Source: Semisulcospira habei (lineage: Eukaryota; Mollusca; Gastropoda; Semisulcospiridae). Taken from it: a stretch of 64,000 bases of DNA. How positions within the stretch are numbered: position 1 is the stretch's first letter; every line of letters begins with the position of its first letter. The stretch covers positions 22,724,485 to 22,788,484 of the forward strand of contig BTPG01000004.1 in the NCBI GenBank assembly GCA_036245525.1, read 5' to 3'. Shown in pieces: positions 1 through 64,000 of the stretch. The notes under the pieces were generated by a model that was not told where the DNA came from, ran no database searches, and worked only from the letters and a program-made list of their open reading frames with translations. The position numbers were made by a program, and so were the translations under genes.

Positions 1-175
1 AAGGTCAAGGGTCACAAGAAATCGGGAAATAGGTACAAGATAGCCATATATTGCCCCAAAATGTTTTTTTATCAAGTATTCCTAACTGTAACCCTAAACT
101 TGGTAAAGAGATACCTGATGGTAAGACCTTCCTATGCATATTTATTTGGATGACCCCCTCAGAAAAGTTACTTTT
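1..175. repeat. Fragment of CACGTG-type tandem-repeat element
   Basis: The sequence repeats the monomer seen at 3300-4050 and 30900-31300: a 'ggtcaaggtcacaag' stretch, then 'aaataggt', a T-rich tract, 'cttggtacagagatacctga' and 'aagacctttctatgcata'. Only about one monomer is present and the element's ends are not visible, so it is a partial copy cut by the window edge. Confidence 0.7.
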
Positions 176-1685
176 TGTCACTCTCCTGTCATGTCGTGAT
201 TTGGAAGCGCAGCTTAATATGTATTAATTTTTGATTATCCAAGGAAAACCCCTTTACTGACAATGTGTTCATTTTTCTAAGACATTTCATCATATGAACA
301 GGTCTTTTTTGTGACATGTTCCTAAATACTGGCATACATCAGTCATTCAAAATATGTACTCCACAGCTGACACTTATGGGGTAGGAAACAGTGGTACAGA
401 TAGATTTTGTGCAGCATCGGTGTGAGACAAGGAGAAAACTTATCACTGCTCCGCTTTGCATGATTCAAAATGATATACAGGGTTCATTTTGAAAATGGTC
501 ATTGGCCTCAGAGTATAAAACCCATGGGTCCTTTCTGAAGAGGGGATGTGCGGAAATATAGAAACGTGGGGATGTATATTTATGTCATTAAACCCTCAGC
601 TTAAAATGTTGTGCAAATGTGGACTTGCTCAATGAAAAACGCAATACTGCTCAAGAGTGAGTTGACCATGCAGTTCTTGCATTACCCTCCAGCTGTCACA
701 GCAGATTTAAGTGGTTGGGTGATAACTGATCATAGGCATATGATATGTACTGTACTTTGTGTTTGTTTTGTTTTTTTCTTCCACTGTCAATCTTTGACTT
801 TCAGCTGTGTGGCTTTACTTATCGTATCAGAATTGCTAACCACATGGTTCATTTCACAAGTTTTACAGATGTACTGTACATGACACACGCCAGCAAACAG
901 AATGACTTGACTATGATCCGTGTCCATACAAGTCTCCGTAGGCATGCACACAACTAAAAATGACATCAGCTCCACTTTTCTCCCAAATAGCTTGTATAAA
1001 GTCAGCACTTTGTCAATGTAAATGTGAATAATGTTACATGTAGTTGAAATATGTTCTGCAGTAAAGCTGTATTTTGAGGGGGAGCTGGGTGGCTCGGTGG
1101 TAGTGTGTTTTTGTTTCCTTATAATTTGTAACCAAAAACTGCTGGGAAACTGAGATTCAGCTAGAGAGATAGGTACATCCACTACCAATCTGTTTACAAA
1201 CATCTTTCAACCAGAGATGTTCATCGACCTGCTTTCACGGAGACACCAAAGGAACATGTAGCATTTCTTGCAGCAGGTATATTAAAACAAATTCACATCA
1301 ATTAATGTTTGTAGATGATGCCAGTAAAAATAAAAAATAAAAACTGTCTGTGACAACACTCTTTGGTGTTCTTTTTCATCAGTGAAGCTGTGAATGATTG
1401 AATGAATGTAAACATGTAATGTAAACATTCTCACACAATGCCTACCTGAAAAAAATGAATGAACAAATGTAACGAGGTAACCAGTGTGCATTTTTATCCA
1501 AGACTGAATCCGGTTTTTTGGTTTATGGTTTAACATTCACATTCCCACAGTGATGATAATCGCATATTTAAAAAATAAAAATAAAAAAATACCACGCGTT
1601 AAATTTTTTTTTGCTTTGGGTTTAAAGTGTGTTTGTTTCATTTAGCGAAGTAGAAAATGTATGGGTTTCAAATGTGAGCAGGAAA
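176..1685. other. No supported gene
   Basis: AT-rich sequence with only short open frames (longest 138 codons, antisense), none resembling a known domain or showing paired splice sites in a consistent frame. I see nothing supportable here. Confidence 0.5.
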
Positions 1686-1689
1686 AAAA

Positions 1690-1752
1690 AGTCGGGACTT
1701 GAACCCTGGTCACCTGCGTGGCAAAAACAATACCTTACCACTGCACTAACTA
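1690..1752 (-). repeat. tRNA-Gly-like pseudogene or SINE head
   Basis: Read on the minus strand there is an A-box-like 'AGTGCAGTGGTAAGG', an anticodon-region 'TTGCCACGC' like tRNA-Gly(GCC), a B box 'GGTTCAAGTCC', and then a run of T that could stop polymerase III. Only about three base pairs of the T stem hold and the acceptor stem does not close, so this is a tRNA-derived relic, not a working tRNA gene. Confidence 0.5.
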
Positions 1753-3206
1753 AATTACTAAGAAACAGCACGTGCATTTAATTACTTATAGATAAACGTT
1801 TTCATCCCGTATCTGCCGTTGTTGTTTGTTCCAGTTTACTGTCACAAATAGTGATCGAGGACTAGCAGTTTGGGCGTAGTTTGCAACAGTTTGGGCGTAG
1901 GTTTTCCCTTGTAGGTTTAAAATAGTCGTTTTCCCTTCTTTCTCGTGCGTGCTTGTGACCGGCTACGGCGGAGATATGATCTGCCGGAAGTCAGACATCG
2001 CTTGTATCCCTTATTGAATATGCACTCGAAAACGACCCAAAGTGCCAAATTTTGTGCGGGACCCCATATTTTCTTCATAATCAATGTGATAGTTATAACA
2101 TAAAGTACGACTTTATTGAATAAAAAGGGCCTGAGCAATTGCCCAACATTGCAAACACTTGTAATGTTATTGATAACATCCGGGCAATTTGCGAATTTAC
2201 AACATAAACTTTTCTCGATTGCACTTAGAATTCCAATTATCAGAACACACTTTTTTTTACGAGAAAATACTAACATACTTTATGAAGTGACCGAAATGTT
2301 TCTTTATCATTTTAACACACTATTCGATAAAATTTTATTGTGTTCTGAAATCAGCTATTTTGCGTGTTTTCGCTCAAGGGGTAGGTCACGCAAAAGGCTC
2401 AAACTTACAAATATGCCCGGGACCATGGGTCTTTCAGGGTGGCAATAGCCTCCAGACTCAATAAGGCTCTCAAAAAACCCTATAAGCGGCAGTTTTCAAT
2501 TAAAAAATATAGGTATAGTATACAACCTTAAGGTAAATGTAAGCTCTTATTCTCATAAGAATGCGCGTGCATCAACATGTCACCTTCCAGTCAGCAGAAA
2601 AAATTGGTGAAGCAAACTTCACTTTTTTTTTAACAAGGAAAGTTACAAGTGGTAAAATTACAGTTTTGAAGAAGTACTATAGTTGCTATATGGCCCTGGC
2701 TCAGATTTACTGTCAAGAAGTTGTGACACTCCAAATCCAAAATTAAAGTCCATATTTTAAAGATAGAGACATATGAAACTTCAAATTTAAAACAAGACAC
2801 CACATCCTGTGGTATTTTTGAAATGATAAAACCTTTTTTATGTTATTTCACTGCACTAACAGTTAGCATTATGTACATAACCATTTACACCGGCACCTTG
2901 GCAAGATTATCAGCTAGTGTAATCTTATCAGCTAGAGTGAATGCAAAGTTTTCGGTCCAAAGAAACTGAACATTTTTAGGAAGAAGAAAGTGTACATAAC
3001 ATTTATCAATTTTCAAAAGAAAATGATCTCTCTAATACTTGATGCCTGATTAAAAAACCATTACCTAACCTAAACAGAACAAATCATTGGTTGTGATACT
3101 TATTTTCACAGCTAAAAACAACAACAACCGGCTTTTAATGTAAGTGGTATGAAAAATAGGCAGGCAATGATAGACACGTCTATTCTGTGTAAATAAGACA
3201 CTTTTT
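1753..3206. other. No supported gene
   Basis: AT-rich, with overlapping short frames on both strands and no recognisable protein family. No terminal repeats or duplicated flanks were seen. Confidence 0.45.
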
Positions 3207-4200
3207 GGCTCACGTGCGAAGCAAAAGTGAGTCAATGTTTTGGGCCAGTGGTCTTCCAGCGTCCGTCCTCCGTCGTCTGTGGTAAACTTTAATGTTGGCA
3301 TTTTCTCGGAGACTATTCAAGCCACATTCTTCAAACTTGGCTCAAGGATACTTTGTGGTAAGACCTTTCTAAACATACCAATTTGAGTGACCTCTCACAA
3401 AGGTCAAGGTCACAGGAGATCAGGAAATAGGTCAAAAATAGCTATATTTTGATTTATTTTTTCTCAAATACTATTCACAACTTCAAACCCAAACTTGGTA
3501 CAGAGATACCTGATAGTAAGACCTATCTATGCATACCAATTTAGATGACCCCTCACAAGGGTCACAAGGGCTCAGGAAATAGGTCTGAAATAGCCATATT
3601 TTGACAAAAGATGTTTTTTCTCAAATACTATTCACAACTTTAAACCCAAACTTGCTACAGAGATACCTGATGGAAAGACCTTTCTATGCACACTAATTTG
3701 GTTGATCCCTCGGAAAGGTCAAGGGTTATGAGCGCTCAGGAAATAGGTCTAAAATAGCCATATTTTGACAAAGATGTTTTTTTCTCAAATACTATTCACA
3801 ACTTAAAACTCAAATTTGGTACAGAGATGTACCTGATGGTAGACCTATCTATGCATACTAATTTGGATGACCTCTTGGAAAGGTTAAGGTCACAAGAGGC
3901 TCGCAAATGTGTGTAAAATGCTGATGTTTGATAAAATTGTAGGTATTCCCAAATCTTTGCAAATTTTTCAACCAAATTTGGTACAATGATAGCTGATGAT
4001 AGGACCTTTCTATGCATACTAATTTAGTCAACTAATCACAAAGGTCAAGTGTGACGGGGGTTGACAGATGTGTGAAAAATGCTTGCATTTTCAGAAAACA
4101 TGGATTTTGCTGCTGCGAAAGCCAGCCCTTGTCAAAAAGGTCACACATATAATGTAAATCAGTCATACACGTGAGCCATAATGGCTTTGCCTATCTTGTT
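3207..4200 (+). mobile_element. CACGTG-bounded element with internal tandem repeats
   Basis: It starts with 'GGCTCACGTGCGAAGC' and ends with 'CACGTGAGCC' about 30 bp before 'CTATCTTGTT', giving a short terminal inverted repeat GGCTCACGTG/CACGTGAGCC. The interior is about five degenerate monomers of roughly 130-150 bp, each carrying 'aaggtcaaggtcaca', 'aaataggt', 'ctcaaatactattcacaac' and 'gagatacctgatgg'. A second copy is at 30050-31621. No coding capacity is visible, so it is a non-autonomous element of unknown superfamily. From memory, similar repeats are common in mollusc genomes. Confidence 0.7.
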
Positions 4201-4436
4201 AGACATGAAAATGGCTACAAATGTATTCTAATTGGTACATGTATTTGTGGTATTCAAAGATGCACATAACCATGGTAAGAACTACCATAAAACAGGCATA
4301 CATCCTAATACACTGGTCAGAAATGCTAAATGAGGTCCTTAAGTACATAACTTCACAGCGTGACATTGCAAGGAATACGCTTAAAGTGGCATCCAAATTA
4401 AAGAAAAACAAAATCATACCAGCACAACAGCTACAC

Positions 4437-4640
4437 TGTATTAATGCACCTAATTTCTGTGTATGGTGGGGGGACGGGGGAGGGAGGGGGGGGGGGTTGG
4501 GGGGAAGGAATATGCAGATAAATGGTGGACAACTGTATTAATGCACCTAATTTCTGTGTATGGTGGGGGGACGGGGGAGGGAGGGGGGGGCAGGGGGGGG
4601 GGGGGGGGGAAGGAATATGCAGATAAATGGTGGACAACTG
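4437..4640. repeat. Two-copy tandem duplication with G-rich core
   Basis: A unit of about 100-110 bp beginning 'tattaatgcacctaatttct' is repeated head to tail. Each copy carries a long run of G tracts ('gggggacgggggagggaggg') and ends with 'gaatatgcagataaatggtg'. The copies differ mainly in G-tract length. The antisense proline-rich frames here are by-products of the G tracts. Confidence 0.85.
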
Positions 4641-7086
4641 AGTACATAATTTTACAACAAACTTATTAGTTTGTGGCAGTTTTCCATGGTTGAGCAAAAC
4701 ATTTTTTAGCCACCACCTGCATCAGTATGTATGACCTTGTGTGGAACTCACCACAACTAATGCAGTACTGTAAAAACGTGATGTCATCTCTTCCAAAACA
4801 AAAATATTTCATATTATGATGATGTGTACATAAACTCACAACACTGAATACAGTGCTTGTAGTAAAGTTACGCACATCTCTCATTTAATATTTATTTCAG
4901 CAAAATGCCTCAAAACGACCTAAGCTCTGTCAGGTATTATGTTATTTGGATTCTGAAATAATAGAAATGTGGTATGGCTACATCCATGATAATCTTGGAT
5001 AAATTTCAACCAAATGATGAAAATACTTTAAGGATGGGAATATAGGCCTTACAACCTCGGTTGAAACCAAAATCAGCAGGGGTGCAGTTGGCGCTTGACG
5101 AAATTCAACTATTTTGTGTACAATAGCAATTGCTTTCATTCTAACTCTTAGTGATCGAGAAGATTAAAATTATACGTAATTGTATTGTGTACATAATCTT
5201 CACAACAAAGACATTTCGGGTACCTCGATAAGACCTTTTTTTAATGTTGATATTCAACTGTGAAAGCACCAGCAACTTAAACTAATACCTTTGAAATACA
5301 TTGCTAAGTCAGAAACTTTCATCTAAATCAACAAAATGAAGATGCTTACGTAGTTCTCTAAACAAAACAGCGGAAGAAATGCTTTTTTTTTTCAGTACAT
5401 AACTCATACAAGAAGACGATTTACAACAAAAACTTACCTGAATTTTCTCTTCCGCCGACAGACATTTTTCCGCGCGGCTGCTACGTTACACAACGTTGGT
5501 GGGAATTATTAGCCCGCGAGTGTAAAAATGTAAGAGTAAGTTGCCTACTTCCGAATTCCACTGCTTCAAAAAAAGGTCATAACTTTCTGATTACAACAGA
5601 ATGCACGCAGCACACAGCAATGCTGTTTTGTCCTCTAAATGGCGAAGATTTTTTGTTTTTTATAGTCTGATAGCCAATTAGCCTGCATCAGATAGAAATT
5701 AATATTTTTTGTGGGGTCAATCATCATTGTGAATAAAGACTGACGATTTTTAAAAAATTGCTGGTATATTATTACGACATCGAGTTATGACCATATCCGG
5801 TCCGAAAAATCGATCATAGCACGCGTTTTAAGCGACACAATTTCAAAACCGAATTTGTTTCAGAGACTGTGGACTCTTGCTGTGCTGCTACAGTCAAGAG
5901 CAATGTGGTAGGCACAAAATTGTTGTTGGTGTTGACCGATAAATCAGCTTACCGATAACCGTGTCACAAAATCAGCGGTCACACACGGCGCCAAAAACGC
6001 AAAAGAAAAGAAAATTCATCAATTAATTAACAAAATTTGGACGAGAAAAAAATCTCTACATAACTTCAACCTTTCATCTGAAAGATGCTAGCTGTCATTA
6101 CTTTTAAACTTCAACAAGTTTGAAGTACTTTAATATTGTCTTAAAGTTAGCGGGTGCAGAAAACGGGCCCTGTACTGTAAATCTGAGCCAAGGCATACAT
6201 ATATCTAGGCTCATTTGTCAACAGACCTGCCTTTCCATTTAAATTATAATTCTTTCTTACTAGTTGTATGATGCCCTTTTGAAAAATGCAAAGCAATACA
6301 AAAAATGTACACATTCGCAGTGTTCAGCAGCGACACCATGAGTGACGTCTTGACCATCAGAACAGCAGTTACTTGCACCTCATGCTGTGGTGCAAGCGGG
6401 CACAGTGTGTGGGTCAGACTGACAACACACTCCAGACAATAATCTACCTGGACAGGGATCACATCAAGCAGAACTTAGGCATACATTGCAGATCACTTCA
6501 GCTCAGCAAACCATTCTATGAGAGACATGAAGTTGGTGCCGATTGAGGTGGTCCACAACGAACAATGAGAAGGCCAGGAGAGAATGGGAGCATTCTGGTG
6601 GAACAAGCTGAGGACTCTGTGGCAGGATGGTCTGAATACAATACAAACATTGACTGGCTGTAAGTGTAAACGTTCACCATCTGAGCATAGAGTCCTGTCA
6701 TGTGATTTGTAGCTCGAGTCCCCCTTGTTCTGTCTTGCCCTTCTGCTTTTCAGACCCCTGTTCCTGCCATGACGGTGAGCTTGAAACCTCACAGGGTGAG
6801 CCTGTAAGTGCTTTCATGTACACTGCTCTTGTGGATGCACTGTGGGAGGGTCGGTGCACTTGTGCATGCATGCTCACCTGTACTTTCACTTACACTACGC
6901 ACACATGTGAGAGGGTGGGTTGAGCGTGGGCATGTGTGTATGTTGTGTGTGTCTTGCTCTGTGGGAAGGTGGGGACATGCGCACTCACACACGCTTACCC
7001 ATACCTTTTCGTGGCTGTGCGTGTGCGGGGGTGTGGGTGAGCATGTGAGTGCTTGCTGAATTCTTTACACGGTTACTGTTTTTCAG
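4641..7086. other. Upstream or intronic sequence with no confirmed exon
   Basis: CDIN1 lacks its N-terminal exons, so this stretch was searched for them on the + strand without a convincing hit. A GC-richer patch at 5440-5520 carries a minus-strand ATG followed after 28 nt by a GTAAGT donor, which could be a divergent first exon but has no supported second exon. 6800-7060 is GT/CA-rich. Confidence 0.4.
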
Positions 7087-7151
7087 AAAAAGATGAAGAG
7101 AACCCACTACAGGCATACCTCCCTGCAAGCGCAGGAGAAGTACTATGAACA
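7087..7151 (+). CDS. CDIN1: CDIN1 exon (KRTH segment)
   Basis: Acceptor 'tttttcag' and donor 'gtaaga' flank 65 nt that begin on a codon boundary and end two bases into a codon. It encodes [12 protein letters not shown]...KYYEQ, aligning with human CDIN1 '[20 protein letters not shown]'. It is the first exon that could be identified. Confidence 0.88.
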
Positions 7152-10100
7152 GTAAGAGTGTTAATTCTTTGTGACCTTTTGTGTATGCAGCCACCAGTAC
7201 TGTTTACAGTACAAGTACCTGTGGGTGCATGCACAAGGGGGTTACTCTTGATATAACATGAAAGTCTAAATTTCTGCCCAAACGCAAATGAAGCCATTTA
7301 GCCCCAGCACACTGCAGCAGTAGATTGATTGAACATGATAAATCAAGGGTAGTGCCAGATTAGCTTGGTGCCATCCGGTGCCAAGCTAGTCTGGCGCTAC
7401 CCTTCAGTTATCGTGCCCGATCCATCGGTTACATAGTCGTTAGATGACACCTCCAAAATTCAGAAAATGCAGCCTTGGGGGAGAATGAATTGATGAATTA
7501 CTTAATTACTTTTATTTAACTGTTGTACGAGAATTCATCTTTGGCTACTGGTAAATGATCAGCATTATTATCCCTTTTCATTCTGATCACCCATTGCTTG
7601 AAATATATTTGACTGATAGTTCAAGGGTGGTGTCAGAACAGCTTGATGCCTGAGGCGCAAAACTGTTCTTGCACGATGCTTGAACTAGAACAGTTTGGTC
7701 TGTCTCTTAACGTGTAATGTAGCCTTCACAACAAATTTTAAAGACAATCAGCCTCAGAATGTAATGGTGTTGATATTTCAATTGCTCATCCATTCACTTT
7801 TCTGTGCCATTTACATTTCATTAGTATACTCTTGTCTAAAGCATGTTTTTGTTGTTGTCGCTATTTCTGTTTTTCTACTTCCCTGTAGGTTTCACACCAA
7901 AGCTGAAGCAAAGGAAGACCACATACTTGTCAAAATGGCAAACAAGGTAAATTTTGTTCATGCATCCATCATGCACTTTCATAACCCTTTCTGCATGCAT
8001 CCATGTTTCTCTTTACAGTATTGGTGGTTGCTTGCACACAAGGTTAAGCTAGCTTATAATCAGATGCAGTTGATTTGTCTTCTGCACATGGCACTAAAAG
8101 TGGGAGTTTTATGGTAGCAAACAGAACAAACTACAGTAGAACCTCTTTAATGGTCACCGGATTTTACGGTCACCTTCCATTTACGGTCACTTTTGCAATG
8201 TACGGATGGTCTACTGCTGAAAGCGGCCAACACTCAGAAATATTGGAGCCAAAAATGCAAAAATACCTGAAATTTACGGCCATGGCCAGACCGGCACAGT
8301 AAAGCTGTCACGCACAACAGGTCAATGACTGCTCTCTCAACACTTGGCCAGCCGCTACAAACCTTGGCAAAGCCGAGTGCTGTGTTGTTACGTGTTACGT
8401 GGTGGAGTTGTAGTCGAAGTATGATAAACACACCAGACACACACGCATGTAGAGTTCTTTTAAATAGACCTCATTCAGCTGCAATCCGTCAACCGTGGCT
8501 TAAGGATGTAGACAATACTGGAGTAACAGTTCCAACAATATTTAATTCAGCGATGCGATATCCTCACAGTAATGCTCTTTCAAATGCACAAACTACTGAA
8601 TACAAAGTCTCTTCTGCTATGTCCATACTACGACTCAAAGTTTCTCATACACAGCGTCTCTCGCAATAAACTGCGTATCTCTACAACTGACAAAGCAAGA
8701 CAATGTACTAACGGGCTTTCCCAGCGCCCTCCTTATATACACTATCAAAATCTAGAATCTTCTACAGAAATCATGTAACTCAACTAATCAGAACAAAACG
8801 CGCAGCCGAAACTCATTAACATAAACTTTCCAGAAACAATATATCAGGCTACAAAAACACGGCTGCTCACTTTAGCTCTAAATTCTAGCATATAATAAAG
8901 ACACATAAAAGTATGGTATCCCTATCTATGATAGCTCAAAAAGGTACGAGAACATTCACCAAACAAAATAAAAGCTGCTCACTACACGCGCACAGGAAAA
9001 CAAAAAGCGAAAATATTGCGATGTCACCTAACCGACGTGACACTTACGAGGCCACTAGACAGTGCGACCCTTCTACAACGCACCGGACTAAACGCAACAA
9101 AACGAAAACGGCTCTACTCGCGAACAAAAGAAAAACTTACTAAAAAGGCACGAAATCATAACCATGATAGCTCAAATAAACAACATATCGTTACCTACGA
9201 ATAACACGTACGCTCTCACAGGATAACACAACCACAATCGTAACATTACCCCCCCCCCTCTTAAGAATGAAATTTCACAAAAATTTCTTCTCAAATTTCA
9301 AAAATACGGTTGTGGCTGTGTACACCTACACAAAACCCTAAACAAAATAACTACACATCAAAAATCGAATTAAAAAAACGTCTCACAGTTCCTGTAAACA
9401 GTCCTGAGCATCGAAATGTTTCATACAAAAGTTCTGGACACACAAATGTTCATTTAAACTGCTCTGCTCAGGTAATCTGCTCCAAAGTTCTGCGAACCCT
9501 TGATAGACTGTAGTTTAATGTCAAAATTCTGCAAGAACATCGCCCATCTCATAATACGAGAATTAGTAAACTTTGCAGAGTTTAGATAGTTCAAGGGCTG
9601 ATGGTCTGTTTGGAGAACAAATGGCACTCCCAGAAGGTACAGTTCGAATCGCCTTACTCCCCAAATGATGGCTAGGCACTCCTTCTCGATGGTCGAGTAG
9701 TTTCTCTCAGCTCTGGTCAACTTTTTGCTGGCGTAGCTCACTGGGTGGAGTTTTCCGTTATCTTCTTGCATCAAGACAGCACCTACTCCTTCGTTGGAGG
9801 CGTCTGTTCTCAGGAAGAACGTTTTCAACGGGTCAGGAAGGTGTAGAATAGGCTTCTCGGTTAGGATGTCTCGAACCGCCTGGAATGCTCGCTCTTGGGC
9901 ATCTTCCCACTTCACTATGTTAGGTTGTCCTTTCCTCAGCAAATCAGTCAGGGGTGCTGTAACTGCCGCAAAGTTTGGTATGAACTCCCGGTAGTAGTTC
10001 GCCAAGCCCATAAATGAGCGGACTTGCATCTTGGTCGTAGGTCGCGGGGCATCCCTGATCTTCTGCACGTTGGCGTCGTGTAGTCCCTTTAAACCTTCGC

Positions 10101-13100
10101 TCAATTTATGTCCAATGAAGTCTATGTTGTCAGCTCCAAGAATACACTTGCTTGGACGGATGGTGAAATTCGCATCGGACAGTCTTTGGAACAGTTCTCA
10201 GAGGGCTTTGAGGTGGTCCTCCCAAGTTTTGGTATGGATCAAAATGTCATCCCAGTAAAAGACCACATTTTGCATATCTTCTAGGATCTTTTTCAGTCCT
10301 CTCTTTAATGTGGCACCACTGTTCACCATACCAAAAGGCATCTTCAGGAACTCCCAATGACCGTCGGGTATGACGAACGCTGTCTTGGGGATATCTTTTT
10401 CTGCAACCTTGATTTGCCAATACCCTTTGCTTAGGTCAATTTTGGAGAAAAATCGGTCTCCACTGACCTTCTGGAACAGTTCTTCTGCTGTGGGCATAGG
10501 CTCTGGATCAAAGAGTGTTAGTTTATTGAGTCGGCGATAGTCCACACACACTCGGTTGGATCCATCTGGTTTCTTCACGATGACAACTGGGGACGCATAG
10601 GGTGACTTGGACTCTCTGATGACATTCAGGCTCACCATTTCCTTGATATCCTTTTTCAATTCTTCTCTCGTGTTATAAGGAAGACGATAAGGTTTGCTGC
10701 GAACTGGCTCGTTTGACGTCAGGTTTACCTCGTGCAGGATGGTGTCTGTTGTCCCTGGGTCAAGTGTAAACCGATGCTCGAACTCTTGAGTCAGGACGCG
10801 CAGTTCTTCACGTTGAGTCTGGGTCAGATTCTGACCGAACTGGATATCTTCTACATCCTCTTTATGTCGGAGTTCATTAAGGTCAAATAGGTTCTCATCG
10901 TCTAGTCTTTCATCATCAGCAAGACGCACCGATTCCGCCAATTTTTGTTTATCTTGACCTCTCTGTAGCTCCACCAGCCTGTCCTCATTTACCACTGCTG
11001 CTTCCGTGTTGTCCGCCACTTTTAGAGGGATGGTCTGGTGACTCTTCTCTGCTTGACTTCTCGTGGTAACGGAACATATTTCAGGTCTCCACTCTGGATC
11101 TGGATCGTCTGCGTTTCTGGCACCATCAATGTTTCCGATGATGAGATCGTAGACTGGCGTCTTCACGCACAACGCCTTCATCTCTCCTGTCAAGTATGGG
11201 GTGTCGACACTGACTTTGGCAAGGGGGATAATCCTTACAGTTCCGTCATCCAAAATGAGGGTGGTCCACTCCTGTAGCTTCTGGTCTTCAGCTATTAGGT
11301 CCTCTCTCACGATGATGCAACTGCAACCAGTGTCTCTCAACACTCTCACTGGTGTGTCGCCGACGAATCTTGACACCACCGGTATGTTCGGCACTTCATT
11401 CTCAGGCAGCGCGATGTTTGAGACTGGTAAAAATGTAGTCCCATCTCCTACTGGGATGCGTCCATTCTTTCTGAAAGATTCGATCAGTTCTGGTGTCGCT
11501 CGCTTTTCTCTGGATTCAAAGTCATTGGATGACGTCACATCATTTGCTAATACAGCGGCAGCTCTGTGTTGAGACGTGGTACTGCTTCTGCCTGCTATCC
11601 CACGATCTTGGTTGGATCTTCTGATGTTGTCGCCTCGGGGAACATCTTTAGAAGGACACCATATCGCTTTGTGACCCTTCTTTCCACAGAGAAAACAGTC
11701 AGGTTCTCCACCTCAAACTGAGTCTAACTGGAAACAGCCTTGACTGTAACCAAATGGCAGGCAAGCACCTCGAAAACGTAAACAGTGAGAGTCTGCGGAC
11801 CCAGTTACCAAGATGTGTTGACAAGTTTGACAATTAATGAGCAGACTACTAGACCACGCCCACAAACGGCACTGTGATTGAGGTAGAACTGTACATGGCA
11901 GTTGACAACTGACACTGAGTAGCCCGTTTTCTCGATTATAATTGGTGGCTCACAAAGCAACACAAAGCCGCTGTGCCTGCTGAACAGGCTACAAGGGTGA
12001 CCGAGCGTGCGGCTGTGGAAAGATCACATTAGTTCGTTAAAAGATGGTGTTCGTTATGCAAGTGTATTCTCTTCGTTCGTTATACACTACTTTTGACTAG
12101 GCCGACAACATCCGGTTTTTTTTTTTTTTTTGCTGCTGACATTTCAAAATCGAAAATGCCAAAAATGTGATTTTTTTGTTGACTTATTGATTTTCAAAAT
12201 GACCTATTGATTTTATGTTCCTTCGGTCATTTGACTTATTGACTGCAAAACTCAACCTAATCACTGAGTAATACAGCACTTCAATTTGCACAATACCAGA
12301 TATACGATCAACCAAATAAAAGTATGCTTTCTAACACACAAATGAAAGATCGAGAAGAAATGAATACAATCTGTAAGCTACTAAAACTCCCCAGCGGGAT
12401 CACGAAAGACAAGTTTGACTCGACTAAAGCTTTCACAAACTAGACATTCACAGCGCAAGGCTTCTTTTACTAGCAACGTTTCAGAATGAACAATATCACG
12501 TATACAAGTGGAACATATGTCCTTAACTTAACATGACTGAAAGTTGAATAAACTCAATATAGTTCAGGTCACGGGACCTTCTCGCCGGAAGCACAACCGT
12601 TAAGCGCAGCTCAACTCGACGCTCTTGCTTCCGCGATAAGGTCTTCCGTAACACAGGCAGCTTTTAAATAATACAATAACTCAGAATGGCACTGTGATAA
12701 AGCTCCTCTCACAATACAGTCACTACGTGGAGATGAAATAAATCACACAATGTACTTTACAAAATTATACGCAAACAAAACTTTGCTTAAACAGGTTAGA
12801 AATATTTAAACGGGACAACCCGACCTGACTAAATGAGGCGCGCCGCGACACTCGCGAAGGCACTCAGGTTCAGCGTCGTAGCCCCACAAGGCGGAGTGAC
12901 ACAGTCAGCCTCCACTCTCAGTACACCATTAGATTAGGAACCATAGGTGCAAAAATACGCATATAAATACATAACAAAAGAAACACGATAATCACATCAC
13001 CCTTCCCGTAACTTTAATTGCCGTCTTTTATATTCCCTTCACCACTCTCCTACAACAATAAATTCAACCTCAACATATTCCCTTCACCTCTCTCCCGCAA

Positions 13101-16100
13101 CAATAAATTCAAACTCAACAAAATACATATTTACTCGTCACCACGTGACTCACTTCCGAATACACCCTCCGACGCTAATTACTGAGACGACCTTTGTCGC
13201 CTACTCGGCATTAAATCCCCATAACTACTTCGACGCTAACTACCTTAGAAACTACAACATACAACAAACGGCATTCGCTTCTACATTCTATTCTCTTGTA
13301 TTCTACCCCTGCCCCCAATATACACTAGCCAACATAACAGAACAAGCAAACACAACCAAACCCCCCGAGCAAATAGCCACTAGAGAATTGTCACATGTAC
13401 TCACTGCCATCTGTGAAAACGCCCCGGCTAGGACGAAGACAAGACAAGCCAGGGGTAAAGTCGTCGCAGCTCTCTCTTCTCTCCCTCTCCTTCCTCGGAC
13501 AACGGCTCCAGGACGACCAGAACCGTATCGCAGGGCCGATACACAGGACCGACACAGCTGCTTGTGGCCTCCAGCAAATGGCGAACCACGCCTGGAAAAC
13601 CACCCTCGGAGACTGTTGGCAAAAGCAACCGACTCGTTTGGAAAATGCGACTTGCGAAAATTTGGATAACTTTAGGTTGGCAAAAAAAACGCTCACTAAA
13701 TCACGTGATGTAAAAACACGTGAAACAATAACCACCCTATGGCGTTCAGACTGGGCGACCATGTGCTTCACGCCGACCTCCAAACTCTCACATGGCAGCA
13801 AATACTCGTGTACAGGCCAAATACTAGACACCTATGCTATCGCTACCCGGTGACTAACTAAACCCTGTCACCCCTCTAAACTTACTCCCCTACATAAAAT
13901 AGACGAAAAAACCCCGTGTCGTGACACAGCTGCATCTCCTGCTTCACTGGCGCCCTTCCTCCGCCGATTTGACAGCCCTGGCACCGGTAACTCCGATACT
14001 TCGCCCCCACCTGCAGCGTTGGGGAGATCCGGCATGGTTGGCTACCGGAGTTCCCCTGGCTTCCCCCCCCCCCACCCCCCCACCCCCCCCCCCAGTTGTC
14101 GCTGTGTGTCAACGCAAGCCTCTCGGGTTGGGGTGCCCACCTGCTACCAGACTTCAGTGCGACGTCCGGCGCCTGGCCCCCAGAATGGCCTCTTGGCACA
14201 TCAACTGGTTGGAGCTGCAAGCAGTTTGGTAAGCCCTCATCGCTTGGGTCACCAGAAACTCCTGGTCCTCTCCGACAATGCGACATCCAGAAGCAAGATG
14301 GGACTCGCTCCCCCGACCTGTGCCTGCTCCTCTACCGTCTGATGCTCTGGTGCCAGGACCGCGGCATTTCGCTCCGGGCCCGACACATTCCCGGTCACGT
14401 GAACGTCCTGGCCGACTCCCTCTTGCGTCGCGGCCAACTGCTACACACGGAGTGGACTCTTCGCTGCGACATCTTCCATATGATCTGTGCGCACTAGGAG
14501 ACCCCTATGATCAACTTGTTCGCCACAAGGTGGAACCACCATGCTCAAGCAGCCTCGCCAATCGCTCTTCCACCCATGCCAGGAGCGTCTCCTCCTTCAC
14601 GCCTGGAGATTGTGTAGCACGCCTTCACCGCTAGCGGCTTCTCGAGTGCAGCAGTGGAAGCGATCTCTTCTGCCCGCAGACCCTTGACGCGGCGCGTCTA
14701 TGAGGGAAAATGGCGAGTGCTGTGCTCCTGGTGTGAGGACCAACGACTCTTCCCCCACCGACCTGACGAACCCCCAGCTCACGGACTTCTTCCTCTGGCT
14801 CTTCGGAGACCAAGGCTTGGCCCCCATCACCATCCGGGGGTACTTGTCCATGATTGCTGACACCTACGGGCACCTCGGCCGCCCTGACCCCGGCGCCTGT
14901 AAAGACATCGCCGACCTTATGATGCACTTTGGCCTGCAGCGTCCAGTGCCATGCTCACTCATTCCGCGCTAGGACCTGCCCTGGGTGCTGACGTGGCTAA
15001 ACTCCGCCAGATTTGAACCGCTGCATGCGGCCCGCTTCGCAGATGTGACTCGTAAGACATGCTTCCTGTTGGCCCTTGCCACCACGGCCCGAGTCAGCGA
15101 GCTACACGCGCTCTCGGCGCGCCCTGCCTGCCTTTAGTTTCGTGCGGAAGGCTCCGTGCAGCTTCTCACAGACCCTGCTTTCCTTGCCAAGACCAGGTCT
15201 CCACTGACCGCGCCACAGGTGATCACCCTACGGCCGCTGCGTGGGATGAACTTCCCCCGGGAGACCAGGCAACAAGATCCCGTGCGCGCCCTAAGCGTTT
15301 ACCTATGCTGAACCAAAGCCGTCCGTAGAGGACGCTCACGCCTCTTCCTGCCTCTAAAACCCGGCAGAACTGACATCATAGCCCAGACGATATCTTCCTG
15401 GCTATGCTGGGTCATTAGGTCCGCATACCAGGACCTCTCCCCACAGTGAGCGAAGAGGCTCAAGATATGCACACACGAGGTACAAGCCATGGCCACGAGC
15501 CTCGCATTTGACCAGAACTGTGCGGTCAAGGACATCGTGGCAGCCGTGGGCTGGCGAGCTGAATCGACCTTCGCCCGCTTCTACCTCCGGGATCTGGCGG
15601 GCCAGCGAGACAACCTCGCTCTGGTGGGGGACATCACGGCAGCACAACACTCCCTCCCGGCACTGCAGGCGCCGTAGGTATGCACTTAGCTAAAATTGTC
15701 GGGAGTGTGCGACAGGGAGGATGGCCCGCATATGCCCCTTGGGGGTGGTGGGGGTAGCGGCACCCTCCTCCTTCTCGCTATTCTTCCAATTTGTCATGTC
15801 ATCGGTAATGTTTTTGAGGAAATAAATTCATTTTTCTCTAAAAGGTATTTTTTCGAAAAATACTTACCGATGACATGACTCGGAGGACCCTCCCACCTGC
15901 CCCGCTTGCCGCTGGTGAGCTAAGTATCCTGACTGAGGAATGATCGTACGACTTGGAACCGGATGGGCAGGCACGGGAGACAACTCTCGGCCCCTCTGGG
16001 GGTTCCCCGAGTGCCTCCCGGGTTGTGCAGGGGCACAATGGGTTCTTAGGCTAAAATTGTGTGAGTATGTAGACACTTCCAATTTGTCATGTCATCGGTA

Positions 16101-19100
16101 AGTATTTTTCGAAAAAATACCTTTTAGAGAAAAATGAATTTTTCACAATAGCCTCTGTGTTTTGTTTCCAGTTGAGTGCGTTGTCAAAAAGAACACTAAA
16201 TATTTGTAGGACACTACACGCTCAACTTCTGTTCCATTGATGACAACAGGATCGAGATGATGTTTGCTTTTCCTGAAATCTATGATCATCTCACTTGTTT
16301 TGCCAACACATAATTCAAGATAGTTTCTATTGCACCACTCTACAAAGTCATCGATAGTGTCTGTCCTCCTCATTCGTAATCTGTCCTGTCAGTGCATGTC
16401 GTCAGCGTATTTGTCCATGACACGGTCGTCATGAGTGGCTCTACAGTCTGCTGTGTACAAAGAAAGCAAAAAAGGTGACAGGACAGTCCCCTGTGGTGCA
16501 CCGGTGTTGGTAAAAAGTACATCTGAGATTAGATCCGAACTAATTCTGACATACTGTGGGCAGTTAGTGAGATAGTCCAAAACCCAAAGAATGATAGAGG
16601 CATTTATGTTCATGTGAACAAGTTTGTAAGCGAGTATGTGTGATTAAATGGTGTTAAAAGCAGATGAAAAATCATACAACATCAGTCGGTTTTTCTAAAT
16701 GAGAGATGTTGTTTACAACATATGCAAAATGGCATCATCAACACTTCTTTGCCTTCTGTAAGCAAACTGAAAGGGGTTCATAAAATCAGAAATCTGTATT
16801 TGAAAATGTGAAAGAACAGCCCTCTCAAAAACCTTCATGACACATGAGGTAAGAGCAACTGGTCTTGAATCATTCATCACAGATACAGTTTGCTCTTTTG
16901 GCACAGGGATAATACAAGATGTCCTCCTCGAACAGGGGACGGCGCACTGGGTAAGTGACATGTTAAAAATATAGCAAAGAATTCTGTACAGTTGTTCAGC
17001 GCATAATTTTAACATATTAGATCTAACACCATCTGGTCCAGACGCTTTGTTTGGGTTCATATTTTTAAGTACTCTAAGCACCACCTCCTCAGAAGCCACA
17101 ATCACTTCACTTTGCATGTGTTTAGGTCCACTAACTAGCATTTCCTTGACCTGTTCCCTCTCATGCTCAGAATCATGACAGTCAATTCTTGCATAGAACT
17201 TATTTAACTCTTCCGCGCACGGCGCACAATCTTCAAGTGCACACCGTCAAATTTTATAGCCCTCTAATGAGCGCACAAAGGCGAATAAATTTGCCCAGCC
17301 CCTTTCTCATACCATTTCTTGTATTTTTTCCACGAAACCAGTGTCAAGTGGGGAGCACGGCTGTTCAGTTCTTCTACAAACCGACACATTTAGTTAGGGA
17401 GTGCCGCGCTAGCTTATCAAGTGGCGAGCTGACCTAGTTACACACATTCCGATGGGCGTCTGGTACCGCCTGATAGTAGGACTTCTTTATGCTTACTATT
17501 TTATGTGGGCAGAGTGCCAAATTTGTGCAGGCTTTAAACCTTAACTGTGCTTTCAAAATACTTTTGTTTGGATTTTCAATGAGTGATATGTGTTAGTGTA
17601 ACATAGTGCTACAAGTAAGTGCTTTTCTTTTACTGGATAGATTTACCTGTGATTTTTTATAGAAAGTTTTATAGACCAGCATGTGAGTGTATTTCGCCGA
17701 CATTTAGAATGGAGTCTGTGACACACAATATTCCTATTCAAACCACATGGAACGATTGAGTAGTTTGTGCAGGATTTGCCGTGCAGAGCGAGCAAAAGGC
17801 AAAGGAAAGACGGACTATAACACTTTAAACTGTGTGTTGATTATGTAGACGATCTTTCTGCTTTTCATGGCATTGACGTATGTACAGATGAAGAAGACAA
17901 ACATCTGAAGGGAATGTGTAGAGAGCCGCCGGTAACAAGTACACGCAGGACTCAGTCTCTCTGTGAAATAAATTGTCTTGAGACTGATACATTTTAGCCT
18001 GCACCGACTGTTCTGTGTTTATCTAATTTACGCCTATCAAAATAGCTATTTGATCACCATTAAGAGTGTTTATTATTTTCACTGTGGGTGTCCCATCCGA
18101 TTTGTAAGATTTAGTAAAGTGGCCGCCGGGGATTGCTCTTCCGATTTTATAAGATTTAGTGGAATGCTAAAGACAACATCACCTATACAAAGTGTGCAAC
18201 TGACACTGCCGCTAACCCTGCATATGAACTGTGAATTATTTCGAACATTTTCACTGCCTCCGAAATCAACTACGTTTGGAGATTACGTTAACCCAAGAAC
18301 TTTCCGTCTGTCTAACACTGGATTTTACCAATGACGCATCATCCCATTTCAGGACCCACTGAGATCGCAAGGTAAATCTATCTGACATTTTGAGTAGTGC
18401 ATAGCGTAGTGGCTGTATACGATGATCGCTGGCCTGAACCATAATTTTCGCAAAAGTACTTTGCATGAGTTAGAACAGTTGAAAGACGTGTCATTTGCAA
18501 CCGATTTACGTTGTCTTCACGGTAAACTGGGCGCCGGTTGCCTGTCTTCTAGTCCGTTGCATGCATTGCTCATCTTCATTTTCCTAAGCATGTCTAGTGT
18601 CTACAGAAAGCTTATTTTCTTAGCTTTTAAGTGTATGTCTTAAATACAAGATACGTTCAGTACAGCTTAAACAACACGCCGTAAATGACCGGTACCATTA
18701 AAATGTATCCCGCGTGGCACACTGTCAGTGCTGAGCGTGTACACAGAGAGCGTGCTTGCGTAAAACAGTGACAAGAATAGCGCGACTATAGTTGCACAGC
18801 CGTAACAGATTGCGCTCAGCTCTGTGCTGCCAGCAGGCGGTATTAACAGAGGCGACACGCTGCGCGGCTCCTTATCTTACAGCGCGGGCACGCGCGCGTG
18901 CCTCAAAACTAAATGGGAGGCCTTGAACAGCCGTGGGAGATGTTTATCAACCATGTCGGGCGAGATATCCTGGGGGAAATTGGTTAGAGAGCTGGCTTCC
19001 GTTGGCAATGAGTGATACTTAGGGAATGCAAAACTAAATGTTTCTTGTATTTAGTATGCTAAATGTCCCCTATGTAGCTCTGTGTCTTTCATGTATTTTC

Positions 19101-22100
19101 GGAGGAGGGTGAATGGAACTTATTCAGCTATAGTAGAAGAAGTACACTATAGCTAGAAGGGTCCAGAAAGCAGTATTGGGAAATGAAATTTTGAGTGTTT
19201 TAGCTCACACCTGCTCCATAGATTTTGCCGTGCGTTTAGGGGGTGCGCTGCTGTGCGTTTCATAGTGGCAAGTTTTTTTGACTGCGTGCGTCGAAGAGTT
19301 AAGTCATTGACATGGGACGTAGTTTTGCTCTATACTGGAACAGTTTTTTGCTTCTTGTTCCCACCCATCAGATTCATACCCTCCCACACCCGTTTCATGT
19401 TTGCCATCTGAAACTGTTTTTCAATCTTTTTTTCTATATTCTTCCTTGCCCTTCTAAGCTCCCTTTTTTCAGTTCTTTTTAAGTCCCTTCTATTTATAGA
19501 AGGGACTTTTTAGGACGGGTCGTGGTGGGGCGAATTTAGGAGCATGTCCATGATGTCAAGGCGGGCAGGCTAAACCTCTAACAATTGAAGTAACAAGATA
19601 AAAATTACATCATGTCTAGTTACGCTAACCTCGCTGCTGAACGTAATTTGCCGCGAAGTGCTGTATGTGCGTATGTATGTATGTATGTACGGGGCGGTCC
19701 GTGGCGCAGTGGTTAAGGCGCCTGCCACCAATGCTAAGGTGCGAGGTTCGAGACCGGGTTCCGGTGTCGGACTTTTCTCCTCTAGTGTCACCGTTAATTC
19801 AGGCGAACCATCGGGGGTTCTTTCTCCGGGTACTCCGGCTCTTCCTCCCCCTCCTCTATGGTACCGGTTTCAGACCACTTTATAAATTTCAAATACAAGC
19901 GATCAAAATTTCCGAAACCTCAGTAGCTGAACTGACCCTTCGCACCATGTGAATGTCCTGTGTTTGTCTTGTACTGTGTTTGTCTTAAGAGTGAATGCGT
20001 GTGTGTCACGTGAGCGTGCGTGTTGGGTGCAGTTCGCGGCACTTTGAGCCAATTCGCAGAATTGGGAAAAAGCGCCTATATAATAACCGGTATATTATTA
20101 TTATGTGCGTGTGTATGTATGTATGTGTGCGCGCATATGTATGTAAACAAGAGAATCTCCGATATTTCTGTACACACAAGCTTGAAACTTGGCGAAATAT
20201 TTTTTTAAGTTGGTGGCTAAGAGAGCCTCTGAGCATATTGTAATTAAATATCTCATTGAAGACATAAACAACCGTTTATAGGAAGTCGGTTGACCCAGAT
20301 TAGAGTCCGTAATTTTTGTCATTTTTACTTGAACTTTTGCCTAAGCTGGTTTGGAGAAAGACATTGGATGAGTTCGTTAGCCAGCTTTGTATCCTTTCAA
20401 CTTCTTTAGTAAAAATTAATTCTTTTCAGAAAAGAATTAAAACACTAAAATACGTTTACTTCTAGAAAAAATCTGACGGTGGCGGTGACGTAAAAGAGGC
20501 AACTCTGTCACCCCTCACAGACATAATACTCTAAATATGACGTCATTCTCTCTCGGGCACGCAGCTCTCTCTCTCTCTCTCTCTCTCTCTCAAACAAACA
20601 AGCGCTCATTCCCAGGAGGAATAGATACTCGTCCGCCCTCCAGGCGCATGAGGATCTATGCCTCTTGGAGATGTTTGGTGTGTGCGCGCACGTACACACA
20701 CATCGACGCGTTTTCACTAAGAGCATGCAGGTGACCCCTGTACTTAGTATATCATGTAGCTAGGTAAAGTCAACACAAATTATAGTAAGACTAAAAAAGT
20801 AATGTGAAGTTTTAGTTTTGTCACCATTTTCTGAAGCCTATGAAGCGAAAGTGAAACTCATATCCCATAAAATATAAAATTACGTAAAAACTAAAACTTA
20901 CGTATGACAAATGATGTTTGACAAATCAATGACGCGGATGTCCTGCGCCCCTTATAGAACTCACTGACGCTTTGGCAGATCTGCGAGACTTTTTCAATAG
21001 GAGATAATTCAACATCAGAATCAGGTCAAAGACAGCGAGGACAGCTCTCATATAGAAGGGACTTTGTGGGTTATGGTTCATCCCATCTTGTACTTTCCGT
21101 AACTGTTCTTTGTTCTTGTCGTCAAAAACTTTCTTCTTTCTGTTTAAGACCTCCTTGATGTGCTTCGTGACCCAAGGTTTGTTGTTGGAATAGATTTTAA
21201 CAGTTTGTTTAGGCACAACACTGTCTACGCAGACATTTATGTAGCTGCAAACTGAGTCAGCCAGTTCATTAACGTCGCTTGCAGTGTCCGTAAAAACATT
21301 CCACTCGGTTCAGTCAAAGCAACCTTTTAGGGCATCTTTAGCTGCTGTGGACCACTTCTGTACTGTCCTGGTAACTGGCGGCTTGCGTTGTACGCGTGGT
21401 TCGCGTGGTGCATACCATGGCGCGAGTTTAACCAAGTTATGATCAGATCGTCCTAGAGGTGGCATCAGAACAGCGACGTACGATTCTCTGATATTACACC
21501 AATACACATCAAGAGTTCTGTCCCCTCATGTTGTACACATCACTTGTTGGTGGAACTTAGGCAGAACGTTCTTTAGATTACAGTGATTGACGTCACCCGT
21601 GACACACTTGAACGCATCGGGCGCGTGAGTGTCAAGATCATGCAGATGGTTAGCTATGATCTTGGTGGCATCTTTACATGTTCAGTATTTTACAAGCACA
21701 GTGTACATGTGCATTATTATTTCCACATCTTTTGTCTTAACAGTGATGATTTTACACACACGAAGGCCTCAAACTTGCACTGTTGGCGAGATACATTAGC
21801 TACACTAACCCTAGTAGTGGCTACATTAGCGCAGATTTACATTTCTGGGTCCATTTCTATCGTACCTACTGTAAACGGTCACCTACCGTTTATTGCCACT
21901 TACTTGGCATCAGGGATGACCGCTCATAGGAGGTTCTACTGTAGTTAATTAACTGATCTTCCGAAGCCTTATGTTTGCATGCTTATGTTTGGACAAACAA
22001 AACAAACATATGAATGTAATTTTATTATTGCTATTTGATTTTGAGCTTAGAGCTTATTTAAGGATAAGCGCTATATAAGTAGCCATTATTATTATTATTA

Positions 22101-25100
22101 TTATTATTTGATTTTGTAATGAAGAGTTTATGGATCAGACTTTACTATGTTTTTATCTTCATGGATGAAATTTTACTTGGCACAGGATTATTAACAGAGG
22201 TGTCTTCTTATTCATGTCTTTACCAGTACATCACTTGTCGTTTCAGTTGGGCCTTTCTCCTTGTATGCTGGCCAGAATTGTGCTAGAAAAACACTTGAAT
22301 CTCACTGGGCTTTCTAGAGATGCAGGTAAATCTTTTATCTCAGTTTAGTGAGACTTATTCAGATTTCTTAATAAGAAAGGATTCATTTATTACAACTCAT
22401 TGCATACTAAGTTATTGCATTCTAATATGCTCTCTGCATCTTTTTTTGTTTGAAGTAGGTTTGAAATATGTGCACACCTTACTTAAATATTTAAAAAAAT
22501 CAAATGGAAAATGACTTGAAAACCACTGTCAGTCCAATTAGCTGAAGAAATGTGTCTTCAACTGTCCTCGAAATGAAGGAAGCAAGGCTGCAGTTTTTAA
22601 AGACTGGAATTGAGTTTCACAGCTTTGAAGCAGCATTTTTGAAAGAATCTTAAGCCATTTGTCAATGGTCAAGTGGATTTGGTTCTCCCTGCTTAATACT
22701 TTCAAACTACAATTGAAGTTTTTCATATCTGGGAGGTGTACTTTAACAAGTTCTGTGTTCCATTTGCAGGAGTTGAGAGATTTATTTCATAACTTCACGG
22801 CCTTTGTGGGAGATGGATCAACTGTGATAGTTCAAGGTTAGTTCCTGACTAACTTGACATCCCAGGTGCCAAACTTGTCAGGCACTACCCTAGAACTATT
22901 ACAACTACTCCATCACCTGCTGTGGTCAGATCTAAGTTGTTTTGCACAAAACTTCCATTATTTTATTACTAGTCGATAGTTGTCATGTTTTCATGGGTGA
23001 CATTGTTCAGTCCTGGAAACTGATTTGGCTTTTTCAAAATCCTAGAAAACTGAATTTCAGCATTATACTTGAGGCAGAACAGTCATACAGTCAGCCCATT
23101 CCATCTGCAAGTGGCATAGATGCTCATGAGCACCTACATTTGCAGGGGCTCACGTGAATCTGTGCCTCTTTCTTGCATGGATCAACCACAATTTCATCTG
23201 GTGATTTAGTTACCCTCATGTATACTGATAGCTATACAGCTGAATAGAGATTCAACTTATGTGTATTCAAAGATTGAACTTGTGTATATTCTTACATTCA
23301 AATTTCATGAAATACTGATTGACCCTGTCCTATAGTGGGGCACTTGTGGACTGTTTTAAGTCAATTCAATTTCTCACACCGTCACTCATGTGTTTATTTC
23401 CTCAAAATACATTACCGATGGCATTACTATAATTACTTAACTGATTTCAGCCTAAGACCCTTTGTGTGTACCTACATGACAAGGGCCGTAACTCAGAGAG
23501 TTGTATCCAAGTGACCGGGTAGTCTCCCCTCCTTCCATCCGGTCACATGAGCCATGCATTCCCACCAGTCTTACCCTTAACTTCACCGAGAACGGTTCGC
23601 CAGCTTCAACCTTCACGTGGTTTGGTTTCGTTTTATGGCTACACTTCGTCTAGCAAGTTCACTTCTGACTAAGAGGATGGCGAGGCAAGGCCTCAGGTTA
23701 TGCCTACGAGTAAACGAGCCATTGTTTACGGAGCGTCGGCATATCCCGTGGAATTTTGTCAAAATTTTCGTTCAGACTGGGCTTAGCCCTCGGACTGTTT
23801 GGTGAGGACTGTTCTCGGGGCTTTCGTTACTGGCCCCGCGCGGTTGCTTTCATGGCTTCTGCTTTGTGTTGCAGTTCACAGCTACGCACATGCAGGAGAT
23901 GTAAAGGGTTCCAGTGGCCTACGGACTCGCATACTCTGTGTCTTCCATGTTCCGGCTGCTACTCGTCCTGTACATGCGCTCAGTGCGCTACATGGAAGGA
24001 GCGGAAGTGGTCCCAGCTGTGGGAGTTTCGGCGCGGCTGCCCAGGGGCTACAGACTCTACCACGCCGTTAGACAGTGACAGGTCAGTGCGTAACATTAAA
24101 GCACCTGTAGCCCCCACGCCCCTGTCATCTCTGCGGCATCGAGCGACCTCAGAGATTGTGGGGCCCGCTTCCTGCCGGACACTGGACTCGGTCCCGTTAG
24201 CCCTCTCATAGTGATGGCCGGTTGAGTCAACCCCGTCTCGCATGGCACTTCGCAAGGGGTGACCGAGAGACATTTGCCAGTCTCGCATGGTCCTCCGCAA
24301 GGGGCGACCGAGAGACAGAGCACTCGGAAGACACATACTCTTGCGCTAGCTTCCACTAGATGCCGTCCGTCAGCCACCCCCAGCGCGCGGAGGCCTCCTG
24401 GGACAGTCGCGGCTATGGGAGGAGCCCTTCACCTCAGCGTCGGTCTCCTTTACCCGGTGCAGCCAGGGCTCTCGGCCGGAGCCGGTCCCTTCGCGCTACT
24501 CGGTGTCCCACTCTTTGCAGCCATTCCCCCAGCCCTCGGGGAAGTTTTCGCGCACACTGCTCCTTGGACTCCCCTCAGCGTGCCTTTGGGACTTCTCATC
24601 ACGGCTCCCCGCCGGCTTCTCGGGCCTTACGTAAGGGGCGTCTTTCCTCTCTCGTCTTCCGAGCAAGGCAGTCGGCGCTTCGGTAGTGCCCGGACCACAG
24701 CAGCAGTCGCGCGCCGCTCGGCGTTCCCCTGATCCTTGCCCGGCGCACGGACTCCCTGAACCCTCGCCTGACAGACCCTACTGGTCTCCGCTGAACAGTT
24801 TTGTTCCTCGTCTTGGTCTCTGTGTAGCCCGCAGCTTCGGATTTGGATGAAGACGTCCTCAGTCTGCACCCGGAGGACTCTGCGTCAGCCCTGTTCACCC
24901 TGGACCCCGCCGCCACAGCGCTTCCGTGTCCAACATGGCAGGAGAGACACCGGGTTCGTCTGAGACTTTGCGAGCCCTAGACGAGGCGGTACGTACGATT
25001 TCAGCTATTCTTCCCTTGGAGGGATACCCACCCTCTCCACCGCTCTAGAGGAAGACTGCGGCCTCGGTAGACGCCCCGTTTAAAATGAAGCGTTTTAAGA

Positions 25101-28100
25101 CTCTGCCTCAGCCCACGGGATGTAGAGATGTTTCGGATGCCTTTAATGAGCACCTATCCTAGGGCAAGCTGCGGGATAGGGATTTCTTTGCGAACACCCG
25201 TTGGCCGACTGGCATCGATAAAAAGTTTTGGCAAGCCTGGTAAGCGGGACACTCTCAAGCCTTCACCTGCCTTCTCCCAGTGGTGGACCCCGTGGCGGAG
25301 TTACAAGCTGAAGGCAAGGTACCCGCCCGTCGGTTCTTCCCCCCGGTCTGGACCACACGGCAAGTCTAATTCAGAACTCCCTGGCTTGTGCGAGATTTCT
25401 GGACCTGGCCATGCAGGCGGTGGTGCGGAGTGTGGAGGAGTTTTGGGAGTGACCGATCGAGGCGTGTTTGCTGGTCGTCCACTCTCTCGCTGTGACAGCA
25501 AGTCGCGCCATGCACCACATCGCGACCAATTCCATGGCAGCAGCTGTGAATTGTGACCTGATGAGACGAGACGCCGTGCTGAACAGTTGCTCTAGCATCC
25601 CCTTAACCTTCATCGCTCAGCTTTGCTGTGCTCCTCTGGGGGGCCCTCTCCTCTTTGGCTCTACCTGGCAAGAGGTTTAGGGCACGGCTAAGGACCTGTG
25701 GCTGAGCGCTCCCAGTGCGGATTCCTCCTGGTTTCCAGCTTCCCGCAAGGACAGGGGTCGTGCCCTGCGGAGCTTCAGACCCACCTCCCGGCTGGTTACC
25801 AAACTACCCGCCCAGACCCAGACGTCAGGCCCCCACCGGTTGTGCCCGCCCTCTCCAGGCCTTGGCTCCTGCCTGGCCCAGCAATGCCCTGAGGCCCGGG
25901 CGGGAGAGGGCCCAGTGACTTTCTCCCGACTTCGTCCCCGCCGATCCCTGCAGGGTCTCCAGTCGGCTGGAGGCTAGCAAGGCACAGCGACGAGTGGCGG
26001 TTGCTGCTGCCAAAAGACCCGTGGATTCTCGACACAATCTCGACAGGTTTTCACTTCTGGTTTCAGACCCCGCCCCCGCTGAGACGCTCACCACTCTGGA
26101 CGCGCATACCTTTAGGGGTGTGATTGCCACGCTGCTCCAGAAGGCCGCCACAGAAGTAGTACCTCGACAGGACTCCCTGGTGTTCTACAGTCGGCTCTTC
26201 GTGGTTTTAAAGCCCGGCGGCTAGTGGTGACCGGTCATCGACCTCTCGGCCCTGAACAAGTTTATTGTCGCCCGGCCCCCTCCTTTCGCATGGAGACGGC
26301 AAGAGTCTTACGAGCCTTGGTGCAGCCTATGGACTATGCAGTCAGTCTCGACCTGTCCGACGCATACCTGCACTTTCCCATGCACCCGACCTCTTGGCTT
26401 TACCTGCGATTTGCCTTTCACGGGGTCGTTTATCAGTTTCTGGCCCTACCCTTCGATCTCAACCTCAGCCCTTGGGTCGTTACAAGGATTATGGACGCCG
26501 TAGTCGTCAGAGCTAGGCAGGATTCCTCAAACCCTACCTCCAACTATCTCGACGACCTGCTCCTGAAGAATCAGGACACGGCCTCGCTAGAGGCAGACAG
26601 GGACGCTCTCCTAACGCTTCTAAACTGGCTCGGGTTCATCGTCAACGAGGGACAGTCAGACTTGGTGCTGTCTCTCAGGTTTGTTCACTTGGGCATGGAA
26701 TTCCTGACCGACCTCAACAGGGTACATCTACCAGAGGCTCGGATCCAGAAGGTGGCGGCCTTAGCACTTCAGGTCTTTCTAGCGGACGTGGTCCTGGCCA
26801 GGACCTGGCTCCAGCTCTTGGGTCTAATCAGCGCGGCGGCGGACCTGTTACCCCTCGACATGCTCTACTCGCGACCGCTACAGCTCCATGTGCTGCTCCA
26901 CTGGAGTCCTTCCTCGGGAGATCTCTCAGCCTCAATCCCAGTCCCACTGTTGATCCGGCCGCATCTGCTCAGATGGACAGACCACTCTTGGCTGGCGACA
27001 GGAGTCCCACTCTTCACTCCTCCGCCTCCATTCTCCATTTGCGCGGACGCAAGCCTTGTTGGCTGGGGTGCCCACTTACTGCCGGAATTCAGCACCGTCT
27101 TGGGCCGGTGGGCAGCGGACCTTCGAGACAAGCATATCAACTGGCTGGAGTTAAAGGCGGTGTGTTTGGCGCTCATCCACTGGGAATCGCGGCTCTGCAG
27201 CCAGGAAGTCCTGATCCTGTCCGACAATGCGACGGTGGTAGCCTATTATTCAGAACGGCACTCGGTCCTCGGCCCTCTGCATGCTACTTTACCAGATTTC
27301 CTGTGGGGCAGGGATCGGGGGATTGCGCTCCGAGCATGGCACATCCCGGGACACCTGAATGTTCTCGCGGACTCCCTCTCGCAACTAGGACAGCTCCTCC
27401 ACACCGAGTGGTCCCTCCGGCCGGACATCTTCCAGATGATCTGTGCACACTGGGAGATGCCCATGATCGACCTGTTTGCGACCAGATGGCACAAGCAGCT
27501 GCCGGCATTTGTCTTGACCATCCCGGACCCCCTCGCCTGGGTGGTGGACGCTCTGGCCGTCTCCTGGGAGGGCCTCGTGGCCTACGCTTATCCTCCCTCG
27601 GTGCTGGTGCCCAAGGTGCTCCTCAAGCTATGGGGTTGCAACAAGGTCCTACTGCTCGTCGCACCATTTAGTTGGAACAGGTCTTGGACGACAGATCTTT
27701 TGAACCTCGCCACCGACCCTCCTGTCCGGCTCCCCACGCCTCATACGATGCTGAAGCAGTCCAGGCAGAATCTCTTCCATCCTTCCAGGGGATCTAACTG
27801 TTTGTCTGTCCAGCGCTGTAATTCCCCTTGGTTTGAGTACAATTCTGCCAGCGCTAGCCTCACCTATCTGGTTTGTGAGAGTCTTTCATCCTTGCCCGGA
27901 GATACTTCTGCTTCACGTTTGGAGGTTGTGCAGCAAGCCCTCACAGCGCAAGGTTTCTCGGATGCAGCAGTGGAGGCGATCGCGGCACCCTGCAGACCAT
28001 CCACTCTCCAGGTGTACTTGAAGGAAAGTGGTGGGTCCTACATCCTGGTGCGAGTCCTGGTGCCTCTCCCCCACGGCGCTGACCATGCCTTAGCTGGCTA

Positions 28101-31100
28101 AGTTCTTCTTGTGGCTGTTTAGTGAGCAGAACTTGGCCCCGATCACCGTCCGTGGTTACCTCTCGATGGTGGCAGACACTCTCAGACCTGATGTCCCACT
28201 TCGACCTCCAGTGCCCAGTCGCTCGTTCTCTCGTTCCACGCTGGGATCTCCCGTGGTTGTTGACCTGGTTGAACTCCATATCGGTTCGAGCCGCTTCCCT
28301 TCGCCCGCCTCGCGGACGTGACTAGGAAGACCTGCTTCCTCGTGGCCCTCGCCACAGACGCCAGAGTAAGCGAGCTGCATGCACTTTCAGTAGACCTAGC
28401 ATGCATGCAGTTCAGGACCGATGGTTCACTTCAACTTCTGACCAATCCTTCCTTCCTTGGCCAAGAATAGACTCCCCTCAGCTGCACCCCAGGAGTTGAG
28501 TCTTCGCTCACTTACGGGATTCAGACATCATGACTGCAGGACCCCGTCTGAGCATTAAAGTCTACCTGCACAGAGTGAAGCCCATCAGGAGAGGCCGCTC
28601 CCGCCTCTTCCTGCCCTTGGCCCCAGGCCGAGCTCACATTTCCGCCCAAACGATCTCGTCCTGGTTGGGATGGACCATACGCTCCGCTTACAAAGATCTC
28701 TCCCCACAGGGTGCCAAGAGAATACGGATACGGGCTCACGAAGTCAGAACGGTCGCCGCCAGCGTCTCGTTCGACCGCAACTGCGTAGTCAGAGACATCG
28801 TTGCAGCGGTCAGGTGGCGAGCAGAGTCCACCTTTGCCCGCTTCTATCTCCGAGACCTCTCCGGCCAATGAGACAACCTGGCCCTTGTCGGAGACCTCTC
28901 GGCAGCGCAACACTCCCTCCGTGCGCCGCTGGCGCCATAGGTAACTCTTAGCTGAAATCTCGGGAAGTTGCCCCTTGAAGCTAAGCTTTTAGCCGTGGCG
29001 GGTTTTGGGCAGCACCCTCCTCCTTTTCGCTATTCTTCCATATAGTAATGCCATCGGTAATGTATTTTGAGGAAACAGAGGTATTTTTCTCTAAAATGTA
29101 TTTTTTCGAAAAATACTTACCGATGGCATTACTCAGAGGACCCTCCCACCTACCCCGCTTGCCGCCTCTGCGCTAAGTGTAAGACTGGCGGGAATGCATG
29201 GCTTACGTGACCGGGTGGAGGGAGGGGAGACTACCCAGTCACTTGGATACAACTCTGAGTTACGGCCGTTGTTGTGTAGGTACACACAAAGGGTCTTAGG
29301 CTGAAATCGGGTAAGTTATATATTCCATATAGTAATGCCATCTGTAAGTATTTTTCGAAAAAATACATTTTAGAGAAAAATACATTTTTCACAGGAGGAG
29401 ATGCAGGTACTGCCAATTTCCGCACGATTATATCCAAACTGATGCGCAATCCCACAGATATTGATGACCCTACTCTCGCTCGAGAAGTGCTGGAGGTAAG
29501 GATTTCATTCTGTGCCAAATCTGTTTCACAGGAAATCTTAGAGTGAGTCTGCCACAAGATGGAATTATATGCCTGCCTGACATTAAATCTCAATAATTAA
29601 CTAAATCAGAGGGACTCAATTGCTGGTGAAGCTGCATCAACAAAAATTGAATCTTTCATTTGACATACAAATCACCTGCTTTGCAGCCATTATACATCGT
29701 CTTTTTATATAGAGGTTCACAAAATATTTAGATATTCTCTTCATAACCCCCCTTGTGCATGCAGCCACCAGTACTGTTAACACTATAGCAGTACTAGTGG
29801 TTGCATGTACAAGGGAGGTTGGGTTGGGTTGACATACAATACACTTAGGAACCAACCTGAATGGTGCCAAAAAAGGGCACTTTTATCTCGTCTAGGGCAA
29901 TCAGTTGTTGACATGATTCAGTATTAGTTGTCTTCCGTTATTTTAATTTCTTTTAATTTGTTTTCATTTTCAGTGCAACGTTGCTGATGAACATTATGGA
30001 CCGATTGTTGACAGCATCAAAAGGTAAACACAAAATTGATTGTTTTATTGGCTCAAGTGCAAAGCAAAAGTGAGTGTATGTTCTGGGAGAGTGGTCGGTC
30101 GTTGTCGTCCGCCATCATCCTTAACGTTTGTATTTTCTCAGAGACTCTTCAAGTTACAGTCTTTAAACTTGGCCCAACGATATTTTATGGCAGAACCTTT
30201 CTAAACTTACCAATTTGAGTGACCTCTCATAAAGGTCAAGGTCACAGGGGATCAGGAAATGGGCAAAACAATTGCCATATTTTGACAAAATGTATGTTTT
30301 CACAAGGCGGGGAAGTGGCGCAGTGGTTAAGGCGTCTGCCTCCAATGCCAAAGGTGCGAGGTTCGATACCGGGTTCTGGCGTTGGATTTTTCTCCTCTGG
30401 TGTCACCGTCTGGGCAGTGGGCAGATGTTCACATCTGCACGGGACATAGACGACCCCGGCCCCCACGAGTCCCCTGCTGCCTTGCAGGCCTGGCCGCTTG
30501 GCTGCGGAAAGGCTAAGGGAGGAAACCCCTGACATCAAAGCCCTCGTGTCTCCGGGGAAGGCTTTTGAGCCAGAGACTAAGACAAGGACAGTCTGATATA
30601 AAACCTACGACCCGAGGACCTCGATGCCACCGTCCCAGCTTGCTAGGCCATGGCAAACGAACCAAGGGTTTAAAGGGTGGGGCCAGTACTGCGCACACTG
30701 CACTCCACCAAAAAGCTCCACCGCGCAGGCTTTAGGAAACGCCCACAGACTATGACACTCCTGCAGCCACTGCGGTCGAACCTGCCTGTCCCGGATTGGC
30801 CTCCGCAGCCACGAAAATGCCTGCAGACGACGTGGGCAAGCCCTATAGAATCTTCGTTCGCGAAGTCAAGCCAAGATAATGTTTTCACAAATACTGTTAA
30901 CAACTTCAAACCCAAACTTTGTACAAAGATACCTGGTGGTAAGACCTTTTTATGCATACTAATTTGGTTGACCCCTTGGAAAGGTCATAGGTCACAAGAG
31001 ATCAGTAAATAAGTAAAATATAGCTATATTTTGACAGAAGATATTTTTTCTCAAATGCTTTCACAACTTCAAATCCACACTTACCAAACTTGGTACGGAG

Positions 31101-31906
31101 ATACCTGATGGTAAGACCTCCCTATGCATACTATTTGGGATGACCCATCGGAAAGGGTCAAGGTCACAAGATCAGTTAGTAGGTCACAAATAGACTTTTT
31201 TGGACAATTTATTTTGTTTTCTCAAATATTATTTACAACTTCCATCCCAAACCTAGCACAGAGATACCTGATGGTAAGATCTTCCTATGTATGCTAATCT
31301 GAATGACCCCTCCGGATAGGCCAATGGTCACAAGAGATCAGCAAATGATGGGGAAAATGTATTTTTTGAGGGTAGAATTTCAGGATTTTTGCAAAACTTT
31401 TCAATCAAATTTAGCAGAAAGGTAGCTTATGATAAGACCTTTCTATGTATATAAACTACTCACAAAGGTCAAGGGTTATGGCAGGTTGACAAAAGTGAAA
31501 AATGATTAAATTTTGAGAAAACATGGATTTCGCAGGAACACTTGCTTATTTCAGTGACAGAAAGGTTAAGGTCACAAAGATCAGTCATGCACGTGAGCCT
31601 TAAGGGCTTTGCCATTCTTGTTTCCATTGTTTGTATAATCCCTTTGTGCATATAGCCATGGGTACATTAACAGTAAATAGTACCTGTGTAACGTGCATGC
31701 ATTGGTGGCTTAAATACACTTTTCTTATTGCAATCATTTCATTTCTTAGACAAAGCCGTCTTCATACAGATCCATTTTGTTTATTTATGAGATTATAAAC
31801 TTAGTTGACATTATTTTTAATGCTGATTTCAGGTCTATCGGCTTTGAATACGAAATTAAACTGAAGAAGTGGTGTGAAGAAAAAGGACTGCCCTTCCTTG
31901 GTAAGT

Positions 31907-31979
<73 letters not shown>

Positions 31980-32534
31980 CGTGCGTGTGTGAAGCATAGA
32001 CCTCACAAGTGTGCCCATTTTCAGCCAATCAGAAAATAGAAACATATTGCTGCAGTGCAGTGCTGTTGCTGGATCCCGCAAGCTTTCTCGTAAATACGCA
32101 AGGAAATGGTGAAGTGCGATACTGTTTGTGCGTATAAATTTTACTGAAATGGTCAGGCATTGCCATTGGGGTACCTGCAATCGGGACGAAAGGTATCTGA
32201 AACCACCAAAGAAAAGCTTCTGGCTTTTTCCTCCCAAAACCAACGCGATGGGCTGAATAAAAACTTGCTGTAGACCGCATACTGATATCAACATCGAGAT
32301 ACTACCCCTAGAGGACAAGAGCAAACGCAGAGCTGTTTGTATGCAGTAAGTGTCATTTTTCTAGTTTGTTCTGAAAACGGTGACAATTCACTTGCGCAAG
32401 TGGTACATAAGTCAGCGATTGAGTTACCATGGCTGGAGCATGCTGTACTGCTCAATAACGTGCAAGCACTCGCTATCGGGCAGTACCGCTACACTGATCT
32501 GCACACTTGGGATTAATGTGTGTGTGTGTGTGTG

Positions 32535-32568
<34 letters not shown>

Positions 32569-35500
32569 TTTTAAATATGGAATTAACTTTCCAGAGGCAC
32601 CATAACCAAAGGTTTATGCGCATACGTTTCTTCAGTCTGCACTCTCTCATTGTGACAAATCATGACAAACACAAATAGATAACATCAGTCCTACAGGAAC
32701 ACATTTCATAAGATCTCTTTATGATGAGTATATATTCATGCAACGTGTTTCTTCTCAGCATTTGTGGGATGACGAACGCAGTGAGTTGCACCCCTACCCA
32801 ATTCCAGCAGATGAGTCACCTGTCAACAAATCCAGACTGCTCACAAAAGGGTGCAGTACAGATGCTGTAAAATCTTCACAGGAAGATCAAGTCTTGCAAC
32901 ATACACTCGACACTGTAGCTGGCAAGTATGGGGCAACAGAACAATTAAGTAAGTATATCTTTGTGTACATATATGCTGACAATAAAAGCATAGGTGCATA
33001 CCTAATATTTCGCTTACACTCTGTGATGACATTTCACTTTCCAAGTAAGGCTTTCATTGTTCTCTGTAGAAAGCAGACAGTGTGAAACGGTGATACCATG
33101 AATGGAATGTCTGGTGTGATTTGCGATACATTTACATCCCTTTGGGTGAAAACAATAACCTGTGACATTTAGCTGGCCTTGCACCTGTGTGTAGTATGAA
33201 TGTGACTTCTTCAGTCCCACGCTGGTGTTGTCAGATACTTTCACACAAAATCCTGGGAACTGACATGCCTCGAGTATGGTGGAATTTATGGATGTAGCTG
33301 GGCATTTGACTTTGATTATGCCTGTCTGGTCACTGTCATACACTTTGAGTTGATTCTAGAAATAGAAACTGTGGATTAACCACAATGCTGCGCTTGTGCA
33401 GGTGTCTGTCAGGAAGTACTTCTAAATATTTACTATTCGCAGTGTCCTCATGTTGTTTACATAAAATGTGGCTGCAGCTGAGAATAAAGAGTGTGAAAAG
33501 ATTCTGTCAAGACATTTGTCAGAAACGTTTGCTTTTCTATATAGATCTCTGTGGAAGTTTGATGTTGTGAGTTTCTGTTTTTTGTTTCCTCTACCCAGTG
33601 ATTAGAACGGGTCTGTTCTCTGTTCTTTCCTCAAGTTTCTGTTCCCAGGGTCACCCTGGTCAGCCCCACAGGGTGGGTTTTCCCATCTATTGTGGGGCAT
33701 GTGTTTCTGTCTACCCTTGGTCCATCCACCTGTATTTTCCCTTTTTAAACTCTCCCTACTGTCTGCGCTGCCTGTAGCTCTTTTTATTGGATGTGTGTTG
33801 CTAAATGGTCTTAGCTTTATTTAGTGTATTAGACCAGCTGGCGACATACATTCAATATTCTGTTAATTTTTTTTTCACAAGCAGTGCAGGCACGTCCTGA
33901 GAAAGTCTTGTTGCTGTCGGGACGTTAAGCAATGTACAACCAACCAACCTCAAGTTTCTCAGGAGTTGGACACTAACTGGTCAAGCGAAGGCGATCCAGT
34001 TCTTGTGGGAGATCAACTGGGGATCTCGTTGTCACACACGTCAGCGACCCTGTTGATTCCCTGGCATTGGCTTTCTTTTCAGTCTCCTGATCTGTGGACA
34101 AATATTGAGTGCAGCTTTAGAAATACATTTGACGTTTTAAGTTAATCATATACATATACTATTTATAATTTGTGTAATTTCTCTTTTGGGGATTTCACCA
34201 TTAGACTACCTGGCCATGGCTGCAGAGTGCGAAGTCTAAAATAGCAAGCTGGAAGATAAAGATAGACCTGCTGGAGGAGGAGATCAGATCAAGAATTTGA
34301 CAAATCTGAATGACCCCATCTCAAGGCTGCAAAGAACTAAAGGTGTGCAGACGCAACCAGCAGAAGAAGAAGTATTTGGAGTGGACTTTGTGAGAAAAAA
34401 GCAGAGACAATGAAACAACCTGTTTCAGTTCTACACTGAGTTAAACATGTTTTTGGCTTTGTTGTCATTTTTGTTGCCAAATGGTCAATCTTTTAAGCAC
34501 AAGTATAGTGAAAAAGGACAGACTTTCAGCACCTACAACCACACGATAGACTTTCTCACTCTTTACTTACTTACGCCTGTCACCCCTACCCGGGTATAGG
34601 CCGTCGACGAGAGACCTCCAGCAACTCCTGTCCTGTGCTTCTCCTTCGATTCTACTCCAGGTGGTTCCCAGTCTCTTGATGTCTGCTTGGAGGTCTCGAC
34701 GCCAGGAGTTTCTTGGCCTACCTCTTTTCCTCTTTCCCTGGGGGTTCCATGACAATGCCTGCCTAGTGATACTGGAAGCTGGCTTTCTCAGACTGTGACC
34801 GATCCATCACCATCTTCTTCACCCAATTTCATTCTCTGCTGTTATCTGCTCTGTTCTCTCCCAGAGTCTGACGTTGCTGATCTTCTCTGGCCAGTGGATT
34901 TTCAAAATTCTTCTAAGGCAACTGTTCATGAAGGTCTGTACTCTGTTGACTGTGGTTTTTGTCAATCTCCATGTCTCTGCTCCATATAGGAGAACATTGG
35001 AGTTGAAAATCCGGACTTTGGTGTGTTGTGACAGCTCTCTGGAACTCCACACTTTTTTCAACTGGAGAAAGGCTGCTCTGGCTTTACCGATTCGTGCTCT
35101 GACATCTGCATCAGTGCCGCCTTTTTTGTCTATGATGCTCCCGAGATAGGTGAAGGACTCCACCTCCTCCAACGGGGTGCCAGCAAGCAAGACTGGTTCT
35201 TCCCTGGTTGCGTTCAGCCTCATTGTCTTTGTTTTCTGTTTGTGAATGGTGAGGCCCACTTGGGACGAGATGTCAGCAAGCCTCGTGGTCTTGTCCTGCA
35301 TTTGTTGATGAGTGTGGGACAGTAATGCCAAGTCGTCTGCTAAATCGAGGTCGTCAAGCTGTGTCCACAGTGTCCACTGTATTCCACTTCGTCTGTGCTC
35401 TGTGGTCATCTTCATGACCCAGTCTATGGCCAGTAGGAAGAGGAACGGAGACAGCAGACACCCCTGCCTGACACCAGTTCTGACCTGGAGCTCTCTGGTG

Positions 35501-38500
35501 AACTGCCCTTCATGGATCACGCGACATGAAATGCCATCATAGCTGCTCTTGATCAGGCGGACGAGCTTTGTGGGTACACCGTAGTGTCGTAGGAGTTTCC
35601 ACAGAGTCTCTCAGTCCACGCTGTCAAATGCTTTCTCATAATCCACAAAGTTGACGTACAGCGGGGAGCTCCACTCCAGAGACTGTTCCACGATGATGCG
35701 GAGAGTGGCGATCTGGTCTGTACATGATCGGTTCTTCCTGAATCCTGCTTGCTGGTCTCTCAGATGGGGGTCAACGGAGCTCTTCATTCTCTCTAGGATG
35801 ATCCTGTTGAAGACCTTTCCTGGTACTGACAGCAAGGTGATTCCTCTGTAGTTGGAACACTTGCTGAGGTCGCCTTTCTTGGGAAGCTTGATTAGGTACC
35901 CCTCCTTCCAGTCAGCTGGCATCACCTCCTCTTCCCAGATCTTTCCAAACAGTGGGTACAGCATCTCAACTGTTGTCTCTAGGTCTGCTTTCAGAGACTC
36001 CGCTGGGATGCCATCTGGCCCTGCTGCTTTGCCATTCTTCAAAAATGCCACTGCTTTTCTGATCTCTTCCCGGCTGGGTCTGTCACAGCTGATGGGTAGG
36101 TCGGTCTCTGCCGGCTGGATGTCAGGGGGGTCGGGTGGGCTAGGTCTGTTCAGTAACTCTTCAAAATACTCAGCCCATCTGTCGAGTTGGTCTGCTCTGT
36201 CTGCAATAATCTGCCTTCTTTGTCTTTTACTGGTCTTTCTGTATGGCCATACTTACCCGACAATCTTCTGGTAATGTCGTAGAGCTGTTTCATGTTGCTG
36301 CTGCCTTTTCTGCCTCTGCTGCCAGGCTGTCTGTGTAGGCCCTCTTGTCTGCCCTGATACTCCTCTTCACCTCGCGGTTGGCTTCCGAGTATTCCCCCTG
36401 TGCCCTTACTTTGGCTGCTCTCGTGCGACTGTTGTTGACCGCTGCTTTCTTCTGCTTCCTCGCTTCTATCTTCTTCAAGGTCTGTGCCGACAGCCAGTCC
36501 TTGTGGTGGTGTTTCCTGAACCCTACAGTGTCTTTGCAGGTTGAGTTCAGCGCCTCTCTAACTGCCTTCCACTGCTGCTCTGTGGTGACCGCCTCCTCTT
36601 CATTTACTAGCTCCTGTAGCGCTTGAAACTGGTTGGACAGCACCAGTTTGAACTCTTCTCTAACTCCAGTTTCTCTCAGGAGGCCTACATTATAGCGCTG
36701 TCTTCTTGTTGTCTCTGTGCGGCTTTTCTTTAGCTTGAGCTTCATTCTTAAGGTAAGCAGATGGTGGTCTGAGGCGACATCTGCTCCCCTCCTCACTCGA
36801 ACATCTTGAAGGGATCTTCTAAATTTCTTGCTAATGCAGATATGGTCTATTTGGTTCTCTGTTGTATGGTCAGGTGAGACCCAAGTTGCTTTGTGTATTC
36901 TTCTGTGTGGGAAGATGCTGCCTCCAATGACAAGTCGGTTTAGAGCACAAAGGTCTACAAACCTCTCCCCGTTCTCACTCATCTCCAAGCCTAGTCCCTG
37001 TCTCCCCATCACCTCTTCGTATCCGGTGTTGTCCTCCCCTATTTTGGCGCCCCACCCGGGTCTGCCCTGGGGGACTTGGGTGGGGTTAGGTATTTTTTAG
37101 TTCCCAGGGTCACCCTGGTCAGCCCCACAGGGTGGGTTTTTCTCTCTATTCTGGGGCATGTGTTTCTGTCTACCCTTTGTCCATTCACCTGTATTTGCCT
37201 TTTTAAAACTCTCCCTACTGTCTGCACTGCCTGTAGCTCTTGATATTGGATGTGTGTTGCTAAATGGTCTTAGCTTTATTTGGGCCCCATGTGTTAGGTT
37301 TATTTAATGTATTTGACCGGCTGGCGACATACATTCAATGTTCTGTTTAGTTTCTTTTTTCACAAGCAGTGCAGGCACGTCCTGAGAAAGCCTTGTTGCT
37401 GTCGGGACGTTAAGCAATGTACAATCAATCAATCCCCTATTTTGGCATTAAAATCGCCCATGACGATGGTGATGTCTCGCTCCGCACATTTGTCCACGGC
37501 ACTCTGGAGTCGGTCGTAGAACTCTTGTTTCACTTCCTCGTCACTGTCATTGGTGGGCGCATAACACTGGATGACGTTCAGCTTGAGCTTTTTCTTGGTT
37601 CTAAAGGCTGCTGTTATAATTCTTGGCCCAAGAGGTTCCCAGCCCATCAGCGCTCTCTGTGCCACTGGTGACAGCATGAGTGCTTCTCCTTCTGTATGGG
37701 GGGCATTCTCCTCTTCATGACCTGAATACAGAATCATCTCCCCACTTAACAGCCTTTTCTGGCCAGACTGCGTCCATCTGGCTTCACTGATGCCTAGCAG
37801 GGAAAGGTTGTACTTTTGCATTTCCGCTGCTATCTGGGCGGCCTTGCCGCTCTGGTACATGGTCTTGACGTTCCATGTGCCCATGGTTGTATCCCTGGAT
37901 AGAGAGAGGCGGCTTGGTCCTGTGGCTTCCGAAGACTTCCGGCTTTCACCACAGGACGTCATAAGTCTTCTAGTAGAAGAACCTTCCTCCTCCAGGAAAG
38001 GAATTACTGTTAGTCTTTTCGTCGGCGTTTTTGTAGCTATTTCCTTTTTTGCAGGGTGGGGAAGCTACCCCCACGCCCAACCCCCTTACTAGGAGGACCA
38101 GGGGTTTTCTGTCGGGGTCACCTTCCCTTAGACCATGTTGGTTCACGGCACCTTATTTCATTCGGTGCACCCCTCTCATGAGGGACCCCCTATCCACCAC
38201 CCAGGGGACGCGCCTCAACGCCGTATGGTCCCAGCGCGAGGTTTCTCACTCTTTACTGATTGAGAAATTTTGAAGACTTCATAATAAAGCGAAAATGAAG
38301 TAAAACTGTTGCCACTAGGGTTACATGTGAAAGAAAAACAGAAGATAGTGGTAGAAAACCCTTTGTCCTTTCCTTATCAACCTAGCATGTGGACGCCAAA
38401 AGTAGGTGAATTCAAAGCCTTGAAAAGATACATCAACAGATGTGAAGATGATGTGGCCATGGTCAGATCTAAGCCAGTGAAACACTTTAACATGACCACA

Positions 38501-40335
38501 GCTGATATAAAGACTCTTCAGGAAATGAAGCAGTGATTAGGTTGAGTTTTGCAGTCAATAAGTCATATGACCGGAGCAACATAAAATCAATAGGTCATTT
38601 TGAAAATAAATAACTCTACAAAAAAATCACTTTTTTGGCATTTTCAATATTGAAATGTCAGCAGCAAAAAAAACGGTTGTTGCCGGCCTAGTCAAAAGTA
38701 GTGTACAACGAAGACAATACACTTGCATAATGAACACCCTCTTTTAACAAACTAATGTCATCCTCCCCACAGCCGCACGCTCGGTCACCCTTGTAGCCTG
38801 TTCAGTAGGCACAGTGGCTTTGCGTTGCTTTGTGAGCCACCAATCATAATGGAGAAAACGGGCTACTTGGTATCAAGTTATCAACTGCGATGTACAGTTC
38901 TACCACAATCACAGGTGCCGTTTGTGGGCGTGGTCTAGTAGTCTGCTCAGTTGTGAAACTTGTCAACACATCTTGGTAACTGGGCCCGCAGACTCTCACT
39001 GTTTACGTTTTCGCGGTGCTTGCCTGCCATTAATTTGGTTACAGTCAAGGCCGTTTCCAGTTAGACTCAGTTTGAGAAACATGAGCATGAATGGCACCAG
39101 TCAGAGGCGTAGATTTTCATGAACCCGCGTGCAGAGGGGACTCATGAGGATCTGTGCCTCTTGCATATGTGGATTATAATCGTTACTTAGTCCACATCTA
39201 CTTCCTCAGTTTGAGTAGCACTATCAGATAAAATCTCAAGCAATATGCATAGATTCTCATAATGACCCTTAGGTGGTGAGGACTTTTGAACGTCTATGCC
39301 TCTTGCAGACTTTAGAAACTCACTCTTGCACTGGTTACATTCATCACACAGCCAACTATACCTGTTATATTTGGTGTATATAATACCAAACGCAAGTAAA
39401 TTTGGCAATTTCAGATTTTTATTTCTTTTTTTGCTATTTTGCAATCTAATGTAATCAGGTTTGCGTTTCAATGACTTCCGTTACATATAATATGCTTTTT
39501 TCAGTAAACGTGCAAGCACTGAATTACTGTGCTACAGTGAAGAGCACAATGGTTTTCAGCAACAAGAACCAGTTTTCTGGCAGTACTGATTCAAGCTTTA
39601 GTGTCCAGGACACCAACCACAACACATTTTTGTCAAATTGTCATAGACACCCCCTCCCTCTCTTAGAAAACAACAAAGAAAGAAAGAAACAGATTGTGGT
39701 TGTCAGTATACAAGTAATTACATGATGTGGACTTCAACTACAAGACGCGAACAAGCAAGATCGAGTTACTGATTGTATAACCATGAAATAAAAACGATGG
39801 TTATATGTGTGAGCATGAGAGACCACTGGTACATCAATTACAACATCTTACATTACAACATTTTGGACATCATATAAAAATACGCATATCTCTGCAAAAA
39901 TTACGAACCGGCAGCACTGACAACAGTAAAGCCATTTATTTTGTTTCGATACACATCTATTGTGAATAACTGCTGAACTGCCTGCAAAAACTGGCTACAG
40001 ACATCTAGAACCTTGCGGCACCCTCATACCGACTCAGAAGATCAAAATCAGCATCAATGAGACCAGCAAGAGACTTGGAATTAATGCAGCCTGGGGGACT
40101 GATGAGGATGTATGCCTCTTACAGGCGGAAAGCGTTTTGCATCATGTTGGACCATGTACCTAGTCAGGGCCCATGCTTGCAGTATTGTTTACATTTGCTC
40201 GAGAGAGGGGCAAGTGTCACTCATCACTGTTGGCAGCTGGCCTCCCGCCTCCCTAATTTTTAGGATGCACTCTGTTCATTGAGGACTGACTGTGTAGGCC
40301 TACAGTGCACTAGAACATCGGCTAGCTGGCCATAG

Positions 40336-40376
<41 letters not shown>

Positions 40377-43300
40377 ACGCCAACTATCTCGGCGCGGGTC
40401 TCAGTGACTGTCTAAAAAATGAATAAGTCATATGACCGACTCACTGACAGAGCAATGCGTCATTTCAAATTTGTCGCAGGCCAATTCACTCGTGGTGAGG
40501 GAACCTACTAAGGAGCCAAGATTCTACGTCCTCCCTAAAATCCACAAACCAGACACACCGGGTCGTCCCATTGTTTCGGCTTGCTCTTGTCCCACAGAGC
40601 TTATATCCCAGTTCATTGATTCCATCCTCCAGCCCTTGGTCCATGCTCTTCCCACATATGTAAAAGATACTAACCATGCCCTTCACCTTTTGGATCGCTT
40701 TACCTTCCCTGACGCAGCAACGCACAAGATTTTATTCACTATGGATATAGAGGCTCTTTACACCAACATCCCCAATGAAGATGGCCTACTAGCATTGAAA
40801 CATTTCATCTGCAAACACCATCTGAAGATCGACACCACAACCAAACTCTGCTTAGCTGAACTGGTGCTGCCCATGAACTCCTTTCAATTTATGGGTCAGC
40901 ACTACAAACAGAAAAAAAGGAGTCGCCATGGGCACTAAAATGGGGCCCTCCTATGCCTGCCTGTCTGTGGGCTACGTGGAGGAGAAGATTTTCACTCGAT
41001 GCACTGGACCTCTGCCAGACCTCTACAAGCGCTACATTGACGACTGCTTGGGCGTCACCTCAAGAAGCATGACTGAAACACTAGAGTTCATCAACTTCAT
41101 CTCATCTTTTCATCCATCTCTCCAATTCACGCATGAGATTTCCGAGAAGTCTGTGCCCTTCCTTGACATCCAAATATCCACCAAAGCCGACTCTGGCAAA
41201 CTCCATACTACCGTCCATTACAAGCCTACCGACGCCCACACTTATCTGCAGTTTTCATCAAACCATCCTGCTGCCACCAAAAACGGTATCCCATTCTCCC
41301 AATTTCTGTGACTCCATCGGATCTGCAGCAGCGACGACGACTTCACAAAACAGACCCAAACCATGGCCACTTTCTTCTCACACCAGGGATACCCCCAATA
41401 CATCGTCAACACCGCTCGTTCTAAAGCTGAGGCCACAAGCAGAAGTGAAGCTTTGCGGGAGAAAACTCACAGTGCTGCAGAGGACCGGCCGGTCTTGTGT
41501 ATCACGTATCATCCTCACAACATCATCAAAAACATTCTCCTCAGAAACTTCCACATCATTCAGAATGACACAGTATTGAAAGACATATTTTCTGAGCCTC
41601 CGCTGGTCGCTTACAAACGTGACACTAACCTACGTGATCATCTTGTTCACAGTTCATTTCGCTCATCTAACACCTTACCACCTGGCACACACCCTTGTCA
41701 GCAACCACACTTCAAAGCATGTCCGTACATCAACACATCCCCCGTCATCACCGGACCCCTGTCATCTTTCAATGTCCACCGATCATTCACATGCCAGTCA
41801 TCGGATATTGTCTATGTCATCTCATGTTCTCACTGCCCAAAGATGTTATATTTGGAGGAGACATACCGTACACTCCCTGAACGCTGCAAGGATCATGTTC
41901 GTTCGATCCGCCTCGGATACAACAACCAGGTTGGACGTCATTTCAACGAACCTCCTCATAGCCTCACACATTTCAGCATACGCATCCTTTTGCAAAATAC
42001 ATCCCACTTCATCCGGCGCAAAATCACAAAATCCTTTTTCGCAGACAGGCTTCACTTGGCACTTACCATCTGCGCGGCATGCTCGGCCTGATGGGTAGTT
42101 GGTGCCAGACTTGACCTCACTGTTGATACTGGATGCTACCGTTGAGTGTGTGTGTGTGTGTGCATGTACGTGAGCAGCAGCAGGCACGAGTGAATGCAAA
42201 TGTATGCAGTGACGTGTATGTATGTAGACGTAAGATTTGTGCTGCGTGTTTTGTGCATGTCCTCGCGCTGGGACCATATGGCGTTGAGGCGCGTCCCCTG
42301 GGTGGTGGATAGGGGGTCCCTCGTGAGAGGGGTGCACCGAATGAAATAAGGTGCCGTGAACCAACATGGTCTAAGGGAAGGTGACCCCGACAGAAAACCC
42401 CTGGTCCTCCTAGTAAGGGGGTTGGGCGTGGGGGTAGCTTCCCCACCCTGCAAAAAAGGAAATAGCTACAAAAACGCCGACGAAAAGACTAACAGTAATT
42501 CCTTTCCTGGAGGAGGAAGGTTCTTCTACCAGAAGACTTGTGACGTCCTGTGGTGAAAGCCGGAAGTCTTCGGAAGCCACAGGACCGAGCCGCCTCTCTC
42601 TATCCAGGGATACAACCATGGGCACATGGAACGTCAAGACCATGTACCAGAGCGGCAAGGCCGCCCAGATAGCAGCGGAAATGCAAAAGTACAACCTTTC
42701 CCTGCTAGGCATCATTGAAGCCAGATGGACGCAGTCTGGCCAGAAAAGGCTGTTAAGTGGGGAGATGATTCTGTATTCAGGTCATGAAGAGGAGAATGCC
42801 CCCCATACAGAAGGTGTAGCACTCATGCTGTCACCAGTGGCACAGAGAGCGCTGATGGGCTGGGAACCTCTTGGGCCAAGAATTATAACAGCAGCCTTTA
42901 GAACCAAGAAAAAGCTCAAGCTGAACGTCATCCAGTGTTATGCGCCCACTAATGACAGTGACGAGGAAGAGAAACAAGAGTTCTACGACCGACTCTAGAG
43001 TGCCTTGGACAAATGTGCGGAGCGAGACATCACCATCGTCATGGGCGATTTTAATGCCAAAATAGGGGAGGACAACACCGGATACGAAGAGGTGATGGGG
43101 AGACAGGGACTAGGCTCGGAGATGAGTGAGAACGGGGAGAGGTTTGTAGACTTGTGTGCTCTAAACCGACTTGTCATTGGAGGCAGCATCTTCCCACACA
43201 GAAGAATACACAAAGCAACTTGGGTCTCACCTGACCATACAACAGAGAACCAAATAGACCATATCTGCATTAGCAAGAAATTTAGAAGATCCCTTCAAGA

Positions 43301-46300
43301 TGTTTGAGTGAGGAGGGGAGCAGATGTCGCCTCCGATCACCATCTGCTTACCTTAAGAATGAAGCTCAAGCTAAAGAAAAGCCGCACAGAGACAACAAGA
43401 AGACAGCGCTATAATGTAGGCCTCCTGAGAGAAACTAGAGTTGGAGAAGAGTTCAAACTGGTGCTGTCCAACCGGTTTCAAGCGCTACAGGAGCTAGTAA
43501 ATGAAGAGGAGGCGGTCACCACTGAGCAGCAGTGGAAGGCAGTTAGAGAGGCGCTGAACTCAACCTGCAAAGACACTGTAGGGTTCAGGAAACACCATCA
43601 CAAGGACTGGCTGTCGGCACAGACATTGAAGAAGATAGAAGTGAGGAAGCAGAAGAAAGCAGTTGTCAACAACAGTCGCACGAGAGCAGCCAAAGTAAGG
43701 GCACAGGGGGAATACTCGGAAGCCAACCGCGAGGTGAAGAGGAGTATCAGGGCAGACAAGAGGGCCTACACAGACAGCCTGGCAGTAGAGGCAGAAAAGG
43801 CAGCAGGCAGCGGCAACATGAAACAGCTCTACGACATTACCAGAAGATTGTCAGGCAAGTATGGCCATACAGAAAGACCAGTAAAAGACAAAGAAGGCAA
43901 GCCTATTGCAGACAGTGCAGACCAACTCGACAGATGGGCCGAGTATTTTGAAGAGTTACTGAACAGACCTAGCCCACCCGACCCCCCAGACATCCAGCCG
44001 GCAGAGACCGACCTACCCATCAGCTGTGACAGACCCAGCCGGGAAGAGATCAGAAGAGCAGTGGCATTTTTGAAGAACGGCAAAGCAGCAGGCACAGATG
44101 GCATCCCAGCAGAGTCTCTGAAAGCAGACCTAGAGACAACAGTGGAGATGCTGTACCCACTGTTTGGAAAGATCTGGGAAGAGGAGGTGATGCCGGCTGA
44201 CTGGAAGGAGGGGTACCTAATCAAGCTTCCCAAGAAAGGCGACCTCAGCAAGTGTTCCAACTACAGAGGAATCACCTTGCTGTCAGTACCAGGAAAGGTC
44301 TTCAACAGGATCATCCTGGAGAGAATGAAGAGCTCCGTTGACCCCCAGCTGAGAGACCAGCAAGCAGGATTCAGGAAGAACCGATCATGTACAGACCAGA
44401 TCGCCACTCTCCGCATCATCGTGGAACAGTCTCTGGAGTGGAGCTCCCCCCTGTACGTCAACTTTGTGGATTATGAGAAAGCATTTGACAGTGTGGACCG
44501 AGAGACTCTGTGGAAACTCCTACGACACTACGGTGTACCCACAAAGCTCGTCCGCCTGATCAAGAGCAGCTACGATGGCATGACAATGTCGCGTGATCCA
44601 CGAAGGGCAGTTCACCAGGGAGCTCCAGGTCAGAACTGGTGTCAGGCAGGGGTGTCTGCTGTCTCCGTTCCTCTTCCTACTGGCCATAGACTGGGTCATG
44701 AAGATGACCACAGAGCACAGACGAAGTGGAATACAGTGGACACTGTGGACACAGCTTGATGACCTCGATTTTGCAGACGACTTGGCATTACTGTCCCACA
44801 CTCATCAACAAATGCAGGACAAGACCACGAGGCTTGCTGACATGTCGTCCCAAGTGGGCCTCACCATTCACAAACAGAAAACAAAGACAATGAGGCTGAA
44901 CGCAACCAGGGAAGAACCAGTCTTGCTTGCTGGCACCCCGTTGGAGGAGGTGGAGTCCTTCATCTATCTCGGGAGCATCATAGACAAAAAAGGCGGCACT
45001 GATGCAGATGTCAGAGCACGAATCGGTAAAGCCAGAGCAGCCTTTCTCCAGTTGAAAAAAGTGTGGAGTTCCAGAGAGCTGTCACAACACACCGAAGTCC
45101 GGATTTTCAACTCCAATGTAAAAGCAGTTCTCCTATATGGAGCAGAGACTTGGAGATTGACAAAAACCACAGTCAACAGAGTACAGACCTTCATGAACAG
45201 TTGCCTTAGAAGAATTTTGAAAATCCACTGGCCAGAGAAGATCAGCAACGTCAGACTCTGGGAGAGAACAGAGCAGATAACAGCAGAGAATGAAATTGGG
45301 CGAAGAAGATGGGGATGGATCGGTCACAGTCTGAGAAAGCCAGCTTCCAGTATCACTAGGCAGGCATTGTCATGGAACCCCCAGGGAAAGAGGAAAAGAG
45401 GTAGGCCGAGAAACTCCTGGCGTCGAGACCTCCAAGCAGACATCAAGAGACTGGGAACCACCTGGAGTAGAATCGAAGGAGAAGCACAGGACAGGAGTTG
45501 CTGGAGGTCTCTCGTCGACGGCCTATACCCGGGTAAGGGTGACAGGCATAAGTAAGTAAGTTTTGTGCATGTGTATTTGCGTCGTGTGTGTTGTTTTTTT
45601 TTTTTTTTTTTTTTTATGTCATTCTAAATCTCTCTATACAGGATGACGTCTTTTCTTTCTATCATGTTCTTTTCTACGTTTGTTTCCATGTCACCTGAAG
45701 AAGGATCTTTGATCCGAAACATCGTTCCTTGTTTCTGTTTTAAAGGGTTTTCTACCACTATCTTCTGTTTTTCTTTTAAAGCGAAAATGAGTTTTGAATC
45801 TAGTATTCCTGTGCCATGTAAGTGTCACGTGGAATCAGCCATTTATGAACTAAACCATTATTTCTCCTTGTGCTGTATTTTGGCATGTAAATCACTCACA
45901 TTCCAGAATAAAATACAATTTACCAGTTAATAATAGTTTTGATTTTATTTTAGGTGATGCTTACTTCTTGCTTGTGTTGATGTGGCATGTTATGGACCTT
46001 TTCGTCCGCTGCTGCGATGGCCTGGCCAGCACACCATGGTTTAAGTATTGGGACAGATGCGATCTTGGTGCCTCTTGATATTGTGGCATGCCGCTGCAGC
46101 TCAGTCGGTTAGGCACATGGGTCAAACTTTAGCTGCCTTGAAATACTGAAGAGTTTTCTGAAGCCCAATGACATGAGAACAGTGACCATTTAATTTGAAC
46201 TACAAATCATACATGCATGGTTATTTATCAATATGAATAATCTCTCTCTCTCTTTCATTCATTGTCATTGTCTTTCACACATACGCACACACACACACAC

Positions 46301-49300
46301 ACAACCAACATACACACACCCACTTCAATTTTATTGGGGAGTGAAAGTAATCGGCTCAGCCTGATACTGTAAACACAGCCGGCAAAAGACGGAGAACGCT
46401 GAACAGCACTGCCATCTTGCTACGATGAGACGAGATGGACTAAAACGGCTCGGATAAGTGTGCTAAGTTTTTTTGTTTTTTTTAACAACGCCAATAACAA
46501 AAACACTTACCCGGCTGTGCAGGCACAGATAGTTTCTGTGACACTGTACTTGCTGATGCTCAGTTCCATGTACAGTTTGTGTGGATTGGCGCGTTCTGGT
46601 AGATCTGCGACCAGTGATACACGGATGCAACTTGAACGGCATCACTGCCAGTTGTGTGATAAATACGAACAGCATCAATGAAACTTGACGCAAACTTGCT
46701 TTGCCTTGATCAGGGCCGTTTTTGACAAAGCTTTGTTTCCTTGCAGAAAATGTAGGCTTGTAGAATTCGCAACGCATTCAGTCAAATCACGCACGCTACC
46801 ATCCGCCATATTGTCCAAACGACAGGAAAGCTTGTGGGACCCAGCAACAATTATTAGGGGGCGTGGCTTGTGATGCACGCGCTCGGTGAGGTCTATTGGC
46901 CCAAAGGCCTTTTGCTCACTAGATGTGTCATGTGTTACAGGTGAAGATCAGATGCGGTTGAGGGGATTCGATAAGACCCCAGACGTCAAACTGGAGGTAC
47001 CAATAGGTAAGTCAATTAGCAAACACCAGAGTAGGTGTTTTCCAACTATTAGTATTATTTTCCGTGTTTACATCACATTTCATCTTGCAGTTGTTTCTCT
47101 TACTTTAACACATTGAGCTGTAAGGTAACTATTCTCAGTATATCAATTTAGGAGTATGATCAACCATATTAGTTCAAAGGTGGTGCCAGAATAGCTTGGT
47201 GCCTTTAGGCACCAAGCTGTTTTTGCACCACCCTTGAACTATCATGTTTAACACATCTGCAGTAGTTGTTCAGGTTTAATATGGAAGTATGTGAACTCAA
47301 GCCGTGTGTTTGTGCAAGTTTCTGCTTTGTGTATTTATACCTATAAAAAAGCACCTACTCTCTGTGATTGTCGGTGTGATAATTTATGGTTTTTGTCTAC
47401 TGTATTAAAAAAATATGGTAGACTTTGAAATGGGGCGCATTCCGGAGCATGCACATGATGTTTTGGGCATGCGGGGCAGAAATTCTGGCAAAGAAGTAAC
47501 AAGATAAAAATGACATGTCTAGCTACGCAAACCTTGCTAGAGAATGTCTTTTTGGTGCCAAAGCACCATGTGTGTGTATGTGACAGGGACTAGAACCTGC
47601 GTTTGAGGACAGAAAAGCTTGAATTTTTAGGATATTGTCCCTAAAAGAATTATCTTGAGATCTTTTTTTCGATTTTTTGATTAAGATGCAAATTGGCAAG
47701 AAAATGGCCATTTCACAAGAACTGGTTGCTTCACACTGGAGTCCATAATTTTTCTTATGTTTACTAGATATTTTGCATATTGCTAGATAAAAGGGAGATA
47801 TTGAATGAGTTCGTTAACCTGCATTGTACCTCTAGAACGTTTTGAGTGATAATTAAATATTTTTTGAAAAAATATATTTTCATGTTTTTAGGATTAATTT
47901 CACGAACTATATGGGTTAATCTTAAAGCAAATGAATATTTTTTATGAAAAAAACAATCTTCTCATTAATAATTGCATGATTTTTCGTATATGGTATTTAC
48001 ATAAGCCTACAGTTTGTCTCGTTTGTCGGGTACGATTACTCATTAGGTCAATTGTGACCTGTATGCCCTAGGTGTGAAAATCAGACAATGTTCTGCACCA
48101 CTTTTTGGAGTCATTTGTAAAACAGCTAACAGAACTTTAATTTTTCTTTTACAAAAAAAAGCTATCTTCTCATTAATACCCGCATGATATTTCATAAACA
48201 GTGTTTGCATAAGCCTCCTGTTTGTCCTGGCCCTGGGGTAGGATTAGGTCAAATTGTGATCTGTAAGCCCTAGGTGTGAAAATCAGCAAGAAAATTGCAA
48301 AGTTGATTCTCTGATACGTCGGATGTTAGTACTGTAATGGGTGACGTATAACATCGAGTTGTCACTATGAACACAGCGTCGTGGGACTAATGATGCCATG
48401 ACGTGAAGCTTGAAGTGACGTCATTTCGCTGCTCGGGCTATTATTCTTCTTCAGAATAGCTATGCTACACCAGACCATGGAGCTTACGAATGGCAGGAAT
48501 CGCCGTGTGTCTGTCTTTCAGTATTTCTGTGTGCTAGTGTGTGTGGATCAGAGGGTGGGTTAGAGTAGAAGGAGATGGATTCCTGTCGCTACACGAGCCC
48601 ACAGAGCATACTAATGGTGGGAAGCGCCATGTGTCCGTCTTTATTTGTGTGCGCCGACGTGTGTGTTGATCAGGGATTGGCTTAGAGAGGAGGGAAATGG
48701 ATCAGCATAATAAGCCTAAAAATGAACAACTCTGAATGTTCCTAAAAGATAAAGGCATCTGAGCTCCAAACAATATGGTAAACTTTGGGATGAAATCCTT
48801 ATCTTGTTATTCTTTAAAGTGCTGCACATTTTATTAGTTTAGATGTAGCAGACATATAATTTCACACAAGGGATCAGTAAGCTATCATTATTATTGTTTT
48901 GTTTTTGTTTGTTTGCAGCGATCAATAGGCAAGTGATAAACTGGATTGAGAGCAAGGCATCATTTGGCGATAGAGAGAGTCACAGAACCTACATGCACGA
49001 CCAGTTCTTGTGTTATACCAACAGGTATGATTTCCAGCTTAAGAACTTGGATGCCTGTAACTGCCAAGCAATTCTGGCACCAGCCTTGAGCTATCATGCC
49101 AACCAGTCTCATGAACTGTGGAGTATCTGGACACTAGGCTATTCTGGCACTACCCTTGAATGTCATAGTCGATTTGTCTGCGGAACTGTAGAGTAGTCTT
49201 CAGAGAACAACTCTCAAATGGGGAGAAAATCCCAATGAAGAAAGAATCGCTCTGGAAAAGACAACTACAACACAATATATTAATTATAGAATTATTATTA

Positions 49301-50415
49301 TTATTATTAAATTGTGTTGTATGCCTGTTTTGAAAAAGAATTCTAACTCTTTTTGAGAAAGACATACAAACATTTCCTCATTGTGCTACCTATCTTTTCT
49401 TTGGTGATCAAGATGCCAAGCGAGTTGGCATATTGATCATCACAGGAAAGATAAATAACACATTGTGTACATCATGTTGTTGTTGTTTTTTTTTTTTTTT
49501 TTTTTTTTTTGGGGGGGGGGGGGGTGGTGGTGGAGGGGGTCTATTTTGGAAAAGGATTTTATCTCGAAATGTTAATATTTTGTGTTGTAACTGTCTCTCA
49601 AAGTGTGTTTCTTTCTTCCTTGTGATTTTCTTTGTATTTTACACATATGGCAGTTGCCTTTTTTTATCTGGATTTCCAACACCTGGAATTTAGATCTTGG
49701 GGCTGAGCATGTCAAATGGGCTGCTTGTGTATGGAGGCTATTCCTAAATCAGGCTCATATAAAAAACAAACAAACAAAAACCAATTGGTTGTCCTCTTTA
49801 TATTGAAGAAAGACAGTGTGCGCTCCTTTACAGTTAGGACTATAGGGACCACGTTCTGGACAGCCCTGATCACTGCCACATGCGTCCTCTTAGCAGTCAT
49901 ACTGTTTATACTGATAATTACCTCTGACTCCCACGTGGGTTGTTAATTTTTTTTACTCAAGAGACTGCCATTGGCAAGAGGCATAGATTCTCATGAGCCC
50001 CCGCCTTTGCGAGGGCTCATGAGAATGTATGCCTCGTGATTGACCATACTCTTGTCTGCTCAAACTGTGGATGTCAACGAAACAACTCAGCAAAGAGGCA
50101 TATTATAATTCATATGACCCCTGCTGCTGCGGGGACATGAGAATACACCGTATACGCCTCTTACAGATGGAGTGTCCTGGCCTAATCTACTGAATGTATG
50201 AAGTTCGTACAGTTTAACCTCTTTCGTACTGCCAGTTATAGAGCTGGATTCGCTGGAGTAGGTAAATGGCACACTTTATTGTTTGCAGGTTTGGTCCGGG
50301 GCTGGTGATCTACTGGTTTGGTTTCATTGATGAACTAGACACTCACGGTGATGATGGCATCATACTTAGCGACCACATTCCTGCAGAATTCACAACTATG
50401 GACCTCAGCTTATGA
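7087..50415 (+). CDS. CDIN1: CDIN1 (C15orf41) orthologue, nine spliced exons, N-terminus missing
   Basis: The exons at 7087-7151, 7889-7946, 22247-22325, 29395-29495, 29974-30023, 31833-31900, 46941-47006, 48919-49024 and 50289-50415 total 720 nt. They join in one frame with every split codon closing, giving 239 residues plus stop. The protein matches vertebrate CDIN1 along its length, for example KRTH near the start, '[11 protein letters not shown]', 'YGPIVDSIK', 'GFDKTPD', '[10 protein letters not shown]', 'YMHDQF' and '[13 protein letters not shown]'. CDIN1 is a PD-(D/E)XK-type nuclease that binds codanin-1; the human gene is mutated in congenital dyserythropoietic anaemia type I. The Asp of TPD and the E-x-K of IESKA fit that active-site pattern and are intact. 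Human CDIN1 has 281 residues, so about 48 N-terminal residues lie in exons not found here. Introns reach 15 kb and are mostly mobile elements, yet the exons carry no stop or frameshift, so the gene looks functional. Confidence 0.93.
7175..7241. repeat. Imperfect hairpin repeat (family F)
   Basis: 'gtgtatgcagccaccagtac' is followed after a short loop by its imperfect reverse complement 'gtacctgtgggtgcatgcac'. Relatives are at 29742-29821 and, decayed, at 31632-31712. It sits about 24 bp after a CDIN1 donor. Confidence 0.65.
7334..7415. repeat. Hairpin repeat, TAGTTCAAGGG family
   Basis: Left arm 'caagggtagtgccagattag' and right arm 'ctagtctggcgctacccttc' are inverted copies around a 'ccatccgg' loop, flanked by 'catgata' and 'tatcgtg'. 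Same family as 47170-47243 and 52186-52257. Confidence 0.75.
7618..7688. repeat. Degenerate hairpin, TAGTTCAAGGG family
   Basis: Begins 'tagttcaagggtggtgtcag' and ends 'gatgcttgaacta'. The arms pair imperfectly, with loss of homology on the right arm. Confidence 0.6.
7889..7946 (+). CDS. CDIN1: CDIN1 exon
   Basis: Acceptor 'ccctgtag' and donor 'gtaaat' bound 58 nt. With the two bases of the previous exon it makes Gln, then [19 protein letters not shown], ending on a codon boundary. MANK aligns with human 'LANEVDY', whose next residues are in the exon at 22247. Confidence 0.85.
8131..8385. mobile_element. pogo/Tigger-like terminal fragment
   Basis: A TA dinucleotide is followed by 'CAGTAGAACCTCTTTAATGG' and repeated 'acggtcac' motifs, the pattern of a Tc1/pogo-type terminal inverted repeat with TA target duplication. 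The mirror-image end is at about 21700-21946. No transposase frame is attached and the inner limit is arbitrary; an unrelated LTR begins at 8386. Confidence 0.5.
8386..9245 (-). mobile_element. LTR of the gypsy element (3' LTR)
   Basis: The 860-bp block is bounded by TGTTAC and GTAACA, a perfect 6-bp inverted terminus of the TG...CA type. Next to it on the internal side is a polypurine tract. On the minus strand a TATA-like 'GTATATAAGGAGG' around 8733-8745 could serve as the U3 promoter. The partner LTR was not found on the other side, where the element is cut at 11711. Boundaries rest on the TG/CA ends and the polypurine tract. Confidence 0.72.
9246..9264 (-). other. Polypurine tract of the gypsy element
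   Basis: On the minus strand 'CTTAAGAGGGGGGGGGGTAA' lies directly before the LTR start TGTTAC. This is the usual position and composition of the plus-strand primer of LTR retrotransposons. Confidence 0.75.
9454..11711 (-). pseudogene. Ty3/gypsy Gag-Pol fragment: zinc knuckle, protease, RT, RNase H; no integrase
   Basis: Read on the minus strand from 11711, one frame carries a CCHC knuckle ([15 protein letters not shown]-x2-C-x4-H-x4-C), an aspartic-protease active site (RDTGCS), and reverse transcriptase with '[16 protein letters not shown]', '[10 protein letters not shown]' and the YWDD catalytic box. RNase H follows with Asp (RTDASNEG), Glu (IEKECLAI) and Asp (QTDHQPL). The domain order and motifs are those of Ty3/gypsy elements. 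One in-frame TGA at 10198-10200 splits RT from RNase H without a shift. The frame ends at 9454, only about 200 bp from the LTR, so no integrase is encoded. Upstream the element is cut at 11711 by repeat X. It is a dead copy lying in a CDIN1 intron. Confidence 0.92.
11712..12265 (-). repeat. Repeat X, copy 1
   Basis: This block is repeated as an inverted copy at 38532-39076 with high identity over its length, including 'ggcgtggtctagtagtctgc' and 'ctcggtcacccttgtagcct' read in the minus direction here. Both copies start and stop at the same points (CTCAAACTGAG and AGTGATTAGG), so it is a discrete mobile unit. No coding frame or clear terminal inverted repeat is visible. It abuts the broken gypsy frame. 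Confidence 0.85.
12266..13926. other. Unclassified sequence, possibly LTR-like; no gene
   Basis: No recognisable protein. On the minus strand a purine tract 'GGGAAGGGTGA' at about 12993-13004 is followed by TGTGATTATCG, which could be the start of another LTR, but no matching end was found. The frames at 13145-13853 overlap on both strands and match no family I know. Confidence 0.35.
13927..16137 (+). mobile_element. DIRS-like element A, 5'-truncated
   Basis: From 13927 the sequence tracks DIRS-B (26873 onward): RNase H region ('[18 protein letters not shown]'), then tyrosine recombinase ('[16 protein letters not shown]', 'LTDFFLWLF', '[11 protein letters not shown]', '[20 protein letters not shown]'). 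About 252 bp present in B (27496-27747) are missing near 14541. The recombinase frame is broken and the H-x-x-R box reads HEVQ where B reads HEVR, so a catalytic Arg is lost. An internal complementary region (15783-15890) and a right terminus ending near 16137 are kept. It lies in LINE-A sequence and in the large CDIN1 intron. Confidence 0.88.
15783..15890. other. DIRS-A internal complementary region
   Basis: One half ('atcggtaatgtttttgagga') is the complement expected for the lost left terminus. The other half, from 'ttcatttttctctaaaagg' to 'cttaccgatgacatg', is the reverse complement of the right terminus at 16085-16137. This head-to-tail arrangement is the known DIRS template for making circular DNA. 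Confidence 0.78.
17204..19302. mobile_element. TTAA-flanked 2.1-kb DNA transposon, piggyBac-like
   Basis: The block starts TTAACTCTTCCGCGCACG and ends CGTGCGTCGAAGAGTTAA, so the ends are inverted (TTAACTCTTC-N2-CGCACG) and include TTAA on both sides. LINE-A RT frame stops at one TTAA and resumes at the other: with one TTAA kept, it reads VNDLNKFYA without a break. Seamless TTAA insertion is the hallmark of piggyBac transposases. No intact transposase is seen; a Cys-rich stretch near 17770-17850 ([17 protein letters not shown]) faintly recalls the piggyBac C-terminal zinc region but is too weak to count. Confidence 0.75.
19483..19510. repeat. Perfect 28-bp palindrome at insertion junction
   Basis: 'aagtcccttctatt' is followed by 'tatagaagggactt', with every base pairing if read as 13-bp arms and a 2-nt centre. 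Part of it (TATAGAAGGGACTT) recurs at 21053-21066 and forms the direct repeat around the 1.5-kb insertion. Confidence 0.8.
19691..20105 (+). mobile_element. tRNA-derived SINE with V-SINE-like tail
   Basis: The head has polymerase III boxes: A box 'GTGGCGCAGTGGTTAAGG' and B box 'GGTTCGAGACC'. The tail 'gcactttgagcc...aaaaagcgcctatataataa' followed by ATT repeats is the 3' end type shared with LINE-mobilised V-SINE/Deu-like SINEs. Its first ~120 bp match the SINE at 30306 closely while the rest differs. Confidence 0.82.
20560..20591. repeat. (CT)n microsatellite
   Basis: Run of about 13 CT units, flanked by a decayed member of the GGCATAGAT hairpin family ending 'gaggatctatgcctcttgg' near 20670. 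Confidence 0.9.
21700..21946. mobile_element. pogo/Tigger-like terminal fragment, inverse orientation
   Basis: Ends 'GAGGTTCTACTG' plus TA, the reverse complement of the start at 8131, with internal 'aaacggtcacc' motifs. The two ends are 13.8 kb apart with many elements between, so they are probably separate MITE copies. Inner limit is approximate. Confidence 0.45.
22062..22112 (+). repeat. SINE/LINE tail relic with (ATT)n
   Basis: 'aaggataagcgctatataag' followed by eight ATT units is the same 3' tail type as the SINE at 19691-20105. No head is visible. Confidence 0.6.
22247..22325 (+). CDS. CDIN1: CDIN1 exon (MLARIVLE segment)
   Basis: Acceptor 'cgtttcag' and donor 'gtaaat' bound 79 nt encoding [19 protein letters not shown] and then TGLSRDA plus one base. 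It aligns with human CDIN1 'VDYAPSLMARLILERFLQ'. The exon follows a 14.3-kb intron. Confidence 0.88.
22831..22903. repeat. Degenerate hairpin, TAGTTCAAGGG family
   Basis: Starts 'gatagttcaaggttagttcc' and ends 'gcactaccctagaactatta', arms still mostly complementary. Confidence 0.6.
23105..23177. repeat. Degenerate hairpin, GGCATAGAT family
   Basis: Left arm 'tggcatagatgctcatgagc' and right arm 'gctcacgtgaatctgtgcct' pair with a few mismatches. Confidence 0.65.
23600..26223 (+). pseudogene. DIRS-B gag-like and RT N-terminal region, broken
   Basis: GC-rich sequence with frames scattered over three phases and no long open frame. At 26000-26220 the start of RT can be followed ('[15 protein letters not shown]'), after which TAG (26222-26224) and TGA interrupt and the [11 protein letters not shown] motif continues in a different frame until about 26285. 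The gag part has no motif I recognise; its identity is inferred from position. Confidence 0.6.
26224..28101 (+). pseudogene. DIRS-B reverse transcriptase/RNase H polyprotein
   Basis: The 625-codon frame has RT motif A '[13 protein letters not shown]' (Asp 43 and 46), '[16 protein letters not shown]', and the catalytic box NYLDDLLL (YLDD at residues 108-111). RNase H follows with '[15 protein letters not shown]', '[13 protein letters not shown]' and '[13 protein letters not shown]', then the DIRS-specific region ([16 protein letters not shown]... [10 protein letters not shown]) often described as methyltransferase-like. The annotated start is not natural: the first ~20 codons are a shifted reading of the conserved PVIDLS motif, so the true protein started upstream. 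It belongs to the element and is not a host gene. It probably made cDNA from the element transcript. Confidence 0.9.
28109..28871 (+). pseudogene. DIRS-B tyrosine recombinase, frameshifted
   Basis: Fragments in several phases give '[19 protein letters not shown]', '[14 protein letters not shown]' and a C-terminal part with '[11 protein letters not shown]' (H-x-x-R), then '[16 protein letters not shown]' with the nucleophilic Tyr in RFYLRD. These are the catalytic elements of tyrosine recombinases, which DIRS elements use for integration in place of a DDE integrase. At least two frameshifts make it inactive, though the H-x-x-R and Tyr survive, unlike DIRS-A. Confidence 0.85.
29036..29142. other. 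DIRS-B internal complementary region
   Basis: First half ('tagtaatgccatcggtaatg', 'tattttgaggaaac') is the reverse complement of the left terminus at 23392-23435. Second half ('ctctaaaatgtattttttcg', 'aaaatacttaccgatggcat') is the reverse complement of the right terminus at 29330-29384. The two are joined head to tail as in DIRS-1. Confidence 0.85.
29395..29495 (+). CDS. CDIN1: CDIN1 exon (AREVLE segment)
   Basis: Acceptor 'tttttcacag' and donor 'gtaagg' bound 101 nt. Its first two bases complete the Gly codon opened by exon 22247-22325, then it reads [19 protein letters not shown] and on to LAREVLE, matching human '[26 protein letters not shown]'. DIRS-B ends about 10 bp upstream. Confidence 0.9.
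29742..29821. repeat. Hairpin repeat (family F)
   Basis: Arms 'aaccccccttgtgcatgcag' with 'ccaccagtactg' and 'cagtactagtgg' with 'ttgcatgtacaagggaggtt' pair around 'ttaacactatag'. Confidence 0.75.
29974..30023 (+). CDS. CDIN1: CDIN1 exon (YGPIVDSIK segment)
   Basis: Acceptor 'attttcag' and donor 'gtaaac' bound 50 nt encoding [16 protein letters not shown] plus two bases, matching human 'CIVNDCCYGPLVDCIK'. Confidence 0.9.
30050..31621 (+). mobile_element. CACGTG-type tandem-repeat element, copy 2
   Basis: Starts 'GGCTCAAGTGCAAAGC' and ends with 'CACGTGAGCC' and 'GGCTTTGCCATTCTTG', as copy 1 at 3207-4200. Internal monomers carry 'gagatacctgatggtaagac'. A 573-bp SINE (30306-30878) interrupts it. 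It begins 27 bp after a CDIN1 donor. Confidence 0.75.
30306..30878 (+). mobile_element. tRNA-headed SINE, full length with target duplication
   Basis: Flanked by the 12-bp direct repeat ATGTTTTCACAA (30294-30305 and 30879-30890). A box 'TGGCGCAGTGGTTAAGG' near 30316 and B box 'GGTTCGATACC' at 30360-30370 mark a tRNA-derived promoter. The body is about 500 bp, longer than most SINEs, and its 3' part shares nothing obvious with the SINE at 19691. Confidence 0.88.
31833..31900 (+). CDS. CDIN1: CDIN1 exon ([11 protein letters not shown] segment)
   Basis: Acceptor 'gatttcag' and donor 'gtaagt' bound 68 nt. It completes an Arg codon, then [19 protein letters not shown] and PFL plus one base, matching human '[22 protein letters not shown]'. 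A (TG)n tract starts immediately after the donor. Confidence 0.9.
31907..31985. repeat. (TG)n microsatellite beside CDIN1 donor
   Basis: About 35 TG units begin within 10 bp of the donor at 31901. A second run is at 32517-32568. Confidence 0.95.
32149..32948 (+). pseudogene. THAP-like domain gene fragment (ISL2EU-type)
   Basis: Frame from the ATG at 32149 reads [16 protein letters not shown], then '[11 protein letters not shown]', a stop, and '[14 protein letters not shown]', the layout of the atypical THAP zinc-binding domain found in transposon-derived invertebrate proteins (C-x4-C start, FPxP, conserved W-I-K-x-C, RPH). The conserved Trp of W-I-K is the TGA. A GTAAGT-like donor at 32346 and an acceptor ending at 32758 lead to an exon with '[14 protein letters not shown]', matching the 'PDPIPA' that follows in the family, and a donor at 32949. 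Family call is from memory. Confidence 0.6.
33014..33343 (-). pseudogene. YqaJ-type nuclease fragment
   Basis: Minus-strand frame with '[19 protein letters not shown]', '[20 protein letters not shown]' and, after a shift, '[17 protein letters not shown]'. These correspond to the E-V-K-C-P strand, the HxYYxQVQGQL helix and the (D)FVVxT...I..I..D segment of YqaJ/lambda-exonuclease-like nucleases. The catalytic Glu of E-x-K is Lys here. ISL2EU transposons combine a THAP domain and YqaJ, so with 32149-32948 this is likely one decayed, rearranged element, although the two parts are convergent. Confidence 0.65.
33641..33947 (+). mobile_element. SINE-like retroposon, copy 1 (307 bp)
   Basis: Flanked by the 12-bp duplication CCTCAAGTTTCT (33629-33640 and 33948-33959). 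Same sequence as 37049-37433 but starts ~55 bp later, at 'gttcccagggtcaccctggt', so it is 5'-truncated. Tail is (CCAA)n after 'gacgttaagcaatgtacaa'. Confidence 0.85.
34200..34551 (+). pseudogene. Possible 5' part of the Penelope-like element
   Basis: Sequence left of the LINE insertion; reads [20 protein letters not shown] in one frame, then breaks. It is continuous with 38257-38531 once LINE copy 1 is removed. Identity is inferred from that continuity and is weak. Confidence 0.35.
34567..38241 (-). mobile_element. LINE-B copy 1, full length, AP-endonuclease type
   Basis: Flanked by a 15-bp duplication TTTCTCACTCTTTAC (34552-34566 and 38242-38256). Minus-strand product: AP endonuclease ('[17 protein letters not shown]', '[14 protein letters not shown]', '[14 protein letters not shown]', '[11 protein letters not shown]'), '[19 protein letters not shown]', RT ('[17 protein letters not shown]', '[15 protein letters not shown]', '[16 protein letters not shown]', '[18 protein letters not shown]', '[13 protein letters not shown]') and a C-terminal '[13 protein letters not shown]'-type segment. 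This protein type is widespread as 'endonuclease-reverse transcriptase'; clade RTE- or I-like is not settled. It is dead: TGA in VDRETL and in EIGRRRW, a 7-nt deletion near 36300, and a SINE at 37049-37433. Tail is (TTAC)n at the left. Confidence 0.93.
37049..37433 (+). mobile_element. SINE-like retroposon, copy 2, nested in LINE-B copy 1
   Basis: Flanked by the 13-bp duplication CCCCTATTTTGGC (37036-37048 and 37434-37446), which lies in the endonuclease coding region. 385 bp, starting 'gccccacccgggtctgccct' and ending 'taagcaatgtacaatcaatc'. No clear polymerase III boxes, so it could also be the 3' end of an unseen LINE. Confidence 0.9.
38257..38531 (+). pseudogene. Penelope-like element, N-terminal fragment
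   Basis: The frame from 38309 encodes '[19 protein letters not shown]', '[13 protein letters not shown]' and '[15 protein letters not shown]', resembling the region of Penelope-like proteins just before the conserved I-I-K-P-A-D-K-G motif. The frame ends exactly where repeat X begins. It also carries a 35-bp inverted copy (38330-38364) of the element's 3' end. Confidence 0.55.
38532..39076 (+). repeat. Repeat X, copy 2
   Basis: 545-bp inverted copy of 11712-12265 with the same end points. It interrupts the Penelope N-terminal frame. Contains 'aataagtcatatgaccg', which recurs at 40422-40438 next to the resumed Penelope frame. Confidence 0.85.
39077..40420. other. Unclassified insertion-like sequence with hairpin relics
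   Basis: No gene. Degenerate members of the GGCATAGAT hairpin family are at 39107-39166, 39246-39310 and 40083-40125. A (TC)n microsatellite spans about 40338-40371. The stretch separates the two parts of the Penelope-like element. Confidence 0.5.
40421..42247 (+). pseudogene. Penelope-like element: RT and GIY-YIG-type endonuclease
   Basis: Fragments encode '[20 protein letters not shown]'-type sequence (here [20 protein letters not shown]), '[15 protein letters not shown]', '[18 protein letters not shown]', the catalytic RYIDDCLG, and '[13 protein letters not shown]', all typical of Penelope RT. The C-terminal part has '[15 protein letters not shown]', '[16 protein letters not shown]' and 'QVGRHFNEP', the GIY-YIG endonuclease of these elements; the usual Y-I-G-E-T reads Y-L-E-E-T, losing the Gly. 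Breaks: a frameshift in an A run near 40917, and TGA at 41309-41311 where the family usually has Arg. The 5' part is missing or displaced to 38257-38531. Confidence 0.9.
42261..45559 (+). mobile_element. LINE-B copy 2, full length
   Basis: Flanked by the 13-bp duplication GTTTTGTGCATGT (42248-42260 and 45560-45572). 3.3 kb, starting 'cctcgcgctgggaccatatg' and ending with (TAAG)n. Endonuclease, linker and RT as in copy 1, with '[13 protein letters not shown]' (FADD) and a C-terminal '[17 protein letters not shown]'. One frame (42540-44759) carries it except for TAG where copy 1 has the Gln of DRLQSAV (42996-42998) and TGA in DVRVRR (43305-43307). A +1 insertion near 44583 then moves RT to the frame 44593-45555. 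Copies 1 and 2 are in opposite orientation, about 4 kb apart. Confidence 0.93.
45573..45800 (+). other. Penelope-like element 3' end with hammerhead-like core
   Basis: Once LINE-B copy 2 is removed this continues the Penelope 3' region. It has CTGAAGA (45695-45701), a 5-bp hairpin GGATC-TTT-GATCC, and GAAAC (45716-45720), the core order CUGANGA-stem II-GAAA of hammerhead ribozymes known in Penelope-like elements. At 45742-45776 there is a perfect 35-bp inverted match to 38330-38364, and 'AAAGCGAAAATGA' occurs next to both. Confidence 0.6.
45801..46940. other. Intronic sequence with no supported gene
   Basis: Includes a (CA)n tract near 46282-46303. Frames on both strands at 46460-46880 overlap and match nothing known. 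Confidence 0.45.
46941..47006 (+). CDS. CDIN1: CDIN1 exon (nuclease motif TPD)
   Basis: Acceptor 'gtgttacag' and donor 'gtaagt' bound 66 nt encoding (G)[21 protein letters not shown], matching human '[22 protein letters not shown]'. The Asp of TPD is the likely first metal-binding acidic residue of the PD-(D/E)XK fold. Confidence 0.92.
47170..47243. repeat. Hairpin repeat, TAGTTCAAGGG family
   Basis: 'tagttcaaaggtggtgccag' with 'aatagcttggtgcc' pairs with 'ggcaccaagctgtt' and 'gcaccacccttgaacta' around a TTTA loop; a few mismatches. Confidence 0.85.
47395..48430. repeat. Repeat R, copy 2
   Basis: Shares blocks in the same order with 19511-20500: 'gaagtaacaagataaaaa', 'gtctagctacgcaaacctt', 'gagtccataatttttcttat', 'atgagttcgttaacctgcat'. 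No coding frame. End points are approximate. Confidence 0.55.
48919..49024 (+). CDS. CDIN1: CDIN1 exon (catalytic ESK)
   Basis: Acceptor 'gtttgcag' and donor 'gtatga' bound 106 nt encoding [20 protein letters not shown] followed by [15 protein letters not shown] plus two bases, matching human '[20 protein letters not shown]' and 'HDQFWSYWNRF'. E-x-K of IESKA is the catalytic pair of PD-(D/E)XK enzymes and is unchanged. Confidence 0.94.
49025..49185. repeat. Degenerate double hairpin, TAGTTCAAGGG family
   Basis: Starts at the CDIN1 donor. 'gcaattctggcaccagcctt' and, 80 bp later, 'aggctattctggcactaccc' are right-arm copies of the family, each with remnants of a left arm. Confidence 0.5.
49973..50038. 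repeat. Hairpin repeat, GGCATAGAT family
   Basis: Arms 'gaggcatagattctcatgag' plus CCCCCGC and GAGGG plus 'ctcatgagaatgtatgcctc' pair around TTTGC. The left flank 'actcaagagactgccattgg' is shared with the copy at 51271. Confidence 0.9.
50095..50167. repeat. Degenerate hairpin, GGCATAGAT family
   Basis: 'agaggcatattataattcat' with 'atgacccctgc' pairs loosely with 'gcggggacatgagaatacac' and 'tacgcctctta'. Confidence 0.65.
50289..50415 (+). CDS. CDIN1: CDIN1 last coding exon
   Basis: Acceptor 'gtttgcag' starts 127 nt that complete an Arg codon, then [20 protein letters not shown], '[21 protein letters not shown]' in two parts, and TGA. It matches the human C-terminus '[20 protein letters not shown]' and the following acidic/Ile-Leu stretch. 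Confidence 0.94.
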
Positions 50416-50499
50416 CATGGCTCTATATGAGTGAGTGTGTATGTGCCTGTGTACAGTGTATTTACCTGTTACTGTCTGTGTGTGTGTGTGTGCGTGTGT

Positions 50500-50544
<45 letters not shown>

Positions 50545-50775
50545 TACAGGAATAGTGAGAGACTTTTAAAGTGTAAGAGAGTTACTCAGGATATTTGTAT
50601 GAGGGCAAGGTTTAAGAAAGAATGGCATATGAATGAACCTCGCTATATATCTCCAAAACAAAAACTGAGTGTTTGACCAATCTGATGTCAAGCGAGTGGT
50701 AAACTTGTATACTTGTGTGTACACTGTATATGTTTTGTGTGGATAAAATAAAATGTCTTAAAATCAAACTAAAAG
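50416..50775 (+). other. CDIN1: CDIN1 3' untranslated region
   Basis: After the stop there is a (TG)n tract (50478-50541) and a canonical AATAAA at 50747-50752, so cleavage is expected about 15-25 bp later. The 3' limit is estimated. Confidence 0.7.
50747..50752 (+). terminator. CDIN1: Polyadenylation signal AATAAA
   Basis: Canonical hexamer 332 bp after the CDIN1 stop codon; the first clear one downstream. Confidence 0.7.
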
Positions 50776-51270
50776 GTAAAGTTGTGTGTGTGTTATGTGC
50801 ATGCATGCGTGTGTGCAAGACATCAACCCCTGAAGTTGTAATTTCCACATTGTTCTTAACAAGACAACATGAACATGATAGTTCAGGGGTGGGCCCAGAA
50901 TACACTGTTCTGTTCAAGTGTGTCAGCACGAGGCCTGTTCAAGTTTTACACTACATTATTGTGAAGGTTAGCACACACAGTCATACATTTTCTTTCTGCA
51001 ATATTATCTTTTCACTACTTTACAATTTTGAAAAATTTACTGCCTGCAATTACATTTATTTTAATGTTCACCCCACATGCATTTTACATGCCGAGCAACC
51101 AGTGTCACTTTTTTTTAACCTAGATTTTGTCGGGCATAGATCAGTGTCACCACAGGCTTTGGGCAATAAAATAGAAGGGAAAAAAGCCATTGACATTGAG
51201 GAAAAAAATGTGAAAGTCGTTGTGTGCACCTCCACATGGGTTGTTAATTTTTCACTCAAGAGACTGCCAT

Positions 51271-51338
51271 TGGCAAGAGGCATAGATTCTCATGAGCCCC
51301 CGCCTCTGCGGGGGCTCATGAGAATGTATGCCTCTTGA
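51271..51338. repeat. Hairpin repeat, GGCATAGAT family
   Basis: Arms 'aagaggcatagattctcatg' with AGCCCCCGCC and GCGGGGGCT with 'catgagaatgtatgcctctt'. Flank 'gggttgttaatttttcactc' is shared with 49938, so a unit longer than the hairpin was copied. Confidence 0.9.
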
Positions 51339-51774
51339 TAGACCATTTACTCATGTTGGCTCAAAAGGAGTGCATCATATTGGCTGGAGTATACGACTGT
51401 TCACCCCTTTCCAAGACGTCGTTCAGTACTTGAGCGTGTTCTTGAAAGTTTTACAAGTTGTGCCGAAATACCTGTCAAAAAGCCTAAATCATGGTGAACG
51501 TGTCTTCAACTGGATTTTATAGCTCCTTATCGAAGCTACGATACATAGGACCATTGCCCTGTGAAGGCAAAAGACAGTTAATTACATGTTTGTGAAAAGC
51601 GAGATTTCTATTGCATTACGATGTAAATCTCGCTTTCCACAAAAAAATGGACTTGCTGTCTGTTCGCCTTACAGATTTCTTGATTCTAGCAATACGGGCA
51701 AAATTTTGATTGTTCTGTTCACTGGAAGAATAGTAGAATTTTCGTCAAAGCCTCTGTACAAGTCACGGAAGATA

Positions 51775-51862
51775 GATAATAATAATAATAATAATAAATA
51801 ATACATAGTATTTATATGGCGCATTTCTCATATTTATAATATAACTCAATGCGCAGTAGATG
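51775..51862 (-). repeat. SINE tail relic, minus orientation
   Basis: (TAA)n followed by 'tatatggcgcatttctcata' and 'aactcaatgcgc' is the reverse of the 'gcgctttgag...gagaaa.gcgctatata' SINE tail type. Confidence 0.55.
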
Positions 51863-51869
51863 GGCTTAG

Positions 51870-51938
51870 TAGCCCAAGGGCAGTACTGAATAGCTTGGCG
51901 CCCAGCTATTCAGGCAGTACCCTGGAGCTGTAACGTTC
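51870..51938. repeat. Degenerate hairpin, TAGTTCAAGGG family
   Basis: 'agcccaagggcagtactgaa' with 'tagcttggcgc' pairs with 'ccagctattcaggcagtacc' and 'ctggagct'. Confidence 0.65.
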
Positions 51939-52185
51939 GGCCAGTCTGTTGAAGTTGGCCTACACTGGGAGCGGAAAGTTATTCATTGAAAAGACCTTCA
52001 ATACGTATCATGAAAGGTTTCCTTTCTAAGACAGACAATACCCAGTGTGAGACTTCGCTGCTTTGATGACGTCAATGGTGTAGACTCTTACCGTCGTTAA
52101 GACCGACTGAAGATCACACGGCTGCAAGCTTGTTTAACCCTTATCATTCGGAATACACCAGAGTGTGAAATAAGTTTGACTAAAA

Positions 52186-52257
52186 TAGTTCAAGGGTAGT
52201 GCCAGAATAGCTTGGCGCCTACAGGCGCCAAGCTATTCTGGCACCACCCTTGAACTA
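52186..52257. repeat. Near-perfect hairpin, TAGTTCAAGGG family
   Basis: TAGTTCAAGGGTAGTGCCAG and AATAGCTTGGCGCC pair with GGCGCCAAGCTATT and CTGGCACCACCCTTGAACTA around TACA, with one mismatch (T/A against CC region) over about 34 bp. It is the best copy of the family. Confidence 0.93.
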
Positions 52258-52353
52258 AAGCCATTGGTCTATATCCTTATCTGTAAGTTCTATAATGTAG
52301 CTTGCATATGGCAGTGTACAAATTTGATGCTTTTAGCCTCAGTATAATATGGG

Positions 52354-52616
52354 TTAACCTGTTCAATGCCGAGAAAATTTGAACACCACCCAACTGCAAG
52401 AGTATAGATCCTCATGAGGCCCCGCAGTTGCAGGGGCTCATGAGGATCTATGCCTCTTGCTGACACCACTTTGAATCCATGTTCCTGGGACATGCAGGTG
52501 TTTTGTTTGTTTGTTTTTTTGTTTTTTGTTGGGGGGGGTGGGGTGGAGGCGGTGGTGTCTTGAATTACAAAGATTGCAGAAACACAGTCTGCGTCAGCTG
52601 GCACTTAGCGGGTTAA
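52354..52616. mobile_element. TTAA-bounded miniature element with GGCATAGAT hairpin core
   Basis: Starts TTAACCTGTTCAATGCCGAG, ends 'gcacttagcgggttaa'. Core hairpin at 52397-52459. The flanking blocks 'aaaatttgaacaccacccaa' and 'cacagtctgcgtcagctggc' recur in inverse orientation at 55498-55717, so the whole 263-bp unit is mobile. A T/G-rich stretch near 52500-52555 is private to this copy. Confidence 0.78.
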
Positions 52617-53129
52617 CGCCCGCAACCCACCTGGCAGTGAATAAAACTTTCTCGTACCTGTTTCAACCGCCTGTAGGTAAACACCTACAGGCAGCTGAAG
52701 CAGAAACAAGAACAAGGCCGAATGTTCTTTCTATTCTCCTTCTTCGGTCTAATGATTTTTTTTTTTTTTTAAAGATCGCCACCTGCTTATTGATTACCAG
52801 TTAAATTCAGAAAGCTGACACAGTAGTGGTTAGACGAAGGGACACTCTGGTGGTGTAGGTGTAGGAGGCAGTTAGGTTGGTGGCGGAGGGCCGGGTTGGC
52901 GTGTAGGAGAAAATAGTTACTTTGACAGCTTGCTGCCTTCGACTCGCATTATATTTGTTCCGACAGACTCGAAGAACAGCAACAACAAAACATTGCACTA
53001 GCAATCGGATCAAATTCATTTTTCGTTCCCATACATTATTATCCAACAGTACCGAGTGAACGCCAGTGCCCACCTCCATCTTAGAATATAATCGCCTCAT
53101 TGGAATCGCAACGATCAGCATTTTGAATA

Positions 53130-53200
53130 GATGTAGAGTCTTCATAAGCCTCCCCCCCCCCCCCCTCAGCAAGCGGGGCTAATGAGGATCTATGTCTCTT
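53130..53200. repeat. Degenerate hairpin, GGCATAGAT family
   Basis: Left arm decayed by a C run; right arm 'gcggggctaatgaggatcta' with 'tgtctcttgtaga' is clear. Confidence 0.55.
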
Positions 53201-53405
53201 GTAGACGGATAGCATTACCGCTAGCATTTATTGACATTTCTTTTCAAGTCCTTTCCTCCCAACACTCTTGCGGCATCAATATATCGTGGGAGGACCGACA
53301 GCACTAGAACATTAATAACAAATGTTCGTCTGTGAAGTCTTGACAGCTGTGCATCGAGCCGACGAAAGAATTCAATAACCCACTTGACCTCGCAGTGAGC
53401 AAAAG

Positions 53406-53464
53406 GTCCTCGGGCCGACGTCGGGCGCAGTCGCGCGGGCCGGCTGCGGCTAACGTCGGCCCGA
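53406..53464. repeat. GC-rich inverted repeat
   Basis: CCTCGGGCCGACGT at 53409-53422 and ACGTCGGCCCGAGG at 53453-53466 are exact reverse complements, with a GC-rich loop. Not related to the other hairpin families. Confidence 0.85.
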
Positions 53465-53707
53465 GGCCGAGCCGTTTGCTTACTAACCTTGGCGAAACAT
53501 CAAGTAAGAATCGATAGCTCATATATACAAAGTGCGTTGATCAATTCGCGATAGTGGTATCACAAGATTAAACAACCAGTGTCGACCCACCTCAGGCCGT
53601 AGGGCGGTATGTCGTAAGGCCCCGCTACACATGCCCGGTTTTGAGGCCGATTCCCGATCAGTTTCGAATCGGTAGGTGATCGGGCCGGACTAAAAAAAAA
53701 CGTGTGC

Positions 53708-54439
53708 TTACTTACTTACGCCTGTCACCCCTACCCGGGTATAGGCCGTCGACGAGAGACCTCCAGCAACTCCTGTCCTGTGCTTCTCCTTCGATTCTAC
53801 TCCAGGTGGTTCCCAGTCTCTTGATGTCTGCTTGGAGGTCTCGACGCCAGGAGTTTCTCGGCCTACCTCTTTTCCTCTTTCCCTGGGGGTTCCATGACAA
53901 TGCCTGCCTAGTGATACTGGAAGCTGGCTTTCTCAGACTGTGACCGATCCATCCCCATCTTCTTCGCCCAGTTTCATTCTCTGCTGTTATCTGCTCTGTT
54001 CTCTCCCAGAGTCTGACGTTGCTGATATTCTCTGGCCAGTGGATTTTCAAAATTCTTCTAAGGCAACTGTTCATGAAGGTCTGTACTCTGTTGACTGTAG
54101 TTTTTGTCAATCTCCAAGTCTCTGCTCCATATAGGAGAACTGCTTTTACATTGGAGTTGAAAATCCGGACTTTGGTGTGTTGTGACAGCTCTCTGGAACT
54201 CCACACTTTTTTCAACTGGAGAAAGGCTGCTCTGGCTTTACCGATTCGTGCTCTGACATCTGCATCAGTGCCGCCTTTTTTGTCTATGATGCTCCCGAGA
54301 TAGGTGAAGGACTCCACCTCCTCCAACGGGGTGCCAGCAAGCAAGACTGGTTCTTCCCTGGTTGCGTTCAGCCTCATTGTCTTTGTTTTCTGTTTGTGAA
54401 TGGTGAGGCCCACTTGGTGGTCTTGTCCTGCATTTGTTG
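53708..54439 (-). mobile_element. LINE-B copy 3, 5'-truncated
   Basis: Flanked by the 9-bp duplication AACGTGTGC (53699-53707 and 54440-54448). Minus strand encodes the RT C-terminal part ('[16 protein letters not shown]', '[15 protein letters not shown]', '[13 protein letters not shown]'). About 23 bp are deleted near 54417 compared with copy 1. Confidence 0.93.
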
Positions 54440-54521
54440 AACGTGTGCACTGCCACACATTTCCCGACTTGTTTAGCCGACCGGTTTGAACCGAAGATCA
54501 AAGTCGTACCTGTTCTGCAAA

Positions 54522-54734
54522 ATGGCTGCTAGTTTTGACAGTGATGATGATGTGCTTGCATTATCAACAGTTTTGCATCATATTCGGAAAGAGGCGTGTG
54601 AAACATCAGCAACGGCGGTGGTACTGATCACAACAGGCGTGTTCCGCCATTTGCAAACTGAAACGACATGCTTTGCGAGACGCGCTCTGATTGTTGAAGC
54701 TTACAACCGGGGCCGATTCGGATCGGGAAAATAG
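54522..54734 (+). pseudogene. Harbinger-like transposase N-terminal fragment
   Basis: MAASFDSDDDVLALSTVLHH then 'IRKEACETSATAVVLI' in one frame, ending at 54734 where the element's terminal region begins. The acidic start followed by a helix is similar to Harbinger-type nucleases; the call rests mainly on the terminal repeats around it. Confidence 0.4.
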
Positions 54735-55020
54735 AGCAGGTTCTGGACACCCGATTCTCAGCCGATTGGGACCGGATCGGATAACTGACGTCATCCGATC
54801 GCAATTCGGATCGGAATCGGCTTCAAAATCGGGGCACAACCGACACGTGTGGCGGGACCTTTACTCCGCAGCTGGAGCTGGATCGGCTGACCATGAGGTA
54901 GTGCCTGTGATTCGTTTCGCGCCTGATGTTTAGCGCCAAGTTAGTCAAACGCTACCCTTGACTGAGCTATCTTGGTGGATTAGTCCTTCGCGAAATGCAT
55001 TCCTAGTGCTCAGTCTCATT

Positions 55021-55025
<5 letters not shown>

Positions 55026-55059
<34 letters not shown>

Positions 55060-55197
55060 TGTGTGTGTGTCTGGTGTGTGTGTGTGTGTGTCTGTGTGTG
55101 TGTGTGTATGTGTGTGTGTCTGTGTGTGTGTGTCTGTGTGTGTGTGTCTGTGTGTGTCTGTGTGTGTGTGTGTCTGTGTGTGTGTCTGTGTGTGTGT

Positions 55198-55248
<51 letters not shown>

Positions 55249-55327
55249 TGTGTGTGTGTGTGTGTGTGTGTGTCTGTGTGTGTGTGTCTGTGTGTGTGTC
55301 TGTGTGTGTGTCTGTGTGTGTGTGTGT

Positions 55328-55366
<39 letters not shown>

Positions 55367-55401
55367 TGTGTGTGTGTGTGTGTCTGTGTGTGTGTGTGTG
55401 T

Positions 55402-55465
<64 letters not shown>
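55026..55465. repeat. Long (TG)n array with TC interruptions
   Basis: About 440 bp of TG repeats broken at 4-20-unit spacing by CTG and a few TATG units. All open frames here (Cys-Val or Thr-His repeats) are artefacts of the dinucleotide array. Confidence 0.98.
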
Positions 55466-55468
<3 letters not shown>

Positions 55469-55497
55469 AAACTGCGTCGTCTGTGGATGTAGTCGGA

Positions 55498-55717
55498 TTA
55501 ACCCGTTCACCCGTTGCGCCAGCTGACGCAGACTGTGTTCCTGCGATCTTTGTTAATTCAACACAGTAAGATCTAGCCGTCCCTGGAACGTGGATTCAAA
55601 GTGGTGTCAGCAATAGGCATAGATCCTCATGAGCCCCCGCGAATGCGGGGGCTCATGAGGATCTATACCTCTTGCAGTTGGGTGGTGTTGAAATTTTCTC
55701 GGCACTGAAAGGGTTAA
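55498..55717. mobile_element. TTAA-bounded miniature element, inverse of 52354 copy
   Basis: Starts TTAACCCGTTCACCCGTTGC and ends 'cggcactgaaagggttaa'. Core hairpin 55611-55674: 'aggcatagatcctcatgagc', CCCCGC-GAAT-GCGGGG, 'gctcatgaggatctatacct'. It lies 33 bp past the TG array. Confidence 0.85.
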
Positions 55718-55937
55718 AGCACGCATGCATGTAGGCTCAATTAATTGTGACAAGTTTATCGCCGCTTGGTTGATCTAATCACTAGGATTGGCAGACAGAC
55801 AAATCGCGCTATACTCATCATAAAAAGGATTGCAATGAAGTGTGACTGCTAATGTAGTCTAAACCGTACTCTGTTAATTTTTGACCGAGACAACCGTTCA
55901 CTGCCGATAAAAAATGAAGACGATCCAGCGGCTAGAG

Positions 55938-55997
55938 ACGTAGATCCTCATGAGCCCCAGGACGTGCGGGGGCCTCAGTAGAATCTGTCTCTTGATG
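55938..55997. repeat. Degenerate hairpin, GGCATAGAT family
   Basis: 'gacgtagatcctcatgagcc' against 'gggggcctcagtagaatctg' with 'tctcttg'. The left flank 'ttcactgccgataaaaaatg' is shared with the element at 61057. Confidence 0.6.
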
Positions 55998-56115
55998 GTC
56001 CCGTTTTTTAATACATATTTCTTGAATGAGTGGGGTACTTAGGTGTTGAATTATTACAGATTTCAAAAACACAGACTGCTGCAAGAGGTCACGTACATTA
56101 GAAGGAATTGTATCT

Positions 56116-56195
56116 TTAACTCATTCGAGACGTGCCGCCTCCGGATACGCGGCTGAAGCCGCGTATCCGGAGGCGGCACGTCTCGAATGAGTTGT
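56116..56195. repeat. Perfect 36-bp-arm hairpin, TTAACTCATTC family
   Basis: Arms 56118-56153 and 56158-56193 are exact reverse complements around TGAA. The outer sequence is TTAACTCATTCGAGACGTGC and its complement. Right flank is TTGT in place of TTAA. Confidence 0.95.
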
Positions 56196-56596
56196 ATAAT
56201 CTAGTGTATTATACTACGGGTTTGTTTTTTAGGTTGGGCATGGTGGTCAGCTATCATAAGTCTATGCAACAGAATGTAGCTTTCACTGACCACAACTTCT
56301 TTTACTGATATATTTGGTGTATGTATTTTGTCTTTAGTATGAAAAGTCGCCATCTTCGTATGTAGCGCCCCCCCCCCCCCCCCCCCCCCGCGCTCTCTCT
56401 CTCTCTCCCACACACACACACACACACACTCCTGCTTCACTCAAAAGTCAAGATTGCCTGTTTAGTAAAGAACAGTGTATTTAAATAATAACATACATAT
56501 AAATTTTACTTGAGAAATATACAGCCCCATACATTCCTAAGGCAGAGACAGTTTTCATCTGCAGCAATCACACTTGAAATTAAGGAACAAAGACAA

Positions 56597-56782
56597 TTAA
56601 AGCCTCTGCTCAACAGCCACCGGTAGTTCACAGTACCGCCGGGTGGCATCAATCATGCACAAAGGGGTTAATTGATACAGTGTTGCTTCACGCTGCGTAA
56701 GCAACTGGAAGTCACGGCAATGACTGACCCACTGCCGGCGACTAAGCCAGTAGTTGTTGCCTCCAGTGTAATCTACAGACAC
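56597..56782 (-). CDS. Unrecognised terminal exon, minus strand
   Basis: Minus-strand frame reads VDYTGGNNYWLSRRQWVSHC, then 'RDFQLLTQREATLYQLTPLC', 'MIDATRRYCELPVAVEQRL' and a stop. Composition looks protein-like and a possible acceptor ('tttttatag' or 'gtctgtag') lies at its start. I do not recognise the family and no upstream exon could be joined, so function is unknown. It could be the last exon of a host gene or a domesticated fragment. Confidence 0.4.
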   Translation of the reverse strand: MSVDYTGGNNYWLSRRQWVSHCRDFQLLTQREATLYQLTPLCMIDATRRYCELPVAVEQRL

Positions 56783-57236
56783 ACAGATCTATAAAAATGT
56801 GCGCAGGACATACAGTATTTCTTTAATGTGACGGTAAGTATATTTAAAAAAATGTAATACCCAAACTTTATTCGTAGGTACAAAAAGTATGTCCTTTGTA
56901 GCAGCAATAGAAAAAAAATAATTTAAAAAATGCGACATGACCATGAAAATAAAGCCAAGTATGAAAATAAACCATTCAGCTATTTCACATGCAGCGACAA
57001 CAGCAGAAGGTGGCTGCACCACGATAGCTCAAGAGTTGTGTTATACTGTTAAAACAGGGCGATCACTCCTTCGGCGTGACTCGTAGGGGTGATGTCCACT
57101 TTTTTTTTCTTAACAAGATGGGGCTGTGCCATCCAGATTATCAATGGTTGGATCAGCTTGTGCCACGGGCCTACATTTCCAAATTATGGAGTTGTCATGT
57201 GAAGGCCAATTACAGTTCAGAAGGTATAATGACCAT

Positions 57237-57304
57237 GATAGTTCAGGGGTGGTGCCAGAATAGCTTGGCGCCTACATCCGGCACCACCCTTGCACTATCA
57301 TGGT
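57237..57304. repeat. Hairpin relic, TAGTTCAAGGG family
   Basis: 'catgatagttcaggggtggt' with 'gccagaatagcttggcgcc' and then only the distal right arm 'ggcaccacccttgcactatc'; the inner right arm is deleted. Confidence 0.8.
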
Positions 57305-57333
57305 CGATCGACTCTATCTTTTCTCGTTGTCAG

Positions 57334-57489
57334 CGGTATGTACGGGCAGAATGAACTGCCCTGTCAACCCATATGCATGTACTCTGGGTATGTACGGGCA
57401 GAATGAACTGCCCTGTCAACCCATATGCATGTACTCTGGGTATGTATGGGCAGAATGAATTGCCCTGTCAACCCATATGCATGTACTCT
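57334..57489. repeat. Tandem repeat, three 52-bp units
   Basis: Unit starts 'ggtatgtacgggcagaatga' and ends 'cccatatgcatgtactctg'. The first two are identical, the third has two or three changes. Confidence 0.95.
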
Positions 57490-57748
57490 GGGATGTGTTA
57501 GTGCTTGATTAACTCGGCGCTTTATACCGAATTGATCAGGCACTTGTCTTCGGGTATCACGGTCGCTCTAAAGCTCCCACAGCTGGCACTACTTGGGAGT
57601 GAACTGAAAGAAACGCCGCAGGCAGAGCAATATGTAAAGTGATGATGAGACCTCTAAAACAAAACCATCTGTGGTTTTTACCAAAGATTGAAACAGGTTC
57701 TTTGGTTTGACCAAACAAAAACAAAAACAAAAATCATATTGGTGCTTT

Positions 57749-57868
57749 TTAACCTGTGACTGTCGCCAGCGCATTTTGTCGAGGTGATTCCTATGAGGTA
57801 GCGCTTTCCTGCAGGAATCACCTTGCCAAAACTGATGCGGCGCTACCCGGCGACAGCCAAAGGGTTAA
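57749..57868. mobile_element. TTAA-bounded palindromic element
   Basis: Starts TTAACCTGTGACTGTCGCC and ends GGCGACAGCCAAAGGGTTAA. Internal arms 'ggtgattcct' and 'aggaatcacc' also pair. Same family as 60132-60226 (both have GCGACAG/CTGTCG terminal words). Confidence 0.8.
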
Positions 57869-58045
57869 CAACGGCCACAAATAAACAACAAAGCCATCAT
57901 TTTAACATGCAAAAGCTCGTGCGTAATTTCAATGTGATAACAAATCTCACTTAACGATACAATGCATTTTATAAACGATGCGTGTGCTGGTCTGAGATTT
58001 TGGACAAAATTCACGACTGTTGTCAGCACACAATTAAGACTGAAG

Positions 58046-58122
58046 TACAATCGAGACCTGTCGCATACGGAAACGCGGCAAATTGCCGCGTATCCGTATG
58101 CCGCACGTCTCGAATGAGTTCA
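58046..58122. repeat. Hairpin, TTAACTCATTC family
   Basis: Left arm 'cgagacctgtcgcatacgga' decayed; right arm 'tgccgcacgtctcgaatgag' matches 56158-56193. Confidence 0.75.
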
Positions 58123-58571
58123 ACCCTAATACCACTGGTGTGGTTTGGCTTACAACACTGATGAGTCAAACGGACGGATTTCACAACGATCAATGATTCT
58201 TTTCATCCCGGCTACGCCGTTACACGACCAATCCCTTTAGTTCAAACTGTACCACATGACCGAGCTACAAAAACCCTTGTAGCGAAAAATGTCGGACTTC
58301 TTGTAGCCCTCTTTGTGACGCATCTTGGATACGAGTTTTGTTCTATAAAAGATCACCAAAACGTTCTAAAGTAAACAGTTACTTAGTGTTGTTCGAAACA
58401 ACAAGCACAACACTGGAGATGGCAACGACGGCCATGCAATATTTAAAATTACGTCATAAGTCTATTATGTATAAATGTATACTTCTTTGACGTCAGTCAT
58501 GTCTGGCGTAACCCAGGTTGGAAGATTTCTCAGTCTTGATTTCTTTGACGAAAATTGTGGAGGAATGAAAA

Positions 58572-58742
58572 CAAATACGTTATTGGTAGCAGGGCCTTGC
58601 TGCACGGACCCTTGTAGGCCTTCGGGAGGTCAAAGAAACCATTGTACCCTCAGGCCTTCGGCCTTCGGGGTACAATGGTTTCTTTGACCACCATCAGGCC
58701 TACAAGTGTCCGTGTAGCAAACCCCTGCTACCAATAACTTAT
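58572..58742. repeat. Long hairpin, 171 bp
   Basis: Outer arms 'cgttattggtagcaggg' and 'cctgctaccaataact'; middle arms 'cttgtaggcc' and 'ggcctacaag'; inner arms 'ggtcaaagaaaccattgtac' and 'gtacaatggtttctttgacc' around 'cctcaggccttcggccttcg'. Small bulges only. Confidence 0.92.
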
Positions 58743-59171
58743 ATTAGCGAATCAGTGAATTTTGGCTCTGACGCACTCATCGCACACGACTTTGAAACAC
58801 ACGCACGCACGTATGCACGCACAGACACACACGCGCACACACAATCACATATGCACGCTCTATGTCTCTATTAATGCTTGGAAGTTCTAGAAGTACCTTG
58901 CACATTTATACATAAATAAACACGAACAAATAAAGACAATAACAAAAGTATCAGGCTAAAAATAATCATAGTTCATGCGGCAATTACTGATTCTTTTGAT
59001 GGCATCTCCAAAAACAAGAAGAAACATAAATCGTTATAAGGCCACGACGGATCTCATTGTTGAATTCAAGTTTCATTTTATAAGTCAATACGCGTATTTC
59101 TTTCCACTCAGCCCCTTTCCCTACCAGAGCCAGCCATGAGATCCGGAAATAGATGAAACGGCTACGACTGA

Positions 59172-59297
59172 AAGTTCATAGGTGGTGCTTGGTTCTATTG
59201 GCGCGCTTTGAGCTATTCAGCCACTTTGCAGACTGCCTGTGAATAGCTCGAAGTCGGGTGCCGATTGAATCAGGCACTGTATTTTAGCTTTCATGGT
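59172..59297. repeat. Degenerate long hairpin, TAGTTCAAGGG-related
   Basis: 'gaaagttcataggtggtgct' and 'caggcactgtattttagctt' form weak outer arms; 'gagctattcagccac' and 'gtgaatagctcgaag' inner arms. Confidence 0.5.
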
Positions 59298-59474
59298 CGT
59301 TCTGTCTCCCATGGATGGCGGTGGTAGTGCAAGGCAAATGATGAGTCATTTACACTACAATAGTAATAAAGCGTGGATTTATGTTATTTGCTCGACAAGC
59401 CTTAAACAAAAACCAAGAGCACTGTATGCATGAATATATGTAGGTCTCCCAGAAAAGGACCGTCAGCAATATGG

Positions 59475-59539
59475 GTGCTGGTCTGCCATTTTGGACCTTA
59501 CAGCCTACGACCGTAAGGTCCAAAATGACAGACCAGCAC
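59475..59539. repeat. Hairpin with 27-bp arms
   Basis: Left arm 59475-59501 ('gtgctggtctgccattttgg'...) and right arm 59513-59539 are reverse complements with one mismatch, loop of about 11 nt. Confidence 0.92.
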
Positions 59540-59679
59540 AAACATTTACGTAAGCCACTGCCCGGTATGAACTCTCAAAATGACCCCGTCATGCTTGGAC
59601 TGACGAGACTTATGATGCGTCCAAATACTAGTAGTGTTAGGGACCTATAGGGACCTACTATTTATTGAATTACGTCACA

Positions 59680-59905
59680 CACTTGTATTTTAAGAGTGAG
59701 AGTGACCGTAGATGTAACAAATTCAGTCTCTGTCTAGATCTCCGACTGCAGGCAAAGACTGACACACGAGTAGCTTGACTGAAATTCAGTCACACAATTG
59801 TATTTCAAGTTTAAGAGTGACCGTAGATGTAACAAATTCAGTCTCCTATCTAGATCTCCGACTATGTACAGGCAAAAAAATTGACACAAGAGTAACTGTG
59901 ACTGA
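59680..59905. repeat. Tandem duplication, about 113-bp unit
   Basis: Two copies of a unit carrying 'agtgaccgtagatgtaacaa' and 'tctagatctccgact' lie head to tail with small indels. Confidence 0.85.
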
Positions 59906-60131
59906 ACTTCATTGTCAAATCATTTCTTGTGCCAACTCCCGCCTGGGTCTTCGACCATCATATTCCACAGCATCGACTGTATTATTTTATTTATTTTTTT
60001 GCATTCGATTTCGAACAGATGTAACCGTGCCCGAGACAGGCCTTGCGAATGGCGTTTTCACGATGTGTCTCACAGTATACAATACAATATTCATCTCTTC
60101 TGTTGACTTGTCAAAGAAAACAACGTATTCT

Positions 60132-60226
60132 TTAACCCTTTAGCTGTCGGTAGCGGTTTTGTCGCGATGATTCCTAGAAGAATCACTGATCGCGACAAAT
60201 ACCGCTAACGACAGCCGAAGGGTTAT
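60132..60226. mobile_element. TTAA-started palindromic element
   Basis: TTAACCCTTTAGCTGTCGG ... CGACAGCCGAAGGGTTAT. Inner arms 'tttgtcgcgatgattcct' and 'agaatcactgatcgcgacaa'. The terminal word CCCTTT matches the classical piggyBac end. Confidence 0.82.
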
Positions 60227-60325
60227 CCCCTTAACTACTACTGACGATACCACTCGGCAGAAAAGACGCGTGGTTACGCGTCTTTTCCGCCGAGTGGTAT
60301 CGTCAGTAGCTGTCAAGGGGTTAAG
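60223..60325. mobile_element. Palindromic element with 33-bp near-perfect inner arms
   Basis: Starts TTATCCCCTTAACTACTACT and ends 'agctgtcaaggggttaa'. Inner arms CTACTGACGATACCACTCGG and its complement, continuing to GACGCG/CGCGTC, have one mismatch. It overlaps the previous element by the four bases TTAT. Confidence 0.88.
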
Positions 60326-60575
60326 GGTGAATAGGAGAGATCAATCTTGATGGGCGGATGAATGGATGGATGCATGCATTAATGAATGGATGGACGGGTG
60401 CTTCCTCGTACGCGAGGATCAGTCTAGAGAATGAAGAATGATGTCATCACCTGCATGCCCGTTGACACTACACATGAAAACGCCTTCAAGTTCCGCGTGA
60501 CCCAGGGCTCGTGGTGGCGCCAGTCATTTCGCTTCGTTTGTACAGTCATTCAGTCATACTAGATCTTTCGGTGCA

Positions 60576-60904
60576 TCATTTTCTCTTGGACGTGAGCGGT
60601 TTGTTCAGGTTCTTTTTGGGCTTTGACAAGAGACGACCGGCAGGGCTTGGCGATTTGCTTCCTCCTCGCTTCGTCTTCTTAGGCTTCTCCACCTCGGCCA
60701 CGTGTAGTCTGAAGTTGGGGAAAAGATCCGTGCTTCCCTCCAGCAAAGGCTTGTAGCTGTACTGCGGCGGAGACGGCGTGGAGCGGCTGTCAGCGGACAT
60801 GTCATCTGGCTGCAGGTCCTTCTGGACTAGGATATAGGTGGCATGCGAATCCAGGAAGTTAGTTGCGTATTCATTCTTGTGGATGTCCAGCTCCTTGATA
60901 AGAC
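60576..60904 (-). CDS. Terminal coding exon of an unrecognised minus-strand gene
   Basis: A strong acceptor (run of T, then GCTCACAG) opens a 109-codon frame read on the minus strand: 'LIKELDIHKNEYATNFLDSH', 'ATYILVQKDLQPDDMSADS', 'PPQYSYKPLLEGSTDLFPN', then a basic Lys/Ser/Pro tail with KPKKTKRGG and SKPKKNLNK, and stop. The previous exon must supply one base of the first codon. The Pro-rich linker and basic tail suggest a disordered, perhaps nucleic-acid- or cytoskeleton-binding C-terminus, but I cannot name the family. No upstream exon was found in the remaining 3 kb. Confidence 0.55.
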
Positions 60905-61056
60905 CTGTGAGCAAAAAAAAAAAAACCCCGGTAATGTTACAGGCAGCTCAAAGTATCTTCCACAGCTCGTGATGACACGAACATTTTAAGAGCTAATTAC
61001 TGATGTCTTCCCAAACTTGGTGAAAACGGAAGGTCGTGTCAATCCACGCTTTAAAC

Positions 61057-61236
61057 TTAACCCCTTCACTTCCCGATAAAAAGTAAGCACGATCCGACTG
61101 CAAGAGACATGGATCATCATGAGCCCCCGCATTTGCGGGGGGATCATGAGGATCTATGCCTCTTGCGTCAACGCTCTTCGGACTTCATACTGATTTCATG
61201 AACACAGCACGTGACTACTGGCAGTGAAGGGGTTAA
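61057..61236. mobile_element. TTAA-bounded miniature element with hairpin core
   Basis: TTAACCCCTTCACT at the left and AGTGAAGGGGTTAA at the right are exact 14-bp inverted repeats including TTAA. Core hairpin 61101-61165 of the GGCATAGAT family with 'gagcccccgc' and 'gcgggg'. 180 bp, non-coding. Confidence 0.92.
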
Positions 61237-61705
61237 ACGTGTCACTGGCCCATGGTCTTTCCAGTGACTCATCCGGCCCAGTTCTTCTCAGCTACCTCTG
61301 GAAGAGCCTCAGCTAACGGCGACAAAGTAAGGGGTATTTTCAATGGCCGGTCATTTCATACAAGATAAACGACTTCGACTTTGAAGCCTTCAGCTGTTCG
61401 CATTACATGCTCCAGAAGAAAAGTTAATTACTTCTTCTGCCCTATATCATCAACTCTGGAAAGAAACTGAGAGCGGCCTTTCAGTCGTGGGGCCACCGAC
61501 TGACAACTGAAATGGGCTGCTTGGACATCGCCCAAGAAAAGAACCTGGTGACTACAAATTGACCGAACCGGAGTATAGCAAGGTAAGACGGGCACACGCA
61601 CTTTCCAATCCCAACAACTGATATCGGCTAAATTTGACAAAAACGTACACCCCGCTGAGTCGCCTCCGTAGTCTGGAAGTATACATAGGGAAGATCTTTT
61701 ACCAG

Positions 61706-61769
61706 CAAGAGGTATAGATTCTCATGAGCCCCTGCGACTGCAGGGGCTCATGAGAATCTATGCCTCTTG
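61706..61769. repeat. Near-perfect hairpin, GGCATAGAT family
   Basis: 'caagaggtatagattctcat' with GAGCCCCTGC pairs with GCAGGGGCTC and 'atgagaatctatgcctcttg' around GACT; one mismatch. Confidence 0.93.
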
Positions 61770-62656
61770 CCAGACCGTATAACTGAACTCCTCGGCCGGC
61801 GGGACCGTTTATAGTGTGAGCCCACTCCCTCTCTCTGTATTTGAAGACTTGGCCGATAACCGTTCTGAGAATAGTTCCTGCTCCCCAAATACATTTTGAC
61901 AAGCCATGTTCAATTTATCACGACGATATTACTGCAGTGGGGATCAACTCAGTCTTTGTCTAGTTATCAAACGGGACTGGCTGACCTTTCGCAAGGTTTG
62001 CAGGGTGCAGACGGTGGAATGAAGTTTACTTGTGCAGCGTAAGTCCTCTGTCCGAAGGAAACCCCCCCCGCCCACTACTCAGTTGCAGGGGCTCATGAGA
62101 ATCTAGGCCTGTTGGGTCTTGAGGAGAATCCAGAACCGTAATGCTCATGAGAATCAAATGTTCTTGCTGCCAATAACAACTTGACAGGCTGAGGGTGACG
62201 TAAAACTGGTTTGAAATTCAATATGAGTACTTGTTGGATGGATCATATGATCAGCAGATCATCAGCTGCACTGTTTAGTTCAGCTCGCGCGTCAGTCCAT
62301 ATGCACCCCGCGTGTATGGGTCTTCATAGGAGCCTGATTGTTCAGCTCAATGCAGCTCAGTTCAGTTCCCTCAAGATAGCATAGTTTCTTGATATGGTAG
62401 ACGGAAAGTCCATTCACGGTCCACCCCATACCTCCGAAGAGAAGAACCCGAGACACGCGTAGAAAAGACAGTTACAACAATGTATCAATTGTGTTGTAAC
62501 AGGTTTTTTTTCCCTAAGCATGTTTCTTTCTTCGCTGGGTTCTTCTCTGCATTTTACACGCTTGGTCGTCGCCTCTTTGGTCTGAATTTCATTCCTCCGA
62601 AGACTTCCCAATACAGAGTTCCTTTCGATTTTGTACAAGCATTGGCCTGCTTTATT

Positions 62657-62889
62657 TTAACCCCGTGACTGTCAGTGATTACGCATTTCGCGTCTGCCGA
62701 AACCACTGCACCTTCATTCCCTTGAAGAGTGCAAATGAAGTGGGACCGGCAAACATTAACAAAAGAAAGAACATGGGACGAAAAAGAGACATACATCCTC
62801 ATGAGCTCCTGCAATTGCGGGTGCTCATGAGGGTCTATGTCTCTTGCAGCTGAGTATCGTTCGCCTTGCCCTGGCATTTAAGGAGTTAA
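62657..62889. mobile_element. TTAA-bounded miniature element with hairpin core
   Basis: Starts TTAACCCCGTGACTGTCAGT, ends 'ggcatttaaggagttaa'. Core hairpin 62782-62847: 'gagacatacatcctcatgag' with 'ctcatgagggtctatgtctc'. Confidence 0.72.
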
Positions 62890-63600
62890 ATCTACATCCT
62901 TTCAAATCTGACAGCGTTCGCTGCTTTTCTCCATCCCTCTGCTCGATCAGTTACGTTTAGCTGATTTTTACATCACTGGTGTGATACTTTCTGCCTATGC
63001 TGTGAGTACAACCTCAGTTGGAGGTAGTTACCGGGATTTAAGTTCACGAACATTTATTGTTTAGTCAGCCCGTCAATTTATCAGCTGTCGACCAAGGTCG
63101 AGGTGACATTTTGTCCCTCCGTCGGTTGTGTTGTGGAGACGGCTCTAGTTCTGTATCCAAGCACTGGCTAGTACGGGCACTCTGCCACTCAGAAGTAAAT
63201 ATGGAAGTCCTGCGAAACATAGAATAACATAAACTCAATTTCAGATAAATATTCGTCATCCGCAATCCCCCTACCGGCCCATCAGAGCCTCATCTAATTT
63301 CGAGTCAGGTAGTTAAATGCTTTAACTCATTCGAAACGTGCAGCATCTGAACACGCGGCTGAACCCGTTCAGTGCCATGCTAATATGTTAAAACAATTGC
63401 CTAGTACATATAACGCATTTTAGCCCATGTAACGCATTCTTTGCAATTCAGTCCAGACATGATAACCAATGACTCAAATAAGCTGATTACCGCGTTTTAC
63501 GACCGCAGAATATTATAATAACTCGAATGTGACGGGGTTTTTCCTGTCCAGGCGGCACTGATTTAACACTATTGAGGTACGTTTACGGCGGACGACTCCC

Positions 63601-63801
63601 AACAACGAACGAGAGCGAAATCATGGCGTGTAACCAGACGCATAGATAACACTCTTAACATCTCCAAGAAGCATAGATCCTATTGAGCCCACCGGGCTCA
63701 TGAGGATCTATGCCTCTTGGAGATGTTAGAAGTGTTGTCTATGCTGATGGCACGAGTTGATTATCAATTGCAATTTCGCTCTCGTTCGTTGTCTGTAGTC
63801 G
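63601..63801. repeat. 200-bp nested hairpin
   Basis: Outer arms 'caacgaacgagagcgaaat' and 'atttcgctctcgttcgttg' are exact complements. Middle arms include 'catagataacactc' against 'gtgttgtctatg'. Core 63657-63727 is a GGCATAGAT-family hairpin ('taacatctccaag' and 'cttggagatgtta'). Confidence 0.9.
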
Positions 63802-64000
63802 TTTGTTGCAAACGACACCTTACTGCTATTAGCCATTTGAGCGGGGCAGTTCAGGCCGACCCCATCCCAGGGCCCTTTTGCTCGCCGGGAATTCTGTTAA
63901 GTGAAATTTCATGTAACCACAATTATCAGGAAAGTCAGTTTTCAGGGTATGTAATTCAGAGGGGTAATATCTGCAGTACTTGACAGACGGGTGGCATTTA

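What the first reader, a model, noticed from the sequence alone, without database searches (positions are those of the whole stretch)
60132..61236. Several palindromic mini-elements bounded by TTAA with C-rich ends
Elements at 52354-52616, 55498-55717, 57749-57868, 60132-60226, 60223-60325, 61057-61236 and 62657-62889 begin with TTAA or near-TTAA followed by CC(C)NNT(T/G) and end with the complement. The 61057 element has an exact 14-bp inverted end, TTAACCCCTTCACT. TTAA targets and CCC-rich ends are established hallmarks of piggyBac transposons. Strongly folded interiors of 60-120 bp are unusual for that group, and the different interiors with one type of terminus suggest several hairpin cargoes mobilised by one enzyme.
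Basis: partly seen in the sequence, partly recalled or inferred. Interest (0 to 1): 0.78.

Follow-up and report, generated by a model that had tools for sequence, protein, structure and literature searches.

The report
Snail-like piggyBac-type mini-transposons with hairpins
These are short non-coding jumping DNA pieces that look like relics moved by a piggyBac-type enzyme, a known kind of element; the one unusual point is that the hairpin inside several of them also occurs elsewhere without those ends.

Summary
Shuffles give 0.23 pairs on average, at most 2 in 60. Exact TTAA stands at 12 of 13 distinct end sites; the 13th, TTAT, is shared by two back-to-back elements. The ends match published piggyBac ends, e.g. 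coral CMITE family VI, CCCTTTCACTGCCA. Best reading: old non-autonomous piggyBac-type MITEs of several families.

'Several hairpin cargoes, one enzyme' is only partly right. The ~66-bp hairpin P1 is a dispersed repeat of its own. Of 12 clear copies, four are in TTAA family A, one is in a different TTAA element (62657-62889), and seven have no paired TTAA/CCC ends. Their 45-bp flanks match family A in no comparison. Hairpin arms are barely more alike within a copy (84%) than between copies (82%).

Empty sites, genome-wide copies and a transposase could not be tested: the genome search did not complete 25 times. New member of a known kind; a conserved interior under different ends is already reported for coral CMITEs.

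The parts
52354..52616 (+). Family A TTAA element, 263 bp, carrying hairpin P1 (52393-52462)
   Evidence: Ends 12/13 and 12/13 of the motif; 91% identical to 55579-55717 over 139 bp
55498..55717 (-). Family A TTAA element, 220 bp, reverse orientation, hairpin P1 at 55608-55677
   Evidence: Ends 10/13 and 13/13; aligned with the 52354 element along its length
55880..56110 (+). Decayed family A relative without recognisable TTAA pair (left-end site reads ACAA); extent approximate; hairpin P1 at 55929-55997
   Evidence: 79% identical to 61062-61141; flanks match other family A copies
61057..61236 (+). Family A TTAA element, 180 bp, exact 14-bp inverted ends, hairpin P1 at 61098-61168
   Evidence: 80% identical to 52354-52460
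62657..62889 (+). TTAA element, 233 bp, carrying hairpin P1 (62780-62849) in otherwise unrelated sequence
   Evidence: Ends 12/13 and 12/13; its 45-bp hairpin flanks match no other copy
57749..57868 (+). Family B TTAA element, 120 bp, long inverted ends
   Evidence: related to 60132-60226 (score 38, best of 100 shuffles 22)
60132..60226 (+). Family B TTAA element, 95 bp; right site TTAT shared with the next element
60223..60324 (+). Family C TTAA element, 102 bp, near-complete palindrome (49-nt arms, 90%)
56117..56193 (.). Candidate family D, (TT)AACTCATTCGAGACGTGC palindrome; TTAA at left, ACAA at right; first three element bases are CTC, not CCC, so membership is uncertain. Relatives at 58048-58120 and 63320-63367
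   Evidence: 37-nt arms 100% complementary; copies 80-85% identical
61703..61772 (.). Hairpin P1 without paired TTAA/CCC ends (best-preserved of seven such copies; others 20610-20670, 23105-23174, 39098-39166, 49972-50041, 51271-51340, 63662-63722)

Best explanation
The TTAA-bounded elements are old, non-coding miniature elements (MITEs) that were inserted at TTAA by transposases of the piggyBac superfamily encoded elsewhere in the genome, which read the TTAA-CC(C/T)NTT..ctGNC ends. At least three sequence families (A, B, C), perhaps a fourth (D), and one further element (62657) are present. Shown: the ends, their excess over shuffles, the families, and the shared TTAW between two neighbours. 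Inferred: insertion at TTAA, the enzyme and its absence from the elements. The hairpin P1 is a separate ~66-bp palindromic repeat that sits in at least two otherwise unrelated TTAA elements and in other contexts; it was most likely acquired by TTAA elements (by insertion or recombination) and copied with them.
For: Seven distinct inverted end pairs against 0.23 per shuffle; of 20 places with at least 8 of 9 letters of the core CCCNTTNANTGNC, 9 are preceded by exact TTAA (background 0.4%; partly circular); ends equal to coral piggyBac-MITE family VI CCCTTTCACTGCCA and close to AmiPB4 CCCATTCCCTGCCACA; CCCTT as the most conserved end motif and TTAA in nearly all animal piggyBacs mined, molluscs included (passages); back-to-back B and C sharing one TTAT that a single change from TTAA would explain; P1 found in 12 clear copies, 5 in TTAA-type elements and 7 without paired ends; 11 of 264 flank comparisons beat all 200 shuffles, 7 within family A and 4 among 39098/49972/51271, none between A and the rest.
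Against: No empty site was seen, so TTAA as a duplicated target is not shown. No transposase was found: only 10 of 271 open stretches were scanned against Pfam and none matched one. The motif-free test finds only the 61057 element clearly. Family D begins CTC, outside the CCY rule. A nested insertion into a D loop at 63356-63364 has a clear left junction, but the right arm of D does not resume better than chance (score 56.2, shuffles mean 54.1, maximum 68.3).
Confidence: 0.85

Rival explanations
1. The elements belong to another superfamily that targets TTAA or TTA (Kolobok, Sola3 or PIF/Harbinger; target habits recalled, not looked up) and the CCC ends are coincidence.
For: TTAA alone does not decide between these groups (recalled); no transposase was found (10 ORFs).
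Against: Ends agree letter by letter with published piggyBac ends over up to 13 bases; CCY at 13 of 14 ends.
Confidence: 0.08
2. One enzyme mobilises TTAA shells and the P1 hairpin is a functional cargo or transposase-binding site of that system; copies without TTAA ends are remnants whose ends have decayed.
For: P1 sits in two unrelated TTAA elements; piggyBac-type transposases bind subterminal palindromes through their cysteine-rich domains (passages) and each P1 arm holds the palindrome CTCATGAG; coral CMITEs also keep their interior better than their ends.
Against: Well-preserved P1 copies (61703, 51271) have no paired TTAA/CCC motif around them (single motif hits within 320 bp only at 39026 near 39098, and at 63360 and 63951 on either side of 63662, 608 bp apart). 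P1 lies in the middle of family A rather than next to the ends.
Confidence: 0.25
3. TTAA and palindromes coincide by chance in a palindrome-rich, repeat-rich sequence.
For: The window holds several other palindromic repeats without TTAA ends; the motif test is partly circular.
Against: Shuffle controls; copies of families A and B share ends and interiors at separate places.
Confidence: 0.03

Closest known systems
CMITE, piggyBac-type MITEs of Acropora corals (PMC2872659; abstract, passages and part 1 of 2 of Results seen)
   Same: About 100-bp TTAA elements with CCC ends; family VI end CCCTTTCACTGCCA; interior better conserved between families than the ends; mutated target site ACAA reported; copies can adjoin.
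   Different: Here elements are 95-263 bp and the shared interior is a strong hairpin that also occurs with no paired TTAA/CCC ends; whether it is related in sequence to the CMITE interior was not tested (their alignment is a figure).
Autonomous animal piggyBac elements (PMC10813416, passages)
   Same: TTAA site, CCCTT/CCCAT end motifs, found in molluscs.
   Different: Those are 1.2-9.5 kb and code for a transposase of about 500 aa or more; these are under 270 bp and non-coding.
Made1 human palindromic MITE (PMC1784062; search listing only; further details recalled)
   Same: Short MITE that is nearly one palindrome and can form hairpin RNA.
   Different: mariner-type with TA target (recalled), not TTAA/CCC.
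Pokey-derived mPok MITEs of Daphnia (PMC4912750; search listing with start of abstract)
   Same: MITEs of a piggyBac-superfamily element with TTAA sites (superfamily recalled).
   Different: No hairpin module reported in what was seen.

Membership tests
piggyBac superfamily (non-autonomous, MITE) | TTAA at both ends | tested here: met
   12 of 13 distinct sites exact, 13th TTAT
piggyBac superfamily (non-autonomous, MITE) | Terminal inverted repeats starting CC(C/T) | tested here: met
   CCY at 13 of 14 ends of the seven elements; not met by candidate family D (CTC)
piggyBac superfamily (non-autonomous, MITE) | TTAA is a target site: one TTAA at empty sites, precise excision | not tested
   No orthologue, allele or further genome copy reachable; the genome search unanswered in 25 tries. 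One in-window candidate was not better than chance on its right side
piggyBac superfamily (non-autonomous, MITE) | Coding relative with the same ends and a piggyBac transposase in the genome | not tested
   Only 10 of 271 open stretches of the window scanned, no transposase matched; rest of genome out of reach
MITE | Short, non-coding, several copies with shared boundaries | tested here: met
   95-263 bp; families A and B have several copies with shared ends
Kolobok / Sola3 / PIF-Harbinger | Family-typical ends and transposase (end types recalled) | tested here: inconclusive
   CC(C/T) ends favour piggyBac; no transposase seen for any superfamily in the 10 ORFs scanned
P1 as a transposon of its own | Sharp boundaries with a target-site duplication | tested here: inconclusive
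   CAG on both sides in 3 of 9 independent loci, but mismatched left-right pairings give 2.1, so duplication and fixed sequence cannot be told apart

The most novel reading that the evidence does not exclude
P1 is a mobile palindromic module that moves between transposon shells: the same ~66-bp hairpin rides in at least two unrelated TTAA/piggyBac-type elements and in other, non-TTAA repeats, spreading by more than one enzyme, or by its own mechanism, because the hairpin itself helps copying or transposase binding. That would explain why some MITE groups, such as coral CMITEs, keep their interior better than their ends.
Probability: 0.3. Interest if true: 0.55.

Novelty: new member of a known kind. 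Interest (0 to 1): 0.3.

Why it matters
If confirmed genome-wide, the window gives a concrete sequence (P1) with which to ask why some MITE interiors are better conserved than their ends, a puzzle left open by the coral CMITE report. The TTAA elements themselves are an ordinary addition to the catalogue of piggyBac-type MITEs, apparently in a mollusc.

Tried and rejected
Concerted evolution or selection on the hairpin: rejected as unsupported. P1 arms are 84.4% alike within a copy and 81.7% between copies (14 copies); P2 84.5 against 81.2 (5 copies); B 87.1 against 80.0 and D 91.7 against 85.9 (2 copies each). The small excess, the fully paired D copy and 3 of 21 P1 pairs with double changes keep a weak version alive.

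Target duplication of P1: inconclusive. Empty site of an A-like element in a D loop: left junction clear, right side not above shuffles. A 14-mer inverted-repeat scan of hairpin flanks was too blunt: it recovered the TTAA ends of only one of the TTAA elements that carry P1; I relied on the motif scan instead. An 89-bp alignment of 51273-51357 with 52396-52483 runs past the hairpin, but flank tests of A against non-A copies gave none beating 200 shuffles.

Relatives elsewhere: exact-pattern scans of viral contigs and genome contigs gave 0 matches; these collections are viral and prokaryotic, so this says little. A protein search with an open frame through a family A element gave 7 candidates and none with E up to 10. 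Rfam at gathering score: 0. Literature searches: (several lists capped); nothing seen there describes hairpin P1, but its sequence was not itself a search term.

Full report
What is there. Exact TTAA stands at 12 of 14 ends; the two others are one shared tetranucleotide, TTAT at 60223-60226, where one element ends and the next begins. Element bases 1-3 are CCC at 11 of 14 ends, CCT at two and CTC at one. A search for motif pairs finds 8 (7 distinct) against 0.23 on average and at most 2 in 60 shuffles, all in the last 18 kb. This motif was shaped on the elements; without it, only 61057-61236 is clearly beyond chance.

Families. Alignments separate family A (52354-52616; 55498-55717, reversed; 61057-61236; and a decayed copy near 55880-56110), family B (57749-57868 and 60132-60226; alignment score 38 against a best of 22 in 100 shuffles) and family C (60223-60324). 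The element at 62657-62889 has good TTAA ends and carries the same hairpin as family A, but the sequence beside that hairpin matches no other copy. A palindrome at 56118-56193 and two relatives (58048-58120, 63320-63367) begin TTAACTC or near it; I keep them as a candidate family D.

The hairpin. Family A holds a hairpin of about 66 bp, CAAGAGGCATAGATCCTCATGAGCCCCCGC-NNNN-complement, here called P1. It is a dispersed repeat: 12 clear copies in the window, four in family A, one in 62657-62889 and seven elsewhere. A covariance model built from those 12 adds three weaker places with E below 0.001 (53122, 39238, 50088) and one, 58620, that looks like a different palindrome. Around the seven copies outside TTAA elements no paired TTAA/CCC motif was found; single motif hits lie near two of them. 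Of 264 comparisons of 45-bp flanks, 11 beat all 200 shuffles: seven within family A and four among the copies at 39098, 49972 and 51271; none links family A with the others. So P1 is a module found in at least two unrelated TTAA elements and in other contexts.

Age and forces. Arms of one P1 copy are 84% alike, arms of different copies 82%, close to what independent decay after insertion predicts. I see no strong sign that pairing is maintained, though three copies (49972, 51271, 61703) share a change on both arms. A CAG on both sides in 3 of 9 loci hints at a 3-bp target duplication, but mismatched pairings give 2.1.

What it most likely is. TTAA sites and CCY ends are the published marks of piggyBac elements: CCCTT is the most conserved end motif and TTAA the usual site in animal piggyBacs, molluscs included (PMC10813416, passages). 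Coral CMITEs, piggyBac-type MITEs, include ends identical to those here, keep their interior better than their ends, and have an empty allele with one TTAA (PMC2872659, abstract, passages and part of Results). I therefore file the elements as piggyBac-type MITEs, with target duplication and transposase untested. Transposases of this group bind subterminal palindromes (PMC11707139, passages), which offers one way a palindromic interior could help, but P1 without TTAA ends speaks against a role confined to this system.

Host. The best named relatives of a LINE reverse transcriptase in the window (43308-44756) are from the snails Batillaria attramentaria (70% identity) and Littorina saxatilis (62%), followed by other animals (only the 7,965 candidates sharing most words were scored). 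The window is therefore probably a gastropod, not proven.

Limits. The genome search did not answer in 25 tries, so copy number, empty sites and a transposase are untested. Only 10 of 271 open stretches were scanned against Pfam.

Noticed in passing
window 7338-7407, 7614-7687, 47170-47241, 52186-52257, 57231-57305; parts at 49063-49160 and 50869-50902: A second dispersed palindromic repeat (P2), about 72-85 bp, TAGTTCAAGGGTGGTGCCAGAATAGCTTGGCGCC and complement.
   Followed up: partly
window 7160-7240 and 29745-29820: A third palindrome with two copies, CTTGTGCATGCAGCCACCAGTACTGT and near-complement.
   Followed up: no
window 58575-58742: A 168-bp near-complete palindrome (75-nt arms, 88%), the strongest fold found in the 120-nt scan of the window.
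   Followed up: no
window 63580-63814: Hairpin P1 nested in a longer palindrome with further inverted arms (63580-63621 / 63773-63814) that do not look like TTAA/CCC ends.
   Followed up: partly
window 63320-63367: A candidate D arm runs straight into a piggyBac-like end, ACGCGGCTGAACCCGTTCAGTGCC, at the loop position of D, as if one MITE had inserted in another; the far side was not better than chance.
   Followed up: partly
window 50205-50235: TTTAACCTCTTTCGTACTGCCAG beside a weak P1 copy looks like a lone TTAA/CC end with an insertion.
   Followed up: no
window 57335-57496: Tandem array with a unit of about 52 bp, GTATGTACGGGCAGAATGAACTGCC..., about three copies.
   Followed up: no
window 60579-60947, minus strand: Open stretch with a sub-threshold Pfam match to PF15874 (20.5 bits, cut-off 27), possibly an exon of a host gene next to the elements.
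   Followed up: no
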